From a virus: 64,000 nt of DNA. The notes beneath the pieces were generated by a model. The model worked only from the letters and a program-made list of their open reading frames with translations. It searched no databases and was not told where the DNA came from. This document shows positions 1-64,000 of this stretch, piece after piece; positions within the stretch are counted from its first letter, which is position 1; each line of letters starts with the position of its first letter. Position numbers and translations under genes: made by a program. The stretch lies in IMG/VR virus record IMGVR_UViG_3300028394_000036, positions 1 through 64,000 of that record; one strand, 5' to 3'.

Positions 1-40
1 GTAGAAAACGGCATACGATATTCTATAGATAATTTTCATA

Positions 41-982
41 TTAAACTGATTTCATCCAATCAATAGTTTTGTGAACACCGTCTTTCAAAAAGAACGTAGA
101 AGTATAACCTAATTCATTTACCGATAAAGTAATATCTGGCGTTTTCGTTTTAGTTGTAAGAACTTCAGAACTTTTGTAAGTTATTAAATTCTTATCAGCA
201 CCAACATAGTCCCAAATTATATTTGCTAAATCTTCTATACTATGATATTCATTACTTCCAATATTATAAACTCTTCCATCGATAAAATTATCCGAGATGT
301 TTGCTATTGCAGAAACTGCATCATCAATGTATGTACTCGAACGATGGTGGCCAGTATAAACCGTTATTGGTAAGTTATTTAATGCATGATAACAAAACTT
401 GCAATTAACAGAACGATACGGATGGTAAAATTCGCCTGGACCATATGTGTTAAATAATCTAACAATAACAGTTTGTGTACCTTCCATTATGCGTGAGTTT
501 CTAATTTGCATTTCATTTGCCCATTTTGAAATAGCATAATCATTCATTTGTTTTATTTCTATCGTATCCATTACATCTTCTGACATAACACCTTCATAGT
601 CACCATACACTTCTGAACTAGAGAAATGTACCAACTTAAAACTATATTCTTCTTGTAAACGTATTATGTTTTTCAAACCGATTGCATTGGTTCTCCAAAG
701 TTGTTCATAATAATCTTCACCATTCCATCTACCAAATTCTGCTGCACAATTATATACCAAATCAAATGGACCAAAGTTTTCTATAACACGTTGTATTTGT
801 CTATAATCTCCAATATCACATCTACAATAAGTTTGTTTCTCAGAACTCATTGATTGAACAAAACCCTGTTCGCCAGCAGAGTGTGGTAAATCAATTCCAA
901 ATACTTCATGTCCCTTATCTACAAGTTTATTTTTTAGTATAGAACCAACTGTACCTAAAACACCTGTTACTAAAATTCGCAT
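41..982 (-). CDS. NAD-dependent nucleotide-sugar epimerase/dehydratase
   Basis: A 313-residue short-chain dehydrogenase of the extended (GalE/RmlB-like) type that should interconvert or dehydrate an NDP-sugar in the cytoplasm. The N-terminus carries the Rossmann motif GxxGxxG (G7, G10, G13) after a beta strand, and the catalytic Tyr149-x3-Lys153 pair (YAISK) is present with the upstream Ser run at 121-123. Length is normal for the family. It is the last gene of a run of glycosyltransferases on the same strand, so it probably supplies an activated sugar to them. The exact sugar cannot be read from sequence; UDP-glucose/galactose epimerase and GDP/dTDP-sugar dehydratase remain open. Confidence 0.85.
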   Translation of the reverse strand: MRILVTGVLGTVGSILKNKLVDKGHEVFGIDLPHSAGEQGFVQSMSSEKQTYCRCDIGDYRQIQRVIENFGPFDLVYNCAAEFGRWNGEDYYEQLWRTNAIGLKNIIRLQEEYSFKLVHFSSSEVYGDYEGVMSEDVMDTIEIKQMNDYAISKWANEMQIRNSRIMEGTQTVIVRLFNTYGPGEFYHPYRSVNCKFCYHALNNLPITVYTGHHRSSTYIDDAVSAIANISDNFIDGRVYNIGSNEYHSIEDLANIIWDYVGADKNLITYKSSEVLTTKTKTPDITLSVNELGYTSTFFLKDGVHKTIDWMKSV

Positions 983-997
983 AACATAATCTCCATT

Positions 998-1588
998 TTA
1001 CTTTTTAACAAAAATATAAGTTCCATTCCCCTCTGTATATTTTACAGTTTCATAATTTTCTGGTAGGTTAATTCTATGATAACCATCGACGTAGAAATTA
1101 TAATTAGTATCGTGTATTATAACATACTGTACGGGAAACTTATTTAATATATAATTCGCAATATCCCCTCTTACATGAAATCCACCGTCAACTAAAACAG
1201 TATTGAATTTGTATTTGGAAAACAATTCATCTATCCGTGATAATAAACCGCTTGGTAATTCTGGTGGTATTATTCCTGTGTGTTCAGGTCCTGGATCAAC
1301 GAAGTCGATGTCTTGCCACATTACAACTTCACTACCCCAATTTGAATACGATTTGAATCGTTCTTCTGCTTGGTTATACCAATCAATTAATGTGTAATCG
1401 TTTTTATCAATAAGTTCATATGAATAAACATATTTGAAATTATCCAATAAGTATTTAGTTCCATCGCCCAAACCAAATTCTAAAATTGATAGTTGATTTT
1501 TGTTTTTAATTGTTGGTTCAACAATATCTTGCCAATCTGTATACGCCATACTTAAACCCCTGCTTGTAATGCATCTATTATACGCCAT
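998..1588 (-). CDS. Class I SAM-dependent methyltransferase-like protein
   Basis: A 196-residue protein with a motif I glycine loop (ILEFGLGDGT, residues 35-44) and later strands VLVDGG and VIIHDTN typical of small class I methyltransferases acting on sugars or small molecules. Substrate unknown. Its start is unusual: the first 13 codons are a 39-bp tandem copy of the junction with the preceding glycosyltransferase gene, so there are two in-frame MAY starts, at 1588 (GGAG seven bases upstream) and at 1549 (GGGG seven bases upstream). The ancestral start was probably the one now at 1549. It lies 2 nt after the upstream glycosyltransferase stop. Confidence 0.65.
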   Translation of the reverse strand: MAYNRCITSRGLSMAYTDWQDIVEPTIKNKNQLSILEFGLGDGTKYLLDNFKYVYSYELIDKNDYTLIDWYNQAEERFKSYSNWGSEVVMWQDIDFVDPGPEHTGIIPPELPSGLLSRIDELFSKYKFNTVLVDGGFHVRGDIANYILNKFPVQYVIIHDTNYNFYVDGYHRINLPENYETVKYTEGNGTYIFVKK

Positions 1589-1619
1589 ACTTAAACTCCT
1601 GCTTTTAATGAATCTATTA
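1542..1619. repeat. 39-bp tandem duplication across a gene junction
   Basis: Two adjacent 39-bp units, 1542-1580 and 1581-1619, match at 36 of 39 positions. Each unit holds, on the minus strand, the last codons of the glycosyltransferase (LIDxLxAGV), its stop codon, a purine-rich ribosome-binding site and the ATG-GCG-TA start of the methyltransferase. Because 39 is a multiple of three the downstream gene stays open and gains 13 N-terminal residues. Confidence 0.9.
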
Positions 1620-2322
1620 AAACTCTATTTTTTGCTACTAACATTGACATATCCGTTCTACTATGCCAAAGGTCTTCGTGCCATTGATGAAATACTAACT
1701 GAGAATCTTCTATAAGAATTTCAACTCCGTTTCTTTCTAATGTTACAATGAATGCGTCATCATCTGACCACATTCCTTCTGCATATCTATTATCAAATCC
1801 ACCAACACGTTTTAAATCCTCAGTAAAAAGTGCTGCACAGAAATTAAAAGGTTGTGGTCTATGTTGAGAATGACAATACCATTTTGATTCACTTAAATCA
1901 ATTTGTTCTGGACTTGTTTTTCTATTTATTCTTTCGGATGAATCTCTTGATAAACTCAATGCACTCATAGCAATATACTGATTTTTCTTCAAATTATCAA
2001 TAGTAAATTGAATAATATCTGTGCCATGTAGACATTCTGCATTTTGAATTATAGTTCGCTTACCATGTATAAAATGAAAAGCTGTATTAAAACCAACAAC
2101 TGGATTAACCCACCATTTATTTTTTGTATGTATTGTTATTAACTTTATATCCAAATCAAAATCTTCAATATCTTTATATGATAATGGTTCTACACTAACA
2201 TCATCAACTATAATAATTTCGGTTAACTCTTTTGCATTTGGTTGATCCTGAATACTTTGTAACGTATTTAACAATTGATTTTTTCTATTAACATGAGTCA
2301 TACATATGCTTAGTTCTTTCAT
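1591..2322 (-). CDS. Glycosyltransferase family 2 (GT-A fold)
   Basis: A 243-residue inverting-type glycosyltransferase. The N-terminal nucleotide-binding half starts LSICMTHVNR and reaches the donor-binding acidic pair D40-D41 (IIIVDD). The C-terminal part has the acceptor-side motif GGFDNRY...WSDDDAF (about residues 180-195), which resembles the galactosyltransferase C-terminal region found in GT2/GT7 enzymes. It transfers a sugar from an NDP donor, probably in the cytoplasm, to an unknown acceptor. It sits between a GT9-like gene and a methyltransferase in a co-directional run, and its 3' end is part of a 39-bp tandem duplication. Donor sugar not assignable. Confidence 0.8.
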   Translation of the reverse strand: MKELSICMTHVNRKNQLLNTLQSIQDQPNAKELTEIIIVDDVSVEPLSYKDIEDFDLDIKLITIHTKNKWWVNPVVGFNTAFHFIHGKRTIIQNAECLHGTDIIQFTIDNLKKNQYIAMSALSLSRDSSERINRKTSPEQIDLSESKWYCHSQHRPQPFNFCAALFTEDLKRVGGFDNRYAEGMWSDDDAFIVTLERNGVEILIEDSQLVFHQWHEDLWHSRTDMSMLVAKNRVLIDSLKAGV

Positions 2323-2331
2323 ATAATATCC

Positions 2332-3231
2332 TTATAAATTATTTACAATCTCATTGAAAACTTCATCATCAGTTAAAAATGGATTTAGAGTTACATGATT
2401 AGAATCGGGAAAGTAATACTTTGGTCCCAACTTTGGTTCTTTAATTTTTCTAATAACACCGTTTGCACCATAAAGTTGATGAACAAAATCACCTGTGATA
2501 ATTGTTTTCGTACCAACTCCTGCTGCTATGTTACACAAACCACCTTCAGTTCCAACAAATGCGTCACAGTTTTTTAGAATTGAAGCAGTATATATAATAG
2601 ATTCCATATAATCGTCTTCTACAATTGCACTATCATGCTGTGAAACTTGCATCGGAAAACCAACATAAATTATATTATATAACTCATTTAACTTATCTAC
2701 AATATAATTTATATTTCTATGTTTACCACCGTAGCCTAAGTTAGGAACATCGATTCCTTTATCATATTCCTCTTGTGTAAACAAGTAACTTTTCTCTTCC
2801 CATGTTTTTAATACCGCTATTATTTTTTTATCGTTAACATTACGAAACTGAGTATCTAATGTTTCTTTTGCATATAGGTCATATGTACCATTAGTATAAA
2901 GTCTATATTCTGATTTCGGATTTTTAACTCCTGCAAACTTTTGATATTCTATTGTTGGTGTTTCTAAAAAAGATAAAGCGGGTAATGTTATAATCTTATC
3001 ATATACCAAATCAATTGAACTTAAATCAGGCAAAGGTGTTGGAGTTCTCGATACAAATACATTATAAATATGTGGATTATTTTCCAACAAACTTTTCATT
3101 TGTGGAAATCCAATAAGATAATCAATTTGATCAAACTTATTTTCATATTTTAGACGCTCTGCAATAGAACTTGCAAAAGTAATATCCCCAAAGAATCCGT
3201 GTGTAACTACAAGACACTTAGTATTTTTCAT
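2332..3231 (-). CDS. Glycosyltransferase family 9-like (heptosyltransferase-type)
   Basis: About 299 residues with the GT-B architecture of ADP-heptose:LPS heptosyltransferase relatives: an N-terminal strand (CLVVTHGFFGD) and, near residue 225, the conserved C-terminal donor-binding segment VGTEGGLCNIAAGVGT followed by a strand (KTIITGD). A TTG start at 3246 is possible, but GAGGA stands eight bases before the ATG at 3231, so 3231 is chosen. It overlaps the end of the DUF6165 gene by 14 bases, indicating coupled translation. Role in building or modifying a glycan is inferred from family and neighbours. Confidence 0.7.
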   Translation of the reverse strand: MKNTKCLVVTHGFFGDITFASSIAERLKYENKFDQIDYLIGFPQMKSLLENNPHIYNVFVSRTPTPLPDLSSIDLVYDKIITLPALSFLETPTIEYQKFAGVKNPKSEYRLYTNGTYDLYAKETLDTQFRNVNDKKIIAVLKTWEEKSYLFTQEEYDKGIDVPNLGYGGKHRNINYIVDKLNELYNIIYVGFPMQVSQHDSAIVEDDYMESIIYTASILKNCDAFVGTEGGLCNIAAGVGTKTIITGDFVHQLYGANGVIRKIKEPKLGPKYYFPDSNHVTLNPFLTDDEVFNEIVNNL

Positions 3232-3598
3232 AAGATTTTTCCTCAACCAATTTCGATAAAGTTATTATATTTATTTTATTTTTAAGTATAAATCTAGTAT
3301 CATTAGTAATATAAACACTTCTTGCAAGTTCGATGAATTCCGAATCAAATTCTTTTTCTTTTTCTTTAATACGAATTTTATCTTCTATGTCCCATAGTGA
3401 TTCATTTACAGAAATCAATTCATTAAAAATTACAGAAAGTCTCAAATCCGATTGTATTATTTCTTCACAGTTTTTTGAGATAGTGTCTATTTCATTTTTG
3501 ATATTAATTAATTTGAATTCATCTTTTATCTTTTCTAACTTTATTTTTAGTATAGAAAATTTATCAAGTAATTCTCCATTTGAAACTTCTATTTTCAT
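3218..3598 (-). CDS. DUF6165 family protein
   Basis: A 126-residue, mostly helical protein. The segments GELLDKFSILKIKLEKI near the N-terminus, LWDIEDKIR, and the C-terminal FIELARSVYITNDTRF with LVEEKSYEKY match what I recall of DUF6165, a small family of unknown function repeatedly found beside glycosyltransferases in bacteria. It stands here between a GT9-like enzyme and an FkbM methyltransferase, which is that same context. No catalytic residues can be proposed. A structural or regulatory partner of the glycan enzymes is a guess from neighbourhood alone. Confidence 0.65.
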   Translation of the reverse strand: MKIEVSNGELLDKFSILKIKLEKIKDEFKLINIKNEIDTISKNCEEIIQSDLRLSVIFNELISVNESLWDIEDKIRIKEKEKEFDSEFIELARSVYITNDTRFILKNKINIITLSKLVEEKSYEKY

Positions 3599-3599
3599 A

Positions 3600-4208
3600 T
3601 CACATCATCTTTTTGTTTATGAATAATATATCTTGTTGATGTGATCCGTGATTCCTTGATTCATCTAAAACTGCAACGGGAATAAAACCAAAGTTATCCA
3701 TGAATTGAATCACTTCATCGTACAATGGAGCACCTTCGTTATATTGTGTGAGTGATACTTCCAACAATATTCCGTTTGCCTTAGAACATAATTTACTACC
3801 GCCAGAAATAATATCAAGTTCAGATCCCTGTGTGTCTATCTTTATCAAATCAAATTCAGTATCATCTGTAAATAATTCATCCAACAAGACACCAGATTTC
3901 TCTATTACTTCTAATTGATCATCAGAATAAAATTGAGTCAGTTCCCTATAAACAGAATTACCAGTGCAAGTTGGATCGTTTTTTCGTGTGTAAAAATTGT
4001 ATGTATTTTTATCTTTTGCCAATAGTGTTATAAGATAATCATCGGTCAACTGTTTCAATGATTCTTCACATTGTGGTGACGCTTCTATACTGAAAACATA
4101 ACTATATGAATATAGTTTCTTAAACATGGAATGGAATTGACCTATGTTTGCACCTATATCCAAAACTCTATACGGTACAAAATAATTACTAATTAGATTT
4201 AACTTCAT
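3600..4208 (-). CDS. FkbM-type SAM-dependent methyltransferase
   Basis: A 202-residue methyltransferase. Motif I is VLDIGANIGQF (residues 15-25), an acidic residue after the next strand (SIEAS) should bind the SAM ribose, and the FkbM-typical segment LIKIDTQGSELDIISG follows at about 120-135. Members usually O-methylate sugars or small metabolites. One base separates its stop from the DUF6165 start and two bases separate it from the preceding glycosyltransferase, so it is translated as part of the glycan operon. Methylation of a sugar made by the neighbours is an inference. Confidence 0.8.
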   Translation of the reverse strand: MKLNLISNYFVPYRVLDIGANIGQFHSMFKKLYSYSYVFSIEASPQCEESLKQLTDDYLITLLAKDKNTYNFYTRKNDPTCTGNSVYRELTQFYSDDQLEVIEKSGVLLDELFTDDTEFDLIKIDTQGSELDIISGGSKLCSKANGILLEVSLTQYNEGAPLYDEVIQFMDNFGFIPVAVLDESRNHGSHQQDILFINKKMM

Positions 4209-4210
4209 TC

Positions 4211-5176
4211 CTATAACTCCAATATATCAATGATTTTATAAGTAATATTTGGACCAGAGGCATTTCTTATATACCAACTTCTAGCATTATCTCTTATATA
4301 ATCTAAAAATTCATCATTATCTATAACTTCATTGTACCTTTCAATTATTTTATCAGCTAAAACATCTTGAGTTTGATATTTAAAAGTACTATCAAATTCA
4401 CAGTCAACCGAAATATAATGTACGTTTGGTAGTAAAGGGTCATCGGATTCAACTGCATACCTTGGTCTTATAGTTGGAATCCCTAAGCCATACATTTCTA
4501 TATCCCTAAAACAGAAATCACCACATGACCAACCACCACCACCACCAAAACATAATGCTAATTTAAAATCCATAGCTTCTGATATATAGCTTTCAAAGTT
4601 AATTGGGAGGTTTCCAAAATAAAAATCATTCATTTTTTTATTCAATAAATCTATTGATAATCTGGTATTTCTATAATTCTGATTTTCCATCTCTTTATAT
4701 ACACTACCCCTCCAATATAATCTTTTATCTAATTTGGTTGATTTTCTATACGATTGTATTTGTTCCCAATTTTCTATTCCAAGATTCCAACACGATTCTG
4801 GATAAACACTTGGTTTTATTTTTTTTCTAACTTCTTCATTTTTTATTAAAAAGTCCCAAAGCACTTTATTGTACTGGCCGATTGCTGCACCAACAAAGTT
4901 TTCTGATTCAGCTAGTTTTATTGTAGTTGTTGGTGCATCACCAAAATCAAATGTTTTGAATTTTTTAGTATCATCAAATTCAAATATCAAAATAGAACCT
5001 TGATTTATTAAAACCTCACATCCATTTTTATATACAAATTTATCGTCACCATTCAAATCAAACCATTTTACATCATAGTTTTTACTAAGTTCTTCTAATA
5101 AATGGGCAGTATTTTGGGCATCAAATCTATGATTTGCAATGCCTCTATGAAACGAATATAGATTTAGTTTTTTCAT
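4211..5176 (-). CDS. Putative glycosyltransferase (GT90/CAP10-like)
   Basis: A 321-residue protein not firmly assigned. It shows LYWRGSVYK with a downstream Arg in the middle and, in the C-terminal third, CFRDIEMYGLGIPTIRPRY followed by VHYISVD; that order resembles the WRG and nucleotide-sugar-binding segments of GT90 (CAP10/LpsA-like) transferases. A glycine-rich stretch (CFGGGGGWSCGDFC) just before is unusual. Its ATG overlaps the TGA of the GT7-like gene (ATGA), so the two are translationally coupled. Function in glycan synthesis is inferred from this resemblance and from neighbours on both sides. Confidence 0.55.
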   Translation of the reverse strand: MKKLNLYSFHRGIANHRFDAQNTAHLLEELSKNYDVKWFDLNGDDKFVYKNGCEVLINQGSILIFEFDDTKKFKTFDFGDAPTTTIKLAESENFVGAAIGQYNKVLWDFLIKNEEVRKKIKPSVYPESCWNLGIENWEQIQSYRKSTKLDKRLYWRGSVYKEMENQNYRNTRLSIDLLNKKMNDFYFGNLPINFESYISEAMDFKLALCFGGGGGWSCGDFCFRDIEMYGLGIPTIRPRYAVESDDPLLPNVHYISVDCEFDSTFKYQTQDVLADKIIERYNEVIDNDEFLDYIRDNARSWYIRNASGPNITYKIIDILEL

Positions 5177-5904
5177 ATATTAACTTTATAGTTTGTGCTT
5201 TTTATCCATCTTACATTTTTAATACCAGTTTCAAATTCCTCCACATCTGCTGTAAGGTTTTTGTAACCAACTTGTCTATCTACAAACGCTCTTTCGTAAA
5301 AGTATTTTTTACCTTCCAAAAAGTCCTTTTGCCCATCTTCATTTTTCTTACTCATATCTCCATTATCCTCATGATAAAGACAATAGAAAGTTCCAACATC
5401 ATTTCGTTTAACAGAAATGTCTGCCCACACAAATCGTTCACGTAAATCTTCATCTTCATTACCCCAACCTTTATACAATGGATTGAACCCATTTATTGCT
5501 TCAAAGTGTTCTCTCTTCATACAAATCACTCCACCATAAAACCTTGGATCTATTTCTTCATGCCAGTTTCTATATCCACCTGGTATGTCTAAGTAATCAC
5601 GGGTTGTGGAGTTATCTTTATCTAAAAATATTCCTCTTTTAGCAGGAAGTACTGGACAATCCATTACATCGTATGAAACATCTTCCGATGGCACATAATC
5701 GACTTGATGAAAAACTACTATATCACCTTTCGCATAATTGTATGCTATATTTTGCACACAAGATATTTGGAAGTTATCATTGTTATTTTGTTCTGATACA
5801 ATGATTTCATAAGATTCATTCTTAAAAAAATCTTGAAGTGTAGGTAATAGTATTTCTAAATGTTCTTCTCTATTCCGATACGGTATTATTATTGAGTATT
5901 TCAT
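5173..5904 (-). CDS. Beta-1,4-galactosyltransferase-like enzyme (GT7)
   Basis: A 243-residue GT-A enzyme. Residues 5-16 (IIIPYRNREEHL) match the start signature of animal and bacterial beta-1,4-galactosyltransferases, and YGGVICMKREHFEAINGF followed by GWGNEDEDLRERF (about 123-157) matches their acceptor and metal-binding region, including the GWGxEDxD motif. The usual DVD metal motif appears here as HQVDYVPS, with one Asp replaced. It would transfer galactose or a related sugar to a glycan end. No membrane anchor is present, so it acts in the cytoplasm. First gene of its coupled pair; the 137-base gap upstream (5905-6041) is AT-rich and shows no other gene. Confidence 0.75.
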   Translation of the reverse strand: MKYSIIIPYRNREEHLEILLPTLQDFFKNESYEIIVSEQNNNDNFQISCVQNIAYNYAKGDIVVFHQVDYVPSEDVSYDVMDCPVLPAKRGIFLDKDNSTTRDYLDIPGGYRNWHEEIDPRFYGGVICMKREHFEAINGFNPLYKGWGNEDEDLRERFVWADISVKRNDVGTFYCLYHEDNGDMSKKNEDGQKDFLEGKKYFYERAFVDRQVGYKNLTADVEEFETGIKNVRWIKSTNYKVNI

Positions 5905-6041
5905 CTTTATTTACCTTTTTGTATGATGCTTTTTTACCATCATTTGCTACTAATTTGAACTATTACTTCTAACATAATAAATCCATACATTTATAAAAAA
6001 TATCTAACTAAGTTTAATTACTGAGTTTATCTAACCACCTA

Positions 6042-6806
6042 TCAAAATCTATCATATTGATGCACTATTGCATAACTACTTAAATTATTCAAATCAAATT
6101 CAACAAGACCGTTTGCAATAACGTGTAGGTGTACTGCAAAATTATCATTCAAATCAGTAAACATAACATCATCTTTGTAAGAAGTTTGAATTAAATAATT
6201 GAAAGATGTTTGGTCTGCGACTAATCGTTTCCCAACTGACATTAAATAAATGTCTCTACATATATTTTTAACGTAATGTGCAGAACCACCAAATACACCA
6301 ACATTATAAACTTCTTTATCCAATAGAGTTTCTATACCAATTCCACCAAGATTTACAAACAAATGTCTTTTATTCCAATTCTCATTTTCATATTTAACCA
6401 CTTCACTTGATGCAATTATCAGATTATGTGGTATATCTGAGAATGGATCTCTATTGAAATACACATCCCTCACATCCGTAATTAACACTTTATTGAATTT
6501 ACTTTCATTTAATATTTGCCATATATGAAAGAACCGTAAGTTATGAACTAATTCATAAGATGAATTTATATCCATTGTTCCTGTATTTGTTGGAAACTGT
6601 ATTGTAAATTCCCCATACATATTATGTTCTGGTAAAATAACTTCAACTTTGTTTTCCGTTAAATACGGTACTAACTCTGAATTAGGATTGTTATTATATA
6701 ACAATAATATTCTTTTAGCTGATATAGTGTTTGATGTTTCAACCCACTTACTAATATCGCTTACATTATAATTGCCACTTATTGCACCGATTAAAAGATT
6801 ATCCAT
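6042..6806 (-). CDS. Nucleotide-diphospho-sugar transferase-like protein
   Basis: A 254-residue protein with a GT-A-like layout: an N-terminal strand (LLIGAISGNY), a central acidic motif VLITDVRDVYFNRDPF in the place of a metal-binding DxD, and NVGVFGGSAHYVKN further on, as in GT8/GT77/DUF616-like transferases. Family assignment is not secure. The C-terminus looks short: the frame stops at TGA right after YDRF, while the shifted frame continues FDRWLDKLSN to a TAA at 6014-6016, across a TTTT run. A one-base indel or a sequencing error at that run is possible. It lies 8 bases after a GT2 gene. Confidence 0.6.
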   Translation of the reverse strand: MDNLLIGAISGNYNVSDISKWVETSNTISAKRILLLYNNNPNSELVPYLTENKVEVILPEHNMYGEFTIQFPTNTGTMDINSSYELVHNLRFFHIWQILNESKFNKVLITDVRDVYFNRDPFSDIPHNLIIASSEVVKYENENWNKRHLFVNLGGIGIETLLDKEVYNVGVFGGSAHYVKNICRDIYLMSVGKRLVADQTSFNYLIQTSYKDDVMFTDLNDNFAVHLHVIANGLVEFDLNNLSSYAIVHQYDRF

Positions 6807-6814
6807 GATTCATG

Positions 6815-7438
6815 CTAAATAGTTGTATAAAATTCATTTTGCTTTTCTTGACGTTCTATTGTTTTTGAATGTAACAAACAATACTCAACTTCTTCTGGTA
6901 GTGTGGAGTAAGTAGTATATCCAGTTAACCTCTCATGTACTTTGTTTTTCCAAACAATGGATTCTTTGTTTCTATAAATTCTTGTTTGTAAATCTGGCCA
7001 ATTCACTCTACCTTCTTTATCATAATTCCAACCCCATCGCTTTATATGCTCTTCTGATATTCCGTGAACAGTATTCCACCGTGGAACTAAAAACATATCA
7101 AGTTCTTTATTTTCTTTTAAAATATCGTATATGTTAAGTAATAAACTCGTAGTTGGTATTTCGTCAGCATCAATATTAAAAATCCATTCTTTAGTGCAAT
7201 GTTTTTTTAAGTTATTTTTAAATTGTGCAAAATCTTTATTTAATGGATATTCGATAACAACAAAATTATCTATCTGGTTTCTGTAAAAATCTATCACCGT
7301 TCTAACAGAACTAGTTACAGACATAGTATCCATTTGAATAACTATTTCATCGTATTTACTTATTCTATCTTTCAAGAACCCCAATAAATTATCTAATTCT
7401 TTGTCTTCATTGCAAACAGTAATGGTGTACGAAATCAT
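6815..7438 (-). CDS. Glycosyltransferase family 2
   Basis: A 207-residue GT2 enzyme of the WaaE/SunS-like type. It opens ISYTITVCNED, has a helix-strand donor-binding domain and the metal motif DADE at residues 90-93 preceded by EWIFNI. The later part (RWGWNYDKEGRVNWPDLQTRIYRN, then VHERL and CLLHSK) is characteristic of this subgroup. It is shorter than the usual 250-plus residues but has all key segments. The gap to the preceding GT4 gene is two bases. Sugar donor and acceptor unknown. Confidence 0.8.
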   Translation of the reverse strand: MISYTITVCNEDKELDNLLGFLKDRISKYDEIVIQMDTMSVTSSVRTVIDFYRNQIDNFVVIEYPLNKDFAQFKNNLKKHCTKEWIFNIDADEIPTTSLLLNIYDILKENKELDMFLVPRWNTVHGISEEHIKRWGWNYDKEGRVNWPDLQTRIYRNKESIVWKNKVHERLTGYTTYSTLPEEVEYCLLHSKTIERQEKQNEFYTTI

Positions 7439-7440
7439 AG

Positions 7441-8754
7441 TTATTCTCCATCATTAGAGATTTTTCTTAGAGTTGGTAGTTTCTTTAATTGAGGCAGATT
7501 CAGTTGCATTTTCTGTGCAAATTTTGGTAATTTTTCATCGAGTAATGTTTGAAACTTTTTGTGCATTGAATCATAAGACCAACGAGATTCTATTTCCCTT
7601 ATTGATTTTTTTGAACTGTTTAAGTATTTACTATAATTGTTATATACCTTATCCAATACTTTTGCAGCAGCAACATAATCAACCGTGAACCAATGTGAAC
7701 CTGCATTCAAAACACCTTCCCAAACAGCACTCTTGTGAACTTCTGTTAGATTGCCCTTTAACTGTATGTGAAACGCCTCATTCACAAAATCAGTTTGTCC
7801 ACTCCAACCAGAAACAATTACTGGTTTACCACTAGTAATGAATTCTGCAATAGGTCTTCCATATCCCTCACCTTTAGTAAATGAAACAAATGCTTTAACT
7901 TTTTTGTGATTGTACAAAGAATTCATTTCAGCGTCTGTTAACTCACCGTGGAGTACATATATACTTGGCAATAACTTCTTTTTAGACATACGTTTTATCA
8001 AAGATATTTTTTCAAGTATTTTACTCCTATCCAATAAAGAGAATGTACCAGCAGACGCTTTGAGTAAAAGTGCAGGTGGATTTGGAGTGTCTCCAAATGT
8101 TTCCAAGAATGTATATATCAAACCAGATATATCTTTTCTATCTTGACCAAAGTCTCCTTTCATCCAATGTCCAACGAATAGAAAACAAAAATCTTCTTTT
8201 ATAGAATTTAATGTAGTCTCAACTATTGTTTCCATTGAATTATTTTTATTATAAATATCTGTTCTAACACCTTCATGTAAAACTTCTATTGGAACATTAA
8301 CTTCTACTGTACCAATAACCTGATTCGATTCTTTATCTCTTTTTTCATACTTGGTATTTTGAAATACGTGTTTTGCATGCTTAGACGGAACTATAACTAA
8401 ATTCATTCTATTACACCCCTCAATCCATTCTCCAGAGCATATATCGGTTTCAATTCCAGCTGTAATACCTATGTTATATTTACCAACTGCTTGAAATTCG
8501 TTTGGTATAGTACATTGTACCCAAACGTCTGGTTGAGATTGTAATCCTGGAATTATTAAATCTTTTATTTGTCTATGTTCTGGATTATCGGTATCTAAAG
8601 CGTTCATCGGTGTGTCACCCCAATTAATAGAAATAACACGTATATTAAACTTATCCATCTTCATTAAAGAGAGTAGCATATCTCGTGCATGAGCACCATA
8701 CCCACTCATTGTTGAAACTGGTCCACAAAATACTAATTCTGGTTTAAAACTCAT
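7441..8754 (-). CDS. Glycosyltransferase family 4 (GT-B)
   Basis: About 437 residues. The N-terminal domain begins ELVFCGPVSTMSGYGAHARDML, with the glycine-rich acceptor loop of GT4 enzymes. The C-terminal domain has VLHEGVRTDIY, then FVSFTKGEGYGRPIAEFITSGKPVIVSGWSG, which contains the E-x7-E donor-binding motif. The start at 8754 is chosen over the ATG 45 bases upstream because GAGGA precedes it by five bases. It overlaps nothing, lying just after the second GT4 gene (stop 8762, so the SD is inside that gene). Likely works in sequence with the neighbouring transferases. Confidence 0.85.
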   Translation of the reverse strand: MSFKPELVFCGPVSTMSGYGAHARDMLLSLMKMDKFNIRVISINWGDTPMNALDTDNPEHRQIKDLIIPGLQSQPDVWVQCTIPNEFQAVGKYNIGITAGIETDICSGEWIEGCNRMNLVIVPSKHAKHVFQNTKYEKRDKESNQVIGTVEVNVPIEVLHEGVRTDIYNKNNSMETIVETTLNSIKEDFCFLFVGHWMKGDFGQDRKDISGLIYTFLETFGDTPNPPALLLKASAGTFSLLDRSKILEKISLIKRMSKKKLLPSIYVLHGELTDAEMNSLYNHKKVKAFVSFTKGEGYGRPIAEFITSGKPVIVSGWSGQTDFVNEAFHIQLKGNLTEVHKSAVWEGVLNAGSHWFTVDYVAAAKVLDKVYNNYSKYLNSSKKSIREIESRWSYDSMHKKFQTLLDEKLPKFAQKMQLNLPQLKKLPTLRKISNDGE

Positions 8755-8761
8755 ATATTCC

Positions 8762-10198
8762 TCACGCCTTATGTAATTCAAAACGATTTCTTGATTCAAA
8801 ATTATTTAGACTATTATTAATAGATTCGTATATACGATCACACATATTAGTCTTTGACATTCCAACTTCTACATTCATAATAAATTCTCTTCCTTTTAAT
8901 CCTGCGAGTTTTCTTTCTTCCTTTGGGGTTTTATACCATTCATATAAAGCATGTCCTATTTCTCTGAAATCTGCTCTATCATCAAAAATATAAGGAGTTG
9001 CAACAGAACCTTGTAATGAAATGTTTGATGGCCAAACTGGCTTAACCCACTCACCGTGTTCTAAATGTCCCCACTCATCTTTTCTATGAAGTGTGTGTAC
9101 TTCCAAATAGTCTTCTTCTGTAAAATACTTATTTGTAGTTGGATTGATAAATCCACATTGGTCTTGTAAACCACCCGTAACGTTTACCACAATAGGTGTT
9201 CCTGCTGCAAGTGCTTCTGCTGTTCCTAACCCAAATCCTTCATTTGAAGCCATATTCATAACAACATCTGCACAATTGTATAATATGTTCAGCTTTTCAC
9301 TCGGAACTACGTTCTCATCAAATAATACAGAATATTCATTACAGAGTTCACCTACTAATGCAACTAAGTCTGTACCATTGGGGTCAATTGGTTGAGTATG
9401 CATGAATAACATACAGTCATCTACTGCGTTACCACCGTTTTTATCCACAAGTTGACAAAAGTGTTTATATGCAAGAATAACATCACCCGGATGCTTACGA
9501 TGAATATTTCTATTATTCCACATAACAATAAACTTATTCGGTTTATCACCACGAAGTTTTTTACTTTCTTCTTGTAATTCTTTCCATTGGTTATGAGTTG
9601 CTGTATACTCTTCTCTAATCGGATGAAACATATCAGTATCAATTCCATGTGGCACATAGGTTATTCTACGCTTTGAAACTTCTTCTCCAAATCTTTTGAG
9701 TACCCTATTATTTATACCATACGTTTGTTTTGAAATTGCCAATAATAAATCACAACTAGCATACGCTTCTTTATTCCACATTGGATCTGTTGGTGAATTT
9801 CCAACTAATCCCACACCATCCCATATATTCAAGTACATTAGTGGAATTTTAGTTCTTATTTCATGTTCCATATTATACAACCATCCCCAAAATCTTGGGT
9901 CTGTGAAGTGTAAAATTGCGTCTGGCTTTTCAGTATCAATTAATTTTCTTAATAAAAATGGATCACCATATCCATCATTGCAATAAATTTTAATAGAAGC
10001 GTCACTAATACCAGTTCTATTTTTTACATCCTCTGATAAATCTAAAATTTTACCTTTTTCTGGATGATTAATTGCAGCACCCACTTGTATCCAGTCAAAA
10101 TGCTGTACCGTTCCTATAACTATATCACGAGAAACGGTTGCTATACCAGACGTTAATCTTAAATCGTCAGATAATAATAATATTTTTTTCTTTGCCAT
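8762..10198 (-). CDS. Glycosyltransferase family 4 (GT-B), second copy type
   Basis: A 478-residue GT-B transferase. It begins KKILLLSDDLRLTSGIATVSRD, with the acceptor-side glycine turn, has the linker YVPHGIDTDMFHP and ends in the donor-binding segment MASNEGFGLGTAEALAAGTPIVV containing E-x7-E. It is distinct from its neighbour GT4 in length and in an inserted segment after residue 200. It is the promoter-proximal member of the glycan run on this strand. Retaining transfer from an NDP-sugar is expected from the family; the product is unknown. Confidence 0.85.
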   Translation of the reverse strand: MAKKKILLLSDDLRLTSGIATVSRDIVIGTVQHFDWIQVGAAINHPEKGKILDLSEDVKNRTGISDASIKIYCNDGYGDPFLLRKLIDTEKPDAILHFTDPRFWGWLYNMEHEIRTKIPLMYLNIWDGVGLVGNSPTDPMWNKEAYASCDLLLAISKQTYGINNRVLKRFGEEVSKRRITYVPHGIDTDMFHPIREEYTATHNQWKELQEESKKLRGDKPNKFIVMWNNRNIHRKHPGDVILAYKHFCQLVDKNGGNAVDDCMLFMHTQPIDPNGTDLVALVGELCNEYSVLFDENVVPSEKLNILYNCADVVMNMASNEGFGLGTAEALAAGTPIVVNVTGGLQDQCGFINPTTNKYFTEEDYLEVHTLHRKDEWGHLEHGEWVKPVWPSNISLQGSVATPYIFDDRADFREIGHALYEWYKTPKEERKLAGLKGREFIMNVEVGMSKTNMCDRIYESINNSLNNFESRNRFELHKA

Positions 10199-10227
10199 AC
10201 AAAACCTTTATAAATTTAATTTATTTT

Positions 10228-10377
10228 TCAAATAGATAAACTACCAGACAAATGTGTTTGAATCAACTTCTCAACCAACCCACTTAATTTGTAACCGTTT
10301 TCGGTACAATATTTTAACAAATCTTCTTTTATAGATTGCCGAAGTTGAATACTTGAATATTTAGATTTTTCATCCAC
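10228..10377 (-). CDS. Small ribbon-helix-helix-like protein, GTG start
   Basis: A 49-residue frame starting with GTG at 10377, preceded six bases earlier by GGAG, and ending at TGA 10228-10230. The product reads like an Arc/MetJ-type ribbon-helix-helix: a polar N-terminus, a short strand SSIQLRQSI, then helices KEDLLKYCTENG and LSGLVEKLIQTHL. Such proteins are dimeric DNA-binding regulators. It lies alone between the nuclease gene and the glycan island and may regulate either; that is inference. It is too short for length-based gene calling but has a convincing ribosome-binding site. Confidence 0.6.
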   Translation of the reverse strand: MDEKSKYSSIQLRQSIKEDLLKYCTENGYKLSGLVEKLIQTHLSGSLSI

Positions 10378-10430
10378 GATTTTCTCCAATGTTTATATGA
10401 ATTCCATACATACATAAGTATGTACTAATT

Positions 10431-10460
10431 ATAGAAAACAGTAGAAAATAGTAGAAAATA
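10431..10460. repeat. 10-bp tandem repeat, three copies
   Basis: Three consecutive 10-mers of the form gtagaaaata, the first with two to three differences, lie between the nuclease stop and the small GTG-started gene. On the coding strand they read TATTTTCTAC. No function is assigned. Confidence 0.6.
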
Positions 10461-10462
10461 TT

Positions 10463-11374
10463 TTAGAACGGTAGGGTATTTCTTTTTTCTTTTGGACATA
10501 GTTCTTCAGACTTGTTGAAATCACAAAATTTACAATTATAATAGTCATTACCACCTTCTGGTGTATAAACAACATCTAACTTAAATTCACCGTCTTCTGT
10601 AAAGTTGGTGGTTATAAATTCGTGTATTTCTTTTTGAATTTGATTCTGAGAAACTTTTCCATGTGATGGTTCAAATCGTTGAACTCTTTTTTTCATTACT
10701 TCATATTCAGCATCTTCCCGTATCTTTCTTCTTAGAATAAGATATTCAATGTGAATATTTTCTGGACTAACATTGTATTGTTTTGCGTAATATGTTTTAT
10801 ACAAAACAAGTTGCGATACTTTTGCTTTATCATTCTTTTGATACTTACCCCATCCACCAGTACTTGTTTTGAAATCGTATATATAAATCTCATCTGTTTT
10901 TGTATTCTTTATTACCAAATCCAAAAATCCAACAAGTCTTACAGTTGAATGAGTTTCAAGTGGAATTATATTAATAGGTAATTCTATTCCAACTAACTCA
11001 TAATCTTTCTTTAAGAAGAAGTCTGCTCTATGTGCCTTGAACCATTTTAGAATTTCAATACCATCATTACAATACTCAGCAAGTTCATTTTGATTTGAGA
11101 AATGTACACCATTTGTTTCGGTAAGTATTTTTTTATAATGTTCCTTCAAACCATTCTGAAGCATAGTATCTAATTCTAAAGCATTAGCCTCGTTTATTGA
11201 TTTTTCATATATAGTCTTTACATATTCTTGTAGAACTTCATGCATTACCGTTCCAAACAACATTGCTATGTTTGGGGTAAAAATACCAACCTTATCTTTG
11301 TAAACAAGTTTCCATCGGTGAGAACAACCTTTCCACATTTGATATTGTGAAAATGATATTTTTTTATCAGACAT
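10463..11374 (-). CDS. PD-(D/E)XK nuclease with C-terminal iron-sulphur cysteines (RecB/Cas4-like)
   Basis: A 303-residue nuclease. The N-terminus (SFSQYQMWKGCSHRWKLVY) is the usual start of the PDDEXK_1 fold with its first cluster Cys; GTVMHEVLQ supplies the conserved His; GFLDLVI followed by YIYDFKTS gives the catalytic D...D-x-K triad. Near the C-terminus YNCKFCDFNKSEELCPKEK supplies the other three Cys of a Cas4/AddB-type 4Fe-4S cluster. It should be an exonuclease acting in recombination or host DNA degradation. It overlaps the next upstream gene by 8 bases. Confidence 0.85.
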   Translation of the reverse strand: MSDKKISFSQYQMWKGCSHRWKLVYKDKVGIFTPNIAMLFGTVMHEVLQEYVKTIYEKSINEANALELDTMLQNGLKEHYKKILTETNGVHFSNQNELAEYCNDGIEILKWFKAHRADFFLKKDYELVGIELPINIIPLETHSTVRLVGFLDLVIKNTKTDEIYIYDFKTSTGGWGKYQKNDKAKVSQLVLYKTYYAKQYNVSPENIHIEYLILRRKIREDAEYEVMKKRVQRFEPSHGKVSQNQIQKEIHEFITTNFTEDGEFKLDVVYTPEGGNDYYNCKFCDFNKSEELCPKEKRNTLPF

Positions 11375-11858
11375 TTTGTTTTTTTGCTCTTAATGGTACA
11401 AATAAATTGACAATTGGTAAGTTACCAGTATCGTAGAATACACCACTAAAGAATTGACCTGCTGTTCTAAACATAGCATCATAATCTATTACACCGTATT
11501 GGTTTACGGACGATTGCATTATCTTGAAAGCGTTTGGATTTTTGATAGCAAGTGAATCTGGATTTGTTTGATACTCCTTCAATATCTGCGATACGTTTAG
11601 TATTTTAGTACCATCATATTCTGCTGCATATAAATTATTAGTTTTAACCATATGCTCAACTTTTGTTAAGTCTGTATAGTAAAATACTCTTGGTACTTTC
11701 GATAATTTATAATCGTTACGTGACCAAGAAGATGGACGTTGACTTGATAATGCTGGATCGAGAACTGCTACATTTCCTAAATCTTCTTTTGAAAAGTGAT
11801 ATAACATAACTCTACCACTAAGAGTAAATGCTTCCATTATCAAGTCTTTTAGTTTCAT
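11367..11858 (-). CDS. Unknown protein with capsid-targeting-like N-terminus
   Basis: A 163-residue protein starting at the ATG at 11858, which has GGGAG eight bases upstream and shares an ATGA overlap with the end of metK. The start MKLKDLIMEAF resembles T4 capsid-targeting peptides and contains a possible prohead-protease site IME|A. Next comes VMLYHFSKED and, later, RVFYYTDL; the LYH segment faintly recalls ADP-ribosyltransferase folds, but no full H-Y-E triad can be placed. Function unknown. Neighbours are metabolic rather than structural. Confidence 0.6.
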   Translation of the reverse strand: MKLKDLIMEAFTLSGRVMLYHFSKEDLGNVAVLDPALSSQRPSSWSRNDYKLSKVPRVFYYTDLTKVEHMVKTNNLYAAEYDGTKILNVSQILKEYQTNPDSLAIKNPNAFKIMQSSVNQYGVIDYDAMFRTAGQFFSGVFYDTGNLPIVNLFVPLRAKKQNV

Positions 11859-13012
11859 CCAATTTTCTCCCATTCTAAATCTTTATTTCCAAAATGACCA
11901 TACTTGGCAGTCTGTAAATAAATAGGAGTTTTTAATTTTAATCTTTCAATGATTCTACTTGGAGTTAAATCAGCGTGAGTAAATTTACCAAGTCCATATT
12001 CTTTGCCAGTTGTTGGATCAAATATACGATATGAAACAGGAAACTCTTCACCGATTGCATATGCTAATTGAACTTTAATTTTATTTGCTTCTTCATTTTC
12101 ATGAAGTGTTGTTATAGCGATATGACGAGCCATATACGCTGCACTTCTATCAACTTTACTTGGGTCTTTGCCAGAGAAAGCACCACCACCAATTTCACAA
12201 TCAGCACCGTATTGATCAACTACAATCTTTCTACCTGTTAGTCCACAATCAGAAACTGGACCACCAACATTCCATTCACCTGCTGGATTTATATGGTAAA
12301 CAGTTTTATCTGTAAATAGTTCCGCAAGTTCTTCTGGAATACTTTCTAATACCGTTGGTAAAATATCAGAATGGAAATACTTTCTAAGTTGTTCAAGTGA
12401 AATCATTTCAGAATGACAAGTTGAAAATACAACAGAATGAATATCTACTGCTTTATTATCTTTATACGTAACAGACACTTGACTCTTCATATCGGGACGA
12501 AGTTTCTGTACATGACCTAATTTACTACCTTTTTTTCTAATATCTGTTGCAACTTCAATTAGTTTTTTAGCCAAGTAAATTGCTATCGGCATATATGTTG
12601 GAGTTTCACGAGTAGCATAACCAAACATAATACCTTGGTCTCCTGCTGTAACAACATCACCTTTATCAACCGCTCGGTTAATCTCTGATGATTGAGTTGA
12701 TATATTAAAGTGAATACGGCAATACTCTGAATTGAAGAATGGTGATTCTTCTTTTGTATAGCCAATGTCTTTTATAAGTCCTTTAATTAATCTAGTTAGT
12801 GATAATTCTAAAGTTCTTTTATCTTTATCAACCGTTGATTTTATTTCACCAGAAACATAAACATCACTATCCTTTACCATAACTTCACACGCAACCTTTG
12901 CGTCTGGATCTCTTTGTAAATACCAATCAAGAATTGCATCTGAAATTTGGTCAGCTATTTTATCAGGATGACCTTCACTTACATATTCTGAAGTCCATAT
13001 ATATGTACTCAT
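11855..13012 (-). CDS. metK: S-adenosylmethionine synthetase
   Basis: A 385-residue full-length methionine adenosyltransferase making SAM from methionine and ATP. All signature segments are present: SEGHPDKIADQISDAILD near the N-terminus, TAGDQGIMFGYA in the middle, and GGGAFSGKDPSKVDRSAAY in the C-terminal half. The start at 13012 is chosen because GGGGGA stands five bases before it and it forms a TAATG overlap with the upstream stop; an ATG 12 bases earlier is less likely. A phage-borne metK is uncommon. Two DNA methyltransferases and two sugar-type methyltransferases in this window are obvious SAM users. Confidence 0.95.
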   Translation of the reverse strand: MSTYIWTSEYVSEGHPDKIADQISDAILDWYLQRDPDAKVACEVMVKDSDVYVSGEIKSTVDKDKRTLELSLTRLIKGLIKDIGYTKEESPFFNSEYCRIHFNISTQSSEINRAVDKGDVVTAGDQGIMFGYATRETPTYMPIAIYLAKKLIEVATDIRKKGSKLGHVQKLRPDMKSQVSVTYKDNKAVDIHSVVFSTCHSEMISLEQLRKYFHSDILPTVLESIPEELAELFTDKTVYHINPAGEWNVGGPVSDCGLTGRKIVVDQYGADCEIGGGAFSGKDPSKVDRSAAYMARHIAITTLHENEEANKIKVQLAYAIGEEFPVSYRIFDPTTGKEYGLGKFTHADLTPSRIIERLKLKTPIYLQTAKYGHFGNKDLEWEKIG

Positions 13013-13383
13013 TATTTCCCCCATTTACCAGATTGAACAAGTTGTGCGATAATTCCATAAACAGAAATATCTTTGAATGTGTCATATAAGGATTCACCAA
13101 CTGCATCTTGTGAACCAAACATAATCATTTGTTTGTAACGATTTATTTTATCGTTAATACGAAAGAATAAACCTTGTAAAGAAAGTTTTCTGTCTTCCTC
13201 TCTTTCTAATGTTGTACCCATTGATATATTATCTGGACCATAGTTTTTTTGTTTTGCACAGAATAGTTCGTACTGTTCTTGTTGAATACGTTTAAATTCT
13301 TTAGTCATAGTAGGAAACTTTTCTTCCATTTCAGAAACAACACCAATTTGTTTTCTACCTAAGTCTATTTCTTTAATTGACAT
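13012..13383 (-). CDS. DUF1599 (nucleotide modification associated domain 1)-like protein
   Basis: A 123-residue helical protein. The pattern ELFCAKQKNYGPDNI, then LFFRINDKINRYKQMI and SLYDTFKDISVYGIIAQ is that of DUF1599/Nmad1: a Lys-rich helix with a YG turn, an R-x3-K-x2-R helix and a D-x2-x-Y helix. The family has been linked computationally to phage nucleotide-modification neighbourhoods; its reaction is not known to me. The ATG at 13383 has GAGGA six bases upstream. It is coupled by a one-base overlap to metK and sits near a TS-fold enzyme and two DNA methyltransferases. Confidence 0.6.
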   Translation of the reverse strand: MSIKEIDLGRKQIGVVSEMEEKFPTMTKEFKRIQQEQYELFCAKQKNYGPDNISMGTTLEREEDRKLSLQGLFFRINDKINRYKQMIMFGSQDAVGESLYDTFKDISVYGIIAQLVQSGKWGK

Positions 13384-13391
13384 TTTATTCC

Positions 13392-13847
13392 TCATTTTAT
13401 AGTCTTCAATTTCTTTTCAAAATCTTTTATTGCGTCTTCTTTAGTACCGTACTTCTTTAGTATAGTAGTAAGTTCGGTTGGATTAGTAGTTTTCAGAAAA
13501 CGAATATACTCAAACACTTCGCTCTTTCCAAGTTGAAAATGGTTACAAAATAAAGTAATCATTTCTGGTTCTATGTTAACTCTATTCTTAGCTTTAACAT
13601 ATTTTAGAAAGAACGAATGCTTTGGTAGAGTATCCGATAATAGTTTATAATAATCTTCTGATGATAATATTCCGTTCGAGTATTTTTGAAATTCATTTAT
13701 AACTTCCACAAGTTCCGGCTCCATAGAGAAGAAACGTGAAATCATATAATTGTTCCAACTCTTCTTATCTTCTTCAGATAAGTCTTCCCACTTTGTCTTA
13801 CGAAGTGTAACACCTTTTAAATGGTCGAATATATTCTTAGCAGACAT
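13392..13847 (-). CDS. 62: Clamp loader small subunit (T4 gp62-like)
   Basis: A 151-residue protein. It has the general pattern of gp62 homologues: IFDHLKGVT at the start, then NNYMISRFFSMEPELVEVINEF, and KHSFFLKYVKAKNR in the middle. In T4 gp62 bridges the four gp44 ATPases that load the gp45 clamp. Identity is supported by position: one gene away from gp44 on the same strand, in the order gp44, zinc ribbon, gp62. Sequence similarity of this subunit is always low, so the assignment is moderate. Confidence 0.65.
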   Translation of the reverse strand: MSAKNIFDHLKGVTLRKTKWEDLSEEDKKSWNNYMISRFFSMEPELVEVINEFQKYSNGILSSEDYYKLLSDTLPKHSFFLKYVKAKNRVNIEPEMITLFCNHFQLGKSEVFEYIRFLKTTNPTELTTILKKYGTKEDAIKDFEKKLKTIK

Positions 13848-13860
13848 TATTAAAATCCTA

Positions 13861-14130
13861 TTAATCGTTTAGTTGTTGTCTTTTTGATGGTAAAAATTCT
13901 TCATTAATATTTCCACACTCAAGACAAGCATACGTTGGAATTGGAATAATTCCTTCTTGTCCAGTTGGTGAAAGTAATGCAGAAATCTTTTTAAAGAATG
14001 TTACTGCATGAAAAAACTTCCCGCCACAATTAGAACAAACAATATCACTTGCTTGATTTAAGTCAACATTAATTCTTTGTCCTTCTTGTCCCGATGGTTG
14101 CCCACCTGCATTAATATCAAATACACTCAT
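13861..14130 (-). CDS. Small zinc-ribbon protein
   Basis: An 89-residue protein with two Cys pairs, CSNCGGKFF and CLECGNI, about 37 residues apart, forming a likely zinc ribbon. The N-terminal 25 residues are polar and Gly/Gln-rich. Its ATG overlaps the gp44 TGA (ATGA), so it is co-translated with the clamp loader. A transcription- or replication-associated binding role is possible, but the sequence does not decide it. Confidence 0.7.
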   Translation of the reverse strand: MSVFDINAGGQPSGQEGQRINVDLNQASDIVCSNCGGKFFHAVTFFKKISALLSPTGQEGIIPIPTYACLECGNINEEFLPSKRQQLND

Positions 14131-15071
14131 CCTTTCCTCCTTTGTTCAATTTCCATAATAATTTGAATAAACATTGCCATTGCATTTATTTCGTGGTCAA
14201 CCACAAAACTATCTTTATATTGTGTTTCTGCAATGATTAAAATAATAGTTGATACAAAACCGCTTGCGTAACTGTCTACATTATCATAGAGATAACGAAA
14301 CAGTTGATTAAAATCTCTCGCATGATTGTCTGCAAGTATCTGACGAATACCTTCAAACTTCTCTTTTTTGTTTTTATTTGATTTCAGTAAATCAACAATA
14401 GTTGAAAAGTAATTAGTTTCCACTAATGTTGATTCATCTAATTTCAGTTTACCATCGATTACGCATCGTTGAGTTGTATTAATAACTCTACGAATATCAG
14501 GATAGTTTGAATTGATAATACTAACAAGATGTTCTTTGTTATATGTAACTTTTTCGCTCTCCAAAATGCTTACGATGTGTTGTGCAACTTCTTTCTTTGA
14601 TGGTGGTACTATGTTAAAGATTTGACAACGAGATTGAATCGGGTCAATAATCTTTTCAACATAGTTACACGTTAAAATGAAACGAGTAGTTTTACTGAAT
14701 GTTTCAATTACATTACGAAGTGCTGCTTGAGCATTGGGTGTAAGATAATCACTTTCATCGAGAATAATAAGTTTTAATCCACCAAATCCAATTGAAGAAG
14801 CAAACTGTTTGATTTTATCACGAACAGTATCTACGGAGTTTTCGTCTGACGCATTGATGTAAATATAATTATCTTTTGCGATAGAGTTCGCAACAATCTT
14901 AGCGAGTGTTGTTTTACCACTACCGGCATCGCCATACAACAGTAAGTGTGGTACATCATTTGTTTTAATATATTGTTCAAACGTTTCTTTAACTGTTGGA
15001 TTCCCAACGTAAGTTTCAAGTGTTTCGGGACGATACTTTTCGTTCCAAATTGTATGAGATGTGTTAAACAT
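14127..15071 (-). CDS. 44: Clamp loader large subunit, AAA+ ATPase (T4 gp44)
   Basis: A 314-residue AAA+ protein. It begins WNEKYRPETLETYVGN like RFC/gp44 proteins, has Walker A GDAGSGKTT at 47-55, Walker B LIILDESD at about 101-108 and the RFC box SRCQIF after a sensor segment ILTCN. With gp62 it opens and loads the sliding clamp gp45 at primer ends. The C-terminal collar domain follows. A TATATTTG box lies 33 bases upstream with TTG 20 bases further, suggesting its own promoter. Confidence 0.95.
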   Translation of the reverse strand: MFNTSHTIWNEKYRPETLETYVGNPTVKETFEQYIKTNDVPHLLLYGDAGSGKTTLAKIVANSIAKDNYIYINASDENSVDTVRDKIKQFASSIGFGGLKLIILDESDYLTPNAQAALRNVIETFSKTTRFILTCNYVEKIIDPIQSRCQIFNIVPPSKKEVAQHIVSILESEKVTYNKEHLVSIINSNYPDIRRVINTTQRCVIDGKLKLDESTLVETNYFSTIVDLLKSNKNKKEKFEGIRQILADNHARDFNQLFRYLYDNVDSYASGFVSTIILIIAETQYKDSFVVDHEINAMAMFIQIIMEIEQRRKG

Positions 15072-15103
15072 ACATAACCTATATTTTTAATAATTAATTT
15101 CTA

Positions 15104-15111
15104 CAAATATA
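15104..15111 (-). promoter_or_regulatory. Promoter -7 box TATATTTG before gene 44
   Basis: On the coding strand TATATTTG fits the Bacteroidota consensus TAnnTTTG. A TTG stands 20 bases upstream, close to the expected -33 position. The start codon of gene 44 is 33 bases downstream, leaving room for a leader of about 25 bases. Confidence 0.6.
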
Positions 15112-15126
15112 CGAATTTATTCCTTA

Positions 15127-15182
15127 TCTACCAACGACTTACGAAATATAAAAATTTGCCCACGGCTTACGAAATATAAAAA
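15127..15182. repeat. 28-bp tandem duplication at a methyltransferase 3' end
   Basis: Units 15127-15154 and 15155-15182 match at 24 of 28 positions. The coding-strand unit starts TTTTTATATTTCGTAAG. Since 28 is not a multiple of three, the duplication changes the reading frame at the end of the methyltransferase: the present C-terminus FRKPWANFYIS replaces a likely earlier ending FRKSLVDKE. Confidence 0.8.
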
Positions 15183-16794
15183 TAGGTTCTTGTTTCCACC
15201 ATTGACCTTTATGAAAAACTTTATTAGAAGTTCTTTCTGCTAATTTTTCTTGGTCAGAGTTTCCAATCATTCTACCCATCGCCATTCCAAATTTACCTAC
15301 ATACTCCATTCCCAATGATTCTAATATATCAATTGAATCTTTTTCAAGGTGAACTATTTTGTTAGTTGAAATTCTAATATCAGCTATATTCCAACAAAGG
15401 TAACGGTCTGATTTCAAATAAGTAACCGCAGTTTCTAATGTTGGGCGTAAAAAGTTATCACGCCAATCCGCATACTCACTATGTGCTTTATACGATTGAG
15501 TTACATCATCGGAATACATTTCTCTGTTAAAGTATGGTGGTGAAGTAAAAACAAAATCTAACTTACCTTTATACTTTTGAAATTTAGGATTGAATTGAAT
15601 TGTTTCTGAACCATCTTGAAAAAGTTCGTATGTATGATTTTCATTTGTAACAAAGAAGTTTGAAGATACATTTGTGCCTCGCTCGCCTATTGATTTTAGA
15701 AAAAAGTCTGCAAGGTATTCATAACGACTTATTTCTAATTCATCAATAAAGTTATCTGTATTTGGGTCTGTTCCAACATAATGCATTGGGCGACCAACAG
15801 ACATAGCACCGAGTATCCTTCCACCCCAACCAGAACTTGGATCATATACCGTTACTGTTTCACTTGCAGGTATATGTTTTGTAAAGTGTTCATAAAGAAA
15901 CTTTGCGGTCATAGGTGGAAAGTTTACAGCCGGTTGACAAAATGACATACGAAATACTTGTATTGCACTTGGAAATAGTTTTATATTCTTTTCGTAAACA
16001 CGAACAATATAAACATTTGCCCTCGGTTCAGAACCTTCTTTTTGTATATTAAATGTATCAGTTAAATCCGCTGGACTACCCAAAGTAAATAACATGAAGT
16101 CATCAATCAAACCTTCTGCTAAGAACTGTCTAATCTCATCTACCTTTATAGTTAAATACTTTTTGTATTTTTTACTTTGAGTTTGTAGAGTGCATGATAT
16201 TTTAGAAATACGAACACCTTGTCCATCGAATCTTCCATCACCATTTTTATACGCCATGAAGAAATCACGAAGAGTTTCACCTTCTTTGAAGTAAGGATTC
16301 TTTACTTGATTTGAAGATAAAGACTTGCTGTACAAATACATAGAATCGTTGTAAACACTTCTCTTCATAATATGATGAAATGTTTCTTTCATAGAGTCTG
16401 TAAAATAATCGTAAATCGATTTACCAGAATCACTTCCCATGCCAGATGCAATTTTAGTTTTTAGCATTGTTGGAAAGAATTGATTTGCAGCAGAACCAAT
16501 TTTTGTGAAATTAGCAATGACTCCAATCATATCAGAGTCATTGCCGTCTTCCACACTATGAAAAATAGATGAAGCGTTGAACTGACGGAGTTTCGAGAAT
16601 GATTGATTAATCTCTTCCTCAGTTCTACCAACGACTGGTGGTTTCCCATTGTTATCCCAATCAGTTAGAATCCTCATTCGTAAATCTTCTGCCCATTCAT
16701 AAAACCTGTTATCGTCAAATGTAACCAGTTCACCATACGTTATGTTTGATGGCCAGGACAGAATATCACTTTTTTCATAGAAATACTTTTTCAT
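15139..16794 (-). CDS. DNA methyltransferase, SPPY type, with long N-terminal extension
   Basis: A 551-residue protein. The C-terminal half is a class I amino-methyltransferase: motif I YDPSSGWGGRILGAM at about 320-335 and motif IV FTSPPYF at about 428, the latter typical of N4-cytosine or N6-adenine enzymes. NIADIRIS and the ending EPIFIFRKPW parallel the second methyltransferase at 20080. The first 250-300 residues are unlike standard enzymes and may be a recognition or oligomerisation domain. No restriction partner is near. The start overlaps the gp45 stop by one base (TAATG). A 28-bp tandem duplication has remodelled its last residues. Confidence 0.8.
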   Translation of the reverse strand: MKKYFYEKSDILSWPSNITYGELVTFDDNRFYEWAEDLRMRILTDWDNNGKPPVVGRTEEEINQSFSKLRQFNASSIFHSVEDGNDSDMIGVIANFTKIGSAANQFFPTMLKTKIASGMGSDSGKSIYDYFTDSMKETFHHIMKRSVYNDSMYLYSKSLSSNQVKNPYFKEGETLRDFFMAYKNGDGRFDGQGVRISKISCTLQTQSKKYKKYLTIKVDEIRQFLAEGLIDDFMLFTLGSPADLTDTFNIQKEGSEPRANVYIVRVYEKNIKLFPSAIQVFRMSFCQPAVNFPPMTAKFLYEHFTKHIPASETVTVYDPSSGWGGRILGAMSVGRPMHYVGTDPNTDNFIDELEISRYEYLADFFLKSIGERGTNVSSNFFVTNENHTYELFQDGSETIQFNPKFQKYKGKLDFVFTSPPYFNREMYSDDVTQSYKAHSEYADWRDNFLRPTLETAVTYLKSDRYLCWNIADIRISTNKIVHLEKDSIDILESLGMEYVGKFGMAMGRMIGNSDQEKLAERTSNKVFHKGQWWKQEPIFIFRKPWANFYIS

Positions 16795-17513
16795 TAATTG
16801 TTTTCCAATTTTACTAAGAAATATCTTGATTCAAAATCGTCAATATCAAATTCAACTTTTGCTAAACCTTGCGAGGAAACTTTCATTGAACCACCGTTCA
16901 AATCTTTATTTGCTGATAGAATTTCTTTGAAATACTTTGCTGAAAAAGAAATTGGTTCAAAATCTTGTTCACAAATACAATCAATATCAATTGAAATTCT
17001 ATTGGAGTTTATGTTAGCATAACCAATTACAATTTGCCATTTATTAGTCTTACCGTTTTTAAGAATAGTAAACTTCTCAATATCAGATAAAGCAGATTTA
17101 GCTTTGATAAATTTATCAATAAAATCTTTTGTAATTGACATTTCTAATTCAAATGGTGGAAGTTCTTTCAACTCTGGTGCCGGTGGAATAACTGCCAAAT
17201 CGGCTAACATATAATTAACAGTTGTGGATTTATCGCTTAACGTTAAAGCGAATGCTTTATCGTCTGCACCATTAATTTTAAATTCAATAGTGTTACCAAG
17301 AACACCAAGAAGACTTGTAAGTAAGTTTGTATCATACACACCAAACTTTGCTACTTGACCGCTGAAACTTTTTAACTTAACTTCCCCTACTACACATTTG
17401 TCATCAGAAATAAAACGAGTTGCTAATCCACCGTTTGCATTCCAAGCAACAGATTGAACTAATTTACCCAAGTGATATTTACTAATGAAGTTTAATAACT
17501 TTGATTTTTCCAT
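16794..17513 (-). CDS. 45: Sliding clamp (T4 gp45)
   Basis: A 239-residue protein matching the length and pattern of gp45: the N-terminal LLNFISKYHLGKLVQSV, a central DTNLLTSLLGVLGNTIEF strand region and the second domain starting MSITKDFIDKFIKAKSALSD. The trimeric ring tethers gp43 and, in T4, also activates late transcription. It stands between its loader and the polymerase. A TATATTTG box 32 bases upstream suggests a promoter. Confidence 0.9.
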   Translation of the reverse strand: MEKSKLLNFISKYHLGKLVQSVAWNANGGLATRFISDDKCVVGEVKLKSFSGQVAKFGVYDTNLLTSLLGVLGNTIEFKINGADDKAFALTLSDKSTTVNYMLADLAVIPPAPELKELPPFELEMSITKDFIDKFIKAKSALSDIEKFTILKNGKTNKWQIVIGYANINSNRISIDIDCICEQDFEPISFSAKYFKEILSANKDLNGGSMKVSSQGLAKVEFDIDDFESRYFLVKLENN

Positions 17514-17544
17514 AACACGAATCCTTTTATAATAATAATTTCCA

Positions 17545-17552
17545 CAAATATA
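17545..17552 (-). promoter_or_regulatory. Promoter -7 box TATATTTG before gene 45
   Basis: Coding-strand TATATTTG lies 32 bases before the gp45 start codon, the same spacing as at gene 44 and thioredoxin. The -33 region is T-rich without a clear TTTG. Confidence 0.5.
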
Positions 17553-17561
17553 CTGAATTAT

Positions 17562-20078
17562 TTAGAAAGTAAAAAACTTTTGTGCAACCTTTTTACTTTC
17601 CGTTGGGAACTCCCACTTCATTGATTCATAGAAACCTCTTAGTTTACCATCCAACTCCGATACAAATAATTCGTTTGCATCAAAGTAATTTTTAATAAAT
17701 TCTATAATTTCTACTGGATCTGAATCTCCTCTGAATGCTAATAGTTCTAAACCGTATGAGTTATTTTTTAAATATACCCACTTAACTTTATCACCGTTTT
17801 TAATTGCTGGAAACTTCGGTGGACAATTAAATAACTTTAATAGGTTATTATAATTCATCGCTGCTTTAATATGTGCAGGCGTTCCTTTTCCAAACTTACC
17901 CAAAACATCAACTGTTAAACGTTCTTGATATTTCTTAATATCTTTTATAGAAGAGTTCTTTGCCAACTCACCATACAGAACTGTACCTAAATCTCGTTTG
18001 AATTTTATAATATCTTCATCTAATTCTACTTTATCTCTACCTTTCAGAATATCAATTAGTACCGCCTTCATAAACTTCTGAAATGATTTTGGAAATGAAG
18101 AGCGAACAATATCCAATCCCTTAACTTCTAACTTGTCCATCGGAACACCGTTGTCAGAAATAATCCATAATGCATATCGCTTTTTCTTTTGCCAGAAACC
18201 TGTACGTCCAATCATCTCTTGTTTAATTTCTAAGCGATGTTTATCCGTGTTGAATACTTTCTTTGCAAATATATTGTAGAACTCATTTACATAATCTTGA
18301 ACTTCGGTTGCAATCTCATAAATCTTTGGAGTCATCAACTCAATATCGTTAGTATCAATATCAGGAAATCTATTCTTTACCAACGGTAAACAAGAAACAA
18401 ACACAGAATCGGTATCAACATATTGTACGTAATCAATATTATCTGTTATCAGTTCTTTATTATACTTCATGTTAATCGCTGCTTCAGTTTTCTTAATTAC
18501 AGTCTGACCAGAAAGTGTAACTGCTTCCGCATTATCAATATCATAGAAGCGAAATGCAGGCAAACCAAGCACACCATAGAGTGAGTTGAGTAGAATCTTT
18601 TGAACAAGTTGTCTTTTCTTATAGAATTCATACTTCGCTGTATCACCTTCTTTACCCCATTTTTTCATTTCATCTTTATACTGAACCCGCTTGTCAAACC
18701 AATCACTTAGAATTGCAGGAATCAATCCAACCTTATCGGAACTATACATCACCCCATTGGAAGCAACGGTATATTTGTATTTATCCAAAAACGCTTTTAA
18801 CTTTTCTTTTGAAACCATTTCACCAGCAACGGAATATTCTTCAATGTTACCACGAATAAAATCTTCAGCAGACCAGTTATCGATTTTAGCAATCTTTGTT
18901 TCTGGAGAAATATTCAAAGTCATAATAATGGATGGATACAGAGAAGTTAAATCTAAGTCATACATCCATTCGTAGCGGCCGGGAATTGGGTCTTTAACAA
19001 AAGCACCAATAAAACCTTGTTGACCACTCTCTCGTAACTCTGCCATCTTCTCTTGTCTATCCGCTGGCTTATTCGGTGCTACAACACTTCCAACATTTTT
19101 CAGATACGATAACAACGCACCCTCAAGATACTTTGAAGAGTAAACAAAATCCTCGTATGGAACATGACCAACGTGACAAATACCACGCACTAAGTCTATA
19201 TACTGCAACTTCTTGTCTAATTCAAGAACAAGTTCAACGTCAGTTATATTATATTCTATAAAAGTTTCAATATCGTTTTCCATCAAATCATCTAAGTTAC
19301 CTTCATACTCAACCTTACCACGTCCTAACTCAGTCATACAAACCGCATTAAGTGCATACGATGGTAGTTCTTTATAAGAGAACTTTTTATAAACAGTCAT
19401 GTAATCTAATACAGAAATACCAGCAATACTCCATCGGTTTCTATAAGGCGAAAAATACATTTCATTTATAGGTGACATACGATGCGCTTGCTTCTTACCA
19501 AGAACTCTCTTTATTCTATTATGCAAATATGGAATATCGAATGCATCACAATTCCAACCAGTCATAATGTGCGGTTGAATTTCTTCTATCCCTGCTAAGA
19601 ATTTAAGTAGAAGTGTTTTTTCATCTGGACAAGAAACTATTGTTTTATTATCCGTAGTTCTATTTCTCAATCGCTTCTGTTTATCCAACACTAACATAGT
19701 GTAATGGTTAGTTGCTGAATCATGGTAAGCGATAGAAGTTATTTCATTGTTACCCTCAGTTGCATCTGGTGTACCTGTAATCATTTCAACCTCAATATCG
19801 AATGCCATTGTAACAATTCCTTTCGATGGAATATCGGATTCATGGTACATATCAACAAGAATGCGCGTAGTTTCAGCAACATCAGATTCAAATAAGTCTG
19901 GATCATTCTTTGTGAATTCAGTTATCTTAGATAATTTATCGCCATACAATGAAACAAACTTACCGTTTGAATCTCTACGGTAGGCATATGGAGTATAGTT
20001 AAAATACAAAAGTCCTTTAGTATCATCCCATACCCACGCTTCTTTTGTATTTGTTTTAACAAATATATTTTGATACAT
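17562..20078 (-). CDS. 43: DNA polymerase, family B (T4 gp43)
   Basis: An 838-residue replicative polymerase, starting at the ATG at 20078 (AAAGG seven bases upstream). Exonuclease motifs are present: FDIEVE at 93-98, GWNCDAFDIPYL at about 174-185 and YNITDVELV at about 276. Polymerase motifs follow: A DLDLTSLYPS at 374-383, B KILLNSLYGVLG at 494-505, C YVDTDS at 553-558. The C-terminus ends KKVAQKFFTF, probably the clamp-binding peptide. It is uninterrupted, without intein or intron. Downstream genes are its clamp and loader. Confidence 0.97.
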   Translation of the reverse strand: MYQNIFVKTNTKEAWVWDDTKGLLYFNYTPYAYRRDSNGKFVSLYGDKLSKITEFTKNDPDLFESDVAETTRILVDMYHESDIPSKGIVTMAFDIEVEMITGTPDATEGNNEITSIAYHDSATNHYTMLVLDKQKRLRNRTTDNKTIVSCPDEKTLLLKFLAGIEEIQPHIMTGWNCDAFDIPYLHNRIKRVLGKKQAHRMSPINEMYFSPYRNRWSIAGISVLDYMTVYKKFSYKELPSYALNAVCMTELGRGKVEYEGNLDDLMENDIETFIEYNITDVELVLELDKKLQYIDLVRGICHVGHVPYEDFVYSSKYLEGALLSYLKNVGSVVAPNKPADRQEKMAELRESGQQGFIGAFVKDPIPGRYEWMYDLDLTSLYPSIIMTLNISPETKIAKIDNWSAEDFIRGNIEEYSVAGEMVSKEKLKAFLDKYKYTVASNGVMYSSDKVGLIPAILSDWFDKRVQYKDEMKKWGKEGDTAKYEFYKKRQLVQKILLNSLYGVLGLPAFRFYDIDNAEAVTLSGQTVIKKTEAAINMKYNKELITDNIDYVQYVDTDSVFVSCLPLVKNRFPDIDTNDIELMTPKIYEIATEVQDYVNEFYNIFAKKVFNTDKHRLEIKQEMIGRTGFWQKKKRYALWIISDNGVPMDKLEVKGLDIVRSSFPKSFQKFMKAVLIDILKGRDKVELDEDIIKFKRDLGTVLYGELAKNSSIKDIKKYQERLTVDVLGKFGKGTPAHIKAAMNYNNLLKLFNCPPKFPAIKNGDKVKWVYLKNNSYGLELLAFRGDSDPVEIIEFIKNYFDANELFVSELDGKLRGFYESMKWEFPTESKKVAQKFFTF

Positions 20079-20079
20079 T

Positions 20080-21240
20080 TTATGCCTTTTTGAATACCCA
20101 CATTGGTTCTGCAAATTTTGCTTTATCATCACAATCTATGCCAGTATCGTTCGGCCGTACTGCCATTTCCATACCCATCGTTCCTTCATATATACAATCA
20201 GATTTTTCTTTCATGTATTCTACCATAGGTTCACATATTTTCAAATACGACTTTGCTGGTCTATTATAAATGTCTGCAATATTTACAATCATTGTACCAC
20301 CGGATTTAAGAGTAGCCCATACATTATCCAACGCCTTATGTAAAAAGTTTTTGTTCCAAGAATCTATATTCTTGTACCGAACCCAACTTTGTTTATCATC
20401 GTTTGAATATCGTTCTGTATCAAAGTAAGGAGGCGATGTAAATATTAAATCAACTTTACCTATCCACTCTGAATTATCCCAATCTTCTGCGGGTGCTTCG
20501 TATAAATGTACTGATTTTTTCGTATCAAACCAACCTAATTGTTTAGAATAAAATTCAGATTGTTGTTTATAAACTTCATGATTATTTGGTGCTGGATCTA
20601 TTCCAATATATGTTTCTGCTTTATCCGATGCATAGAAACCACATAATCTATCACCCCAACCTGCTGAGAAATCCAATATTGTTTTAGCACCATACATATC
20701 GTATAATGCTTTTGCAACATTTGGTTTGAATTGAGAACAAACATATTTTCTAAGACTTAGTGAAGAACGAACCGCTGCTTTATCAATCTTTTTAAATTTC
20801 AATGTATAGAACGCTTTCGATAAAGAAATCATAGAACGAAGAGAAATCCAACTTCTTACTGGACCAGGTGAGTATGCAGCATCAACTTTCCAACGGTTTA
20901 TTTGTTGAAAATAATTTGATGCAGAGTTACCTACATTACTTCTTGAAAAGTATAACGGTTTTCCGTTCCATTCAAAATCTAAATTATAACTGTGTCTAGC
21001 TTTCCACTTACCTTCTTTCAGCATTTCTTTCCACTTAATCGCCTTCAACTTTTGAAACTCAGAAGTTGTATCTTCAATTGTAATATCAGCATAAGGCAAT
21101 GGGTATGTCATCGCTATTTCAGCGAGACGGTCTTTGACATATTCTTTATCAAATGTTTCTTGAATATACTTCCATTCTATTTCATCAATCGCAAGGTAAG
21201 GACTCATTCCTTTGAACTTGTCAAAGTAATCTAAATACAT
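20080..21240 (-). CDS. DNA methyltransferase, SPPY type
   Basis: A 386-residue amino-methyltransferase. Motif I is ILDFSAGWGDRLCGF at about 195-209, IGIDPAPNN follows as motif II, and motif IV is FTSPPYF at about 269. It shares with the 15139 gene the sequence order SPPYF, NIADI and a terminal EPMWVFKK, so the two are distant paralogues or share a family. Target sequence cannot be read. It ends one base short of the gp43 start codon, so it is expressed with the polymerase. A solitary, protective or regulatory modification role is likely because no endonuclease is adjacent. Confidence 0.8.
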   Translation of the reverse strand: MYLDYFDKFKGMSPYLAIDEIEWKYIQETFDKEYVKDRLAEIAMTYPLPYADITIEDTTSEFQKLKAIKWKEMLKEGKWKARHSYNLDFEWNGKPLYFSRSNVGNSASNYFQQINRWKVDAAYSPGPVRSWISLRSMISLSKAFYTLKFKKIDKAAVRSSLSLRKYVCSQFKPNVAKALYDMYGAKTILDFSAGWGDRLCGFYASDKAETYIGIDPAPNNHEVYKQQSEFYSKQLGWFDTKKSVHLYEAPAEDWDNSEWIGKVDLIFTSPPYFDTERYSNDDKQSWVRYKNIDSWNKNFLHKALDNVWATLKSGGTMIVNIADIYNRPAKSYLKICEPMVEYMKEKSDCIYEGTMGMEMAVRPNDTGIDCDDKAKFAEPMWVFKKA

Positions 21241-21252
21241 AACATTCCTAAA

Positions 21253-21552
21253 TTAATCGTCTGCTAAAAAGTTACCAACTTTATTTCGGTTATCATAAAC
21301 CACTTCGTACTTTTCCAAGAATTGCTTTTCTGAATAAATGGAATACCCTCTACTTTCGTTAACAATATATTGACCAGGTAAGCACTCTTCTCTCGATGCT
21401 TCAAACTTCAAAACCCATTTATCCTTATAACTGTTACTTGCAGTCATAACACATGGCCACTTTAAGCATGCTTCATTTGCTGCTTCAGTTGTGCCATCAT
21501 ACAAATAAGCAGTAAACTTATTTGTTTTCGGTTCTACTAATAAAACTTCCAT
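21253..21552 (-). CDS. Unknown small phage protein
   Basis: A 99-residue protein starting at the ATG at 21552 (GAGGA ten bases upstream); an earlier in-frame ATG at 21597 lies inside the upstream gene and is less likely. The sequence is a beta-rich start (VLLVEPKTNKFTAYLYDG) and a C-terminal block GQYIVNESRGYSIYSEKQFLEKYE, of the sort seen in small uncharacterised phage proteins. No function assigned. Confidence 0.6.
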   Translation of the reverse strand: MEVLLVEPKTNKFTAYLYDGTTEAANEACLKWPCVMTASNSYKDKWVLKFEASREECLPGQYIVNESRGYSIYSEKQFLEKYEVVYDNRNKVGNFLADD

Positions 21553-21557
21553 AACAA

Positions 21558-21842
21558 TTACTTCCTCATGATTTTTTTCTTTAATTTTTTTAGCCAATCT
21601 TCATCATTTTCATTTTCAGTTATATCCCAATAAGTTTTTCCATCTTTCGATGAATTCCAAGGATTAGAAATTTCATCGTCTTTTGGCATCATTATTTCTT
21701 CTAACAATTCTAAATTACCATGTGTTGCTGTAATATGGTCTTTGATATATTTTCTACTCTTACGATGTGCTATAATTTTATCCATTTTTTCAGAAGAACC
21801 AGCATTTCCAATTATGGAAGTTTTTCTATATGAACGACTCAT
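21558..21842 (-). CDS. Small conserved-type phage protein (MSRSYRKT start)
   Basis: A 94-residue protein beginning MSRSYRKTSIIGNAGSSEK followed by a basic helix (KIIAHRKSRKYIKD), a pattern I recognise from short uncharacterised phage proteins. The C-terminus is acidic then strongly basic (KKLKKKIMRK). It overlaps no gene if the downstream start at 21552 is used. Function unknown; nucleic acid binding is possible from its charge only. Confidence 0.6.
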   Translation of the reverse strand: MSRSYRKTSIIGNAGSSEKMDKIIAHRKSRKYIKDHITATHGNLELLEEIMMPKDDEISNPWNSSKDGKTYWDITENENDEDWLKKLKKKIMRK

Positions 21843-21864
21843 AGTAATACCTTTAATATTAAAA

Positions 21865-22494
21865 TTAAATTTCTATATCTTTCCAATTTTTATTTGCAAT
21901 AGTTTTCATTGCCCACTTACCCATGTTGTTTGCAACACTATAATAGTTATGGTTTCCAATTTGTTCAAGCAAGTCAGATTCAAATATAAAAGGTCTGCCT
22001 TTTACTTTTGTCATGAATTGCCCACCTTTGCCCATTTGTCTATCATTGAATTGCATTGTTCTTCCATATCCTGGATAATCTGAACACTGGTTTGTACCGA
22101 TTAGAATAGAACCATCACCACCCCTTGGTATAAGCAAAATAGAATCTTGCATATACTCTTCACCCAATCTTCTTAAATCTGCTTCAAGTTTTCCTTTATC
22201 TTGTAAATCAACAACAAAGAAAACATCTTCACGTACTTCAATTGCTTCAGGTGTTCCGTAGTTTTCAATGTAAGCACCTTTAACTGCTGTTGTTCCATAC
22301 CCCATCATTTCAAGTTTTGCTTTTAATTGCGCATTTCTTTTTTTGTTATCCTGTAATGCGTAGGGTAAATCTTCAGGTAAACCACACCCTTCTTTAGAGC
22401 GGAAGGCTGTAATTGTACCGCAATCGTGCATTTCCATGTGGTAAACCAATCTCGATAAACCACTTTCTTTTAATATGTTACTTAGTTTTGACAT
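21865..22494 (-). CDS. DUF3293-like protein with capsid-targeting-like N-terminus
   Basis: A 209-residue protein. The core, DNKKRNAQLKAKLEMMGY, then GAYIEN...VREDVFFVVDL and YMQDSILLIPRGG, resembles DUF3293-type proteins of unknown function. The N-terminus MSKLSNILKESG has a potential prohead-protease site LKE|S. It is preceded, 34 bases upstream of the ATG, by a perfect late-type motif TATTTATA, unlike its neighbours. Together these suggest a late, possibly packaged protein; that is inference. Confidence 0.55.
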   Translation of the reverse strand: MSKLSNILKESGLSRLVYHMEMHDCGTITAFRSKEGCGLPEDLPYALQDNKKRNAQLKAKLEMMGYGTTAVKGAYIENYGTPEAIEVREDVFFVVDLQDKGKLEADLRRLGEEYMQDSILLIPRGGDGSILIGTNQCSDYPGYGRTMQFNDRQMGKGGQFMTKVKGRPFIFESDLLEQIGNHNYYSVANNMGKWAMKTIANKNWKDIEI

Positions 22495-22527
22495 AATGCT
22501 TCTCTATGAGTAAACGAATTTGTTTAC

Positions 22528-22535
22528 TATAAATA
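22528..22535 (-). promoter_or_regulatory. Late-type motif TATTTATA
   Basis: The coding strand reads TATATATTTATAG, 34 bases before the start of the DUF3293-like gene. The same octamer precedes many virion genes in this window at similar distances. Confidence 0.5.
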
Positions 22536-22541
22536 TATAAT

Positions 22542-23048
22542 TTATTGTTTATCCGTTGAACCAAACCCACCTTGGCCACGGTTTGTATCGGATAGTTTCT
22601 CTACTTCTACGAATTTTACTCTTGGATACGGAATAATAACCAATTGTGCAACTCTATCGCCAACAACTGGAATAGTTCCTTCTACCGCTCCTGAATAAGG
22701 CAATTCAAATCTCACAAGGATTTCACCACGATAATTTGAATCTATAACTCCAACTGAATTTTTCAATGAAACTCCGGCTGCTGCTTTTGTGATTGAACTT
22801 CTTGGAAATAAAAGTCCAACATGATTCGCTGGAATCTGTACCGCAATACCAGTTCCAAATTCCATAAAAGTATCTGTAACTCTAAATGAAGTCGCTGTTA
22901 AATCCATACCAGCATCACCGTCTTGTGAGTATTCTGGTTTAACTGCGTCTGGACTTAACTTTACATACGTAATAGGTAAATTTAATCTGTTCTTAAATGA
23001 TTCCTCAGCCAAACTCTCATCCCATCTTCTTTGCCACGTCTGTACCAT
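22542..23048 (-). CDS. dut: dUTP diphosphatase
   Basis: A 168-residue trimeric-type dUTPase, hydrolysing dUTP to dUMP. All five motifs are readable: DGDAGMDLTA, PRSSITKAAAGVSL, GVIDSNYRGEI, GDRVAQLVI and the C-terminal RGQGGFGSTDK. The start at 23048 (MVQTWQRRW) is chosen because GGAG stands eight bases upstream; the ATG two codons earlier is too close to that site. The 35-residue N-terminal extension before the core is unusual. It precludes uracil incorporation and provides dUMP. Confidence 0.95.
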   Translation of the reverse strand: MVQTWQRRWDESLAEESFKNRLNLPITYVKLSPDAVKPEYSQDGDAGMDLTATSFRVTDTFMEFGTGIAVQIPANHVGLLFPRSSITKAAAGVSLKNSVGVIDSNYRGEILVRFELPYSGAVEGTIPVVGDRVAQLVIIPYPRVKFVEVEKLSDTNRGQGGFGSTDKQ

Positions 23049-23070
23049 TTTCATAACTCCTTTATTTATA

Positions 23071-23910
23071 TTAAATCGATTGTAAATATGAACCGCCAAT
23101 ATTCCAAAATAATACTTTTCCGTCTAATTTCCCAATGTTTTCTTCTAACCAGAACCACATTTTTTTATCCCAAAACTCATTACAATCAAACGGTACTGAA
23201 TAATCCAACATCATATCGTCAAAAGCAAATGGCGATTTATAAATGTGAATATTATTATTACCACCTGCTCCATTTTGTTCTAATATTTTTCTTGTTGATT
23301 TTATCGATGACATTGTAATACCATGAACTTGCCTTCTGTTACTAACAACATCTCGCCAATCTGTATAATGTAAGAATGAATTTATAAGTCCAGAACACGT
23401 TACACCACTACCCATAGAAACAACTAAGTGGTCAAAGTCATTATCCGCCAATACTTCTTTCATTCTACTACCCATGTATGCAATATACATTGGATGATTG
23501 AATGCGTATGGTAACATTTGCCATCCATTCTCTGCTGCTTGTTTCTTTACACGATTGTTTAGTATCGCCATTATGTTTGGTTTAAGTGGATTTAATTTTC
23601 CACCGTTACCCAATACTTTTTCAATTAAGTTTGGAGGAAACTTCTTTGTTTCCGGATAAGAAGAAATAAATTCTATGCCTTCTTCTTTACAAAGTCCAGA
23701 TAGAACCCAACCTGTCCAACTTCCGTATACTGAAAGGTGTGTTAGTGGTTTGCTTTTATCAACAGCAGGACTTCTTAGAATTTGTTTAATTCCTTCTATC
23801 TTTGCCCACCTTGGATAATTTATTCCATCACCAACTAAATCATCACGCTTAACCCAAACTTTCTTTCCTTTGAGTTCGTATTCTTCAATCGGTGTTTGTA
23901 TTAAATCCAT
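23071..23910 (-). CDS. PLP-dependent enzyme (fold type II, ACC deaminase/D-cysteine desulfhydrase-like)
   Basis: A 279-residue enzyme. The start VWVKRDDLVGDGINYPRWAK corresponds to the VxVKREDL...AK region of tryptophan-synthase-beta-fold PLP enzymes, with K37 as the likely Schiff-base lysine. SMGSGVTCSG at about 165-174 is the phosphate-binding glycine loop, and the ending LFWNIGGSYL is also typical. Substrate unknown: amino acid deaminase, desulfhydrase or lyase. Its ATG lies inside the end of the asparagine synthetase gene (10-base overlap), so the two are coupled and may act on one pathway. Confidence 0.75.
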   Translation of the reverse strand: MDLIQTPIEEYELKGKKVWVKRDDLVGDGINYPRWAKIEGIKQILRSPAVDKSKPLTHLSVYGSWTGWVLSGLCKEEGIEFISSYPETKKFPPNLIEKVLGNGGKLNPLKPNIMAILNNRVKKQAAENGWQMLPYAFNHPMYIAYMGSRMKEVLADNDFDHLVVSMGSGVTCSGLINSFLHYTDWRDVVSNRRQVHGITMSSIKSTRKILEQNGAGGNNNIHIYKSPFAFDDMMLDYSVPFDCNEFWDKKMWFWLEENIGKLDGKVLFWNIGGSYLQSI

Positions 23911-25406
23911 TTGAATATTCCACTATTATTACCAATAAGTTCGCCCTTCATTTTCTTATGTGAGAATCCATGAATCTTTTCAAAGTTATCACCAATTACA
24001 TGAAGCATCTTTTTTCTATTACGAAAGTTTATTTCTTTATCATTTAGAATTATATCTTCAATATATCCTTTGAAGTTTGTACCTTTTTGAAAAGCACGTT
24101 TCTCTTGTTCAATAACTTCTTTAGGCAAGTACGGTCTGAATGCATCTGCGAGTGGAAGTTTCCATTGAGATTTATCAGATAAAAATTCGTTCGTTAAGTT
24201 AGTAGTGTAATCTAAAAAATCAATATCGAAAAACGGGCAACGTAATTCTATTGTTCCATAATACATGAAAACAGTATTACCGCGTAATAAATTACCATAG
24301 TATTGCTTTTCAAATAATTTCTTTCTAATATCCGACCAGTCTGGCTTCTTACTAAACATCCGTATCATTCCATAAGAACCATACGCTTCATCAGATCCTT
24401 CACCACTAAACGCAACTTTTATTCCATCCTTTGCCATCTGTTCCGCTATAAACGATTGTAGAATACCAACTTGCATTTGAACTGTAGATGGATATTCAAT
24501 AACTCGTATTGATTCTAAAAATCTTTGCTTCAAGAGTTCCACGTTTCTTGGAACTAAAACTTCAACCAATTGAACACCTAAATGTTTTGCAACTATTCTT
24601 GCGTATTTCAAGTCAGGTGAATCTTCATCAAAAGCAATTGTATACGCTTTTAAGTTTGGTATTTTAGTAGATAATAAATACGTTATAACAGCGGAATCAA
24701 TCCCACCAGACAACGAAGTTGCAATAGGTACATCAGATAACAATCTTTTACTTACCGCGTTCTCCAGTAGATTGTACGTTGTTGTACTGCATTCTTCATG
24801 TGTTTCGGGTGAAGTTGTTTCGTTTGAAAAGTTAAAATAGTAATCTTTATGAACTATTATTTTATCGGTACTCAGATCAATTTCAATCAAAGAATTTTTC
24901 GGTACAAACTTAATGTCAGCGTTCGGTAATTGTTTAACAATAGATTTTATTTCACTTGCAATAATGTAAGTGTTATTGTTAAAAATATAGAGTGGTAACT
25001 TACCAACCCAATCACGTGAAAGAATTAGCTTTCCGTTATCCCAAATAACAAAAGAAAACATACCGTTAAGTCTTTTCAATTCTTGTTCTTTGTACACAAA
25101 CAGTATAAGTTCTGAATCTGAATTTGATTTAAACTTATATCCCCTTTCTTCGTATTCTTTTCTTAGTTCAGGATAATTCCATATTTCGCCATTAACTACT
25201 AAGTGAATACCTTTCCATTCCATCGGTTGATTGCCTGCGGCAGAAGTATCGTTAATGGCAAGGCGATTATGTCCAAGTATAACTTTTCTATCGCCCCAAG
25301 AAAATTCTTTTATACCACGGTTATCTTTACCACGGTGAGCGATGGTTTCCAACATATTATCAACATCAGTTTTAGTATAACCGACGGTTGCTATTATACC
25401 GCACAT
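23901..25406 (-). CDS. asnB: Asparagine synthetase, glutamine-hydrolysing (AsnB-like)
   Basis: A 501-residue two-domain amidotransferase. The N-terminal Ntn glutaminase has the nucleophile C2 (MCGIIATVG), HNRLAI and NGEIWN. The C-terminal synthetase domain has the PP-loop SLSGGIDSA and a later GEGSDEAYGSYG. It is slightly shorter than bacterial AsnB. It should amidate aspartate, or another carboxylate, using ATP and glutamine. It is packed between a TS-fold enzyme and a PLP enzyme, so an additional role in a specialised amidation pathway is possible but unproven. Confidence 0.9.
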   Translation of the reverse strand: MCGIIATVGYTKTDVDNMLETIAHRGKDNRGIKEFSWGDRKVILGHNRLAINDTSAAGNQPMEWKGIHLVVNGEIWNYPELRKEYEERGYKFKSNSDSELILFVYKEQELKRLNGMFSFVIWDNGKLILSRDWVGKLPLYIFNNNTYIIASEIKSIVKQLPNADIKFVPKNSLIEIDLSTDKIIVHKDYYFNFSNETTSPETHEECSTTTYNLLENAVSKRLLSDVPIATSLSGGIDSAVITYLLSTKIPNLKAYTIAFDEDSPDLKYARIVAKHLGVQLVEVLVPRNVELLKQRFLESIRVIEYPSTVQMQVGILQSFIAEQMAKDGIKVAFSGEGSDEAYGSYGMIRMFSKKPDWSDIRKKLFEKQYYGNLLRGNTVFMYYGTIELRCPFFDIDFLDYTTNLTNEFLSDKSQWKLPLADAFRPYLPKEVIEQEKRAFQKGTNFKGYIEDIILNDKEINFRNRKKMLHVIGDNFEKIHGFSHKKMKGELIGNNSGIFKWI

Positions 25407-25407
25407 A

Positions 25408-26106
25408 TTATTTATTGAGTATGGTTAATAATTCTTTAGTTTTTTTAAGTTCATTGTTCATCTTACCGATGTGGCAGGAACACGCTAATACACTAACCTT
25501 TCCTAATTCTAAATCACTTTCTTTTGCTAAAAACTTACCCATACTAACTAAAGCAGAATAATCAGCGTAACCACTCTTAGAAACTCTATTGGAACGTAGA
25601 ACAGAAGTTAAATACAACTTACCATTCCGTGGCTTCAAGTCAATCATTAACATACAAGGTTGAGAATACGGATTGCGTGAATCACGTGATGGGTCAAATA
25701 TAATTAACTCACAACGTTTAACTGCTTTACCTTGTTTCAAAATCTTAATAACGTTTTCAACTTGATTAAACGTACCTTGCCAACTAATCATTCTTCCCCA
25801 ATAGGACTGATGCCAATGATCTTTAATGAACTGGTATTCCAATCCTTCTTCTACTTGAAAGAAATCGTTAATTGGTTTTTTAGGTTTAGGTTCTACGAAA
25901 GTAACCGAAGAAGCAAAATCAATTCTATCATCACCCATTATTTCTCTGAAGTGTGAATCAAACCAATCATCACTTTCAAATTGAGTAATTTCCATCATTA
26001 CATTTAATTCTTCAATTAATTCACCGACTTTTTCCCCTTTTTCTAACAAATGCTTAGAAACTTTTACCCAAGCGTCACCGGGAGATACCGCTTCTATAAC
26101 TGTCAT
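25408..26106 (-). CDS. Thymidylate synthase-fold enzyme with dCMP-hydroxymethylase-like pocket change
   Basis: A 232-residue protein that aligns without gaps to the thymidylate synthase core. Conserved: R131 (E. coli R126), the nucleophile C151 (C146), R171-S172 (R166-S167) and a His near 211 (H207). Changed: D182 replaces N177, the substitution that marks T4 dCMP hydroxymethylase; R174 replaces D169; M152 replaces H147; Y209 of the GDxHxY motif becomes Gly. So it may act on a cytosine nucleotide or another pyrimidine rather than dUMP. It lies between thioredoxin and asparagine synthetase, two bases from the latter. A catalytically altered or inactive homologue cannot be excluded. Confidence 0.7.
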   Translation of the reverse strand: MTVIEAVSPGDAWVKVSKHLLEKGEKVGELIEELNVMMEITQFESDDWFDSHFREIMGDDRIDFASSVTFVEPKPKKPINDFFQVEEGLEYQFIKDHWHQSYWGRMISWQGTFNQVENVIKILKQGKAVKRCELIIFDPSRDSRNPYSQPCMLMIDLKPRNGKLYLTSVLRSNRVSKSGYADYSALVSMGKFLAKESDLELGKVSVLACSCHIGKMNNELKKTKELLTILNK

Positions 26107-26115
26107 ATATCACCA

Positions 26116-26373
26116 TTATAAATTTTCAATTGCAATTTCGTAATTTCTTTTAGAAACTAAACCAGTAATTCTGTTTACTTCAACACCGTTTTTCATAAAT
26201 ATTACAGTAGGAACTCCACGAACACCATGCATCGATGCTTCATCTGGATTATTGTCCACATCAATAAGTTTATAATTGACATTTGGACGTTTAAGTAAGA
26301 TTTCACTCATAATGGGTTTAAGTTGTTTACATGGCATACACCAAGAGGCTGTGTAATGTTTAATGGTAATCAT
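26116..26373 (-). CDS. Thioredoxin/glutaredoxin-like protein
   Basis: An 85-residue minimal thioredoxin fold. The redox motif is W11-C12-M13-P14-C15 rather than the usual WCGPC, and the cis-proline is in GVPTVIF. No signal peptide, so cytoplasmic. It probably reduces the class II ribonucleotide reductase whose C-terminal Cys pair is encoded further upstream in transcription. A TATATTTG box lies 33 bases before the start codon. Confidence 0.9.
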   Translation of the reverse strand: MITIKHYTASWCMPCKQLKPIMSEILLKRPNVNYKLIDVDNNPDEASMHGVRGVPTVIFMKNGVEVNRITGLVSKRNYEIAIENL

Positions 26374-26405
26374 ATCCGTCCTTAAATGAAAATGAATTAT
26401 TTATA

Positions 26406-26413
26406 CAAATATA
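26406..26413 (-). promoter_or_regulatory. Promoter -7 box TATATTTG before thioredoxin
   Basis: Coding-strand TATATTTGTA at 33 bases before the thioredoxin ATG, identical in sequence and spacing to the box before gene 44. The -33 region has no clear TTTG. Confidence 0.5.
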
Positions 26414-26442
26414 CGGAATTATTTTGAGATAATTAATTTTAA

Positions 26443-26709
26443 TTATTCTTCATAATCGTGTATCTTCACATCAACTGGTCTTTCTTGTAACTGCCGAAAC
26501 GCAGTATACATATCTTCTAAACTTTCACTCATTAAGGTTGGAGAGCCATTTGGGTACAATGGCACTTGTTTTTCATCGGTTATAACTTCATATACCTTGG
26601 TGTCATATACAATAAGGTGTCCGATATAATCACCATCTAAATCATTTGGATCAACGTAGTTGTACAATTCTACAATTTTACCCAGCTTGAATAATTCAGA
26701 ATTAGTCAT
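26443..26709 (-). CDS. Unknown small acidic protein
   Basis: An 88-residue acidic protein (MTNSELFKLGKIVELYNY at the start, VDVKIHDYEE at the end). No motif recognised. It lies between the thioredoxin promoter and a large virion gene, with the same strand and codon style. Function unknown. Confidence 0.55.
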   Translation of the reverse strand: MTNSELFKLGKIVELYNYVDPNDLDGDYIGHLIVYDTKVYEVITDEKQVPLYPNGSPTLMSESLEDMYTAFRQLQERPVDVKIHDYEE

Positions 26710-26736
26710 CTCTAAAGTCCTATATTAATAATAATT

Positions 26737-29484
26737 TTATATACTAAGTCTTATATGCACGTTTACTTCATTGTGTAAAGTTTTCTTTACAGGTCTACTC
26801 AATTTTGCAATGGCGAGTAAGTTTCCTATATCATCATACAAACCAATAGTTGTTATATACACAACTGGATCTTGTATAAAACATGGATATTTTAAAACTT
26901 TTATATTTTCAAAATTTACACCTTCGATGAATGTAGTACCACCAGTTTTAAGAGTTACAACTTTTGGCTTGGAAAAAGTTGGATTATTACTGAAGTTACT
27001 TACATAAACTGGAACTTTAACAGAATAATGTGATGTATTTTTATAAACTACATTTCTAGCTTTCATAGGATAGCCCAATGCTGCTGCACCACTTATTGCG
27101 GTATGTATTTTGAATGCGTTATCACCTTCAATATTACTACCAGTAACCGTGTTAAAGTTTAAGTACGAATTTAACATATTTGCATCTAATTGTATAATGC
27201 CTAATTGAGGAAATACTTTTCCGTATGTTGTGAACTGAGGATTTGTATCTATACTGCCAGTGCCATTGTTATATATACCGTTACCTAAACTACCACTTAC
27301 TATATCATATGAAAATACATTTGGAGAATCTAAGGAAACTTGGTCAGTATTATCTAATGAATTATCAATTAACTGTAATATTTTACCCTGATTGTTCACT
27401 TTTACATTACTGCCAGTATGGTAATTATTCGCAAAGAAACTACCAGATAACTCAGCTAAATTTATTTGAAAATTACCAACATCCAATTTATCACCGAACC
27501 ACTTATTGCGGAAATTTATTAAATAAATATCATTTGAAACAGAAGAAGTAGTGTTATTATAATAAGTAAAATCTTGGCTATAATCTTCGGTACATAGTAA
27601 TCTATACTGTGAATAGGTTGATCGTGTTGCTGTATTCTTTGGTGAAAATTCATCATGTAACGAACCAGAACCATTTTTATTACCGTAAACAACTGAAAAA
27701 TAAGGTGTCTGTGTACAAGAATCACAATCTTCTATATCATAAAAATATGAACTACTGCTTGTTGAGCCGGTAATATAGCAATTTAATTCGTCAACACCAT
27801 TAAAAAGTCCATTAACAGTTCGTAATAAAGTATTTTTTATTATATCATTCGCATCAAATCTTACAACAGTTTTGTGCAAGGATGGTGGAAATTTACATGG
27901 ATACGAACTAACAAGAAAAGAAGATAACGGCTTTAGTAAATCTGAGTTTGTAAGATTTACGGTATTGCCATTCAGTTGAGTTGGAACGGGCAATAGTTCG
28001 TGTAATTCAAGTGGCGTTTGTCTTCCTTTCTTATATTGACTAAAGACTTCTGCTTTTACTTGGTCTGGACAAATACGATACGTTTCTTCATACGCTACTA
28101 ATCTACAACCACACTCAGCAAATTCTTTAGCAACTGCTGGTTGAAGATATTTAATATCTATACAAGAACAACCTTGTAAATCTCTGTTGAGTTTTTGATC
28201 ATCATATTCTATGATTGTTTTTAGTACGGTTTCAATACTAGAAGAATAGAACGTTGTATAATTTACACCATCTTCTTGCATATCCGCTGTTATGCCAGGT
28301 AATAATGTCTCATTTACTGTAGGTGATCCAACGAAATTTGGATTTCTAATTGAAGCGTCACCTATACATACTTTTTTGTAATATACCTTATAGGTTTCTG
28401 TAGTTGTATACGTTGCTTCAAGTCCATCATAACAAGTTCTATATGGAATAGGTACTCTTCGTTGAATATTAACCAACATTCTAGTTGGAGAAAATATTTG
28501 CACATCATCGTCATCTGGTAATTTTACATAATCACGTATTTTATTTAACGTGTAGGATATATCTTTTAAATTATTTGCTTTTTTTATACTATCCAATAAA
28601 TCTAAAGATATATTGTATGCGTTTGTTGTAAGAAAAGAAGAGAGTATTTTATCTTTATTGAATAGATTAGGGATTAATGCCAACACATCATCTTGTGTTA
28701 TTAAATTATTATTTGAATCCGCAAATCTGAATTTTGGAAAACCACTACCAACGGGATAATAAGCATTGTCTGGTTGAACTTCAATGTAAATTTTCCAAGT
28801 ATCATCAGTAGTTGTTACACCATTTCTTATTATTGTGTATATTACACCCTCATTAGTCCACAAACCAAGTGGATTATTTGCCCGTAAGTCATTTGGCTTT
28901 TGATTATAAATCGGTGCTATTGTATTCAATGACCATTGCCAGCGTGTACCATCTTCTTTTAATATAGAAGTATCATCTTCTACAATGTGAACCCCATTAG
29001 TATCTTTCTTTCTAAACTTGAAATCTCTAGCTAGAATAGCAACTGTTTTGAACGTAGATACAAAACGACCACCTGTTTGAGTATCAGTCCAATTTAAAGT
29101 AGTAACCAAATCTGAGTATGGAAATCCACCGTCAAACCAGATAGAACCATCAGACAATATTATATAATGATTACCATTTTCTAACTTACCGTTTATAGCA
29201 TCTGTGATACTCAAATCATTTATAGTAGCGTTATCATACAAATACGGTAAGTTAACAGAAATCAACGCCCCATCTTTTGCATATAATTTTTTATCAATAG
29301 TAATCGGTGTAGTATCTGCTAATGTGGATCTTACCAATTTCTGCTTAGAAACCAAATACTTGATAGGTAATGTATATCTCCAATTACCATTAAAATCCGT
29401 TAGTTCTGATTGGAATGGTAAATTTTCTCTTTCATATTCTACCCATGGGGTATATTGACACAATGATATATTTTGATCTGCCAT
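26737..29484 (-). CDS. Large virion structural protein (probable baseplate or fibre component)
   Basis: A 915-residue protein, rich in Asn, Thr, Ser and Tyr with alternating polar strands, as in tail-associated proteins. It has no signal peptide or membrane segment. A cysteine-rich region lies in the middle (about residues 430-490, including QGCSCIDIKY and AECGCRL). The end, VYITTIGLYDDIGNLLAIAKL followed by a KK turn and a strand VNVHIRLSI, looks like a folded beta domain. Assignment as virion protein rests on size, composition and the company of late-type genes; the exact position in the particle is not known. Confidence 0.5.
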   Translation of the reverse strand: MADQNISLCQYTPWVEYERENLPFQSELTDFNGNWRYTLPIKYLVSKQKLVRSTLADTTPITIDKKLYAKDGALISVNLPYLYDNATINDLSITDAINGKLENGNHYIILSDGSIWFDGGFPYSDLVTTLNWTDTQTGGRFVSTFKTVAILARDFKFRKKDTNGVHIVEDDTSILKEDGTRWQWSLNTIAPIYNQKPNDLRANNPLGLWTNEGVIYTIIRNGVTTTDDTWKIYIEVQPDNAYYPVGSGFPKFRFADSNNNLITQDDVLALIPNLFNKDKILSSFLTTNAYNISLDLLDSIKKANNLKDISYTLNKIRDYVKLPDDDDVQIFSPTRMLVNIQRRVPIPYRTCYDGLEATYTTTETYKVYYKKVCIGDASIRNPNFVGSPTVNETLLPGITADMQEDGVNYTTFYSSSIETVLKTIIEYDDQKLNRDLQGCSCIDIKYLQPAVAKEFAECGCRLVAYEETYRICPDQVKAEVFSQYKKGRQTPLELHELLPVPTQLNGNTVNLTNSDLLKPLSSFLVSSYPCKFPPSLHKTVVRFDANDIIKNTLLRTVNGLFNGVDELNCYITGSTSSSSYFYDIEDCDSCTQTPYFSVVYGNKNGSGSLHDEFSPKNTATRSTYSQYRLLCTEDYSQDFTYYNNTTSSVSNDIYLINFRNKWFGDKLDVGNFQINLAELSGSFFANNYHTGSNVKVNNQGKILQLIDNSLDNTDQVSLDSPNVFSYDIVSGSLGNGIYNNGTGSIDTNPQFTTYGKVFPQLGIIQLDANMLNSYLNFNTVTGSNIEGDNAFKIHTAISGAAALGYPMKARNVVYKNTSHYSVKVPVYVSNFSNNPTFSKPKVVTLKTGGTTFIEGVNFENIKVLKYPCFIQDPVVYITTIGLYDDIGNLLAIAKLSRPVKKTLHNEVNVHIRLSI

Positions 29485-29533
29485 AATATAACTTTTTATC
29501 TATTAAATGTATTAAAAACGTAACAATTCATAT

Positions 29534-29887
29534 TTAACCAATTGCAGAATATATTACACCGAACTCTTGTGAGCTAAATTGTTCTTTTGCAGCAGATAAT
29601 AATATGCTTTTAATTTCTGTTATATATTGATCGATGAAATAGTGTGAGCCTTCTTCTGCTTTTACGATTTCTTTTACCGCTTCTAATACTTTTTGGTATT
29701 TTTTATCACCAACTAATTTTGCAAGTTCAAGAAGTCCTGATACCATGTCTTTATCTTCTTCACAGAACTTAATTATTTTTTTAACAGAAGTTTCTACTTT
29801 TTTATCGAGGCCTTCAACTTCTTCACGAATCTGTTTTAATACATCACCTGCTTCTGCTAACAGTTGTGTTCTTGATGATATGTTCAT
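29534..29887 (-). CDS. Small helical protein, paralogue of the 30768 gene
   Basis: A 117-residue all-helical, charged protein. Its second half aligns with the protein at 30768-31139: LLELAKLVGDKKYQKVLEAV against LSELAKHLKSKKHQLLLQAI, and the ends FSSQEFGVIYSAIG against MNAKEYSAIMGSM. The N-terminus MNISSRTQLLAEAG has a potential prohead-protease site LAE|A. Function unknown; possibly a packaged or scaffold-type small protein. Confidence 0.6.
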   Translation of the reverse strand: MNISSRTQLLAEAGDVLKQIREEVEGLDKKVETSVKKIIKFCEEDKDMVSGLLELAKLVGDKKYQKVLEAVKEIVKAEEGSHYFIDQYITEIKSILLSAAKEQFSSQEFGVIYSAIG

Positions 29888-29890
29888 TTT

Positions 29891-30097
29891 TTAACTCCTA
29901 CGAGATAAGATAAAATAAAGTCCAAAAAATAATAGAGCTACCGAATAAAATATAATATCGGTAAGTATGTAGCTCCCCGTAAATTTCATCACTAAAGCAA
30001 AAGCCGCATCGAATCCAAGAGGATTGAAGAATGTCCCAAGCACTAAACATATTTTTGCCAATACATTTCTGTATTCTTTTTGTTTTTTTTCTGACAT
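29891..30097 (-). CDS. Small membrane protein, two transmembrane helices
   Basis: A 68-residue protein with a charged start (MSEKKQKEYRNVLAK) and two hydrophobic stretches, about residues 16-38 and 44-63, ending SRRS. It would sit in the inner membrane with both ends inside. A late-type TATTTATA lies 50 bases upstream. The holin-like size and topology are suggestive, but no endolysin is adjacent, so function is left open. A competing frame starting at 30110 gives a less natural, Trp/Cys-rich product. Confidence 0.6.
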   Translation of the reverse strand: MSEKKQKEYRNVLAKICLVLGTFFNPLGFDAAFALVMKFTGSYILTDIIFYSVALLFFGLYFILSRRS

Positions 30098-30146
30098 TCC
30101 ACCATCCCATTTAGAGTTGCCTTAATGTGATAAATACGATTGTATC

Positions 30147-30154
30147 TATAAATA
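30147..30154 (-). promoter_or_regulatory. Late-type motif TATTTATA
   Basis: Coding strand CCATATTTATAGATAC, just after a strong terminator and 50 bases before the small membrane protein gene. Position directly after the terminator makes a new promoter here plausible. Confidence 0.5.
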
Positions 30155-30160
30155 TGGGAT

Positions 30161-30191
30161 AAATAAAAAAGGGTGATGTTTCCATCACCCT
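30161..30191 (-). terminator. Rho-independent terminator after the Hc1-like gene
   Basis: On the coding strand a perfect 9-bp stem AGGGTGATG/CATCACCCT closes a GAAA loop and is followed by TTTTTTATTT. It begins six bases after the stop codon of the small basic protein. Confidence 0.9.
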
Positions 30192-30196
30192 AATTT

Positions 30197-30376
30197 CTAT
30201 TGCTTTGCTACCTTAGCTTCCGTCACAGAAGCCTGGTTATACGGTGTAATTAATTTCTTAATTCCACCTGCTGCTTTACGAGCAATTGCAGCGTCTTTCT
30301 TTTTTGTTGAATTGTGAGCTACCACAAACTCATTGAACAAATTTGAAATCTGTTCAAATAATTCTTGTTTAGTCAT
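30197..30376 (-). CDS. Histone H1-like (Hc1-type) small basic protein
   Basis: A 59-residue basic protein read from the ATG at 30376, with AGGAG eight bases upstream, to a TAG at 30197-30199. A first helix (TKQELFEQISNLFNEFV) is followed by NSTKKKDAAIARKAAGGIKK, resembling the NKAAGTRARKALQEIKK-type core of Bacteroidota Hc1 histone-like proteins. It should bind DNA non-specifically. A strong terminator follows directly. Length matches the short Hc1 class. A host-chromatin-mimicking or packaged DNA-binding role is inference. Confidence 0.6.
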   Translation of the reverse strand: MTKQELFEQISNLFNEFVVAHNSTKKKDAAIARKAAGGIKKLITPYNQASVTEAKVAKQ

Positions 30377-30442
30377 AACAAGTCTCCTAACTTATAAAAA
30401 ATGTGTGTTATAGTTCTATGGATTCATTTTAAAAATTATTAT

Positions 30443-30715
30443 TTATTTTACTTTATCCAATCCATCAATTCTTTCATGTAAGAATTTTATTTCTTTTTCA
30501 ATCTTTGAACCGAAACTGTCAATTCTGGAATCTAGTGTTCTTCTGATTTCTCTTTCATTATCAACAATAATTCTATCCATCGTATCTTGGTTTCTAACTA
30601 AATTATTTAGTTCTTTGTTTGTTTTGTTTATTCTGAACATACCCACAACTACAACTGCAACTGCCGTTAAAACTGTAACTGCACATATACCCATAAAAAA
30701 TGATGTAATATCCAT
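30443..30715 (-). CDS. Membrane-anchored coiled-coil protein
   Basis: A 90-residue protein with one N-terminal hydrophobic helix (about residues 5-26, VTVLTAVAVVVVGMF) and a following charged coiled-coil of about 55 residues. It probably is anchored in the inner membrane with the coil in the cytoplasm. Spanin or lysis-accessory roles are possible by topology only. It is clustered with another small membrane protein and the Hc1-like gene. Confidence 0.6.
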   Translation of the reverse strand: MDITSFFMGICAVTVLTAVAVVVVGMFRINKTNKELNNLVRNQDTMDRIIVDNEREIRRTLDSRIDSFGSKIEKEIKFLHERIDGLDKVK

Positions 30716-30767
30716 AACTATACTCCTTCATTATTCCAAAGAACTATAACACCTTTAACTATTTAAT

Positions 30768-31139
30768 TTACATCGAACCCATAATAGCAGAATACTCTTT
30801 AGCATTCATACTTTTTTTAGCGAGTGCTGTCAATTCATCATATATACGATCTCTATATTTACTAATTTCACTTGGTAGAGAACCTTCTACTTCATGAATA
30901 TCATCAATTGCTTGCAACAAAAGTTGATGTTTTTTTGATTTTAAATGTTTTGCCAATTCACTCAATGTATCGGTATGTTGATTATTATCTGTAAATTTTT
31001 CCATTTTATTCACAAGATTTCTTATTGGTGAAGAAACTTCTTCTTGAGCGGCTTCTTTTACCATCTTTGAAAATTTACTTGTTACTCTGTTTTGCAGTTC
31101 TCTGCCTTCATTAACTAAATCTCTCACTATATTCTCCAA
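30768..31139 (-). CDS. Small helical protein, paralogue of the 29534 gene
   Basis: A 123-residue helical protein. Residues from about 58 to the end align with the protein at 29534 (LSELAKHLKSKKHQ, then a helix, then KEYSAIM). The N-terminal part differs and is longer, with a VNE|G sequence at residue 11 that resembles a weak prohead-protease site. The two copies flank the membrane and Hc1-like genes, so the block may have arisen by local duplication. Confidence 0.6.
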   Translation of the reverse strand: MENIVRDLVNEGRELQNRVTSKFSKMVKEAAQEEVSSPIRNLVNKMEKFTDNNQHTDTLSELAKHLKSKKHQLLLQAIDDIHEVEGSLPSEISKYRDRIYDELTALAKKSMNAKEYSAIMGSM

Positions 31140-31181
31140 ATTAATTACTGTGATGTTTACATATACAATAACTATATAAAA

Positions 31182-33035
31182 TTATTTTATCTCACACGCA
31201 CCACCTGCACACGCTAATTCACCAGACAAATCAGTATTGTCATCCATTTCTATAATTTTTGATAAATCAACATCGTGTAGTGTTTCTAGTAACTGATTAT
31301 ACTTTTCTTCTGAAATGTCTTCAAATGGTGCTTGAATATACGAGCCACCATCATAGTTAAGAACAGAAAGTCCGTTGAAATGTTCTTTGTTTTCCCACAT
31401 CCAATTACCTACCGCATCCCATTCATGTTCACGAATAGAAACTGTTGCAGAAATATTATGAGTGTTCATACCAGTTCTATGTCCTGGTTTTATCCATTGT
31501 TGATTAAACAATTTTACTCTTTCTAATAATTGTAATGGTGATTCACTACGAAGAATCGATCCCTCTGGTGCTTTTTGTGGAACACCAATTACCGCAGTAT
31601 CATGTGGTCTGAAGTATTCATCTTCAACCAGCTCTGGATGATTGATTGCAAGATAAGAATAAATTGCTTCATTCTTTCCAACACGAACTCTACGTAAATA
31701 AAATTCATTATGCCATGCATGAATACCAGATGAACACCCAAGAGTTAAAGATGATGTACCTGCTGGTTTAATTGTTGTTGTACGAGCAGATTTATTAATA
31801 TCAAGTATGGAAGCAACTCTTTCATTTTCTTCTCTTGATACTTTAGCTGCTGCTTTTAAATCCAGTTTCGTTACTTTACCAGAACCAATACCTGTCATAC
31901 CAACACCGAGTAGAGCATCTTTCTCAGTTGTTCTTTGCCAAATAGGGCGAAGATAATGGAAGTCTGTATAACCAGCTTGAAGTGTACCAATGAATGTAGC
32001 AGCACGTACTCTTGCTTCTAAATCTTCTTGGTCAGCAACATCTGATACATTTACTTCACAGAGGTTACAAAATTGGAAAGGACGAAGTGCAATTTCACAA
32101 CATGGATTTGTTCCCCAATCTTTATCGTTAGAAAGATAAATACCAGGTTCACCTGCGTTAGATAATTCTATTTTCTTCCAAAGTGATTTGAAGAATTCTT
32201 CAGATACTTTACTACGAAGAAGAACGGCAGAATTATTTGCTCTACCACGTTGCGGATCTAATTCCCACCAGTTTCCAAACTTACATGAAATCATATCGTC
32301 ATCATCTGCGGAGAAAAGAGAAATGAGAGCAGCACGACGAATACCACCTGCAAGAACTGCATCTGCAATATGGCAAACAATATCATGTACTTCAATCGGT
32401 GAAAGTTGTTCACCATCGCCTTTCAAATCAAGAATAGCACGAATTTTTTCAATACAAATTTTAAGTGGTTCAGGACCAGGTGCTTTACCACCACTTGTAA
32501 TTAAACGAGCACCTTTCTGACGAATATCTGAATAATCAAATCGAATAGAAGAACCACCTGTGAAATAAGACTTTAGTAGTGCCTTAACCGCATCAGCCCA
32601 ACCTTCAATTGAATCACCAATAAGATAACGACGTTCTTTAGATTTTGGTTTATGAATAGGAGGAAGTTGTTCTACATGGTGCTTTTGAACTGAATAACCT
32701 ACACCTGTACCGCCAAGTAAAAGAAACATTACTTCAGCAAATGCGCGCCAATCATCAATTGGTAAATACGCACAGTTGTAAATTCTATTTGGTGAAATTT
32801 CAATTGGCTTACCACCAAATTGAAGTGAACGCATCGATGGAAGTACTTTTTTATCATAAACAAACTTATAGACATTTTCAATTTCATCTACTAGTTTAGG
32901 GTATTTACGTTGGTGCATTTCTTTGTTTCTTGTTACTAACTCCGTCCAAGTTTCTCTTCTATTTACTTCTGGTAAGTAACGAGCATATTTCATATATACT
33001 GTTATCTCAGAAAGAATTCTATTGCTAATATTCAT
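31182..33035 (-). CDS. nrdJ: Class II (adenosylcobalamin-dependent) ribonucleotide reductase
   Basis: A 617-residue monomeric class II reductase, related to the Lactobacillus enzyme. Readable active-site parts: NCAYLPI with the first substrate Cys, GGTGVGYSV, the radical-site segment NPCCEIAL with Cys and Glu, FCNLCEV, and the C-terminal reductant pair C-x4-C in CAGGACEIK. It makes deoxyribonucleotides without oxygen or a second subunit, but needs host B12. It is shorter than the 739-residue type enzyme, chiefly in surface regions. Thioredoxin in this window may reduce it. Preceded by a hairpin terminator. Confidence 0.92.
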   Translation of the reverse strand: MNISNRILSEITVYMKYARYLPEVNRRETWTELVTRNKEMHQRKYPKLVDEIENVYKFVYDKKVLPSMRSLQFGGKPIEISPNRIYNCAYLPIDDWRAFAEVMFLLLGGTGVGYSVQKHHVEQLPPIHKPKSKERRYLIGDSIEGWADAVKALLKSYFTGGSSIRFDYSDIRQKGARLITSGGKAPGPEPLKICIEKIRAILDLKGDGEQLSPIEVHDIVCHIADAVLAGGIRRAALISLFSADDDDMISCKFGNWWELDPQRGRANNSAVLLRSKVSEEFFKSLWKKIELSNAGEPGIYLSNDKDWGTNPCCEIALRPFQFCNLCEVNVSDVADQEDLEARVRAATFIGTLQAGYTDFHYLRPIWQRTTEKDALLGVGMTGIGSGKVTKLDLKAAAKVSREENERVASILDINKSARTTTIKPAGTSSLTLGCSSGIHAWHNEFYLRRVRVGKNEAIYSYLAINHPELVEDEYFRPHDTAVIGVPQKAPEGSILRSESPLQLLERVKLFNQQWIKPGHRTGMNTHNISATVSIREHEWDAVGNWMWENKEHFNGLSVLNYDGGSYIQAPFEDISEEKYNQLLETLHDVDLSKIIEMDDNTDLSGELACAGGACEIK

Positions 33036-33074
33036 TTATTTCTCCATCATTTTTTTTATTGAAAACGTCATTTT

Positions 33075-33120
33075 TATTATAAAAATCAAAACCACATACG
33101 AATAAGTATATGGTTTTGAT
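33075..33120 (-). terminator. Hairpin terminator between the transferase-like gene and nrdJ
   Basis: Arms at 33085-33099 and 33106-33120 pair over 15 bases with one G-T wobble around a 6-base loop; on the coding strand the stem is followed by TTTTTATAATAAAAA. AU-rich but long enough to be an intrinsic terminator. Confidence 0.65.
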
Positions 33121-33144
33121 TAAAAAAATTGGGTTTTAATAAAA

Positions 33145-33720
33145 TTATTTCATAACCCATTTTTCACCGTCCCACCACTCAAAATTAGGTAATTCTGCTT
33201 TATAAGCAAACTCATCATACCACTCTGAAATATACACATACGGATAAGAGTGCTCTCTTAACTTATTTAAAAAGAAGTAGTGAACCATTGGTGTTATACC
33301 ACTTTTATTCAATCTACCCCCAAATGAAGTAGATACATATGGTATATCATCAAACCATTGCAATATCGCAAAAACAGAATCGTCGAAGTAATAGATTTCA
33401 TGTGGAAGTAAAACAGTATACGCTACCTCATCTAAGACTACGGCAGGATATAAATGCTTACAATTTTCCAATATCTGTTTGTAATCACCGTCAGTTGATA
33501 CTTTTATTTTGTTCAACCTACGCCTTCTGTTACCAGAAATAGGAGCAATTTTTACTCTAGATGATCTTGACTGATACCATTTTCCATCACGGGTTGGCAA
33601 CCAACCACTTTCAAACAATTCTTTATTAGATTCACCATCAGGAAAACAAAACAATTCACATAAAGTCGCGCCACTTTCTAAGTCATACTTACCGTTTACG
33701 TGACTTACCATTGTTTTCAT
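33145..33720 (-). CDS. Aminoacyl-tRNA-protein transferase-like (ATE/GNAT-fold) protein
   Basis: A 191-residue protein, start at 33720 preferred (GAGAG six bases upstream). The order of segments fits leucyl/arginyl-tRNA-protein transferases: an N-terminal GWLPTRDGKWYQSRSSRVKI (compare GFRRSG...YRPxC..C), a SGNRRRRLNK basic turn, a strand AILQWFDD, then HYFFLNKL and PYVYISEWYDEFAYKAEL, close to the family YVYLGYWI..s.kMxYK. The Cys residues of the true enzymes are absent. So it shares the GNAT-like fold at most; activity is doubtful. A related N-acyltransferase is the alternative. Confidence 0.45.
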   Translation of the reverse strand: MKTMVSHVNGKYDLESGATLCELFCFPDGESNKELFESGWLPTRDGKWYQSRSSRVKIAPISGNRRRRLNKIKVSTDGDYKQILENCKHLYPAVVLDEVAYTVLLPHEIYYFDDSVFAILQWFDDIPYVSTSFGGRLNKSGITPMVHYFFLNKLREHSYPYVYISEWYDEFAYKAELPNFEWWDGEKWVMK

Positions 33721-33797
33721 TCTGTACTCTCGTTTGTGAATAATCATGTATTATTCGTAACAACGAAACATGATAAAACGATAGCATTGTATAAGTA

Positions 33798-35150
33798 TTA
33801 GAATCCTTCTAATTCTTTGAATTTTTGTGAAAGTGCTTTCTTTACATTCTTTTCCCCTTTCATAGTAACCGTTACAGTTTTACCCATATCGGAGTTAGGT
33901 TCGTATATTTCTATATGGCCAGTCATTGTGTTTACCTTACTTGGAAATGTCATACCATCTGGACCAAACCTATTTTTAATAATATGCCATCTACCTGTAC
34001 CACCAACTTTATCATCTAACTTTCTTGATAGTGACATTACAAAGTCAGCAATCATCATTTTATTATATGATTCTGAAACCTTACCACCTTCGATAACATC
34101 GTCTTCCAATGAAGAACGATTTGCTTGTGAAGCAGTCCAAATTGGAAGTTGATATAAACCTGCAATTCCTCTAAGGTCTTCGTAAATATCGTTTAACTCT
34201 AATCTCTTATCACCTGCTTTTGCGGGTTTAATCAAGTCTGCGTAATCAACAATAATCAAATCGGGTGGTTTGCCTTGACTAATACATTTCTCTATATGAG
34301 AAGTGAGTGTGTTAATCGATGGAGTTTTTGTTGGATAATATTTAACAATCAATTCACCTTTTAAGTTCTCCATTGCTGATTTAATTTTTTCTTGTGCGTG
34401 TTCTTCGGCTAAGTTTTGAAAAGCAATCTTTGTGAAGTAAGCATCGAATCTTCTTGCAACATAATGTTGATTCAATTCAAGTGTATAATAAATAACACGT
34501 TTACCTGCTTTAACTGCATTTGCAGCAACACTTACTAAGCCCCATGACTTACCACCACCTGCTGGTGCAACTAGTACACCAAGTTCTCCTTCTGCTAACC
34601 CACCTGACATAATGTCATTTATAATATTCCAACCAGTTGGAACACACACTCTCGCACCTTCTGCATAGCGAGATATTACATCAATTTTATATTCATGTCC
34701 AATATCTTTGTCCGCTCCTGCTTTAAGTGCATTATCAATTTTCTTTTTAATCAAATCATACTTACCACTTCTTAACAAATCAACTGATTCTAATATCGCT
34801 ATTTTCATCTTTTGATTTTTACAAAATTCAAGTACAGTATTTTTAACATATTCATCATCTGAATTGTCTGTGTACTTTTTTACTTGTTTAAGTGCATCAA
34901 CTACCGTTGTTTTCAATATTTTATCTTCTACCACTAGTAATTCAGATTTGAATACATCTGATGTTGGTGGGCTTTTATATTTCTCATAATAAGAAATAAT
35001 CTTCTCAACTAACCAAGAGTTTGCCTGTGATTCAAAATAAGTTGGATCTATAAGGTCTGACACTTGTTGTAAGAATTCTCTATCTTTCAATAGTGAAATA
35101 ATTACTTTTGTTTGAAACGTTTGACCGTATTGGGATAAATTATCCTGCAT
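33798..35150 (-). CDS. 41: Replicative DNA helicase (T4 gp41, DnaB type)
   Basis: A 450-residue RecA-fold hexameric helicase. The N-terminal helical domain carries LLKDREFLQQVSDLIDPTYF; the C-terminal motor has Walker A APAGGGKSWG at about 195, LIIVDYADLIKP as Walker B and a later SRKLDDK with catalytic basic residues. It unwinds DNA ahead of gp43. Its start overlaps the RNase H end by 11 bases. No primase gene is in the window. Confidence 0.9.
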   Translation of the reverse strand: MQDNLSQYGQTFQTKVIISLLKDREFLQQVSDLIDPTYFESQANSWLVEKIISYYEKYKSPPTSDVFKSELLVVEDKILKTTVVDALKQVKKYTDNSDDEYVKNTVLEFCKNQKMKIAILESVDLLRSGKYDLIKKKIDNALKAGADKDIGHEYKIDVISRYAEGARVCVPTGWNIINDIMSGGLAEGELGVLVAPAGGGKSWGLVSVAANAVKAGKRVIYYTLELNQHYVARRFDAYFTKIAFQNLAEEHAQEKIKSAMENLKGELIVKYYPTKTPSINTLTSHIEKCISQGKPPDLIIVDYADLIKPAKAGDKRLELNDIYEDLRGIAGLYQLPIWTASQANRSSLEDDVIEGGKVSESYNKMMIADFVMSLSRKLDDKVGGTGRWHIIKNRFGPDGMTFPSKVNTMTGHIEIYEPNSDMGKTVTVTMKGEKNVKKALSQKFKELEGF

Positions 35151-36183
35151 ATATATTCCGAATCGTATTTAGATTTCCAAAATTTCTTTGTAACCAGTGT
35201 TCAAAATTAGGTATAGCAGTGTATAATTTATCTACTATAAATAATTTGTCCAATTCAATTTTATTTAGTTTTTGGATTTCACCATCGACCATGCCACGTA
35301 TAGATGATTTAAAACTTTGTGAAATATCAACATCGTGTAATTGCATAATCTTATAGTTAGTTTCTAATACACTAATGTTATTTTTGAGTTCATTGACTGC
35401 TTTAGATTTATTATCATACAATTTACAAAATTCTACGAACATATCTAAATCAATTTTTCTTTTTTCTGAAAGTATTGGGAAGTGTTTCAATATTGTTTTT
35501 TCACCAAACCCACTAATACCTTTAATGTTATCACTCTTATCGCCTAATAATGCTTTGAATAAAATAAAATTCTCACACCATACTCCAGTTTCTTCTAATA
35601 GATTTTCTGGTGTATATAACTTTTTTTTCGTTGGTAAATACACAGAAACTTGTTCTGATACCAACTGTAAAAAATCTCTATCATTCGATAATATAACAGA
35701 TTTTTCTTTCAAATAAAAAGAAAGGTAGGCAATAACATCATCGGCCTCAATATTATCCATCGATATAATGGTTAATGGCAAATTCTGTAAATAAGTAAAC
35801 AGACGAAACAGTTGAAACCTCATAGACTTTTGTTCATCCTCAAGATTCTCAAAACCCGCAACCCTATTTAATTTAGATTTATTTGCTCTACCTTCCTTGT
35901 AGTTTGAATATATTTTTTTTCTTCTTAGTGAACCACCCTTCCCGTCAAAGACCACAACAACCCGCGTGGGATTAACCATACGGACTGTTGCAGCGAGTGA
36001 TTGGAGAAAACCAGAAAGACCACCGATATGTTGCCCATCCTCGTTAAGAGTAGGAATAGCTGAAAATGTTCTTATAAATAAGTTCATTCCATCTACAATC
36101 AAAACCTTACTATCACGGTGTAAATTACCTTGTAGTTCTTTCTCAGTTTCTATTTCTTGAAGTAGTTTCTGATACTTGTTCAT
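35140..36183 (-). CDS. rnh: RNase H / 5'-3' exonuclease (T4 Rnh, FEN family)
   Basis: A 347-residue FEN-type nuclease. Metal-binding residues lie in VLIVDGMNLFIRTF, VVVFDGKGGSLRR, NIEADDVIAYL, SNDRDFLQL and the helix-hairpin region LLGDKSDNIKGISGFGEKT. It removes primer RNA during lagging-strand synthesis and trims flaps. A one-base overlap (TAATG) couples it with uvsX. The arrangement helicase, nuclease, recombinase, SSB is a compact replication-recombination operon. Confidence 0.92.
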   Translation of the reverse strand: MNKYQKLLQEIETEKELQGNLHRDSKVLIVDGMNLFIRTFSAIPTLNEDGQHIGGLSGFLQSLAATVRMVNPTRVVVVFDGKGGSLRRKKIYSNYKEGRANKSKLNRVAGFENLEDEQKSMRFQLFRLFTYLQNLPLTIISMDNIEADDVIAYLSFYLKEKSVILSNDRDFLQLVSEQVSVYLPTKKKLYTPENLLEETGVWCENFILFKALLGDKSDNIKGISGFGEKTILKHFPILSEKRKIDLDMFVEFCKLYDNKSKAVNELKNNISVLETNYKIMQLHDVDISQSFKSSIRGMVDGEIQKLNKIELDKLFIVDKLYTAIPNFEHWLQRNFGNLNTIRNIYAG

Positions 36184-37328
36184 TATAATTCGTCATCAAT
36201 TGACTGATTTGAAATAATTACTTCATCAATACGAGCAGAGTCAAGTTGTTGGTATTTCATAATTACCTTTTCTGCAATTTCATCATAAACCATTTCTTTT
36301 AATTTTGGATGATTCATAATTTTTTCAACAAAATCTTTCGATTGAAATTTAATAACTTCGCCCGTTTCTTTGTTTGTCCATGAATACCAAGCACCTGCTT
36401 GTGCAACAAGGTTATAATCTTTCATCGTGGTAAGCCAACTACTATAGTCATCTATGCCAGAATCAAAATAAATCTCGTATTCACATTCTCGTAGTGGTGG
36501 ACCAACTCTGTTCTTTACTAATTTAGCCTTTACTCTTGAACCAACGATTTCATCATGTCCTTCAACCTTTACTTTAATTGAACCGATTGAAGAGAGACGA
36601 ATACGAACGGAAGCATGAAACGGAAGTGCTTTACCACCGGGTGCTGTCCATTGATCTGAAAATGCAGGTGCATTTAGTTTTTGACGAAGTTGATTTGTGA
36701 TAATAAGACAAATGCGTTCTCTACCGATTAAATTTGTTATTTTTCTCATTGCCTTTGAAATGATAAGTGCCTTTGCAGTAGCATAACCATCTTTATCAAA
36801 ATCTGCAGCCATCTCTGTTTTAGTAGATGCACCGGCAATAGAATCAATAACTATTGTAACCAATTTATTTTTATCGGAAGAACGAACCTTCTCAATAATA
36901 ACCTCAACCGCTTCAAACACATCTTCCATTGTATCCAATGGAATGTAGAGCATGTCTTTAAGGTTCAAACCAATTGCGGTTAGATATTCAGTAGAGATAG
37001 CATTTTCTGTGTCTATGTAAACTGCAAGTCCACCTTTTCTCTGAGTGTTTAGTAGAGCATGTGCTGCTAATAGAGATTTACCTGATTGTTCTAATCCTGT
37101 TATTTCACACACTCTACCTACTGGAAATCCACCATTCTTACGATTTGAAATTGCCAAATCAAGAATTGTTGAGCCAGTACCAACCCATTCTTTTACAATC
37201 GTGGGTGCATCACTATCACCCTCAAGAAAATAAGCGGTTTTAAAATGCTGTTCTTTGAACTTTTTATTTATTGTTTCTGCAATAACTCCACCGAGTTCAT
37301 CGGATAAGTCACTCTTTGATTTTGCCAT
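36183..37328 (-). CDS. uvsX: RecA-like recombinase (T4 UvsX)
   Basis: A 381-residue RecA/UvsX protein. Walker A is GLEQSGKSLLAAH at about 56-68, Walker B VTIVIDSIAGAST at about 143-155, and ICLIITNQLRQKLNAP matches RecA loop L2 region. C-terminal residues are acidic (SIDDEL). It forms filaments on ssDNA for recombination-dependent replication. Start has a purine-rich site in the 14-base gap after gp32. Confidence 0.93.
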   Translation of the reverse strand: MAKSKSDLSDELGGVIAETINKKFKEQHFKTAYFLEGDSDAPTIVKEWVGTGSTILDLAISNRKNGGFPVGRVCEITGLEQSGKSLLAAHALLNTQRKGGLAVYIDTENAISTEYLTAIGLNLKDMLYIPLDTMEDVFEAVEVIIEKVRSSDKNKLVTIVIDSIAGASTKTEMAADFDKDGYATAKALIISKAMRKITNLIGRERICLIITNQLRQKLNAPAFSDQWTAPGGKALPFHASVRIRLSSIGSIKVKVEGHDEIVGSRVKAKLVKNRVGPPLRECEYEIYFDSGIDDYSSWLTTMKDYNLVAQAGAWYSWTNKETGEVIKFQSKDFVEKIMNHPKLKEMVYDEIAEKVIMKYQQLDSARIDEVIISNQSIDDEL

Positions 37329-37342
37329 AACGTATATCCCTA

Positions 37343-38113
37343 TTAAAATAAGTCATCGAAAGAAGAAGCAACTGTTGAAGAAGTTACCGCTTTTGTATGT
37401 TCTTCTGAATTACTGGTTTTACCCTGTGTGTTGTTTGTAGAACTTTTTACAACGTCTTCGTGTGTAGTTCCCATCCAAGTTTGTAATTGTGATTTTAATT
37501 CATCATAAGTTGGCTCTGGATAAAGTTCATTGATTTTTGGTTGCTGTTTAACTTTCTCAAGAACCGCAGGATTTTCTGTAAGTGGTGTTTGTTTTGGTTT
37601 AACACGAATAGATGTTTCTGCATACGACTTACCGATTTCTTCTGCTGACTTAACAGTAACTACAATATCACGCCCATTTTTAGGATCGGATAAATCACCG
37701 TAATCTTCATCAGCAAAAAATGTTAAAAGTTCTTCATAAATCATTTTACCAAATCCCCAAAACTTTACACCCTCGGATTCTTGCCCACGGATAATAACTG
37801 GTAAATATGTTCTCATTTTTGGTTCGAGCTTTCTTCCCATTAGCCAATCTTCTTTGTCACCTGTTTGTTTTAACTTCTCAGCAAACTCAAGAATAGGGTC
37901 AGGGCGACCATATGTTACAGGAGAAAGAATAGACCGCTTTCCTATGTTGTAATGAAAGTAAAGGTCAATGAATGGATTTTCTAAGTTGTGAACATAAGGA
38001 ACAATTCTAATTTGATGTTCACCTGGTTCTGGTTTCCAAATGTTTGAAACACGATTGTTTGTGTTTTTTAATGAAGACAAACGATTTTTAATTGCATCAA
38101 GATTGATAGCCAT
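37343..38113 (-). CDS. 32: Single-stranded DNA-binding protein (T4 gp32)
   Basis: A 256-residue SSB in the gp32 position. The core fits gp32 (FHYNIGKRSILSPV and DPILEFAEKLKQTGD, compare the T4 CPVCQYI region), a middle KFWGFGKMIYEELL, and an acidic, flexible tail ending SSFDDLF for partner binding. The zinc ligands of T4 gp32 are not present: the Cys and His positions are Ser/Pro/Tyr here, so no zinc site. It has its own promoter (TTTG, 20 bases, TATATTTG) after a terminator. Confidence 0.85.
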   Translation of the reverse strand: MAINLDAIKNRLSSLKNTNNRVSNIWKPEPGEHQIRIVPYVHNLENPFIDLYFHYNIGKRSILSPVTYGRPDPILEFAEKLKQTGDKEDWLMGRKLEPKMRTYLPVIIRGQESEGVKFWGFGKMIYEELLTFFADEDYGDLSDPKNGRDIVVTVKSAEEIGKSYAETSIRVKPKQTPLTENPAVLEKVKQQPKINELYPEPTYDELKSQLQTWMGTTHEDVVKSSTNNTQGKTSNSEEHTKAVTSSTVASSFDDLF

Positions 38114-38173
38114 GATGTAACTCCTTAATAAATAATAAATAATGTTGAACTCATATCGTTCAATATGTTAGTA

Positions 38174-38181
38174 CAAATATA
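38174..38181 (-). promoter_or_regulatory. Promoter: TTTG-N20-TATATTTG before gene 32
   Basis: The best match in the window to a Bacteroidota sigma-A promoter: TTTG, 20 bases, then TATATTTG on the coding strand. It lies 61 bases before the gp32 start, directly after a terminator that ends the preceding operon. Confidence 0.7.
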
Positions 38182-38204
38182 ATGTTTTAATGTTTAATAT
38201 TCAA

Positions 38205-38242
38205 ATCTTATGTAAAATAAACATGGGGACAAAATGTCCCCA
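38205..38242 (-). terminator. Terminator upstream of gene 32
   Basis: A perfect 8-bp stem TGGGGACA/TGTCCCCA with a 3-base loop (38224-38242). T-rich sequence stands on both sides, so it can end transcription of the 38326 operon on the coding strand and possibly also the opposite direction. Confidence 0.75.
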
Positions 38243-38325
38243 GTGATTTTATTTATTTCTGTTGTTATACCGTAATAGTTCTTTGAATCGATTAGTTAAT
38301 TTAATAATGTTATGTAAAATAATAT

Positions 38326-39477
38326 TTACTTGACTAATGATTTAAGATGAGCCTTTACTGCCTTTGCTGTATCTCCTCTCCATGCAGAAGCATTAGAAAG
38401 AAAATAAAGAACAATAGTTTTAGCATCATCTGCACCATATCTATCTGATATATTAGTAAGCTTACTCATTGCATCAAGATACGGTTTAGCACCGAAATAA
38501 ACATTCTTCCAATCTTTCCTAATAAGGGCTGCAATGTCATGCAATGGAGTTTCTTTAGTTAATTTTGGGGTTAGCATCTGAGTTCTAATTATTTCTTTGA
38601 TTTTCTTACGTAGTTTGTTCTTCAATCGCTCATTTACATTAGACTCTAGTATCTTTACTTGTAATATATCTTTTTTATCTATGGTATCTCCATTGAAAAC
38701 AAAATTGCCATACATCTTGGCAACTGAACCGTTGATTCCTTTTTTGGTCTTGGTATCTATTGATAATTTTTTATTCATTCTATTAAAATAACTCAACATA
38801 TCATAATCTAGATCCTTAGCACCTACTATTTCTCCTGGACCTGGAAAGTTTTCATTCGTAGGTTGAATTTTATTTTTCAATCGCTCATTTACTTTCCCTT
38901 CTACTTTTGGAGCTTCAATTGGTTTTACTGGTTCTTTCTTGGGTTCTTCCTTCGGTTCTGCTTTTGGTTTTTCTTCTTCTGGAGACTGAACCGATAATTT
39001 TAATTCAGAATCAATTTCCCCTGCAATGTTATTAGCAACATTATTAATTACATTTACAAATTTTTCAATTAATTCTGCATCGCCATCAGTAAGTCTTTTA
39101 CGAATAAACAATCCAATTTTATCAATGATTTTCTGAATATCTTTTTCCCTTTGTTCTTTTTCTGCTTCGGGTAACGGTGTTGACTTTAATGCGTTCAATG
39201 ATTTGTATAATACTTTTAATGCAACCATATCAGAAAAACGAGAACCGAGAGCCATCAACTTTTCTTTGGATTCACCGTACTTATCATTTAATGAAATTTT
39301 TGAAAACCATTTTTTAATAATAGCAGAGTTTGTTGATGGAAACATACTTTTTATTAAACCACGTTTATTCTCTAAAACATTTGAAGCATCAACTAATACT
39401 GAATATCCAAGTGGACTAATTGCTCCCGCTGATATTGCTTCTTTTAATTGCTTTTTATTGCTTCTGTGTTTTTTCAT
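38326..39477 (-). CDS. Unknown, possibly packaged, protein with VNERLKNK repeats
   Basis: A 383-residue basic protein. An N-terminal MKKHRSNKKQLKEAIS has a potential prohead-protease site LKE|A. A helical domain follows to about 160, then a low-complexity Glu/Lys/Pro linker (about 170-200). VNERLKNK occurs twice, at about 200 and 285, the second followed by LRKKIKEIIR. The C-terminal 80 residues form a second helical domain. Such modular basic proteins with repeated short helices occur in T4-type phage heads. Function unknown. Confidence 0.55.
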   Translation of the reverse strand: MKKHRSNKKQLKEAISAGAISPLGYSVLVDASNVLENKRGLIKSMFPSTNSAIIKKWFSKISLNDKYGESKEKLMALGSRFSDMVALKVLYKSLNALKSTPLPEAEKEQREKDIQKIIDKIGLFIRKRLTDGDAELIEKFVNVINNVANNIAGEIDSELKLSVQSPEEEKPKAEPKEEPKKEPVKPIEAPKVEGKVNERLKNKIQPTNENFPGPGEIVGAKDLDYDMLSYFNRMNKKLSIDTKTKKGINGSVAKMYGNFVFNGDTIDKKDILQVKILESNVNERLKNKLRKKIKEIIRTQMLTPKLTKETPLHDIAALIRKDWKNVYFGAKPYLDAMSKLTNISDRYGADDAKTIVLYFLSNASAWRGDTAKAVKAHLKSLVK

Positions 39478-39484
39478 TAATATC

Positions 39485-39811
39485 TCACGGTAATAAGGTT
39501 ATTTTATTTTGATTTTGAACTATATACAAACTTATACTTGTTTTCTTGTTAAAAAAGTGAAGTTTGTTACCTATTGGTTTTCTATATATATACCCCATTT
39601 CTTTTAGGGCATCAACTACCTCATGTTCTTTGTATCCATCAACACCTATAACATTATCAGGCAGTATAGTGATATTAGAGAGTTTATTTTTTAACTGTGT
39701 AAATATAGAATCAAACCCACTACTTTCTGTGAGTTGTGAAATTTCACGTAGTTTTTTAACTACTTCTTTTAATACAGTTTCTACTATGTCAGTGCTTTTA
39801 TTTTTTTTCAT
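39485..39811 (-). CDS. Unknown protein with possible prohead-protease site
   Basis: A 108-residue protein. The basic helical N-terminus (to residue 29) ends LTE|SSG, a match to the T4 prohead-protease pattern (L/I)xE. The rest contains HEVVDALKEMGYIYRKPIGNKL, a small alpha-beta segment. It is preceded by a late-type TATTTATA 27 bases upstream and is 8 bases before the similar-looking 38326 gene. Function unknown. Confidence 0.5.
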   Translation of the reverse strand: MKKNKSTDIVETVLKEVVKKLREISQLTESSGFDSIFTQLKNKLSNITILPDNVIGVDGYKEHEVVDALKEMGYIYRKPIGNKLHFFNKKTSISLYIVQNQNKITLLP

Positions 39812-39837
39812 GATTAATTTAATTTAGTATAATAATA

Positions 39838-39845
39838 TATAAATA
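39838..39845 (-). promoter_or_regulatory. Late-type motif TATTTATA
   Basis: Coding strand CTATATTTATATATT lies 27 bases before the start of the 39485 gene, in a 49-base AT-rich gap. Confidence 0.5.
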
Positions 39846-39860
39846 TAGTATAAATTTAAT

Positions 39861-40250
39861 TTATAATGTATAAACGTTAACTAATATTATTTTTACAACA
39901 CGAAATCCATCACGGTTTTTTAACAAAGCGCAATTTCTGTATCTCTCCCATTCAATTGGATATTTTTTATCCAATACACCATTATTTAGATTCATAATAA
40001 GTTCGTTCAACGCGTTTATCGTGTAGATAGTGTTGGTTTCTTTTTTCTGATGAACCATAATAGAATTCGGTAAAAATTTCTTATATGTATCCATTACTAT
40101 ATTATATGATAATATAGAATCCTCTTTTGTGTCAAATGACTTAAATAAGAAGACTTTATTATTTAATATAGAAAAGTTTTCTTTTATACTTTGTAAAGTA
40201 TCATTTATTTGATACTTTCTCGTGAAAGTGCATACCAGTTGTGTTTTCAA
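39861..40250 (-). CDS. Unknown protein
   Basis: A 129-residue protein starting MKTQLVCTFTRKY. It looks like a small alpha-beta fold: strand, helix (INDTLQSIKENF), strand KVFLFKSF, with a C-terminal strand VVKIILVNVYTL. Key motifs not recognised. The gene is followed by a late-motif-driven pair and preceded by a 65-residue acidic protein. Function unknown. Confidence 0.5.
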   Translation of the reverse strand: MKTQLVCTFTRKYQINDTLQSIKENFSILNNKVFLFKSFDTKEDSILSYNIVMDTYKKFLPNSIMVHQKKETNTIYTINALNELIMNLNNGVLDKKYPIEWERYRNCALLKNRDGFRVVKIILVNVYTL

Positions 40251-40267
40251 TACCTCTCTCTAATGTA

Positions 40268-40465
40268 CTAATAAAAATTATCGTCAGAACTTAAATCAAC
40301 TCCCAATAATACTTTAATCATACCATCTATGAGCTCGTCATCATCTATATTTCTATGAAGTATTTCAGTAAGTACTAATCTCTGTTCTTCATTATTAACG
40401 TCAGGAATTTCAACCTTCGTAATATCACTCCACTCCTGCGCTATTTTTAAAAAATCAATTTCCAT
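40268..40465 (-). CDS. Small acidic protein, unknown
   Basis: A 65-residue acidic protein: MEIDFLKIAQEWSDITKVE at the start and SSDDNFY at the end. A late-type TATTTATA lies 32 bases upstream, and a clear GGAG site precedes the ATG. No function recognised. Confidence 0.55.
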   Translation of the reverse strand: MEIDFLKIAQEWSDITKVEIPDVNNEEQRLVLTEILHRNIDDDELIDGMIKVLLGVDLSSDDNFY

Positions 40466-40496
40466 AAAACACTCCTATGATTCTGTTATCAACTAA

Positions 40497-40504
40497 TATA
40501 AATA
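40497..40504 (-). promoter_or_regulatory. Late-type motif TATTTATA
   Basis: Coding strand GATATTTATATTAG, 32 bases before the 65-residue protein gene. Confidence 0.5.
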
Positions 40505-40509
40505 TCAAA

Positions 40510-41730
40510 TTAAATTCTTTTAATAGCACCAAAGTCATCACCAGCATAAACTTTTAATGTCATTCCATCAGTTTCAAAAATATTTTTTAATAAATTTATT
40601 AGGTTTTCTTCGTCTGGATGTATATCAAACACGAACGCATCGTACAAATACATAGAGAAAATGGACTTTTTATCGTTAATAACAGGTAAAACAGTTTTAA
40701 TCTTTTTCACATTATATTCAGTTTCTAACGATTGAAGTATATAATTAAATACTTTATTCGGTGTTGGATCTTGAATACCCCTGAATAGTTTGCCATAGAA
40801 GTGAGAATCAACATAACCATCCTTTTCATACCCTTCCCACAACTGATCTATAACCACTTGTACACGTTGGAAGAATGGATGTTGAATAAAGTCTGATGTT
40901 ATTCTACCATAGATGTTTTGAAACACTCTTGTTTTGAATGCGTCATACTCACCATTCATTCCTAATTCTACTTTTATTTGTTCATATGGGTGGTAGTCAA
41001 ATTTATAATCTAAAATCCTTGCTAATAACTTAATATGGAAAGCGTCATAATCAAACTGAACTATTTTCCCACCTTCAAATCTTGAGTGAATTTTATTCCG
41101 TGTACCGTCTTTTTTATTCAATGCAGAAAAGTTAAAGTTATTCCAAGCATTGCTCGGTCTACTTGTTGCGGTATACCACATATAATTTTGCTTTTTACGT
41201 TCATCACCAACAAGAATTTCATTCTTTTCTATTTCATAAAACACATTTGTAAAGTCATTGCAATAATCAATACATTGTTCGGTTATTGTCATTTCACTTC
41301 TAAACTGTTCAAACCCCAAAACATATTCCCCAATCTTCTTTGCCCACTCCAATTGATTCGCCAACGGTATAACATGACCTAAATCTTCTATTCTAAAGAA
41401 CTTAGTGGATAAAACTTCCATCCCCTTTGGATAAAATTCTCTTGGATTAATACTATCACCAGCGTAATAATGTAAATATGAATTCAAATCAATACCTTCA
41501 TTGAACCCATGATAAAGCATCGCTTTCTTGTTAAACACAAGAGAAGTTGGCGATAACTTAATATGAGTTAATTGAATATCGGAATCGAGTTCATCTGGAT
41601 GTGTAAAGTTAATATACCTATCTGTACCATCGGTTAATCGAAAGTACAGACCAATTACTGTGGTATCAGAAGAATGCTTGTTCCAATTTGAAAGTAATGG
41701 AACACAAACGCACGATTTATCTTGAAACAT
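40510..41730 (-). CDS. Family A DNA polymerase-like protein
   Basis: A 406-residue protein resembling the polymerase domain of PolA. YTATSRPSNAWNN at 186-198 corresponds to the RxSSSxPNLQN region; motif A is QFDYDAFHIKLLA with D227; motif B (O-helix) is K266-x3-F270-x3-Y274-G275, as in PolA K758/F762/Y766; KVFNYILQSLE matches the N-x-x-x-Q segment; motif C is LYDAFVFDIH with D364, where PolA has HDE. The O-helix Arg and the motif C Glu are replaced. The first 150 residues may be a reduced exonuclease domain. It is shorter than Klenow. Activity is plausible but untested; it lies among late genes, away from gp43. Confidence 0.7.
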   Translation of the reverse strand: MFQDKSCVCVPLLSNWNKHSSDTTVIGLYFRLTDGTDRYINFTHPDELDSDIQLTHIKLSPTSLVFNKKAMLYHGFNEGIDLNSYLHYYAGDSINPREFYPKGMEVLSTKFFRIEDLGHVIPLANQLEWAKKIGEYVLGFEQFRSEMTITEQCIDYCNDFTNVFYEIEKNEILVGDERKKQNYMWYTATSRPSNAWNNFNFSALNKKDGTRNKIHSRFEGGKIVQFDYDAFHIKLLARILDYKFDYHPYEQIKVELGMNGEYDAFKTRVFQNIYGRITSDFIQHPFFQRVQVVIDQLWEGYEKDGYVDSHFYGKLFRGIQDPTPNKVFNYILQSLETEYNVKKIKTVLPVINDKKSIFSMYLYDAFVFDIHPDEENLINLLKNIFETDGMTLKVYAGDDFGAIKRI

Positions 41731-41758
41731 AAAGGTCAGTTAATATAAAACTAAAAAA

Positions 41759-42418
41759 TTATACGTCATATATACTAAATTCTCTTGGATTATTTAGTAG
41801 TGTTGGTAATATACGAGATTTTATTGAATATCTCTCAACAATTCTTAAATTAGTATCAACCACACCTGGTTTTATCAATAAACCGTCTTTATTGAAAACA
41901 TCATATTCTGGTCCTACTATTTTCCAGGGAACTTCTATCAACTCATACAAATATCTGTTTATGCCCATTTCGTCAGAACCATATCCAGCTGTTTGAGAGT
42001 AATCTATTTCAAAAAATACACGATTTGGCTCATTTCTTTTTGAAATAAAAAATCTTCTCATCTTTCCATCTTTTAATTCAGATTCATTTATAACTCTACG
42101 AACTGCTCTTGGTGCTTGATATTTATAGAGTTGATGACTACCACCTTGCATTATTTTTTTCTTCTGACCTTTTACAACAGTAAATTGTTTCAAATCTAAA
42201 TATCTGAAATATGTTTCAGTTCTATCTTTATATCTAATTAACCGTTTTGAACGAATTGGATCCCAATCTGGCTCACTAAAAACTTCGCCAGTAGTGTATC
42301 TATGATAAAATCCAACATACTCTTCCCAATTCTCTAATGCCATAAATTCTTTTTCATTAGCAAACAAGTTTCTTTTTATTTGATTTTCAGAATAATATAT
42401 CTTAGCTCTTAAAGCCAT
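41759..42418 (-). CDS. Probable baseplate/virion structural protein
   Basis: A 219-residue protein beginning MALRAKIYYSENQIKRNLF and with long basic and aromatic strands (LIRYKDRTETYFRYLDLK). It belongs by position to the baseplate block: next genes are the hub-like, LysM and repeat-rich proteins. I have the impression of similar proteins in other T4-like marine phages but cannot name a family. No catalytic motif. Called structural on context. Confidence 0.5.
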   Translation of the reverse strand: MALRAKIYYSENQIKRNLFANEKEFMALENWEEYVGFYHRYTTGEVFSEPDWDPIRSKRLIRYKDRTETYFRYLDLKQFTVVKGQKKKIMQGGSHQLYKYQAPRAVRRVINESELKDGKMRRFFISKRNEPNRVFFEIDYSQTAGYGSDEMGINRYLYELIEVPWKIVGPEYDVFNKDGLLIKPGVVDTNLRIVERYSIKSRILPTLLNNPREFSIYDV

Positions 42419-42444
42419 TCAAATACTCCTATTAATTTACTATT

Positions 42445-44577
42445 TTACTTTGGGAAAGCGCTCTTAAATCTAGCTGCTGTATTTAATGTTGTTTCCCAAC
42501 CAGCAGCACTTACTTTATGTTGTATAGTTGTTATCGTGAAAAACATTATACCTGCATAATGGGACGGAATTAAATTTGTACTTACTGCGTCTCCGAATTT
42601 CCAACCAGAACAACCATCCATTGTTACAGAAAAATCTATTGGATACAGAGCACGCTCCAACCAAGCGCCATCACTTCTGTTTTTCTTTTTTTCTGCCAAT
42701 GCAGCTTTATACGCGTCACCCCATTGATTATTAAAACCTGTGTCTATTAATTGAACCACTAAATCAGCAAGAGTTTTATCAGCTTCTGAATCTTTCCCTA
42801 CTCCACCTTTAATAGAAACATCACCATCGCCAGTACCACCACCTCTTGTTGTAAATGCTGCTGTAGCAAATTCAGCCGGTGCTTTACAAGATATTGAAAC
42901 CGATTTAATCATCGGTTTTGCCATACTTGCAATAATTGAAGTAACACCAATATTCGGAGTAAAATATGTATCTTCGACTGATAATGATGATCGTTTTACT
43001 CCTACACCACCACATGTACTAACTTCATCTACAAGCGTTACTGATAAAGCATAGTGTCCTCCTGCTGCATCATTTACTATTTTTACTAATCCATTCAAGA
43101 ATCCAGTTAAATTTTTCTCATTAATATCAGTTGCACTATCGAGAAAGTGCTGTTTATACATTTCTTTAACATGATCACATGATATTAAAATGTCACCTAT
43201 ATTTGTTACTCCAGTTGTTGTAGCTGTCCTAAATGTGCCAATTCCTGGATTTTGAAAAGTAGTTGCACCATATACTGCTCCAGCGCTATTAAACCACATA
43301 CATTTCATGGGATAAGCAGATACTATTTCATACCCACTTGTCCAATTTTGATCTATATCAACTTGAGTGATCTTCCCTAAATGAGTCGCTTGCACGGCCT
43401 TATCAATAAATTCGCCAATATCTCCAAGTTTTACATACCAAAATTTCTTAACTGGTGGTATAGCGGTAACAGGTGGTGTACCAGGTGGTGTACCAGGTGG
43501 TGGAGGTGGTGGTGGAGGTGGAGGTGGTGTACCGGGTGGTGGTGGAACCGCATCAATTGGTGGCACAACCTCTTCGGTTGTTGGTGGATCTGGTTGCCAC
43601 GGCACACCCAACCAATAATATGTAGGTATCCATTTCGATGTACTAGGACCAGTACCAGACTGACCTGCCGTAACAGGAGTTGCAGTTGGTGGTGTACCAG
43701 GTGCACCGGCTGGTACTGGTGGAGGTGGTGGTGGTGTTCCAGGTGCACCTGGTAATGCGGTTGGAACAATAGGATTTAAGGTTGCCATATCTTCATCGAT
43801 AACCGAAGGTAAGTTTCTACCGTTTATCGATAATTGTTTTGGGTCTAATGGTCCAGAAGCAGGCGGCGTACCAGGTGGTGTACCAGGTGGTGTTCCAGGT
43901 GGTGTTCCAGGTGGTGTTCCAGGCGCACCTGCTCCTGCTGCTCCTGTTGCTCCTGTTGGAGGACCACCTGCTTTACCAACTGTACTCGTATCACCTGATT
44001 TTCCCAATGCAACGGCAGAAGCGGATACTACTGATGTTGTTGCACTAACAGACATATCAGTATTCACATTCCAATTAAAATTTGTTGTTATTCCTGTAAA
44101 GCCGAATCTCGATGCACAAGCAACTGCTGCAAATGTTGACCAACCAAACGCTATCCCAATTGGTCTTCCTGGACTAAAGTAGTTTTTCTCAATACCGCCT
44201 AAATTCATACCACCCATAGTCACCAATGGATAAACAGTAAAAGAAAAAGAACCTTTTATCATTGAACCCATGGGTCCTTCGTTTGTAACATCTATACTAG
44301 TTAGTAACGGAAATTTCGGTAAGTTACGAGTTTCAGAATACATAGTCAACTTACCTGATGAATCTGACATCAACGGTGAATGTGCAAACCCCAAACCAGT
44401 AGGACCTCCTCCAATTTTACCCCAACTTTTTTTACCGTATGCCCAATATAAACCACTTCCAACTCCATCACCTGGTGCTCTAACTTTAGCACCCAATATA
44501 GCACCACGTGCGTTTGCTTCTGCAGCACCTGCACCTGCTACCTTTATAAAAACATTATCGTTATTTTTAAAAGCCAT
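42445..44577 (-). CDS. Baseplate hub-like virion protein with Pro-Gly-Thr repeat linkers
   Basis: A 710-residue protein. N-terminal (1-200) and C-terminal (400-710) beta-rich domains are separated by low-complexity regions of PGTPP repeats and polyproline (about 210-240, 270-300 and 335-375). The last 50 residues, IMFFTITTIQHKVSAAGWET and AARF, match the end of gp27/gpD-type hub proteins, where a strand ending ...H.i....W.T is typical. It is next to a LysM wedge protein. Role as hub is an inference from that ending and position. The linkers could be flexible or surface-exposed. Confidence 0.55.
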   Translation of the reverse strand: MAFKNNDNVFIKVAGAGAAEANARGAILGAKVRAPGDGVGSGLYWAYGKKSWGKIGGGPTGLGFAHSPLMSDSSGKLTMYSETRNLPKFPLLTSIDVTNEGPMGSMIKGSFSFTVYPLVTMGGMNLGGIEKNYFSPGRPIGIAFGWSTFAAVACASRFGFTGITTNFNWNVNTDMSVSATTSVVSASAVALGKSGDTSTVGKAGGPPTGATGAAGAGAPGTPPGTPPGTPPGTPPGTPPASGPLDPKQLSINGRNLPSVIDEDMATLNPIVPTALPGAPGTPPPPPPVPAGAPGTPPTATPVTAGQSGTGPSTSKWIPTYYWLGVPWQPDPPTTEEVVPPIDAVPPPPGTPPPPPPPPPPPGTPPGTPPVTAIPPVKKFWYVKLGDIGEFIDKAVQATHLGKITQVDIDQNWTSGYEIVSAYPMKCMWFNSAGAVYGATTFQNPGIGTFRTATTTGVTNIGDILISCDHVKEMYKQHFLDSATDINEKNLTGFLNGLVKIVNDAAGGHYALSVTLVDEVSTCGGVGVKRSSLSVEDTYFTPNIGVTSIIASMAKPMIKSVSISCKAPAEFATAAFTTRGGGTGDGDVSIKGGVGKDSEADKTLADLVVQLIDTGFNNQWGDAYKAALAEKKKNRSDGAWLERALYPIDFSVTMDGCSGWKFGDAVSTNLIPSHYAGIMFFTITTIQHKVSAAGWETTLNTAARFKSAFPK
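43471..43555. repeat. Pro/Gly-rich low-complexity repeat (polyproline region)
   Basis: Degenerate 15-base and shorter units, read on the plus strand as variations of ggtggtgtacca and ggtggtggt, encode GTPP and polyproline in the hub-like protein. Slippage-prone. Confidence 0.8.
43861..43925. repeat. 15-bp tandem repeat encoding PGTPP
   Basis: Four to five units of ccaggtggtgt(a/t) in tandem with only third-position changes encode PGTPP repeats. Recent expansion by slippage is likely. Confidence 0.85.
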
Positions 44578-44579
44578 AA

Positions 44580-44915
44580 CTACCTCTCATCATTAAAAAC
44601 ATTCAGAATTGCTGCTAAGCCAGTATACTCATCATAAAACGGTATTCTCAAAATAATACCAGATGGAACATTTAACGTGCCTTTTCCCAAGTTATTAACA
44701 CGTGCAATAATAAACCAAAGACTTTCATCACCATAATATTCTTTTGCAAGAATATCAAGTCTATCACCTTGCTGTGATAATATCTGAACATCTTTGTTAT
44801 TTCTATAATCTGGATATAATAAAGAAGATAATCTTCTAACCCGTACAACATTACCATCTGATTCTGTTTTTTTTGAGTTGGGTATTATAGCAGATGAGTG
44901 GTATCTATTTGGCAT
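44580..44915 (-). CDS. 53: LysM-containing baseplate wedge protein (gp53-like)
   Basis: A 111-residue protein with a single LysM-like domain at the C-terminal half: QGDRLDILAKEYYGDESLWFIIARVN then VPSGIILRIP. This is the arrangement of gp53/gpX-type tail proteins that bind and hold the baseplate together. The gene has its own late-type TATTTATA 35 bases upstream. It directly precedes the hub-like gene in transcription. Gene number is by analogy, not by proven orthology. Confidence 0.7.
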   Translation of the reverse strand: MPNRYHSSAIIPNSKKTESDGNVVRVRRLSSLLYPDYRNNKDVQILSQQGDRLDILAKEYYGDESLWFIIARVNNLGKGTLNVPSGIILRIPFYDEYTGLAAILNVFNDER

Positions 44916-44929
44916 AATCTACTTTTAAA

Positions 44930-45034
44930 TTAATTGTACATTTTATAGATATAAATATCATTTTTTTCTATAATTTGTTGAACTTCTTGTACAATAAAGC
45001 CAATTTGTATATCACCTATTTGGCCATGGGATAA
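44930..45034 (-). pseudogene. Relic of a tail-fibre chaperone (peptidase S74-like) domain
   Basis: A 34-codon open stretch without a start codon reads GDIQIGFIVQEVQQIIEKND, resembling the D-x-x-IGFIAQEV core of S74 intramolecular chaperones that trim tail fibres. A neighbouring frame upstream (45035-45100) reads LKTNIDIKIVYNYP, which could be the preceding part of the same domain if one base were restored. It fills part of the 190-base gap between the 2228-residue protein and gp53-like gene. The resemblance rests on a short motif, so confidence is low. Confidence 0.3.
44950..44957 (-). promoter_or_regulatory. Late-type motif TATTTATA
   Basis: Coding strand GATATTTATATCTA, 35 bases before the LysM protein start, in the gap after the 2228-residue protein. 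Confidence 0.55.
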
Positions 45035-45105
45035 TTATAAACTATTTTAATGTCTATGTTAGTTTTCAGACTAAAAATAGAAAGAATTCAACCCATGACA
45101 ATTCG

Positions 45106-48100
45106 TCACGGGGGAACGGTTGGGGGCGGACCAGATGATGGATCTATAATGGGAATTTCATTTACAGGTTTACCAAACTCTGCATCGAGTACAGGATTAG
45201 CAGCACCACCACTTGGCGGCAATGTTGGTGCAGCCTGTGTTAGTGCTTTAGTTGGGTCAACGTCCGCTAACACCGCGTCACTTAATTCAGCAACATTTGC
45301 TGCATCTAATGGACCAACATCATCGTATGTTCTAAAGTAACTAACTTTGTCACCAGATTTTGGAAGTAAACCATTGTTAGCAGAAGAATCATCATATAAT
45401 GAGTAGAACGTACCACCTTTTTCTGGTCTATATACACCAACTGGAGTAAATCCAACGGAAACTTGTATAATTTTTGGTAATTGTAATGCACCAGGTGCTG
45501 ATATGTCAGCTCCCTGTGCTAGTTTATCTTCAGGCAATTGAGCGGTTTCCCAATATCCATTAACATTATCAAATGAATAACTCAGAGAACTAATAAATCC
45601 TGGCATTTTTTTGAACAAATTACCAATATTCAATCTACATAATGGAGCTTTCATAAAACCAGATGCATATTCTGGTGCAGTATATCCAGCTAAGAAGTTT
45701 AATTTACGCCAAGTTGCTTTCATCTCATCACGAGAACCTATATGTATTGTAAATCCAAAACTAACATCTCTTTCATATCCATCATACATATAAATTGGGT
45801 CTCCACGTCCCATGTACTTGATCGGACTCCATGATGGCTTATGATTATCAGTTATAGTATCAAACGACGCTCTAAACACAATTATTTCTGCTGGTTTGTT
45901 AGCTGTACCAACTATGTTCAAACTTGAAAAATAGAATTCTATTAAATCATGAGCACCTGGTATATTTGGATTATTGTATGCTCCAGTTTCATATACAACG
46001 TCAGAATTTATAAAACCAGAAGTATGTCTCTTAAAATCAATTATATTAATTCTGTCACCTCTAAACTTAGCACTACCGCCACCAACTGTTTTTAATACAG
46101 GTACAGACCTACCACCAGAATTCTTATAAGAAACATTGGAAAGAAACGGAAGATTTTTTTGATTTTCTTGTTGTCCATGTTTCCCAAATCCATGCTTATC
46201 TTCTATATTGTTAGTATGATAGCGAGCAACTTTTGGATCTGTTGAAAAATATGCAGCCTTTTTTGTGTCTACCAAATCATGTCTAAAGTCATTAAAATCT
46301 CTTGACCTACCATTCTCACCACGTTTTACTTTTTGTAATTTACTATAGTTCAATGTCATGTATTGTTTTATTTTTTCTGCATTCTCATCATAGTTACCGT
46401 CTGATAAAAGTTTACCATTTCTATCTGCCATATCTTTAGTTCTTGCCTTAACCCTATCTGCAATACTATCGTATCTTGGTTCAAATACTTTTGCTTTTTT
46501 TAAAAATTCTAATCTATCTGCTTGAACATAACCATCGGCACCAGCGCTAGATGCAGTATCATTTTCGTACTTAGCACCGTTCAATATGTATACCAAAGAA
46601 TTCAAAATACCAAAATACTTACCGTCAGACGCCGCTTGTTTTGAAAGTACATCATGGTATTTTTTGTCAGTTAATGCACCATAAAATATGTTTACCTTCA
46701 TCGTGCTTGGAGTAAGATCACCATCTTTTAAAAATATAGGAGACGTTGTATAAACACCAAGATATGGGTGTGTTGCTCTATTAATAATCGTCGCACCATC
46801 ACCAAGAGCAGAACCCGGACCACCGTTTTCACTTGAAATTCTAAGAATACTTACATTTCTATTATCGGAAGAGTCCTTTGTTAAAGTATTAAATGCGTTC
46901 GGTAATAATTCTTTCATCAATCCAACTAGTCTGTTATAATTTGTTTTATCGGAAGATGTTGGAGTTGCAAGCCCTGTATACACTGATATATCTGTTTTTT
47001 CTCTACTTAATGTACTAATCTCATACTTGTTCAATGAATTTTCAGTATCTTCTGTATGAGCAGAACCATGTCTTGATATTCTTTTTAAAGCACTTAATGC
47101 ACTTGTATTTTGTATCGTCTGTGTCAATGACAATTTATTATAGAACTGATTTATAGGTTTGCCACTCACCGAAGTACTACCTTGATTTGGATCAAAATCA
47201 ACTATTGGATTCATTGCGTATAGTTTACTTTGACGGTCTTCCCATGCCTTTCCTTTGATAGTAGTTAGCCATTTCGATACGCGTTCAAAATCCCTATTAC
47301 CTCTATCTTCAACAACTCCAGTACTTGCTCTAAGAAAACCAAATAAAGTATCTGCACCGCTTCCCCATCGCTGTGGGGTTTTTCTTCCTTTTGTTTGAAT
47401 ACCACGAGTAACAAACGGTTCACGTTTATCACCTGCTTCCAAATTCCAAGCAGCATCTACTAAATAAAATTTATCATATTGCTCATCTAATTTACCATTA
47501 TTTACTGCCCATTTTCTTAAATGTCCAAAAACTTCACCTTGAGTATTAGTTGATTGTTTCAAATTAGTTTCATACGTTTCAGAATAAGAACCTGGCCTTG
47601 CTCCAGTTTTTATATTTGGAATCTGATTTTCTAATGTTGATGCAAGCGTACCATCTGCCCACGGTCTTTTACCGAGTGATAATGGTGCAAAGTTCTCGCC
47701 ATCTCTTGTAGTAGTACCAGAACTTCTTGATAATTGAATACCAAGCCTTTCTTGCGCTGTATTCGTATATTTTAAAACAGGTGATACTATTGGATATAAA
47801 GTTCCATCTGATACACTCATGTTTGTTAAGAAACCTCTACGTTCACTTGGTATAAAACCAAAGAAATTAGTAGTAGGTATATCAATAACAGCCGACTTCG
47901 GAGATCCAGTTTCAGTAGAGTACGAAGAGTACCTAGAGTTAAGTTTAGTTTGTCCTTTATCTATAAAAAATTTAGTAAAGCCCAACGCATTTGAAAGTAT
48001 AGATTGACCAATCGCTGTAAAATATTTTGTAGTTGGTGCTTTTACTCTACTTCCATTCCAATCAAATCGTGAGGAGTCTTTTAAATATCGTGATAAATCA

Positions 48101-51100
48101 GAATTTACTGTTAATTCCGATTGATCTGCTAAAGAGTGGAAACCTTTTTTAGTAAATTTATTTTCTTTATCAAAGAAATTAACCTCTGGTGAATCTATCC
48201 GCTTACCATCCCAATCAAACCTTGATGATTCAGGTATATATTTAGTTGGTTCTTGTTGTTGTGCTAAAGCGTGGAAACCTTGTTTGGTGAATTGTTTTGT
48301 TATATCAAAGAAATTAACCTCTGGAGCAGTTTGACGAGTACCTGTCCAGTCAAATGTTGATGACTCTGGTACATACTTACTTTCTTCGCTTGTTTCTGCT
48401 AATCGGTGAAACCCCGATGTGGTAAATCTATTAGTTATATCAAAGAAATTAACCTCTGGTGAATCTATCCGCTTACCATCCCAATCAAACCTTGATGATT
48501 CAGGTATATATTTAGTTGGTTCTTGTTGGATTGCTAATCTGTGAAATCCACTAGTTGTATATTGACCACTTATATCAAAGAAGTTTATAGTGGGTGCAGA
48601 ATTTCTTTTACCATTCCAATCAAACTCTGACGATTCTGGTACATACTTACTTTCTTCTTTAGTTTTAGCCAATCTGTGAAATCCACTCGTTGTAAACTTA
48701 CCAGTTATATCGAAGAAATTAACCTCTGGTGCTGAATTACCCTTCCCATCCCAATCAAACTCTGAAGATTCGGGTACATACTTACTTTCTTCTTTAGTTT
48801 GAGCTAATCTATGAAACCCACTCGTTGTAAACTTACCAGTTATATCAAAGAAATTAACCTCTGGTGCTGAGCTACCTACACCATCCCAATCAAATTCTGA
48901 TGATTCTGGTACATATTTACTTTCTTCTTTAGTTTTAGCCAATCTGTGAAAACCCTGTGCAGTAAATTGACCACCTAGATCAAAGAAATTCACTTCGGGT
49001 GATGAGCCACGTCCTCCATCCCAATCGAACCTTGAAGATTCCGATATATATTTAGTTGGTTCTTGTTGGATTGCTAATCTGTGAAAACCACTCGTTGTAA
49101 ATTTACCAGATAAATCAAAGAAATTAACTTCGGGCGCTTTTGGACGAGTTCCATCCCAATCAAACCTTGAAGATTCAGGTACATACTTTGTTAGCTCTTG
49201 TTGTAATGCTTTTCTATGGAAACCTTTTTTAGTGAATTTACCAGTTATATCAAAGAAATTTACTTCGGGTGAATTATCAGTTGTACCGTCCCAATCAAAT
49301 TCAGAGGATTCTTTTATGTATTTAGATTCGTATTTTTTAGCAAAGTTATGAAATCCATCTTCTGTGAATTTATTTGTCAAATCAAAATAATTAACAGCAG
49401 GTGCTTCTTTTGTTACACCATCCCAATCAAATATCGATGAGTTTGGTTTATATTTAGTTGGTTCTTGTTGAATTGCCAATCTATGAAAACCGTCAGTTGT
49501 ATATTGTTTATTCAAATCAAAATAATTTACAGTTGGTACACCACTTGGTTGCCCATCCCAATCAAACCTTGAAGCACCATCTATATATTTAGTATCTAAA
49601 TTTTGATGAAATGTACTAAATCCGGCTGTTGTAAATCTGTTACTCGAATCAAAGAAATTTACTCTAGGTGCATCTGTTTTGTTACCATCCCAATCAAACG
49701 TGGAAGCGTCTTCAACATACATCGTTTCTAACCGTCTACTAAAAGAGTTAAATCCGTTTGTTGTATGAGTGTTCTCCAAATCGAAATAATTTACAGTTGA
49801 GGCATTTCTACGTGTGCCATCCCAATCAAACCTTGAAGCATCTTTTTTATATTTTGAGTCAAATAGTTCGTGAAATGTACTAAATCCTTTTTTTGTAAAA
49901 TCTTTAATTGTATCAAAGAAATTAACAGCAGGTGAATTTGCATAACCACCTTTCCATGTATAATCGGAAGATTCTGGTATGTATTTACTATCCAATCTGA
50001 TTGGTAACTTACCGAACCCTTCTGTTGTATTAGCACGAGTCCAATCTAAAAAGTCAACAGTTGGTGCTTGTTCCCTATTACCAATCCAACCATACGTAGA
50101 AGAATCTAAAACAAAAGCACTTGAAAGTCTTTCAGTAAATATTTGAAATCCAGTATTTGTATACTGATTTGCTATATCAAAAAAATTAACGGGAGTTAGT
50201 TTCTTAAAAGTTAATTGTGAAGAATCCGTATTAAATTTAGTATCACCAATCTTTGCAAATTTTAAGAATCCCTCCGCATTAAAATCACTCATAAAGTTAA
50301 CAGATGGTGAAGACTTTATTCCACCAGTCCAACCATATAATGATTTTCTTTTACCAGGTGTATCGTAATTTGTAACCATCAATTGTGCATTAGAAATAAA
50401 TCCATCAACGTGTATGTCAGAAAACATATTAACACTTTGAACACCGTTGGTTGAAAACAAAGACTTACTTGCAATATCGTTTCTACCTGATAAGCGTTGT
50501 GGAGCTAATCGCATAAGACTTAATTGACTTTCTTCTTGATCATACTTTGTACTTGTATTATAATTTCTTTTACCGGCAAGTATGGTAGATTTAGGTACAG
50601 TTACTCTCGAACTTGCAACAAATTTTATTGGCTTTCCATCTAAATTCAATTCACTAATATCTTTTAATTTGTCTGTATTACTTTCTAACCTCAACACTTT
50701 AGTATTTGGATTTACAACAAGTCCTTCTTTAATAGTATCAGTTATTATGTTTGGTGTACTTGCTGCTCTTTCAAATGTAAGTTCTTTTTTTTGAAGTGCA
50801 ATTTCTGGATCAATTATATTATTAATGGGAGAAAATAACTCTTTATTTATTATTATAAAGTTTGAATTCTTTTCAAACGATAACGGTACTGAATTGATTT
50901 TTATATTTGGATTTGTTATATTATCGGTAGAGGAAACAGTATCAGTATTTATTTCTGGTGATTCTATATTTCTATCATAAGTTAAATTTGTTTTATTTAT
51001 TTTCGTTTCTGGATTAACAACATTGTTTGATGTATTACCAGAATTTGGAGATTTATTTGGTGTTTTATACTCTTCCAATGATGAAACCAATAATTGATTT

Positions 51101-51792
51101 GGTATTATATTGGATTTATTATTATTTTCACCTATAACTGTTTTTACTATTTCAATATTAGAGTTATTCAATTTACTAACAAATTTTTCAATTTGTATAT
51201 TTGAAAACTTAGATGCTATTTGTTCAAGCGGAACATTATTTAGTCCAGTTCTTAATATTTCTGTATTTTGTGGTGAATATATTGAAACCGAATTAATAAG
51301 TAAATCTAAACTCTCTGGATTTCGTTTATCATCAACCTCAGTTGAAATCTGTCTTTCTTCTAATGGTAATTTATTTTTTGTAGGTGGTTTTGATTCTACT
51401 TTAGAAGAATTATATCTTTCCTCTAAACTCATAGATTTTGATTTTACTATATCATCCAAATTAGTAGAATCCAATCTATCTTCTAACTTTATATCATTTT
51501 TTATTTTTTTTATTTCATCTAATTTAGTTAAACCAAGTTTGTTGGCTAAACTTGGTTGCATATTTGATTTTTTTATATCATCTAATTTAGTTTTACTTAA
51601 ACTATCAACTAATTGTTTAGGTGCAGGTTTTTTAATATCTGGAATTTTATTAATCAAAGAATCAGTTATTGGTTGAGCTGTTGCAAAGTTTTTATTGCCA
51701 GTTGCACTCGATGCTTCTGGAGTATTTTTCTCTTCATTAGAAACTTGCGCTCTATATTTAGAAAGGTCGGATTTTAAATCTACTAAAGACAT
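45106..51792 (-). CDS. Giant repeat-rich baseplate protein with gp48/gp54-like C-terminal region
   Basis: A 2228-residue protein, larger than any usual T4 baseplate subunit. The first 200 residues are Lys/Asp/Ser-rich with short repeats around LDDIKKS. From about 480 to 1260 there are about 18 copies of a 45-residue unit with core FDWDG...APEVNFFD...FT..GFHRLA. The last 450 residues include GRGDPIYMYDGYERDVSFGF and LPKIIQVSVGFTPVG, a pattern of tube-initiator (gp48/gp54-type) baseplate proteins. The repeats may form a long fibrous or arm-like extension. Its start has a late-type motif 25 bases upstream. Position before the tape measure gene fits a baseplate-to-tube role. Confidence 0.6.
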   Translation of the reverse strand: MSLVDLKSDLSKYRAQVSNEEKNTPEASSATGNKNFATAQPITDSLINKIPDIKKPAPKQLVDSLSKTKLDDIKKSNMQPSLANKLGLTKLDEIKKIKNDIKLEDRLDSTNLDDIVKSKSMSLEERYNSSKVESKPPTKNKLPLEERQISTEVDDKRNPESLDLLINSVSIYSPQNTEILRTGLNNVPLEQIASKFSNIQIEKFVSKLNNSNIEIVKTVIGENNNKSNIIPNQLLVSSLEEYKTPNKSPNSGNTSNNVVNPETKINKTNLTYDRNIESPEINTDTVSSTDNITNPNIKINSVPLSFEKNSNFIIINKELFSPINNIIDPEIALQKKELTFERAASTPNIITDTIKEGLVVNPNTKVLRLESNTDKLKDISELNLDGKPIKFVASSRVTVPKSTILAGKRNYNTSTKYDQEESQLSLMRLAPQRLSGRNDIASKSLFSTNGVQSVNMFSDIHVDGFISNAQLMVTNYDTPGKRKSLYGWTGGIKSSPSVNFMSDFNAEGFLKFAKIGDTKFNTDSSQLTFKKLTPVNFFDIANQYTNTGFQIFTERLSSAFVLDSSTYGWIGNREQAPTVDFLDWTRANTTEGFGKLPIRLDSKYIPESSDYTWKGGYANSPAVNFFDTIKDFTKKGFSTFHELFDSKYKKDASRFDWDGTRRNASTVNYFDLENTHTTNGFNSFSRRLETMYVEDASTFDWDGNKTDAPRVNFFDSSNRFTTAGFSTFHQNLDTKYIDGASRFDWDGQPSGVPTVNYFDLNKQYTTDGFHRLAIQQEPTKYKPNSSIFDWDGVTKEAPAVNYFDLTNKFTEDGFHNFAKKYESKYIKESSEFDWDGTTDNSPEVNFFDITGKFTKKGFHRKALQQELTKYVPESSRFDWDGTRPKAPEVNFFDLSGKFTTSGFHRLAIQQEPTKYISESSRFDWDGGRGSSPEVNFFDLGGQFTAQGFHRLAKTKEESKYVPESSEFDWDGVGSSAPEVNFFDITGKFTTSGFHRLAQTKEESKYVPESSEFDWDGKGNSAPEVNFFDITGKFTTSGFHRLAKTKEESKYVPESSEFDWNGKRNSAPTINFFDISGQYTTSGFHRLAIQQEPTKYIPESSRFDWDGKRIDSPEVNFFDITNRFTTSGFHRLAETSEESKYVPESSTFDWTGTRQTAPEVNFFDITKQFTKQGFHALAQQQEPTKYIPESSRFDWDGKRIDSPEVNFFDKENKFTKKGFHSLADQSELTVNSDLSRYLKDSSRFDWNGSRVKAPTTKYFTAIGQSILSNALGFTKFFIDKGQTKLNSRYSSYSTETGSPKSAVIDIPTTNFFGFIPSERRGFLTNMSVSDGTLYPIVSPVLKYTNTAQERLGIQLSRSSGTTTRDGENFAPLSLGKRPWADGTLASTLENQIPNIKTGARPGSYSETYETNLKQSTNTQGEVFGHLRKWAVNNGKLDEQYDKFYLVDAAWNLEAGDKREPFVTRGIQTKGRKTPQRWGSGADTLFGFLRASTGVVEDRGNRDFERVSKWLTTIKGKAWEDRQSKLYAMNPIVDFDPNQGSTSVSGKPINQFYNKLSLTQTIQNTSALSALKRISRHGSAHTEDTENSLNKYEISTLSREKTDISVYTGLATPTSSDKTNYNRLVGLMKELLPNAFNTLTKDSSDNRNVSILRISSENGGPGSALGDGATIINRATHPYLGVYTTSPIFLKDGDLTPSTMKVNIFYGALTDKKYHDVLSKQAASDGKYFGILNSLVYILNGAKYENDTASSAGADGYVQADRLEFLKKAKVFEPRYDSIADRVKARTKDMADRNGKLLSDGNYDENAEKIKQYMTLNYSKLQKVKRGENGRSRDFNDFRHDLVDTKKAAYFSTDPKVARYHTNNIEDKHGFGKHGQQENQKNLPFLSNVSYKNSGGRSVPVLKTVGGGSAKFRGDRINIIDFKRHTSGFINSDVVYETGAYNNPNIPGAHDLIEFYFSSLNIVGTANKPAEIIVFRASFDTITDNHKPSWSPIKYMGRGDPIYMYDGYERDVSFGFTIHIGSRDEMKATWRKLNFLAGYTAPEYASGFMKAPLCRLNIGNLFKKMPGFISSLSYSFDNVNGYWETAQLPEDKLAQGADISAPGALQLPKIIQVSVGFTPVGVYRPEKGGTFYSLYDDSSANNGLLPKSGDKVSYFRTYDDVGPLDAANVAELSDAVLADVDPTKALTQAAPTLPPSGGAANPVLDAEFGKPVNEIPIIDPSSGPPPTVPP
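48030..50345. repeat. About 18 tandem 135-bp (45-residue) coding repeats
   Basis: The unit ends FDWDG and continues (A/S)PEVNFFD. Copies are most alike at the C-terminal side and degrade towards the N-terminal side. Segments 48168-48258 and 48438-48528 are identical over 91 bases, two units apart, showing recent duplication or gene conversion. Confidence 0.9.
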
Positions 51793-51816
51793 TTGCTCAT
51801 TCTTCCATTAGTTTCA

Positions 51817-51824
51817 TATAAATA
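51817..51824 (-). promoter_or_regulatory. Late-type motif TATTTATA
   Basis: Coding strand TTTATATTTATATGAA, 25 bases before the start of the giant baseplate gene. Confidence 0.55.
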
Positions 51825-51843
51825 TAAACATAAAAATATTATG

Positions 51844-54800
51844 TTAAATTCTACGACCATACGAATTATCAGCATTCGATGTATACGATTTTTTCAAGTT
51901 TAATTCTGTACTAATCGTATCAATTATTTTATCACCAAACTTAATAATTGTTGGTTGAGAAACCGCGGCTGTAAGTACTGATATTAACTGATCTAGTTTT
52001 TTCTCAACACCAGACATATTAGCACCACTTGTTGCAGCAGCTACTCCTCCACCTACACCGGTTGTTGGGGCAGGATTAGCGGTGGTTGTAGTTTGTTGTA
52101 CCGTAGAAACAGCACCCGCTAAAACAGGTGTACCCGCATTAGATGTTGGTTTTATGGTTGACGTTCTTTTTTCTGCTCCCTTTTCCCCTTCTTTTGTATC
52201 TGCTTCCCCACCCCCAAACATTGAGCCAATACCACCCACAATCGAATCCATTACTTTTGACGCTTTAGAAGCAAGTGAACCCTGATTCATTTTTTCAAAT
52301 ACTTGACCAAGTTTTTCAATATCCAAGCCTGCAATAGTATCGGCAAGAGTTTTTAATGAAGTGGAGACTTCAATTAAACTCTTTGCAGAAGCAGATAATT
52401 TTTCTGGACTCAATTTATCCAATAAATTATTTATCTGAGATAATGGACTATCACCGCCTAATAACTTACCAACCCCTTCCATTAAAGCACTACTCCCCAT
52501 ACTTTCAAGTAAAGACACAAGTGCATCTTTGAATTCATCAAGTTTTCCTGTATCAATACCACCAAGATTCTCTGCCATCATTTTCATAGCAGAAGACATA
52601 GCAACTATTGCCGTCGCTGCAGTTGTTAATTTTTCAGGTTCTAATTCTTTTGTTATTTTAACAATTTGTTCTATTGGACTCTCCCCTCCTAATAATGAAC
52701 CAAGTCCAGCTAATCCGGCACCGATGCCTCCACCTGCACCAAACGCTGCAATAGCAACACCTAACGCAGTTACGCCAAGTGCAACTTTTCCTAAGTTTTC
52801 TCCATCAAGATTAGCCAGTCCCATTAACTTGTCAATTATTCCTATTATACCACCTGCAACTGCATTAATTATTTTAACAATAGCTTCACCAACTACTGTT
52901 ATTATACCACTTATTCCGTTAAATGCAGTTTCCATGAGTGGCACAACACCTTCCATTGCTTTACCGAGAATCCACATTGCACCTGCAAATACTATAAGAG
53001 CAACTCCTAATACAGCAAGAACACCTGCTCCCACGAGAAATAGTGGGGCAAATGTGCCTAACAACGCTGCAATACCAACCAATCCAAGAAGAGCAATCCC
53101 TGCTTTTGCTAAATCTTCCCATGCAATTGACGCGAATAATTGTAGTGCAAGACCAACAACACCTAAAGCAACCCCAAGTATTAACATTGCGGCTGCACCT
53201 TTTATCATTTCTGTACTTGCCTTACTCATCAAATATGCTATTGCAGCCAAACCGAGAAGAGCAACACCTGCTTTTGCCATTGCATCCCAATCTGTTTTCA
53301 TAAATTCTTGAACAGCTTTTGCAGTAATAAACAATGCAACAGAAAGAATAACCAATGCAGCGGCACCTTGAATCATTTTTTTTGCATCTATTTTATTAAA
53401 TGCTTCTACCAAAGAATCCATGAAACCACCACCCTTTGCACCTTTTGCATCTGGCATTTTTGGTATTTTAGCCCCTCCACCCTTTCCTAACGCTTTACCT
53501 GCAACCTTTCCAAATTTACCACCCACTTTACTAAGTGAACCACCAATATTTTTTAATACTGATTTACCAACATCTGCTGCTTTGTCCTTCAACATATCCA
53601 TACCTTTACCAAGTAATGCCTTACCAGCAAAAGCAGCTCCAATCGCAGTTACAACACCAAGGATTCCACCAAAACTGGATTTAACTGTTTCAACCTGATC
53701 AGTCAAGTTACCTGCTGCATCTTTTACATGAACAGTAGATGCACCAATATTTGAGATAAATCCAAGTATAGACATAAGTGGTGTAACTATGGCAGAGATA
53801 AATCCAAATACAGATTTAATTATAGGAACAATCGCTTTAACAGAACTCCCTACCATATCCATAGTATCACCTAATGAATCACCTGCCATTAAACTATCAA
53901 GCAAAACAGTTGCGATTTCTAATAACGGTGCAATAATTTTCATTGCCTGTTCTTTCAACTTAGTCATTGCATTAGTCATTTTCTCTTGTAATGTTGCAGA
54001 TTCTTTGTCTGCTGCCAATTTTTCTATATATGCTTTTTTAGCAGCATCAGTAGTTGTAGATGCTTCTTTTCTTAAATCTGCTGCATTCTTCAACTGTAAT
54101 TCTTCTAATTTAGTTGAGTCTAAATGAGCGTCTTTCAATTGCTGTGCCTTCGTCAACATTTCTGTCATCTCTTCAACTTCCATTCCCATTGCTTTTGCCA
54201 TTGACTTCTGTTGTAGACGATTCATAGACTGAAAGTCCGCTAAAGAACCTGCTTGATGTAATAACTCGTCTTGTAATCCGGCAATATCACCCTGTAATGC
54301 AAATTGACGTGCAGCATCAAGATTCAAATTTTTACCAGTTATAACCCTAGCTTCCATTTCCGCTGCAAGTGATGATTCAATATCCAACATACCATCACCA
54401 ATACTTTGAACTTTTTTCAAATCCATACCCAACATTTTAGCTTTTTGTGCTGCAGCGACTAAAGCCACACTTCCACCTTTAAATGCAACTGCAACTTCCT
54501 TTGGTACGGAAGCAAGAGTTTTCATTGCTGCTTTATCAGTCATTAAGCCCTTTGCCATACCTTGACTTTTATTAACAAGTGAACCCATTGATTCACCTGT
54601 AAGTGTAGCAAGTGATTTTATGTTTCCAATTTCTTCTGTACTCAATCCAAATTTTTCACTAAGAACGGTAGCATCTTTTGTAAATTGCTCTAACGCTGTA
54701 TTTCCACTTTTTATCTGAGCAGCTACATCAAGACCACCGTATAACTCACTAACAGTACCCATTCCTTTAACAACTTGCATAGTATTAACACCAACAAGTC

Positions 54801-56007
54801 CCATATCGGAAGCCAATTTTTGTGCAGCACCTTGAGTTGCAAAAGCCTGTTCTTTTGTTCCACCCATTTCTTTTTGTATGTCTGATACTTGTTGGTCTGC
54901 TTCACCAAACAAATCAACTAACATACTAAGACCTTGTGTTAATAAACCAATTCCAAGTGCAGCAGAAAATTTACCAGCAAGACCTATCATAGATTTCAAC
55001 CCACCACCTGCTGCAGCAAATGCTTTACCAAAGTCTTTTTCATTGAAAGCAGCATTTGCTGCTTCTTTGAATTTTGTCTTCATATTTTTGGCAGTTTTAT
55101 CTATACCCATTAATTTACCAACTTTATCAAAGGATGGCAATCCAGTAAAAATGTTTGATACTGCGTCCGTAACTCCTGCAAAAGCATCTTTAACAACACC
55201 CATTTTTGCAGCCTGTTGTTCTAACGCTTTATTTTCGATTTCTATATCGGTAATTCTACCCTTCATCAGATTTAAAGTTTCTTGTGCTGCCTTATATTGT
55301 TCAGCAGTCATTTTATCTTTTTCTTGAATTAACTTTTGTTCATTTACTCTTAAATCTAATTCCAATTGAGTTAAATCTATACTCTCATATATACCGTTCG
55401 TTGCATTTGCTTTTGCTTTGATCAAACGGTCTTCATAGTTAATCATATCAGCTGCCAAATCACCAGAACGAATCTGTGTACCAAGGAAGGTTTCTTGCTG
55501 TTTTGCTGAACCAATCTGTAATCTTTCGGTAATTTGCATTGAATTTGTGATTGCAGTATATGCTAGGTTTTGGTCATTGGTGTATTGCGCTACTTTTTCT
55601 GAATCTTTACCTATTGCTTTCATTAAAGCAGATGAGGATGATTGATCCTCGATAACAGATTTTTGTGAATTTTGTAGTTGTACTGTTAGTGATGATAATC
55701 TCGATGTTAAATCAAACAGTTCATTTGTATTATCATTAATTGTTTCCGTGGTGTCTATTGTTTTCTTACTTCTTTTTTCCGAATCGGTTTCTATCTTTTC
55801 AATTTTTTTACGAACTTCCTCTTCTTTACCCACATTATTTAATCTGAGTGCATCTAATTTTATCAACTCTTTAATAGTTGAAACAGAGGTTTTTTCCTGA
55901 CCAACAATACTTTCTTTTAATTTCAGTATTTCTTTTTCAAGACCAATCCGCTCTTGAGTAAGTTTTTTTATTTCTTGCTCTAATTTTTTTTCGTTTTCGG
56001 ATGCCAT
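51844..56007 (-). CDS. Tail tape measure protein
   Basis: A 1387-residue protein with the tape measure design: a long charged coiled coil (about 1-270), a middle helical, Ala/Met-rich part with MGMDLKKVQSIGDGMLD-type segments, several hydrophobic helices at about 880-1100 (for example AAALVILSVALFI and MLILGVALGVVGLAL), and a Ser/Thr/Pro-rich C-terminal part. It sets tail length and is ejected. T4 uses gp29; similarity to it cannot be judged by eye. At 1387 residues a tail of about 200 nm is expected from the usual 0.15 nm per residue. Frame is open throughout. Confidence 0.85.
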   Translation of the reverse strand: MASENEKKLEQEIKKLTQERIGLEKEILKLKESIVGQEKTSVSTIKELIKLDALRLNNVGKEEEVRKKIEKIETDSEKRSKKTIDTTETINDNTNELFDLTSRLSSLTVQLQNSQKSVIEDQSSSSALMKAIGKDSEKVAQYTNDQNLAYTAITNSMQITERLQIGSAKQQETFLGTQIRSGDLAADMINYEDRLIKAKANATNGIYESIDLTQLELDLRVNEQKLIQEKDKMTAEQYKAAQETLNLMKGRITDIEIENKALEQQAAKMGVVKDAFAGVTDAVSNIFTGLPSFDKVGKLMGIDKTAKNMKTKFKEAANAAFNEKDFGKAFAAAGGGLKSMIGLAGKFSAALGIGLLTQGLSMLVDLFGEADQQVSDIQKEMGGTKEQAFATQGAAQKLASDMGLVGVNTMQVVKGMGTVSELYGGLDVAAQIKSGNTALEQFTKDATVLSEKFGLSTEEIGNIKSLATLTGESMGSLVNKSQGMAKGLMTDKAAMKTLASVPKEVAVAFKGGSVALVAAAQKAKMLGMDLKKVQSIGDGMLDIESSLAAEMEARVITGKNLNLDAARQFALQGDIAGLQDELLHQAGSLADFQSMNRLQQKSMAKAMGMEVEEMTEMLTKAQQLKDAHLDSTKLEELQLKNAADLRKEASTTTDAAKKAYIEKLAADKESATLQEKMTNAMTKLKEQAMKIIAPLLEIATVLLDSLMAGDSLGDTMDMVGSSVKAIVPIIKSVFGFISAIVTPLMSILGFISNIGASTVHVKDAAGNLTDQVETVKSSFGGILGVVTAIGAAFAGKALLGKGMDMLKDKAADVGKSVLKNIGGSLSKVGGKFGKVAGKALGKGGGAKIPKMPDAKGAKGGGFMDSLVEAFNKIDAKKMIQGAAALVILSVALFITAKAVQEFMKTDWDAMAKAGVALLGLAAIAYLMSKASTEMIKGAAAMLILGVALGVVGLALQLFASIAWEDLAKAGIALLGLVGIAALLGTFAPLFLVGAGVLAVLGVALIVFAGAMWILGKAMEGVVPLMETAFNGISGIITVVGEAIVKIINAVAGGIIGIIDKLMGLANLDGENLGKVALGVTALGVAIAAFGAGGGIGAGLAGLGSLLGGESPIEQIVKITKELEPEKLTTAATAIVAMSSAMKMMAENLGGIDTGKLDEFKDALVSLLESMGSSALMEGVGKLLGGDSPLSQINNLLDKLSPEKLSASAKSLIEVSTSLKTLADTIAGLDIEKLGQVFEKMNQGSLASKASKVMDSIVGGIGSMFGGGEADTKEGEKGAEKRTSTIKPTSNAGTPVLAGAVSTVQQTTTTANPAPTTGVGGGVAAATSGANMSGVEKKLDQLISVLTAAVSQPTIIKFGDKIIDTISTELNLKKSYTSNADNSYGRRI

Positions 56008-56025
56008 AATTTCTTCGGTGGTTCT

Positions 56026-56062
56026 AAAAAAAATAGTTCGTATAAATAAATATACGAACTAT
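56026..56062 (-). terminator. Perfect hairpin terminator before the tape measure gene
   Basis: Arms 56033-56044 and 56051-56062 (ATAGTTCGTATA and its exact complement) form a 12-bp stem with a 6-base loop, followed on the coding strand by TTTTTTTT. It ends the gp51-like frame (stop at 56065). The loop and stem contain the late-type motif TATTTATA, read at 56041-56048. Confidence 0.85.
56041..56048 (-). promoter_or_regulatory. Late-type motif TATTTATA inside a terminator hairpin
   Basis: Coding strand TATATTTATTTATA, 34 bases before the tape measure start codon, the usual spacing. It overlaps the hairpin at 56033-56062, so termination of upstream and initiation of downstream transcripts may be combined. 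Confidence 0.45.
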
Positions 56063-56064
56063 GA

Positions 56065-56295
56065 TTATTTTCTTCTAAATGAAGGTACTGGTGGTGAAGC
56101 AAGACTCTGTTGCTTTTTATATTGCTCACTATTTTTATTTTCATCATCTATTGCTTTATTTATACTTCGTATATAAAAACGTCTAAGATGAATTGGCATA
56201 TTATAGACTTCGTTCCAAGTAAAACCACCTTTTCCATAATAACATAAAGAAAATACTTCTTCGTGAAGTCCTAGCTTATAATCAATTGCCAGGCC
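56065..56295 (-). CDS. gp51-like 3' frame reached by ribosomal frameshift from the gp26-like gene
   Basis: An open frame of 76 codons (after the T7 run) ending at TAA 56065-56067, in the +1 frame relative to the gp26-like gene. It reads GLAIDYKLGLHEEVFSL, then CYYGKGGFTWNEVYNMP and RRFYIRSIN, a helical small protein of the gp51 (baseplate hub assembly) kind found after gp26 in T4-type phages. There is no ATG, GTG or TTG start before codon 33; upstream the frame is closed by TAA 33 bases before the run. Therefore it is best explained as the shifted part of a fusion with the gp26-like protein. An independent start at codon 33 would give only 44 residues. Confidence 0.6.
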   Translation of the reverse strand, partial: GLAIDYKLGLHEEVFSLCYYGKGGFTWNEVYNMPIHLRRFYIRSINKAIDDENKNSEQYKKQQSLASPPVPSFRRK

Positions 56296-57151
56296 AAAAA
56301 AACGATACCCCCATGGGTATCTCCATCTCCTTTACCTCACCTGTAACATCTGAGATAAACGTAAACGTTAAATCTAAGTCAGGTGAAATCGCTTTAACAT
56401 ATTGTCTTAAAGCACGAGAATCTGCTGCAAATAATTCATTATCAACGAAATTATTAACAGCTGCTCTACCATGCTCACCATCTACTGCAATAATAAAATG
56501 TTTGAGTCTTGTTGTAAGCTCCCTATCAATACCAGATCTTACAATTGTTTTGTTCATAGTCTTTAATTCGGATTGAACTTCTTTCTCGATACCATGTGTC
56601 ATTAGGCGGAACGTTACTACTCGTTTAGAAATTGGTAATTCATAATCAAACTCATTAACATGGTTCTCAAATAAGCTGTAATCGACCTCCTTGTGCTCGA
56701 TTTGAGTTAAATCTACTGTTAATGATTGTTTTGTTCCTGATGAAAAGGGGTCTTCCACTTCTACTTGATAATCTTTACCATAGCCCAACACCCTGGCTGC
56801 AATCATGATTGCGTTCTTATCACCAACATATAAGTCATTGTAATTGACTGGAGTTACAATCAATGACTCAAACAACTTGTCTAACACAACTCCTTGTTTA
56901 ATAAGGTTTTGTGAAGTTAAAATATCTTCGTCTTTTGCAGTCATGTATTTCATTTCAATAACACCACTTGCTAATGGATGATTTTCTGGATAAATTAAAC
57001 CCCTGGATGGAAGTGGTATCATTTCTGTAGGAAAATTTGTTCTTTTTACTTCTGCGTGTTTATGACCAGACAACAGTCTTTCTTTAATTTCCGAATCTGT
57101 CATTTCTCCATCAACTTTTGGCATTTCATAGCCCGTTGGTACTTTTGACAT
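56282..57151 (-). CDS. 26: Baseplate protein of the T4 gp26 family (T4_baseplate)
   Basis: A 289-residue protein of the T4_baseplate (gp26-type) family: LPSRGLIYPENHPL near residue 50, VIEMKYMTAKDEDILTS and GVVLDKLFESLIV, the usual motifs in order, then a C-terminal domain ending IPMGVSFFWPGN. It is longer than T4 gp26 (208). The stop follows TCG-TTT-TTT-TGG; the T7 run there may give a +1 or -2 shift into a downstream frame, as for the tail chaperone G/GT pairs of other phages that precede the tape measure gene. A promoter-like element and a terminator precede it. Confidence 0.8.
   Translation of the reverse strand: MSKVPTGYEMPKVDGEMTDSEIKERLLSGHKHAEVKRTNFPTEMIPLPSRGLIYPENHPLASGVIEMKYMTAKDEDILTSQNLIKQGVVLDKLFESLIVTPVNYNDLYVGDKNAIMIAARVLGYGKDYQVEVEDPFSSGTKQSLTVDLTQIEHKEVDYSLFENHVNEFDYELPISKRVVTFRLMTHGIEKEVQSELKTMNKTIVRSGIDRELTTRLKHFIIAVDGEHGRAAVNNFVDNELFAADSRALRQYVKAISPDLDLTFTFISDVTGEVKEMEIPMGVSFFWPGN
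56296..56302 (-). promoter_or_regulatory. T7 slippery run for a putative +1/-2 frameshift
   Basis: Coding strand TCG TTT TTT TGG CCT. A peptidyl-tRNA on the second TTT can re-pair after a +1 or -2 step and continue into the 76-codon frame; a -1 step would hit a stop after eight codons. Confidence 0.55.
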
Positions 57152-57196
57152 AACTAATTCCTATAACAATTTATAATATAACATCTTTGTAACAAA

Positions 57197-57204
57197 TATA
57201 AATA
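57197..57204 (-). promoter_or_regulatory. Late-type motif TATTTATA before gene 26
   Basis: Coding strand CTATATTTATATTTG, 46 bases before the gp26-like start. It fuses the late octamer with a TATATTTG box (57193-57200), directly after a hairpin. Confidence 0.5.
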
Positions 57205-57231
57205 TAGGTACATTAAAAATAATGTACCTAT
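57204..57231 (-). terminator. Hairpin after the tail tube gene
   Basis: A perfect 12-bp stem ATAGGTACATTA with its complement around a TTTT loop, lying after the tail tube stop. On the coding strand the 3' side is ATATTTATATTTG rather than a pure T run, so strength is uncertain. Confidence 0.6.
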
Positions 57232-57282
57232 ATATTTCTTTTTATATCTAAAATATAACTTACCATTACTATCAAATACATA

Positions 57283-57771
57283 TTAGTATTGAAGAATAGC
57301 GTAATCGTATGCTAATGTGAGAGAAATCTCAACAAACGCATCATTCGCCCAATCCATATCCCCAAATGTTGTTGCTGTAATGAAAGCACCTTTCAATGTC
57401 CATTCTTCAATTTTATCACCAACTGGTCCAAGTGTGTGTAAGGTAATATCTTTCTTATAGAAGTCAGAGTAACCATCACGACCCGTTACAGATTCATGTG
57501 ATAAACGAACCCATTCCATTACCGCTTGTGCACCAGATGGTACAATTGGATCATACAATTTAATAGTAATATCTTGCCATTCACCCTTACCTTTAACTTT
57601 TCTCTTAATATTGATATGATCAAGTGTGATAGGGTTAAAGCTAATGTTAGGTCTACCAGCGCCCTTTACTAAATAAGAAGGTACACCTTCGATGTACATA
57701 ACAAATCTATTTTGTAGTTTAGGCTCAAACGGAGTAAAAAAGATCTCCGTGGAATTGAGTAGTTCAGCCAT
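57283..57771 (-). CDS. 19: Tail tube protein (T4 gp19)
   Basis: A 162-residue protein of the gp19 tube family: NRFVMYIEGVPSYLVKGAGRP near the N-terminus, strand-rich KGEWQDITIKLYDPI and a C-terminal WTLKGAFITATTFGDMDWAND. Length equals T4 gp19 (163). It stacks in hexameric rings inside the sheath. It follows the sheath gene, with a terminator between them, so tube and sheath may be controlled separately. Confidence 0.92.
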   Translation of the reverse strand: MAELLNSTEIFFTPFEPKLQNRFVMYIEGVPSYLVKGAGRPNISFNPITLDHINIKRKVKGKGEWQDITIKLYDPIVPSGAQAVMEWVRLSHESVTGRDGYSDFYKKDITLHTLGPVGDKIEEWTLKGAFITATTFGDMDWANDAFVEISLTLAYDYAILQY

Positions 57772-57801
57772 TTATATCTCCAAATTTAAAATATTCTTTT
57801 A

Positions 57802-57809
57802 CATAAATA
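57802..57809 (-). promoter_or_regulatory. Late-type motif variant TATTTATG
   Basis: Coding strand ATATATTTATGTAAAAG, 31 bases before the tail tube start and just after a terminator. One mismatch to the octamer. Confidence 0.45.
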
Positions 57810-57817
57810 TATTGTTT

Positions 57818-57851
57818 ATAAAAAATGTGGGGAGAATATTTAACTCCCCAC
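57818..57851 (-). terminator. Intrinsic terminator after the tail sheath gene
   Basis: Arms GTGGGGAG and CTCCCCAC (8 bp) around a 9-base loop, followed by ATTTTTTAT on the coding strand. Located 14 bases after the sheath stop. Confidence 0.85.
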
Positions 57852-57864
57852 CGTTAATTTAATT

Positions 57865-60303
57865 TTATGCACCAGGGAAAGCAGCACCTGTTGATTGAAT
57901 ATTAAAGTCAAGAATAATAAATTCTGCTGTTTTAGCCGGCTGTAAGAACAACTGACCGTAAAGAATGTTACGATCTATAATATCAGGGGTATTATTACTT
58001 TCATCCATGATAACACGGAATGCGTATATACCTTGACGTTGTTGAATTGACTCAAGATACGGTGTCACTATATTCAAGAAACGAGTTCTTGTTTGTGAAG
58101 TGTTTTGTTCAAACACTAAGTATCTTGTAGAAGAAGCGATAAACTTCTTAGCTGCAATCAACAATCTACGAACATTGATGCGGTCAAGAGCAGATGGACG
58201 ACCTTGAAGTGTTTTTTGACCCCATACACATACGCCAGTTGATGGAAATACTGCGATAGGATTAATACGTGCTTCATATAGTGTATCACGCTCTGATTGT
58301 GTTAATCTGGATCTTACTTCAACTACCTCTGTTAAACCGCCACGATTCAAACCTGCGGGCGCAAACCATTCAGCAGACACACGGTCATTGAATGCTATTA
58401 CACCAGGAAGAACTACTGATGGTGGAACCCAGATTGGTTTATTTCTATCAGAATCAAGAATTTTAACCCAAGGATAATATGTTGCTGCGTAATTAGAATC
58501 AAATCCTTCTGTTGCAGAAGTTGCAGTTGAAATATTATCTTCTAATCCGTTTGCATCCATTACATAGAAAGCATCACCACGATTTTCACACATATCTTTT
58601 GCGTATGTTGTTACTGCAGAGTGAAGTGTATGTAATAAACCAGGTGCTACAACCATGTTAATATCAAATTCATCTGCATTTGATATTGCATCAATTGCTT
58701 TCTTATATGATGTATAACCGCTTGCAGAAGTATTTGAAACATCAAATCCTTGTGTATTACCGGCTAAAATATGATAACCAACTTTCTTTTGAAGATTTGG
58801 CTTATGACCGTCGAATCCACCTTGGAACGGTACAATGAACTTACGAGAATCTAACGCTGTATTTGTTGTTAAGTCTATAGATGAACTATACGCAGTTGCA
58901 GATGATGGGAAACTTGCACCAGGATTTTGTTGAAAATTACCAAGATAAAAATCTACATTCGAACCAGTTGATTGATTTGCTACAATTGGTAATGAACGTA
59001 AATAGTTAAAATTATCTGTGTTTGCAAAATCAAAATTAAAGCCCCAATATACACGTCTGTTATATGCACTACCAGCAGTTTGATCTGTTACATAAGTAGT
59101 TGCAGCAGGTTGTGTGAACGCACTTGGTATTGGTGATTTTAAAGCACGGAATCCAAAAGGAACTAAGTTCTCAGAAACACCACCATTCTTAACACCTTCA
59201 GTAACTTCAACACGAATATATTTTGATTTATTAGAGTAGTCCCCGTTAACAACAACTTTACCCTCATCGGTAACTGTAATATATCTATCACCGATTACTC
59301 TACCAATGAATTTTGGAGAATTTGGATCTAAGTTACATTTGAACTGTTCAATAACAGCAGGTCTTAAATCATCATCTTCAAAAGTGAATGGTGTGGTTGG
59401 TAATTTAGATTGATCAACGTGTCTAACAATAACATCAAAGTCACCAAAAAGTGAACCAGCAATTGTTCCAGCAGGACGAATGTTTGAAATACCAACTTTT
59501 ACTTCATAGTTTGAATGAATACCATGTGATAATGTGGAGAATTTGAACAAGTCAGTTGCAAAAGAGCCTACTTTTTGTGATGTAACCCACGGAGTAGATG
59601 CTTCAAGATAATCGTTTGTAAAGTCCCATGGAGAACCAGCAGAGCCAGTTTCTATAAGTATAGTTGTAGCACCATCTGCTGCAATAGAAGCAGACGCCTG
59701 CTTTTTGAAGTTCACGTAATTGTAAACTGCATGTGTACCATACGGATTATATCCATAAATATCACCGATATATGCAGTATTTTCTGGATCAATAGACGCA
59801 CTAAATGGAAGACCGTTTTCACTTGTAGCGTTTGTAAAAGTTGATGTGTCTGTTGTGAACGTACCAGAAACGTTTAATACAAAAGAACCACTTTTATTTG
59901 ATGTAACTAGTGATTTAGCAAACAAAGAAGTTGAGTCTGAATCTGTTACAACAAATGTTGGATGAAGAAACGAAATAAGTTTTTTACCCCATGAGCCAGT
60001 TGCAACAATTGCGATTGGATGTTTCAAAGAGTAACCACCAGAACCCAACACTCTTACGATTGTTGCACTTCCAGCATTATTCAAATAACTTTTAGCGGTA
60101 TATGGCAAATACGATTGCTCATACGAACCACCAAATTTTGTTACAAAGTCTGCGTACCCTTCTACCATAGTTGGAACGAAGGCCGGGCCTTTTAGTGTTG
60201 GTCCAACAAGAGCAGCTCCAATTGCACCAATTCCTTGTGGAAGGAATGATTGGTCCATTTCATTGGTAAAAACTCCAGGACTTACAATTCTTTCGTTAGC
60301 CAC
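57865..60303 (-). CDS. 18: Tail sheath protein (T4 gp18)
   Basis: An 812-residue contractile sheath subunit. It starts ANERIVSPGVFTNEMDQSF, typical of gp18, and the C-terminal domain contains INVRRLLIAAKKFIASSTRYLVF and PAKTAEFIILDFN, the conserved core that forms the sheath mesh. The start is a GTG at 60303 preceded by GGAG; an in-frame TTG at 60315 lies within that site. It is 150 residues longer than T4 gp18 (659), so it likely has an extra protruding domain in the middle. A late-type motif stands 65 bases upstream. Confidence 0.93.
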   Translation of the reverse strand: MANERIVSPGVFTNEMDQSFLPQGIGAIGAALVGPTLKGPAFVPTMVEGYADFVTKFGGSYEQSYLPYTAKSYLNNAGSATIVRVLGSGGYSLKHPIAIVATGSWGKKLISFLHPTFVVTDSDSTSLFAKSLVTSNKSGSFVLNVSGTFTTDTSTFTNATSENGLPFSASIDPENTAYIGDIYGYNPYGTHAVYNYVNFKKQASASIAADGATTILIETGSAGSPWDFTNDYLEASTPWVTSQKVGSFATDLFKFSTLSHGIHSNYEVKVGISNIRPAGTIAGSLFGDFDVIVRHVDQSKLPTTPFTFEDDDLRPAVIEQFKCNLDPNSPKFIGRVIGDRYITVTDEGKVVVNGDYSNKSKYIRVEVTEGVKNGGVSENLVPFGFRALKSPIPSAFTQPAATTYVTDQTAGSAYNRRVYWGFNFDFANTDNFNYLRSLPIVANQSTGSNVDFYLGNFQQNPGASFPSSATAYSSSIDLTTNTALDSRKFIVPFQGGFDGHKPNLQKKVGYHILAGNTQGFDVSNTSASGYTSYKKAIDAISNADEFDINMVVAPGLLHTLHSAVTTYAKDMCENRGDAFYVMDANGLEDNISTATSATEGFDSNYAATYYPWVKILDSDRNKPIWVPPSVVLPGVIAFNDRVSAEWFAPAGLNRGGLTEVVEVRSRLTQSERDTLYEARINPIAVFPSTGVCVWGQKTLQGRPSALDRINVRRLLIAAKKFIASSTRYLVFEQNTSQTRTRFLNIVTPYLESIQQRQGIYAFRVIMDESNNTPDIIDRNILYGQLFLQPAKTAEFIILDFNIQSTGAAFPGA

Positions 60304-60367
60304 TAGTATCTCCAAAAAATTAGAAAATTAAATATACAAATTAACCATAACAATGATCATATACTCA

Positions 60368-60375
60368 TATAAATA
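60368..60375 (-). promoter_or_regulatory. Late-type motif TATTTATA before gene 18
   Basis: Coding strand TCTATATTTATATGAG, 65 bases before the GTG start of the sheath gene. Confidence 0.5.
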
Positions 60376-60394
60376 TAGATTAAAAATCTCTAAA

Positions 60395-60691
60395 CTATTG
60401 TGTAGATGGAATAAATTTACCAGAGTCTAAATCAAGAACACCATCGCCATATTTATCATTTAACGATGCTACAAGTTCTTTTTCTTGTTTCTGTAATGAT
60501 TCATACTCTTCAAATAACTTCGTACGTAACTCTTGCATATTCTTCAATCTATCATTTAGAAGATACAATTCAATTTCAACTTGTCCAATTCTTGCAGTTG
60601 TTGCCGCATAATTCGATTGGAGTGATTTCACAATTTCAATATCATCTTGTGAAAATTCTTGTTCCATAACATTTTCTTGCTCGTCTGCCAT
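60395..60691 (-). CDS. Small coiled-coil protein, unknown
   Basis: A 98-residue acidic protein whose residues 15-80 form a helix with heptad spacing (VKSLQSNYAATTARIGQVEI, LNDRLKNMQELRTKLFEEY). It lies between the gp15-like and sheath genes. The size and position suggest a virion assembly factor or small structural piece, but it is unrecognised. Confidence 0.6.
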   Translation of the reverse strand: MADEQENVMEQEFSQDDIEIVKSLQSNYAATTARIGQVEIELYLLNDRLKNMQELRTKLFEEYESLQKQEKELVASLNDKYGDGVLDLDSGKFIPSTQ

Positions 60692-60724
60692 ATAAAACCT
60701 CTTAAAAAAATAAAAAATATAACA

Positions 60725-61735
60725 TTAATCTTCCGTTTCAGATGGATAAACACCTGGTGCTTTACTATCTGAAATATCAAACATTCGTTGTTTTTTGAGT
60801 TCCCATTCTGATAATAGTTCACTCTTATTCTGATTTATATTACCGAATCCTATTCCGCCTCCGTTTCCATCATATACTGCATTTGGGTTCATCATGGAGT
60901 TGATGTCACCGAACATTTCAGATACAAAAGATATTCTGTTTGGAGAAACAAGTCTTTTTGTAGTTGATTCTGCAGCAACGTGCTTTGGTAATAAATATCC
61001 GTGAACAGTAAGTTGAAATGTAGCCTTTACAATTCTATCCTGTCCTGTTGCATTAACATCTTCAATTCCAACCGAATCTAACATTGTTGCAAACTTAAAA
61101 AAGTTCTTGTCACCGAAAGATTGTCCACCATAATATATAAAATTTTCAATTATAGTATTCAATTGAACTTGATATTCACACCATACTATAAAATCATAAG
61201 AAACATCCACATAATCAGGCATAGGAGTTGCAAAATACTCATATTGTCTTTTTTTAGAGTATTGTGTACTAAACTTATCATAAGGCGTCATTGTATTATA
61301 TTGTTGTTGTAGAATATAAGCAATTTGTTTGGACGATGCTACCTTATTTCTTTTTATAGTTGAATTCAAATTAACACTCGAACGTCTGAACGTTATAAGT
61401 GGTGCAATTGTTTTTCCTTTTTTATCACGAATGAATCCATCCTTCTGAATTGAAGCCCACTTTTCAGCGTTTGCATAAATACTTGGAACTGCTATAAATT
61501 CACCATTATCTTCAATTTTTAATTGCATTGTTTTATCAATGAACGATTTTACAGCGAAATCTATATCATATAATGTAACACCAACATTTCTAACTCTATC
61601 TTTATCTCTACGTATCTGAGAGCCACGATCTATACCAAGATCCACTCTCGGTTGTTGTTGTAGATTTTTATCATCTATAAAAGAATCCCGTGTTCTTCTT
61701 AGTGGTGGTTTTCTATATCTGGAAGAGTTTTGCAT
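60725..61735 (-). CDS. 15: Tail completion/sheath stabiliser (gp15-like)
   Basis: A 336-residue protein in the neck block. RNVGVTLYDIDFAVKSFIDK, then EFIAVPSIYANAEKWASIQK and PLITFRRS resemble the core of gp15-type proximal tail proteins (VPVLYA...erW...). The N-terminal 45 residues are basic and disordered; the C-terminal 60 are low-complexity. It would cap tube and sheath and join the neck. The gene order gp13, gp14, gp15, small protein, gp18 supports this. Confidence 0.65.
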   Translation of the reverse strand: MQNSSRYRKPPLRRTRDSFIDDKNLQQQPRVDLGIDRGSQIRRDKDRVRNVGVTLYDIDFAVKSFIDKTMQLKIEDNGEFIAVPSIYANAEKWASIQKDGFIRDKKGKTIAPLITFRRSSVNLNSTIKRNKVASSKQIAYILQQQYNTMTPYDKFSTQYSKKRQYEYFATPMPDYVDVSYDFIVWCEYQVQLNTIIENFIYYGGQSFGDKNFFKFATMLDSVGIEDVNATGQDRIVKATFQLTVHGYLLPKHVAAESTTKRLVSPNRISFVSEMFGDINSMMNPNAVYDGNGGGIGFGNINQNKSELLSEWELKKQRMFDISDSKAPGVYPSETED

Positions 61736-62259
61736 TATATGTTACTCGGTAAATCATTTGAATCTGTGATTACACCTGGTCTAAATTCTTCTATATGAAT
61801 TCTTGAACGTCTTGTTAAGTGAGTGTTGGCAATAATAGAAACATTATGTCCCCATCTTTCCGTTGCAAACGAATAATCTGGATTTTTTCCACCAAAGTAT
61901 TGATTTTCTTGAATTGCATCAATTTCCCACCATTCACCATTATACTCAACTACATCACCAACCTCTACAAATAAATCATAGTCTTTTAATAGTTCACGAA
62001 TAAAAGCAAAATCACATACTTGATTATAATCTTGTCCAAATTCACTTCCCTCATACGTCTGAGGTTGACGGTTTATTAAGGCAGATATTTTCACAGGACT
62101 ATGATATACCTTTTTATCAGATTCATTGTATATATTAGTTTTTGTATTATCTATTGACAATTTATACAACGCAACTTCCGTATCTATAATGTCAACAATA
62201 AGTTCCATGTTAAACTTATGAACAAGTCCTGCGTCTCTTTGTCCGTGAAATAATGGCAT
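61735..62259 (-). CDS. 14: Neck protein (gp14-like)
   Basis: A 174-residue protein between the gp13-like and gp15-like genes, with one-base overlap to the latter. DFAFIRELLKDYDLFVEVGDVVEYNGEWWEIDAI and NQYFGGKNPDYS are arranged as in gp14-like neck proteins of marine T4-type phages, and it starts with a short basic strand (LFHGQRDAGLVHKFNMEL). Its partner gp13 is next door. Direct similarity to T4 gp14 cannot be judged by eye. Confidence 0.6.
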   Translation of the reverse strand: MPLFHGQRDAGLVHKFNMELIVDIIDTEVALYKLSIDNTKTNIYNESDKKVYHSPVKISALINRQPQTYEGSEFGQDYNQVCDFAFIRELLKDYDLFVEVGDVVEYNGEWWEIDAIQENQYFGGKNPDYSFATERWGHNVSIIANTHLTRRSRIHIEEFRPGVITDSNDLPSNI

Positions 62260-62262
62260 AAA

Positions 62263-63393
62263 TTATCCTATATAAATTGCTAAAGGTGTGCCATTCAAAG
62301 AAACATTCAAGTGTTCTGTTTCTGCTCTTTTTGCTTCTAACAATTTTGAACGTGTCATTGATTCTAAAATAGTTCTTAGTTCAGTAACAAGAGCTTGTTT
62401 TTCTGCTGTTGCAGCAGAAAGTAAATCAGCAGAGTTTAGTGTTGTTTCACCATTTGGAATTGGAATATTACCATACTTACCACGAATATATCCTAACATT
62501 TCTTTTGCTAGAGCAAGTGTATACGCAAATATCCATCGATGACCAACTGAATTTATACCCACATAGTTCATAAGCGAATACGGTGCATTTGAAATATCGG
62601 ATACTTGACCGACTGGATATTTAAGTGGGTTTGACCGTTCTTCTTTTACTATGTATTCAATCCATAAAGTAAAATCTTTAATAGGAAGTGGAAATATTCT
62701 AAGTTCATTATTTATTAATTCAAATGAGTAAGAAGATTTTCGCATCATATCGTTAAACTCAATCGCTTGAACCCGCAATAAATCTGCGTACATAGGCATC
62801 AACGTAAAAGAAACACCAGTAGAATAAGCACCAAATCCGAATGTATCCAACATCGCTTGATTACCTAAATATGGATCATAGAAACGCATGGAAGCAGGTG
62901 GTGCATAGTGATGAACTCGTTTTATTTCTATCGAACCAGTTGGTGCTGCAATGTCTCTTATCAACGTATTCAACTTATATTTCTGCTGATTTGTTTTTAC
63001 CGCTATTGAAGCAGTATGAAATGTTACATTTCCGTTAGTAAATGTTTCACTACCATACTCAGTTGCTAATTGAATCAACGGTCCCATATTAGTTGAAATA
63101 TTTCTATGAGTTAGATTCGATGCAGTAGGTGAACCCATGATACTCAACATATTTTGTTGAATATTATATTGATTAACGTGATTTGAATATTCTGCTACTG
63201 CTTCTTCAAAACAGGCATAAAAGTTTGCAGACTGTAATTCAATATCAACTAGTGGATAACCAAGTCTTTTAGCACACCAATCAGAAACGTTATCAGCGTC
63301 TGTACGAAAACTTGCCTCAGAATCAAAGTAACCAAAAGGCGTACTACCAGTTGTAAAACTAGATGAACCCGGCCAAATTGGAATTTCTGTCAT
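62263..63393 (-). CDS. 13: Neck protein (gp13-like)
   Basis: A 376-residue protein. WCAKRLGYPLVDIELQSANFYACFEEAVAEY near residue 40 is the helix-turn region found in gp13-type neck proteins (ELxxxxFxxCFEEAVxEY). A long beta-rich centre follows and a C-terminal helical part with LVTELRTILESMTRSKLLE. With gp14 it closes the filled head and joins the tail. Start follows the PhoH stop directly. Confidence 0.7.
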   Translation of the reverse strand: MTEIPIWPGSSSFTTGSTPFGYFDSEASFRTDADNVSDWCAKRLGYPLVDIELQSANFYACFEEAVAEYSNHVNQYNIQQNMLSIMGSPTASNLTHRNISTNMGPLIQLATEYGSETFTNGNVTFHTASIAVKTNQQKYKLNTLIRDIAAPTGSIEIKRVHHYAPPASMRFYDPYLGNQAMLDTFGFGAYSTGVSFTLMPMYADLLRVQAIEFNDMMRKSSYSFELINNELRIFPLPIKDFTLWIEYIVKEERSNPLKYPVGQVSDISNAPYSLMNYVGINSVGHRWIFAYTLALAKEMLGYIRGKYGNIPIPNGETTLNSADLLSAATAEKQALVTELRTILESMTRSKLLEAKRAETEHLNVSLNGTPLAIYIG

Positions 63394-64000
63394 TTACTTC
63401 TCGGTTTTTGTATCTTCAAAATATTGTAATATACTGTCAACAATAGGATGGCGATGATTTGTTTTTAATTCATATACCCCCAATCCTTCAATTTTATTCT
63501 TCATATTATATAAATATGGTAAACCAGAATCTTTCTTTTGTTTTAAGTCAATTTGATTTGCATCACCGGTAAGAATCATCTTAGAATTAACACCAAGTCT
63601 TGATAAAATCATCTCCATTTGTGCTTTAGTTACATTCTGTGATTCATCAACGATTACACATGAATTAACAAACGTTCTACCGCGAAGAAAACTTATAGGA
63701 GCAATTTCTATAACATCTTCTTGCATTAATTTTTCAATCTTTTGTTTACTATATAACATATTCATATTTGCTTGTATCGGAGATACCCATGGGTCCATTT
63801 TTTCTTTCATATTACCAGGTAAAAACCCAATGTCTTCATTTGAAACAGTAGGTCTTGTTATAATTATTTTTTCAACTTCACGATAGAAAAGATATTCCAA
63901 AGCTATTTGCGTTGCCAACAAAGTTTTTCCCGAACCTGCTTTTCCCACAAATACAGATATTGTATCGTTTAAAACACTTGATTTTATATTTTTCTGTTCT
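63394..64000 (-). CDS. phoH: PhoH-like ATPase, 5' part outside the window
   Basis: At least 202 residues; the reading frame is open to the window edge and the true start lies beyond it. Walker A is GKAGSGKT (preceded by DTISVFV), Walker B is CVIVDESQN, and the PhoH-specific ILTGDANQIDLKQKKDSGL and TNHRHPIVDSIL follow. PhoH is common in marine T4-type phages; its function is not established, with RNA-related helicase/ATPase activity suggested for relatives. The first in-frame ATG at 63948 would cut the Walker A region, so it is not the start. Confidence 0.9.
   Translation of the reverse strand, partial: EQKNIKSSVLNDTISVFVGKAGSGKTLLATQIALEYLFYREVEKIIITRPTVSNEDIGFLPGNMKEKMDPWVSPIQANMNMLYSKQKIEKLMQEDVIEIAPISFLRGRTFVNSCVIVDESQNVTKAQMEMILSRLGVNSKMILTGDANQIDLKQKKDSGLPYLYNMKNKIEGLGVYELKTNHRHPIVDSILQYFEDTKTEK

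Follow-up and report, generated by a model that had tools for sequence, protein, structure and literature searches.

A divPolA1-type family A polymerase homologue at the boundary of tail and replication genes in a T4-like phage

We analysed a stretch of 64,000 nucleotides (the window; positions 1 to 64,000 of the IMG/VR virus record IMGVR_UViG_3300028394_000036) around a gene for a 406-aa protein. A preliminary description, made from the sequence alone, had read this protein as a second, family A-like DNA polymerase with a reduced exonuclease part. Tail and baseplate genes lie upstream, including 219-aa, 710-aa and 111-aa baseplate-like genes. Downstream, on the same strand, come a 65-aa ORF, genes for proteins of 129, 108 and 383 aa, and then gp32, UvsX, a 5' nuclease, gp41 and ribonucleotide reductase (RNR). 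The main features of this block are as follows.

41759-42418, minus strand: 219-aa protein encoded next upstream of divPolA1 and retained at this place across the family (198 loci; no significant Pfam or PHROG match)
40510-41730, minus strand: divPolA1-type protein, 406 aa, ATG start; palm and fingers of a family A polymerase, thumb almost absent, exonuclease-like N-terminal remnant (ORF; fold and profile match to Klenow; homology to immuto divPolA1, PMC11348598)
40268-40465, minus strand: 65-aa ORF between divPolA1 and the 129-aa gene (similar ORFs in 82 loci)
39861-40250, minus strand: 129-aa protein, predicted alpha/beta fold (reciprocal genomic neighbour of divPolA1)
37343-38113, minus strand: gp32-type single-strand DNA binding protein (PF08804, E 1.6e-10; phrog_1192, E 8e-15)
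36183-37328, minus strand: UvsX/RecA recombinase (phrog_97, E 2.8e-70)
35140-36183, minus strand: stand-alone 5'-3' nuclease of the Pol I small-domain type (PF02739, E 2e-32)
33798-35150, minus strand: DnaB-type replicative helicase, gp41 (phrog_19, E 3e-75)
31182-33035, minus strand: ribonucleotide reductase (phrog_367, E 2.8e-127)

The preliminary description had placed the gene among late genes, outside the replication operons. It sits instead at the boundary of tail and replication genes, where it heads the run from gp32 through UvsX, the 5' nuclease and gp41 to RNR. The T4-type late motif TATAAATA occurs 19 times in the window against 12.6 expected, a count reached by 5 of 100 shuffles and thus no clear enrichment, and the stretch immediately upstream of the gene has no copy on the gene's strand. 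We observed the same gene order in Microcystis phage Mel-JY01, in the Flavobacterium immuto phages and in representative loci below 60% identity; it persists in relatives that share only 24-30% identity. Among 219 loci, the 129-aa gene was present in 217, the single-strand DNA binding protein in 211, RecA in 206, the 5' nuclease in 186 and the helicase in 157; 216 of these loci have at least 4 kb of downstream sequence, and contig ends often remove the later genes. We note that the C-terminal 90 residues of the 383-aa protein (38326-39477, minus strand), encoded before gp32, match phrog_13953, a family of unknown function (E 4e-24). The 710-aa protein of the baseplate region (42445-44577, minus strand) carries long Pro/Gly/Thr-rich repeats (PPGTPPGTPP) that give rise to spurious ORFs in other frames.

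The phage was also said to possess gp43 already, and we confirmed an intact family B polymerase (PolB), which is accompanied by other replisome genes:

17562-20132, minus strand: gp43-type family B replicative DNA polymerase with intact motifs DLTSLYPS, KILLNSLYG and VDTDS (PF00136, E 1e-40; phrog_262, E 1e-184)
16794-17513: clamp-like gene
14127-15071: clamp loader
98768-99652 of the whole record (G000), outside the window, minus strand: DnaG-type primase, 41% to the immuto phage primase (homology)

With a complete gp43-type PolB, a clamp loader and a clamp-like gene in place, the 406-aa protein is the second polymerase homologue of a phage that has a T4-type replisome, and together with the DnaG-type primase these genes cover both bulk synthesis and priming. 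An ATP-type DNA ligase domain, sought as PF01068 only, was not found in the whole 177-kb record, which is possibly incomplete and holds other T4-type replication genes; hence a complete phage set for Okazaki-fragment maturation is not established. The Mel-JY01 homologue of the 35140-36183 nuclease bears the annotation 'DNA polymerase I' (TIGR00593), a label that may give a wrong idea of polymerase content. The PolB of one relative (L091, the record of L037) is split into two open frames of 610 and 306 aa, and PolB matches in the 484-kb phage LR756508 likewise fall in two frames.

Assignment of the 406-aa protein to family A runs through its relatives, because the single sequence gave no match at all to PF00476, nothing significant in Pfam or PHROGs, and only a chance HSP70 match in the PDB. 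A profile built from 85 relatives, by contrast, ranked Klenow first among PDB entries (E 4.3e-5) and picked up the Twort and E. coli PolA proteins. The immuto homologue scored 42.7 bits against PF00476 (cut-off 34.3), and 51 of the 85 diverse members matched this family at E<=0.01. An AlphaFold2 model of the 406-aa protein (pLDDT 95.3, pTM 0.92) had Klenow (1kfd) as its best PDB match in Foldseek (E 6.9e-15, TM 0.73, 549 columns). Thus, of what the preliminary description proposed, the palm-fingers fold is predicted with a pLDDT of 95 and a TM of 0.73 to Klenow, while the PF00476 match is missing for the single sequence and found only among the relatives. Fold and family profile together identify the protein as a predicted family A polymerase homologue, and fold, profile and homologues also agree with the reduced exonuclease part. 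We considered a T7-type single-subunit RNA polymerase as a candidate and rejected it; T7 RNA polymerase was not reported by the 85-relative profile, and the PDB matches listed were DNA polymerases.

Alignment of the same profile with E. coli Pol I, whose residue letters we verified, placed the motifs in register as listed here.

41149-41166, minus strand: T189-x-R191-P-S-N194 motif, equivalent to TGR668LSS of Pol I (conservation in 90 members and register with E. coli Pol I)
41035-41052, minus strand: motif A, D227-Y-D229-A-F-H232, with D227 at D705 and H232 at E710, the steric gate position (conservation and register)
40906-40947, minus strand: motif B or O-helix, Y262-x3-K266-x3-F270-x3-Y274-G275, with Y262 at the R754 site of Pol I (conservation and register)
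40732-40746, minus strand: N329-x3-Q333, equivalent to N845/Q849 of Pol I (conservation in 90 members)
40624-40644, minus strand: motif C, Y363-D364-A365-F-x-F-D369, where HDE of Pol I becomes YD[S/A] (conservation in 90 members)

The remaining equivalences are K758 to K266, F762 to F270, Y766 to Y274 and H881-D882-E883 to Y363-D364-A365. The catalytic and O-helix residues named in the preliminary description (D227, K266-x3-F270-x3-Y274-G275, N329 and Q333 of the N-x3-Q segment, and D364) are therefore all where it put them and in register with Pol I, and it was also correct that the O-helix Arg (R754, now Y262) and the motif C Glu (E883, now A365) have been replaced.

We assessed conservation in 90 members clustered below 80% identity and reaching down to 24% identity. 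Ten residues were invariant (T189, R191, P192, D227, D229, H232, K266, Y274, Q333 and Y363), and six more were conserved in 89 of 90 members (N194, Y262, F270, G275, N329 and D364). Position 365 was Ser in 57 members, Ala in 32 and Met in one. Relative to Pol I, the fixed replacements are thus Glu710 to His, Arg754 to Tyr in nearly the whole divPolA1 family, and motif C HDE to YD[S/A]. Two features set apart the subclade of the window protein and Mel-JY01: the equivalent of His734 is lost (Glu or Asp in 11 members, His in 79), and motifs A and B are 39 residues apart, whereas this distance is 53 in E. coli and 45-46 among the immuto-type members. Purifying selection acts on the gene (dN/dS 0.09-0.17), and full-length ORFs were found at 343 of the 383 loci examined. 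Given this selection, the conservation across 90 members and the Klenow matches of both profile and model, the motif agreement is more than chance.

The thumb and exonuclease parts are strongly altered. In the profile alignment, the distance from the IExN motif (IExNG segment) to the TxR motif (TGR) is about 20 residues versus about 125 in Pol I, so that the thumb is nearly absent; the AlphaFold2 model shows one long helix followed by short strands in this stretch. In global alignments, by profile and by structure, the Klenow exonuclease is matched by the N-terminal 120 residues; as far as the sequence tells, no acidic pattern is seen at the D355/E357/D424 positions.

Similar genes occur in other phages. 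Using tblastn, we detected matches to the 406-aa protein in Mel-JY01 (46% identity), in the 484-kb uncultured phage (32%) and in the immuto phages (MW353175-7; 29.6% identity, 88% coverage, E 4e-28), where the gene carries the label 'DNA polymerase family A'. The name divPolA1 comes from Yutin et al. 2024 (Virol J 21:200; PMC11348598), who applied it to an additional PolA that they found in 14 phages (155-190 kb), the three immuto phages among them. They described retained main catalytic residues, a truncated thumb, an inactivated exonuclease and replication genes downstream, a context that suggests a role in replication, and found divPolA1 beside a regular PolA, PolB or PolC (PMC11348598). 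In the literature searched, the name occurs only in that paper and its preprint. Because the 406-aa protein is homologous to the immuto genes and fits those defining features that sequence and model allow to be judged, we assign it to divPolA1. In our tree, the divPolA1 members cluster apart from regular PolAs (support 100/100), with long reference branches, and the window protein and Mel-JY01 form a separate long-branched subclade (support 100/100).

A single scan of IMG/VR could confirm as many as 594 relatives, and the family now spans several hundred metagenomic phage contigs. The homologue from the jumbo phage retrieved no viral contigs through its own peptide patterns, and contigs were obtained once it was used in an alignment. 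When genome contigs of bacteria and archaea were scanned by pattern, a single relative turned up, in a metagenome-assembled contig, and a plasmid scan gave none. We therefore rejected a cellular or plasmid origin; within the sensitivity of these scans, the family looks restricted to phages. The expectation that such a protein would be unusual beside a T4-type replisome does not hold, since the same arrangement was published in 2024 and recurs in hundreds of contigs.

The 129-aa gene downstream is reciprocally linked to divPolA1. Of 50,697 phage records, six hold the 129-aa gene, as two different queries showed, and these are precisely the six that hold divPolA1, although they represent only three lineages; the gp32 homologue, by comparison, was found in 57 records. 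Searching in the opposite direction, we found 80 viral loci through the 129-aa protein, and divPolA1 was present in 38 of them, including all 28 with at least 5 kb of upstream sequence; the remaining 42 have too little upstream sequence for its presence to be judged. The model of the 129-aa protein is confident (pLDDT 92.5), its fold has no significant match in the PDB (best E 0.2), and none of 48 members matches PHROGs. The six shared records, the 217 of 219 loci, the 28 long loci and the fold without a significant PDB match lead us to put forward, tentatively, that the two proteins form a polymerase of two obligate components, with the small one taking over from the missing thumb through DNA grip, processivity or gp32 coupling. 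We hold this arrangement to be unlikely, though worth considering, and treat the linkage as a lead and no proof, as it could also stem from shared ancestry of a conserved gene block without physical interaction.

Judged from its sequence, the 406-aa protein probably still works as an enzyme. Its catalytic core for metal binding (D227 and D364) and the O-helix K/F/Y-G residues are retained, and with almost no thumb and an apparently dead 3'-5' exonuclease remnant, synthesis is expected to be slow, distributive and non-proofreading. The real doubts about activity arise elsewhere. In Pol I, H734, R754 and K758 contact the triphosphate. As R754 is replaced by Tyr and the His734 equivalent is gone in the subclade, nucleotide affinity may be poor or the substrates changed. 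By analogy with characterised enzymes, A365 and H232 appear to be lesser concerns. The Tt72 phage polymerase is active with a natural Asp-Ser motif C (PMC9324360); its D384A/D615A mutants retain 4% activity, S616A retains 76% and E389A, at the E710 position, 35% (PMC9324360). Motif C of the Twort DNA polymerase also reads HDS. On these grounds A365 and H232 need not abolish activity.

Our favoured explanation, to which we give somewhat better than even chances, is that divPolA1 is an active auxiliary DNA polymerase of low processivity that does not proofread. Its most likely task would be to fill short gaps or extend 3' ends during recombination-dependent replication and the maturation of lagging strands. 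With the adjacent stand-alone 5' nuclease it would form a split counterpart of the host Pol I, perhaps with the 129-aa protein as a partner. Bulk synthesis would be left to gp43 with its clamp and loader. The most serious competing idea, which we nevertheless think unlikely, is that the protein has been repurposed: catalytically weak or dead, it would bind primer-templates or serve as a scaffold for the gp32/UvsX/gp41 assembly. Loss of the R754 and His734 equivalents, the thumb and, apparently, the exonuclease active site would fit such a role, and because two of the three triphosphate contacts are lost in the window/Mel-JY01 subclade we keep it under consideration. However, the catalytic Asp residues, K266, Y274-G275, R191 and Q333 are essentially invariant in a very divergent family, and a mere scaffold would not need them.

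The altered active site could alternatively point to a polymerase with a changed substrate, one that makes or extends RNA-containing primers much as a primase or an RNA polymerase would. An invariant His (H232) replaces the steric gate Glu, Tyr occupies position 262 in 89 of 90 members, and YD[S/A] resembles the HDS of T7 RNA polymerase motif C; moreover, one publication proposes that the related TV-Pol proteins act as primase-polymerases (PMC2579912), and another raises the possibility that divPolA2 is an RNA polymerase (PMC11348598). We judge this improbable, since the phage has its own DnaG-type primase and DNA polymerases are the best matches by structure as well as by profile, with T7 RNA polymerase not reported. 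HDS and Asp-Ser are likewise found in the Twort and the active Tt72 DNA polymerases, and F270 and Y274, both of DNA-polymerase type, are retained. A specialised late role or one tied to the tail, such as that of a nucleic-acid enzyme packaged or used with the baseplate, would agree with the baseplate-like genes directly upstream, whose order is also kept, but the downstream genes serve replication and recombination and the late motif is neither clearly enriched nor found just upstream on the gene's strand, so that we consider this highly unlikely. Least credible of all is a decaying relic of a horizontally acquired polymerase; the long branch of the subclade and the lack of a PF00476 match might suggest one, but the low dN/dS, the predominance of full-length ORFs and the invariant catalytic residues largely refute it.

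Whereas divPolA1 was first described from 14 phage genomes, these results extend it to several hundred metagenomic phage contigs. They also make a thumbless PolA, predicted to be non-proofreading, a fixed part of the gp32-UvsX-gp41 replication module in a large group of T4-like phages. If active, divPolA1 would be among the smallest family A polymerases and would show how little of Pol I catalysis needs. Activity would also raise the testable question of why a second polymerase is retained in the recombination operon of a phage whose gp43 replisome is complete. The reciprocal 129-aa neighbour offers a concrete candidate partner.

Comparison with known systems places the protein among family A polymerases as follows. 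With Pol I and Klenow it shares the palm-fingers fold, and the equivalents of R668, D705, K758, F762, Y766, N845, Q849 and D882 are in register; it differs in its missing thumb, in showing no exonuclease catalytic acids, and in the changes E710 to H, R754 to Y and HDE to YDA. TV-Pol (Iyer, Abhiman and Aravind 2008; PMC2579912) is similarly a minimal family A-type polymerase without nuclease domains, found in mobile elements that include a Microcystis phage. However, TV-Pol has RxxxK in the fingers where our family has Y262-x3-K266, with Tyr in 89 of 90 members, and it occurs with D5 helicases, resolvases or integrases and without a link to nuclease genes (PMC2579912), whereas the neighbours here are gp32, UvsX, a 5' nuclease and a DnaB-type helicase. 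Fingers motif and gene context thus do not fit TV-Pol. The divPolA2 of barbaviruses is also a second, exonuclease-less PolA beside a PolB, but the published description sets it apart by an unrelated N-terminal domain and a variable neighbourhood (PMC11348598). The closest likeness is to divPolA1 itself, with an extra PolA beside a regular polymerase, palm catalytic residues D227, D364, K266 and Y274, a truncated thumb and replication genes downstream. Compared with other divPolA1 proteins, the window protein is long-branched, lacks the His734 equivalent, has an A-B spacing of 39 and is invisible to PF00476, and its regular companion polymerase is a PolB, in contrast to the PolA of the immuto phages. 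This kind of protein has been known since 2024, and what we add are residue-level signatures, a divergent subclade, a much wider distribution and a linked small protein.
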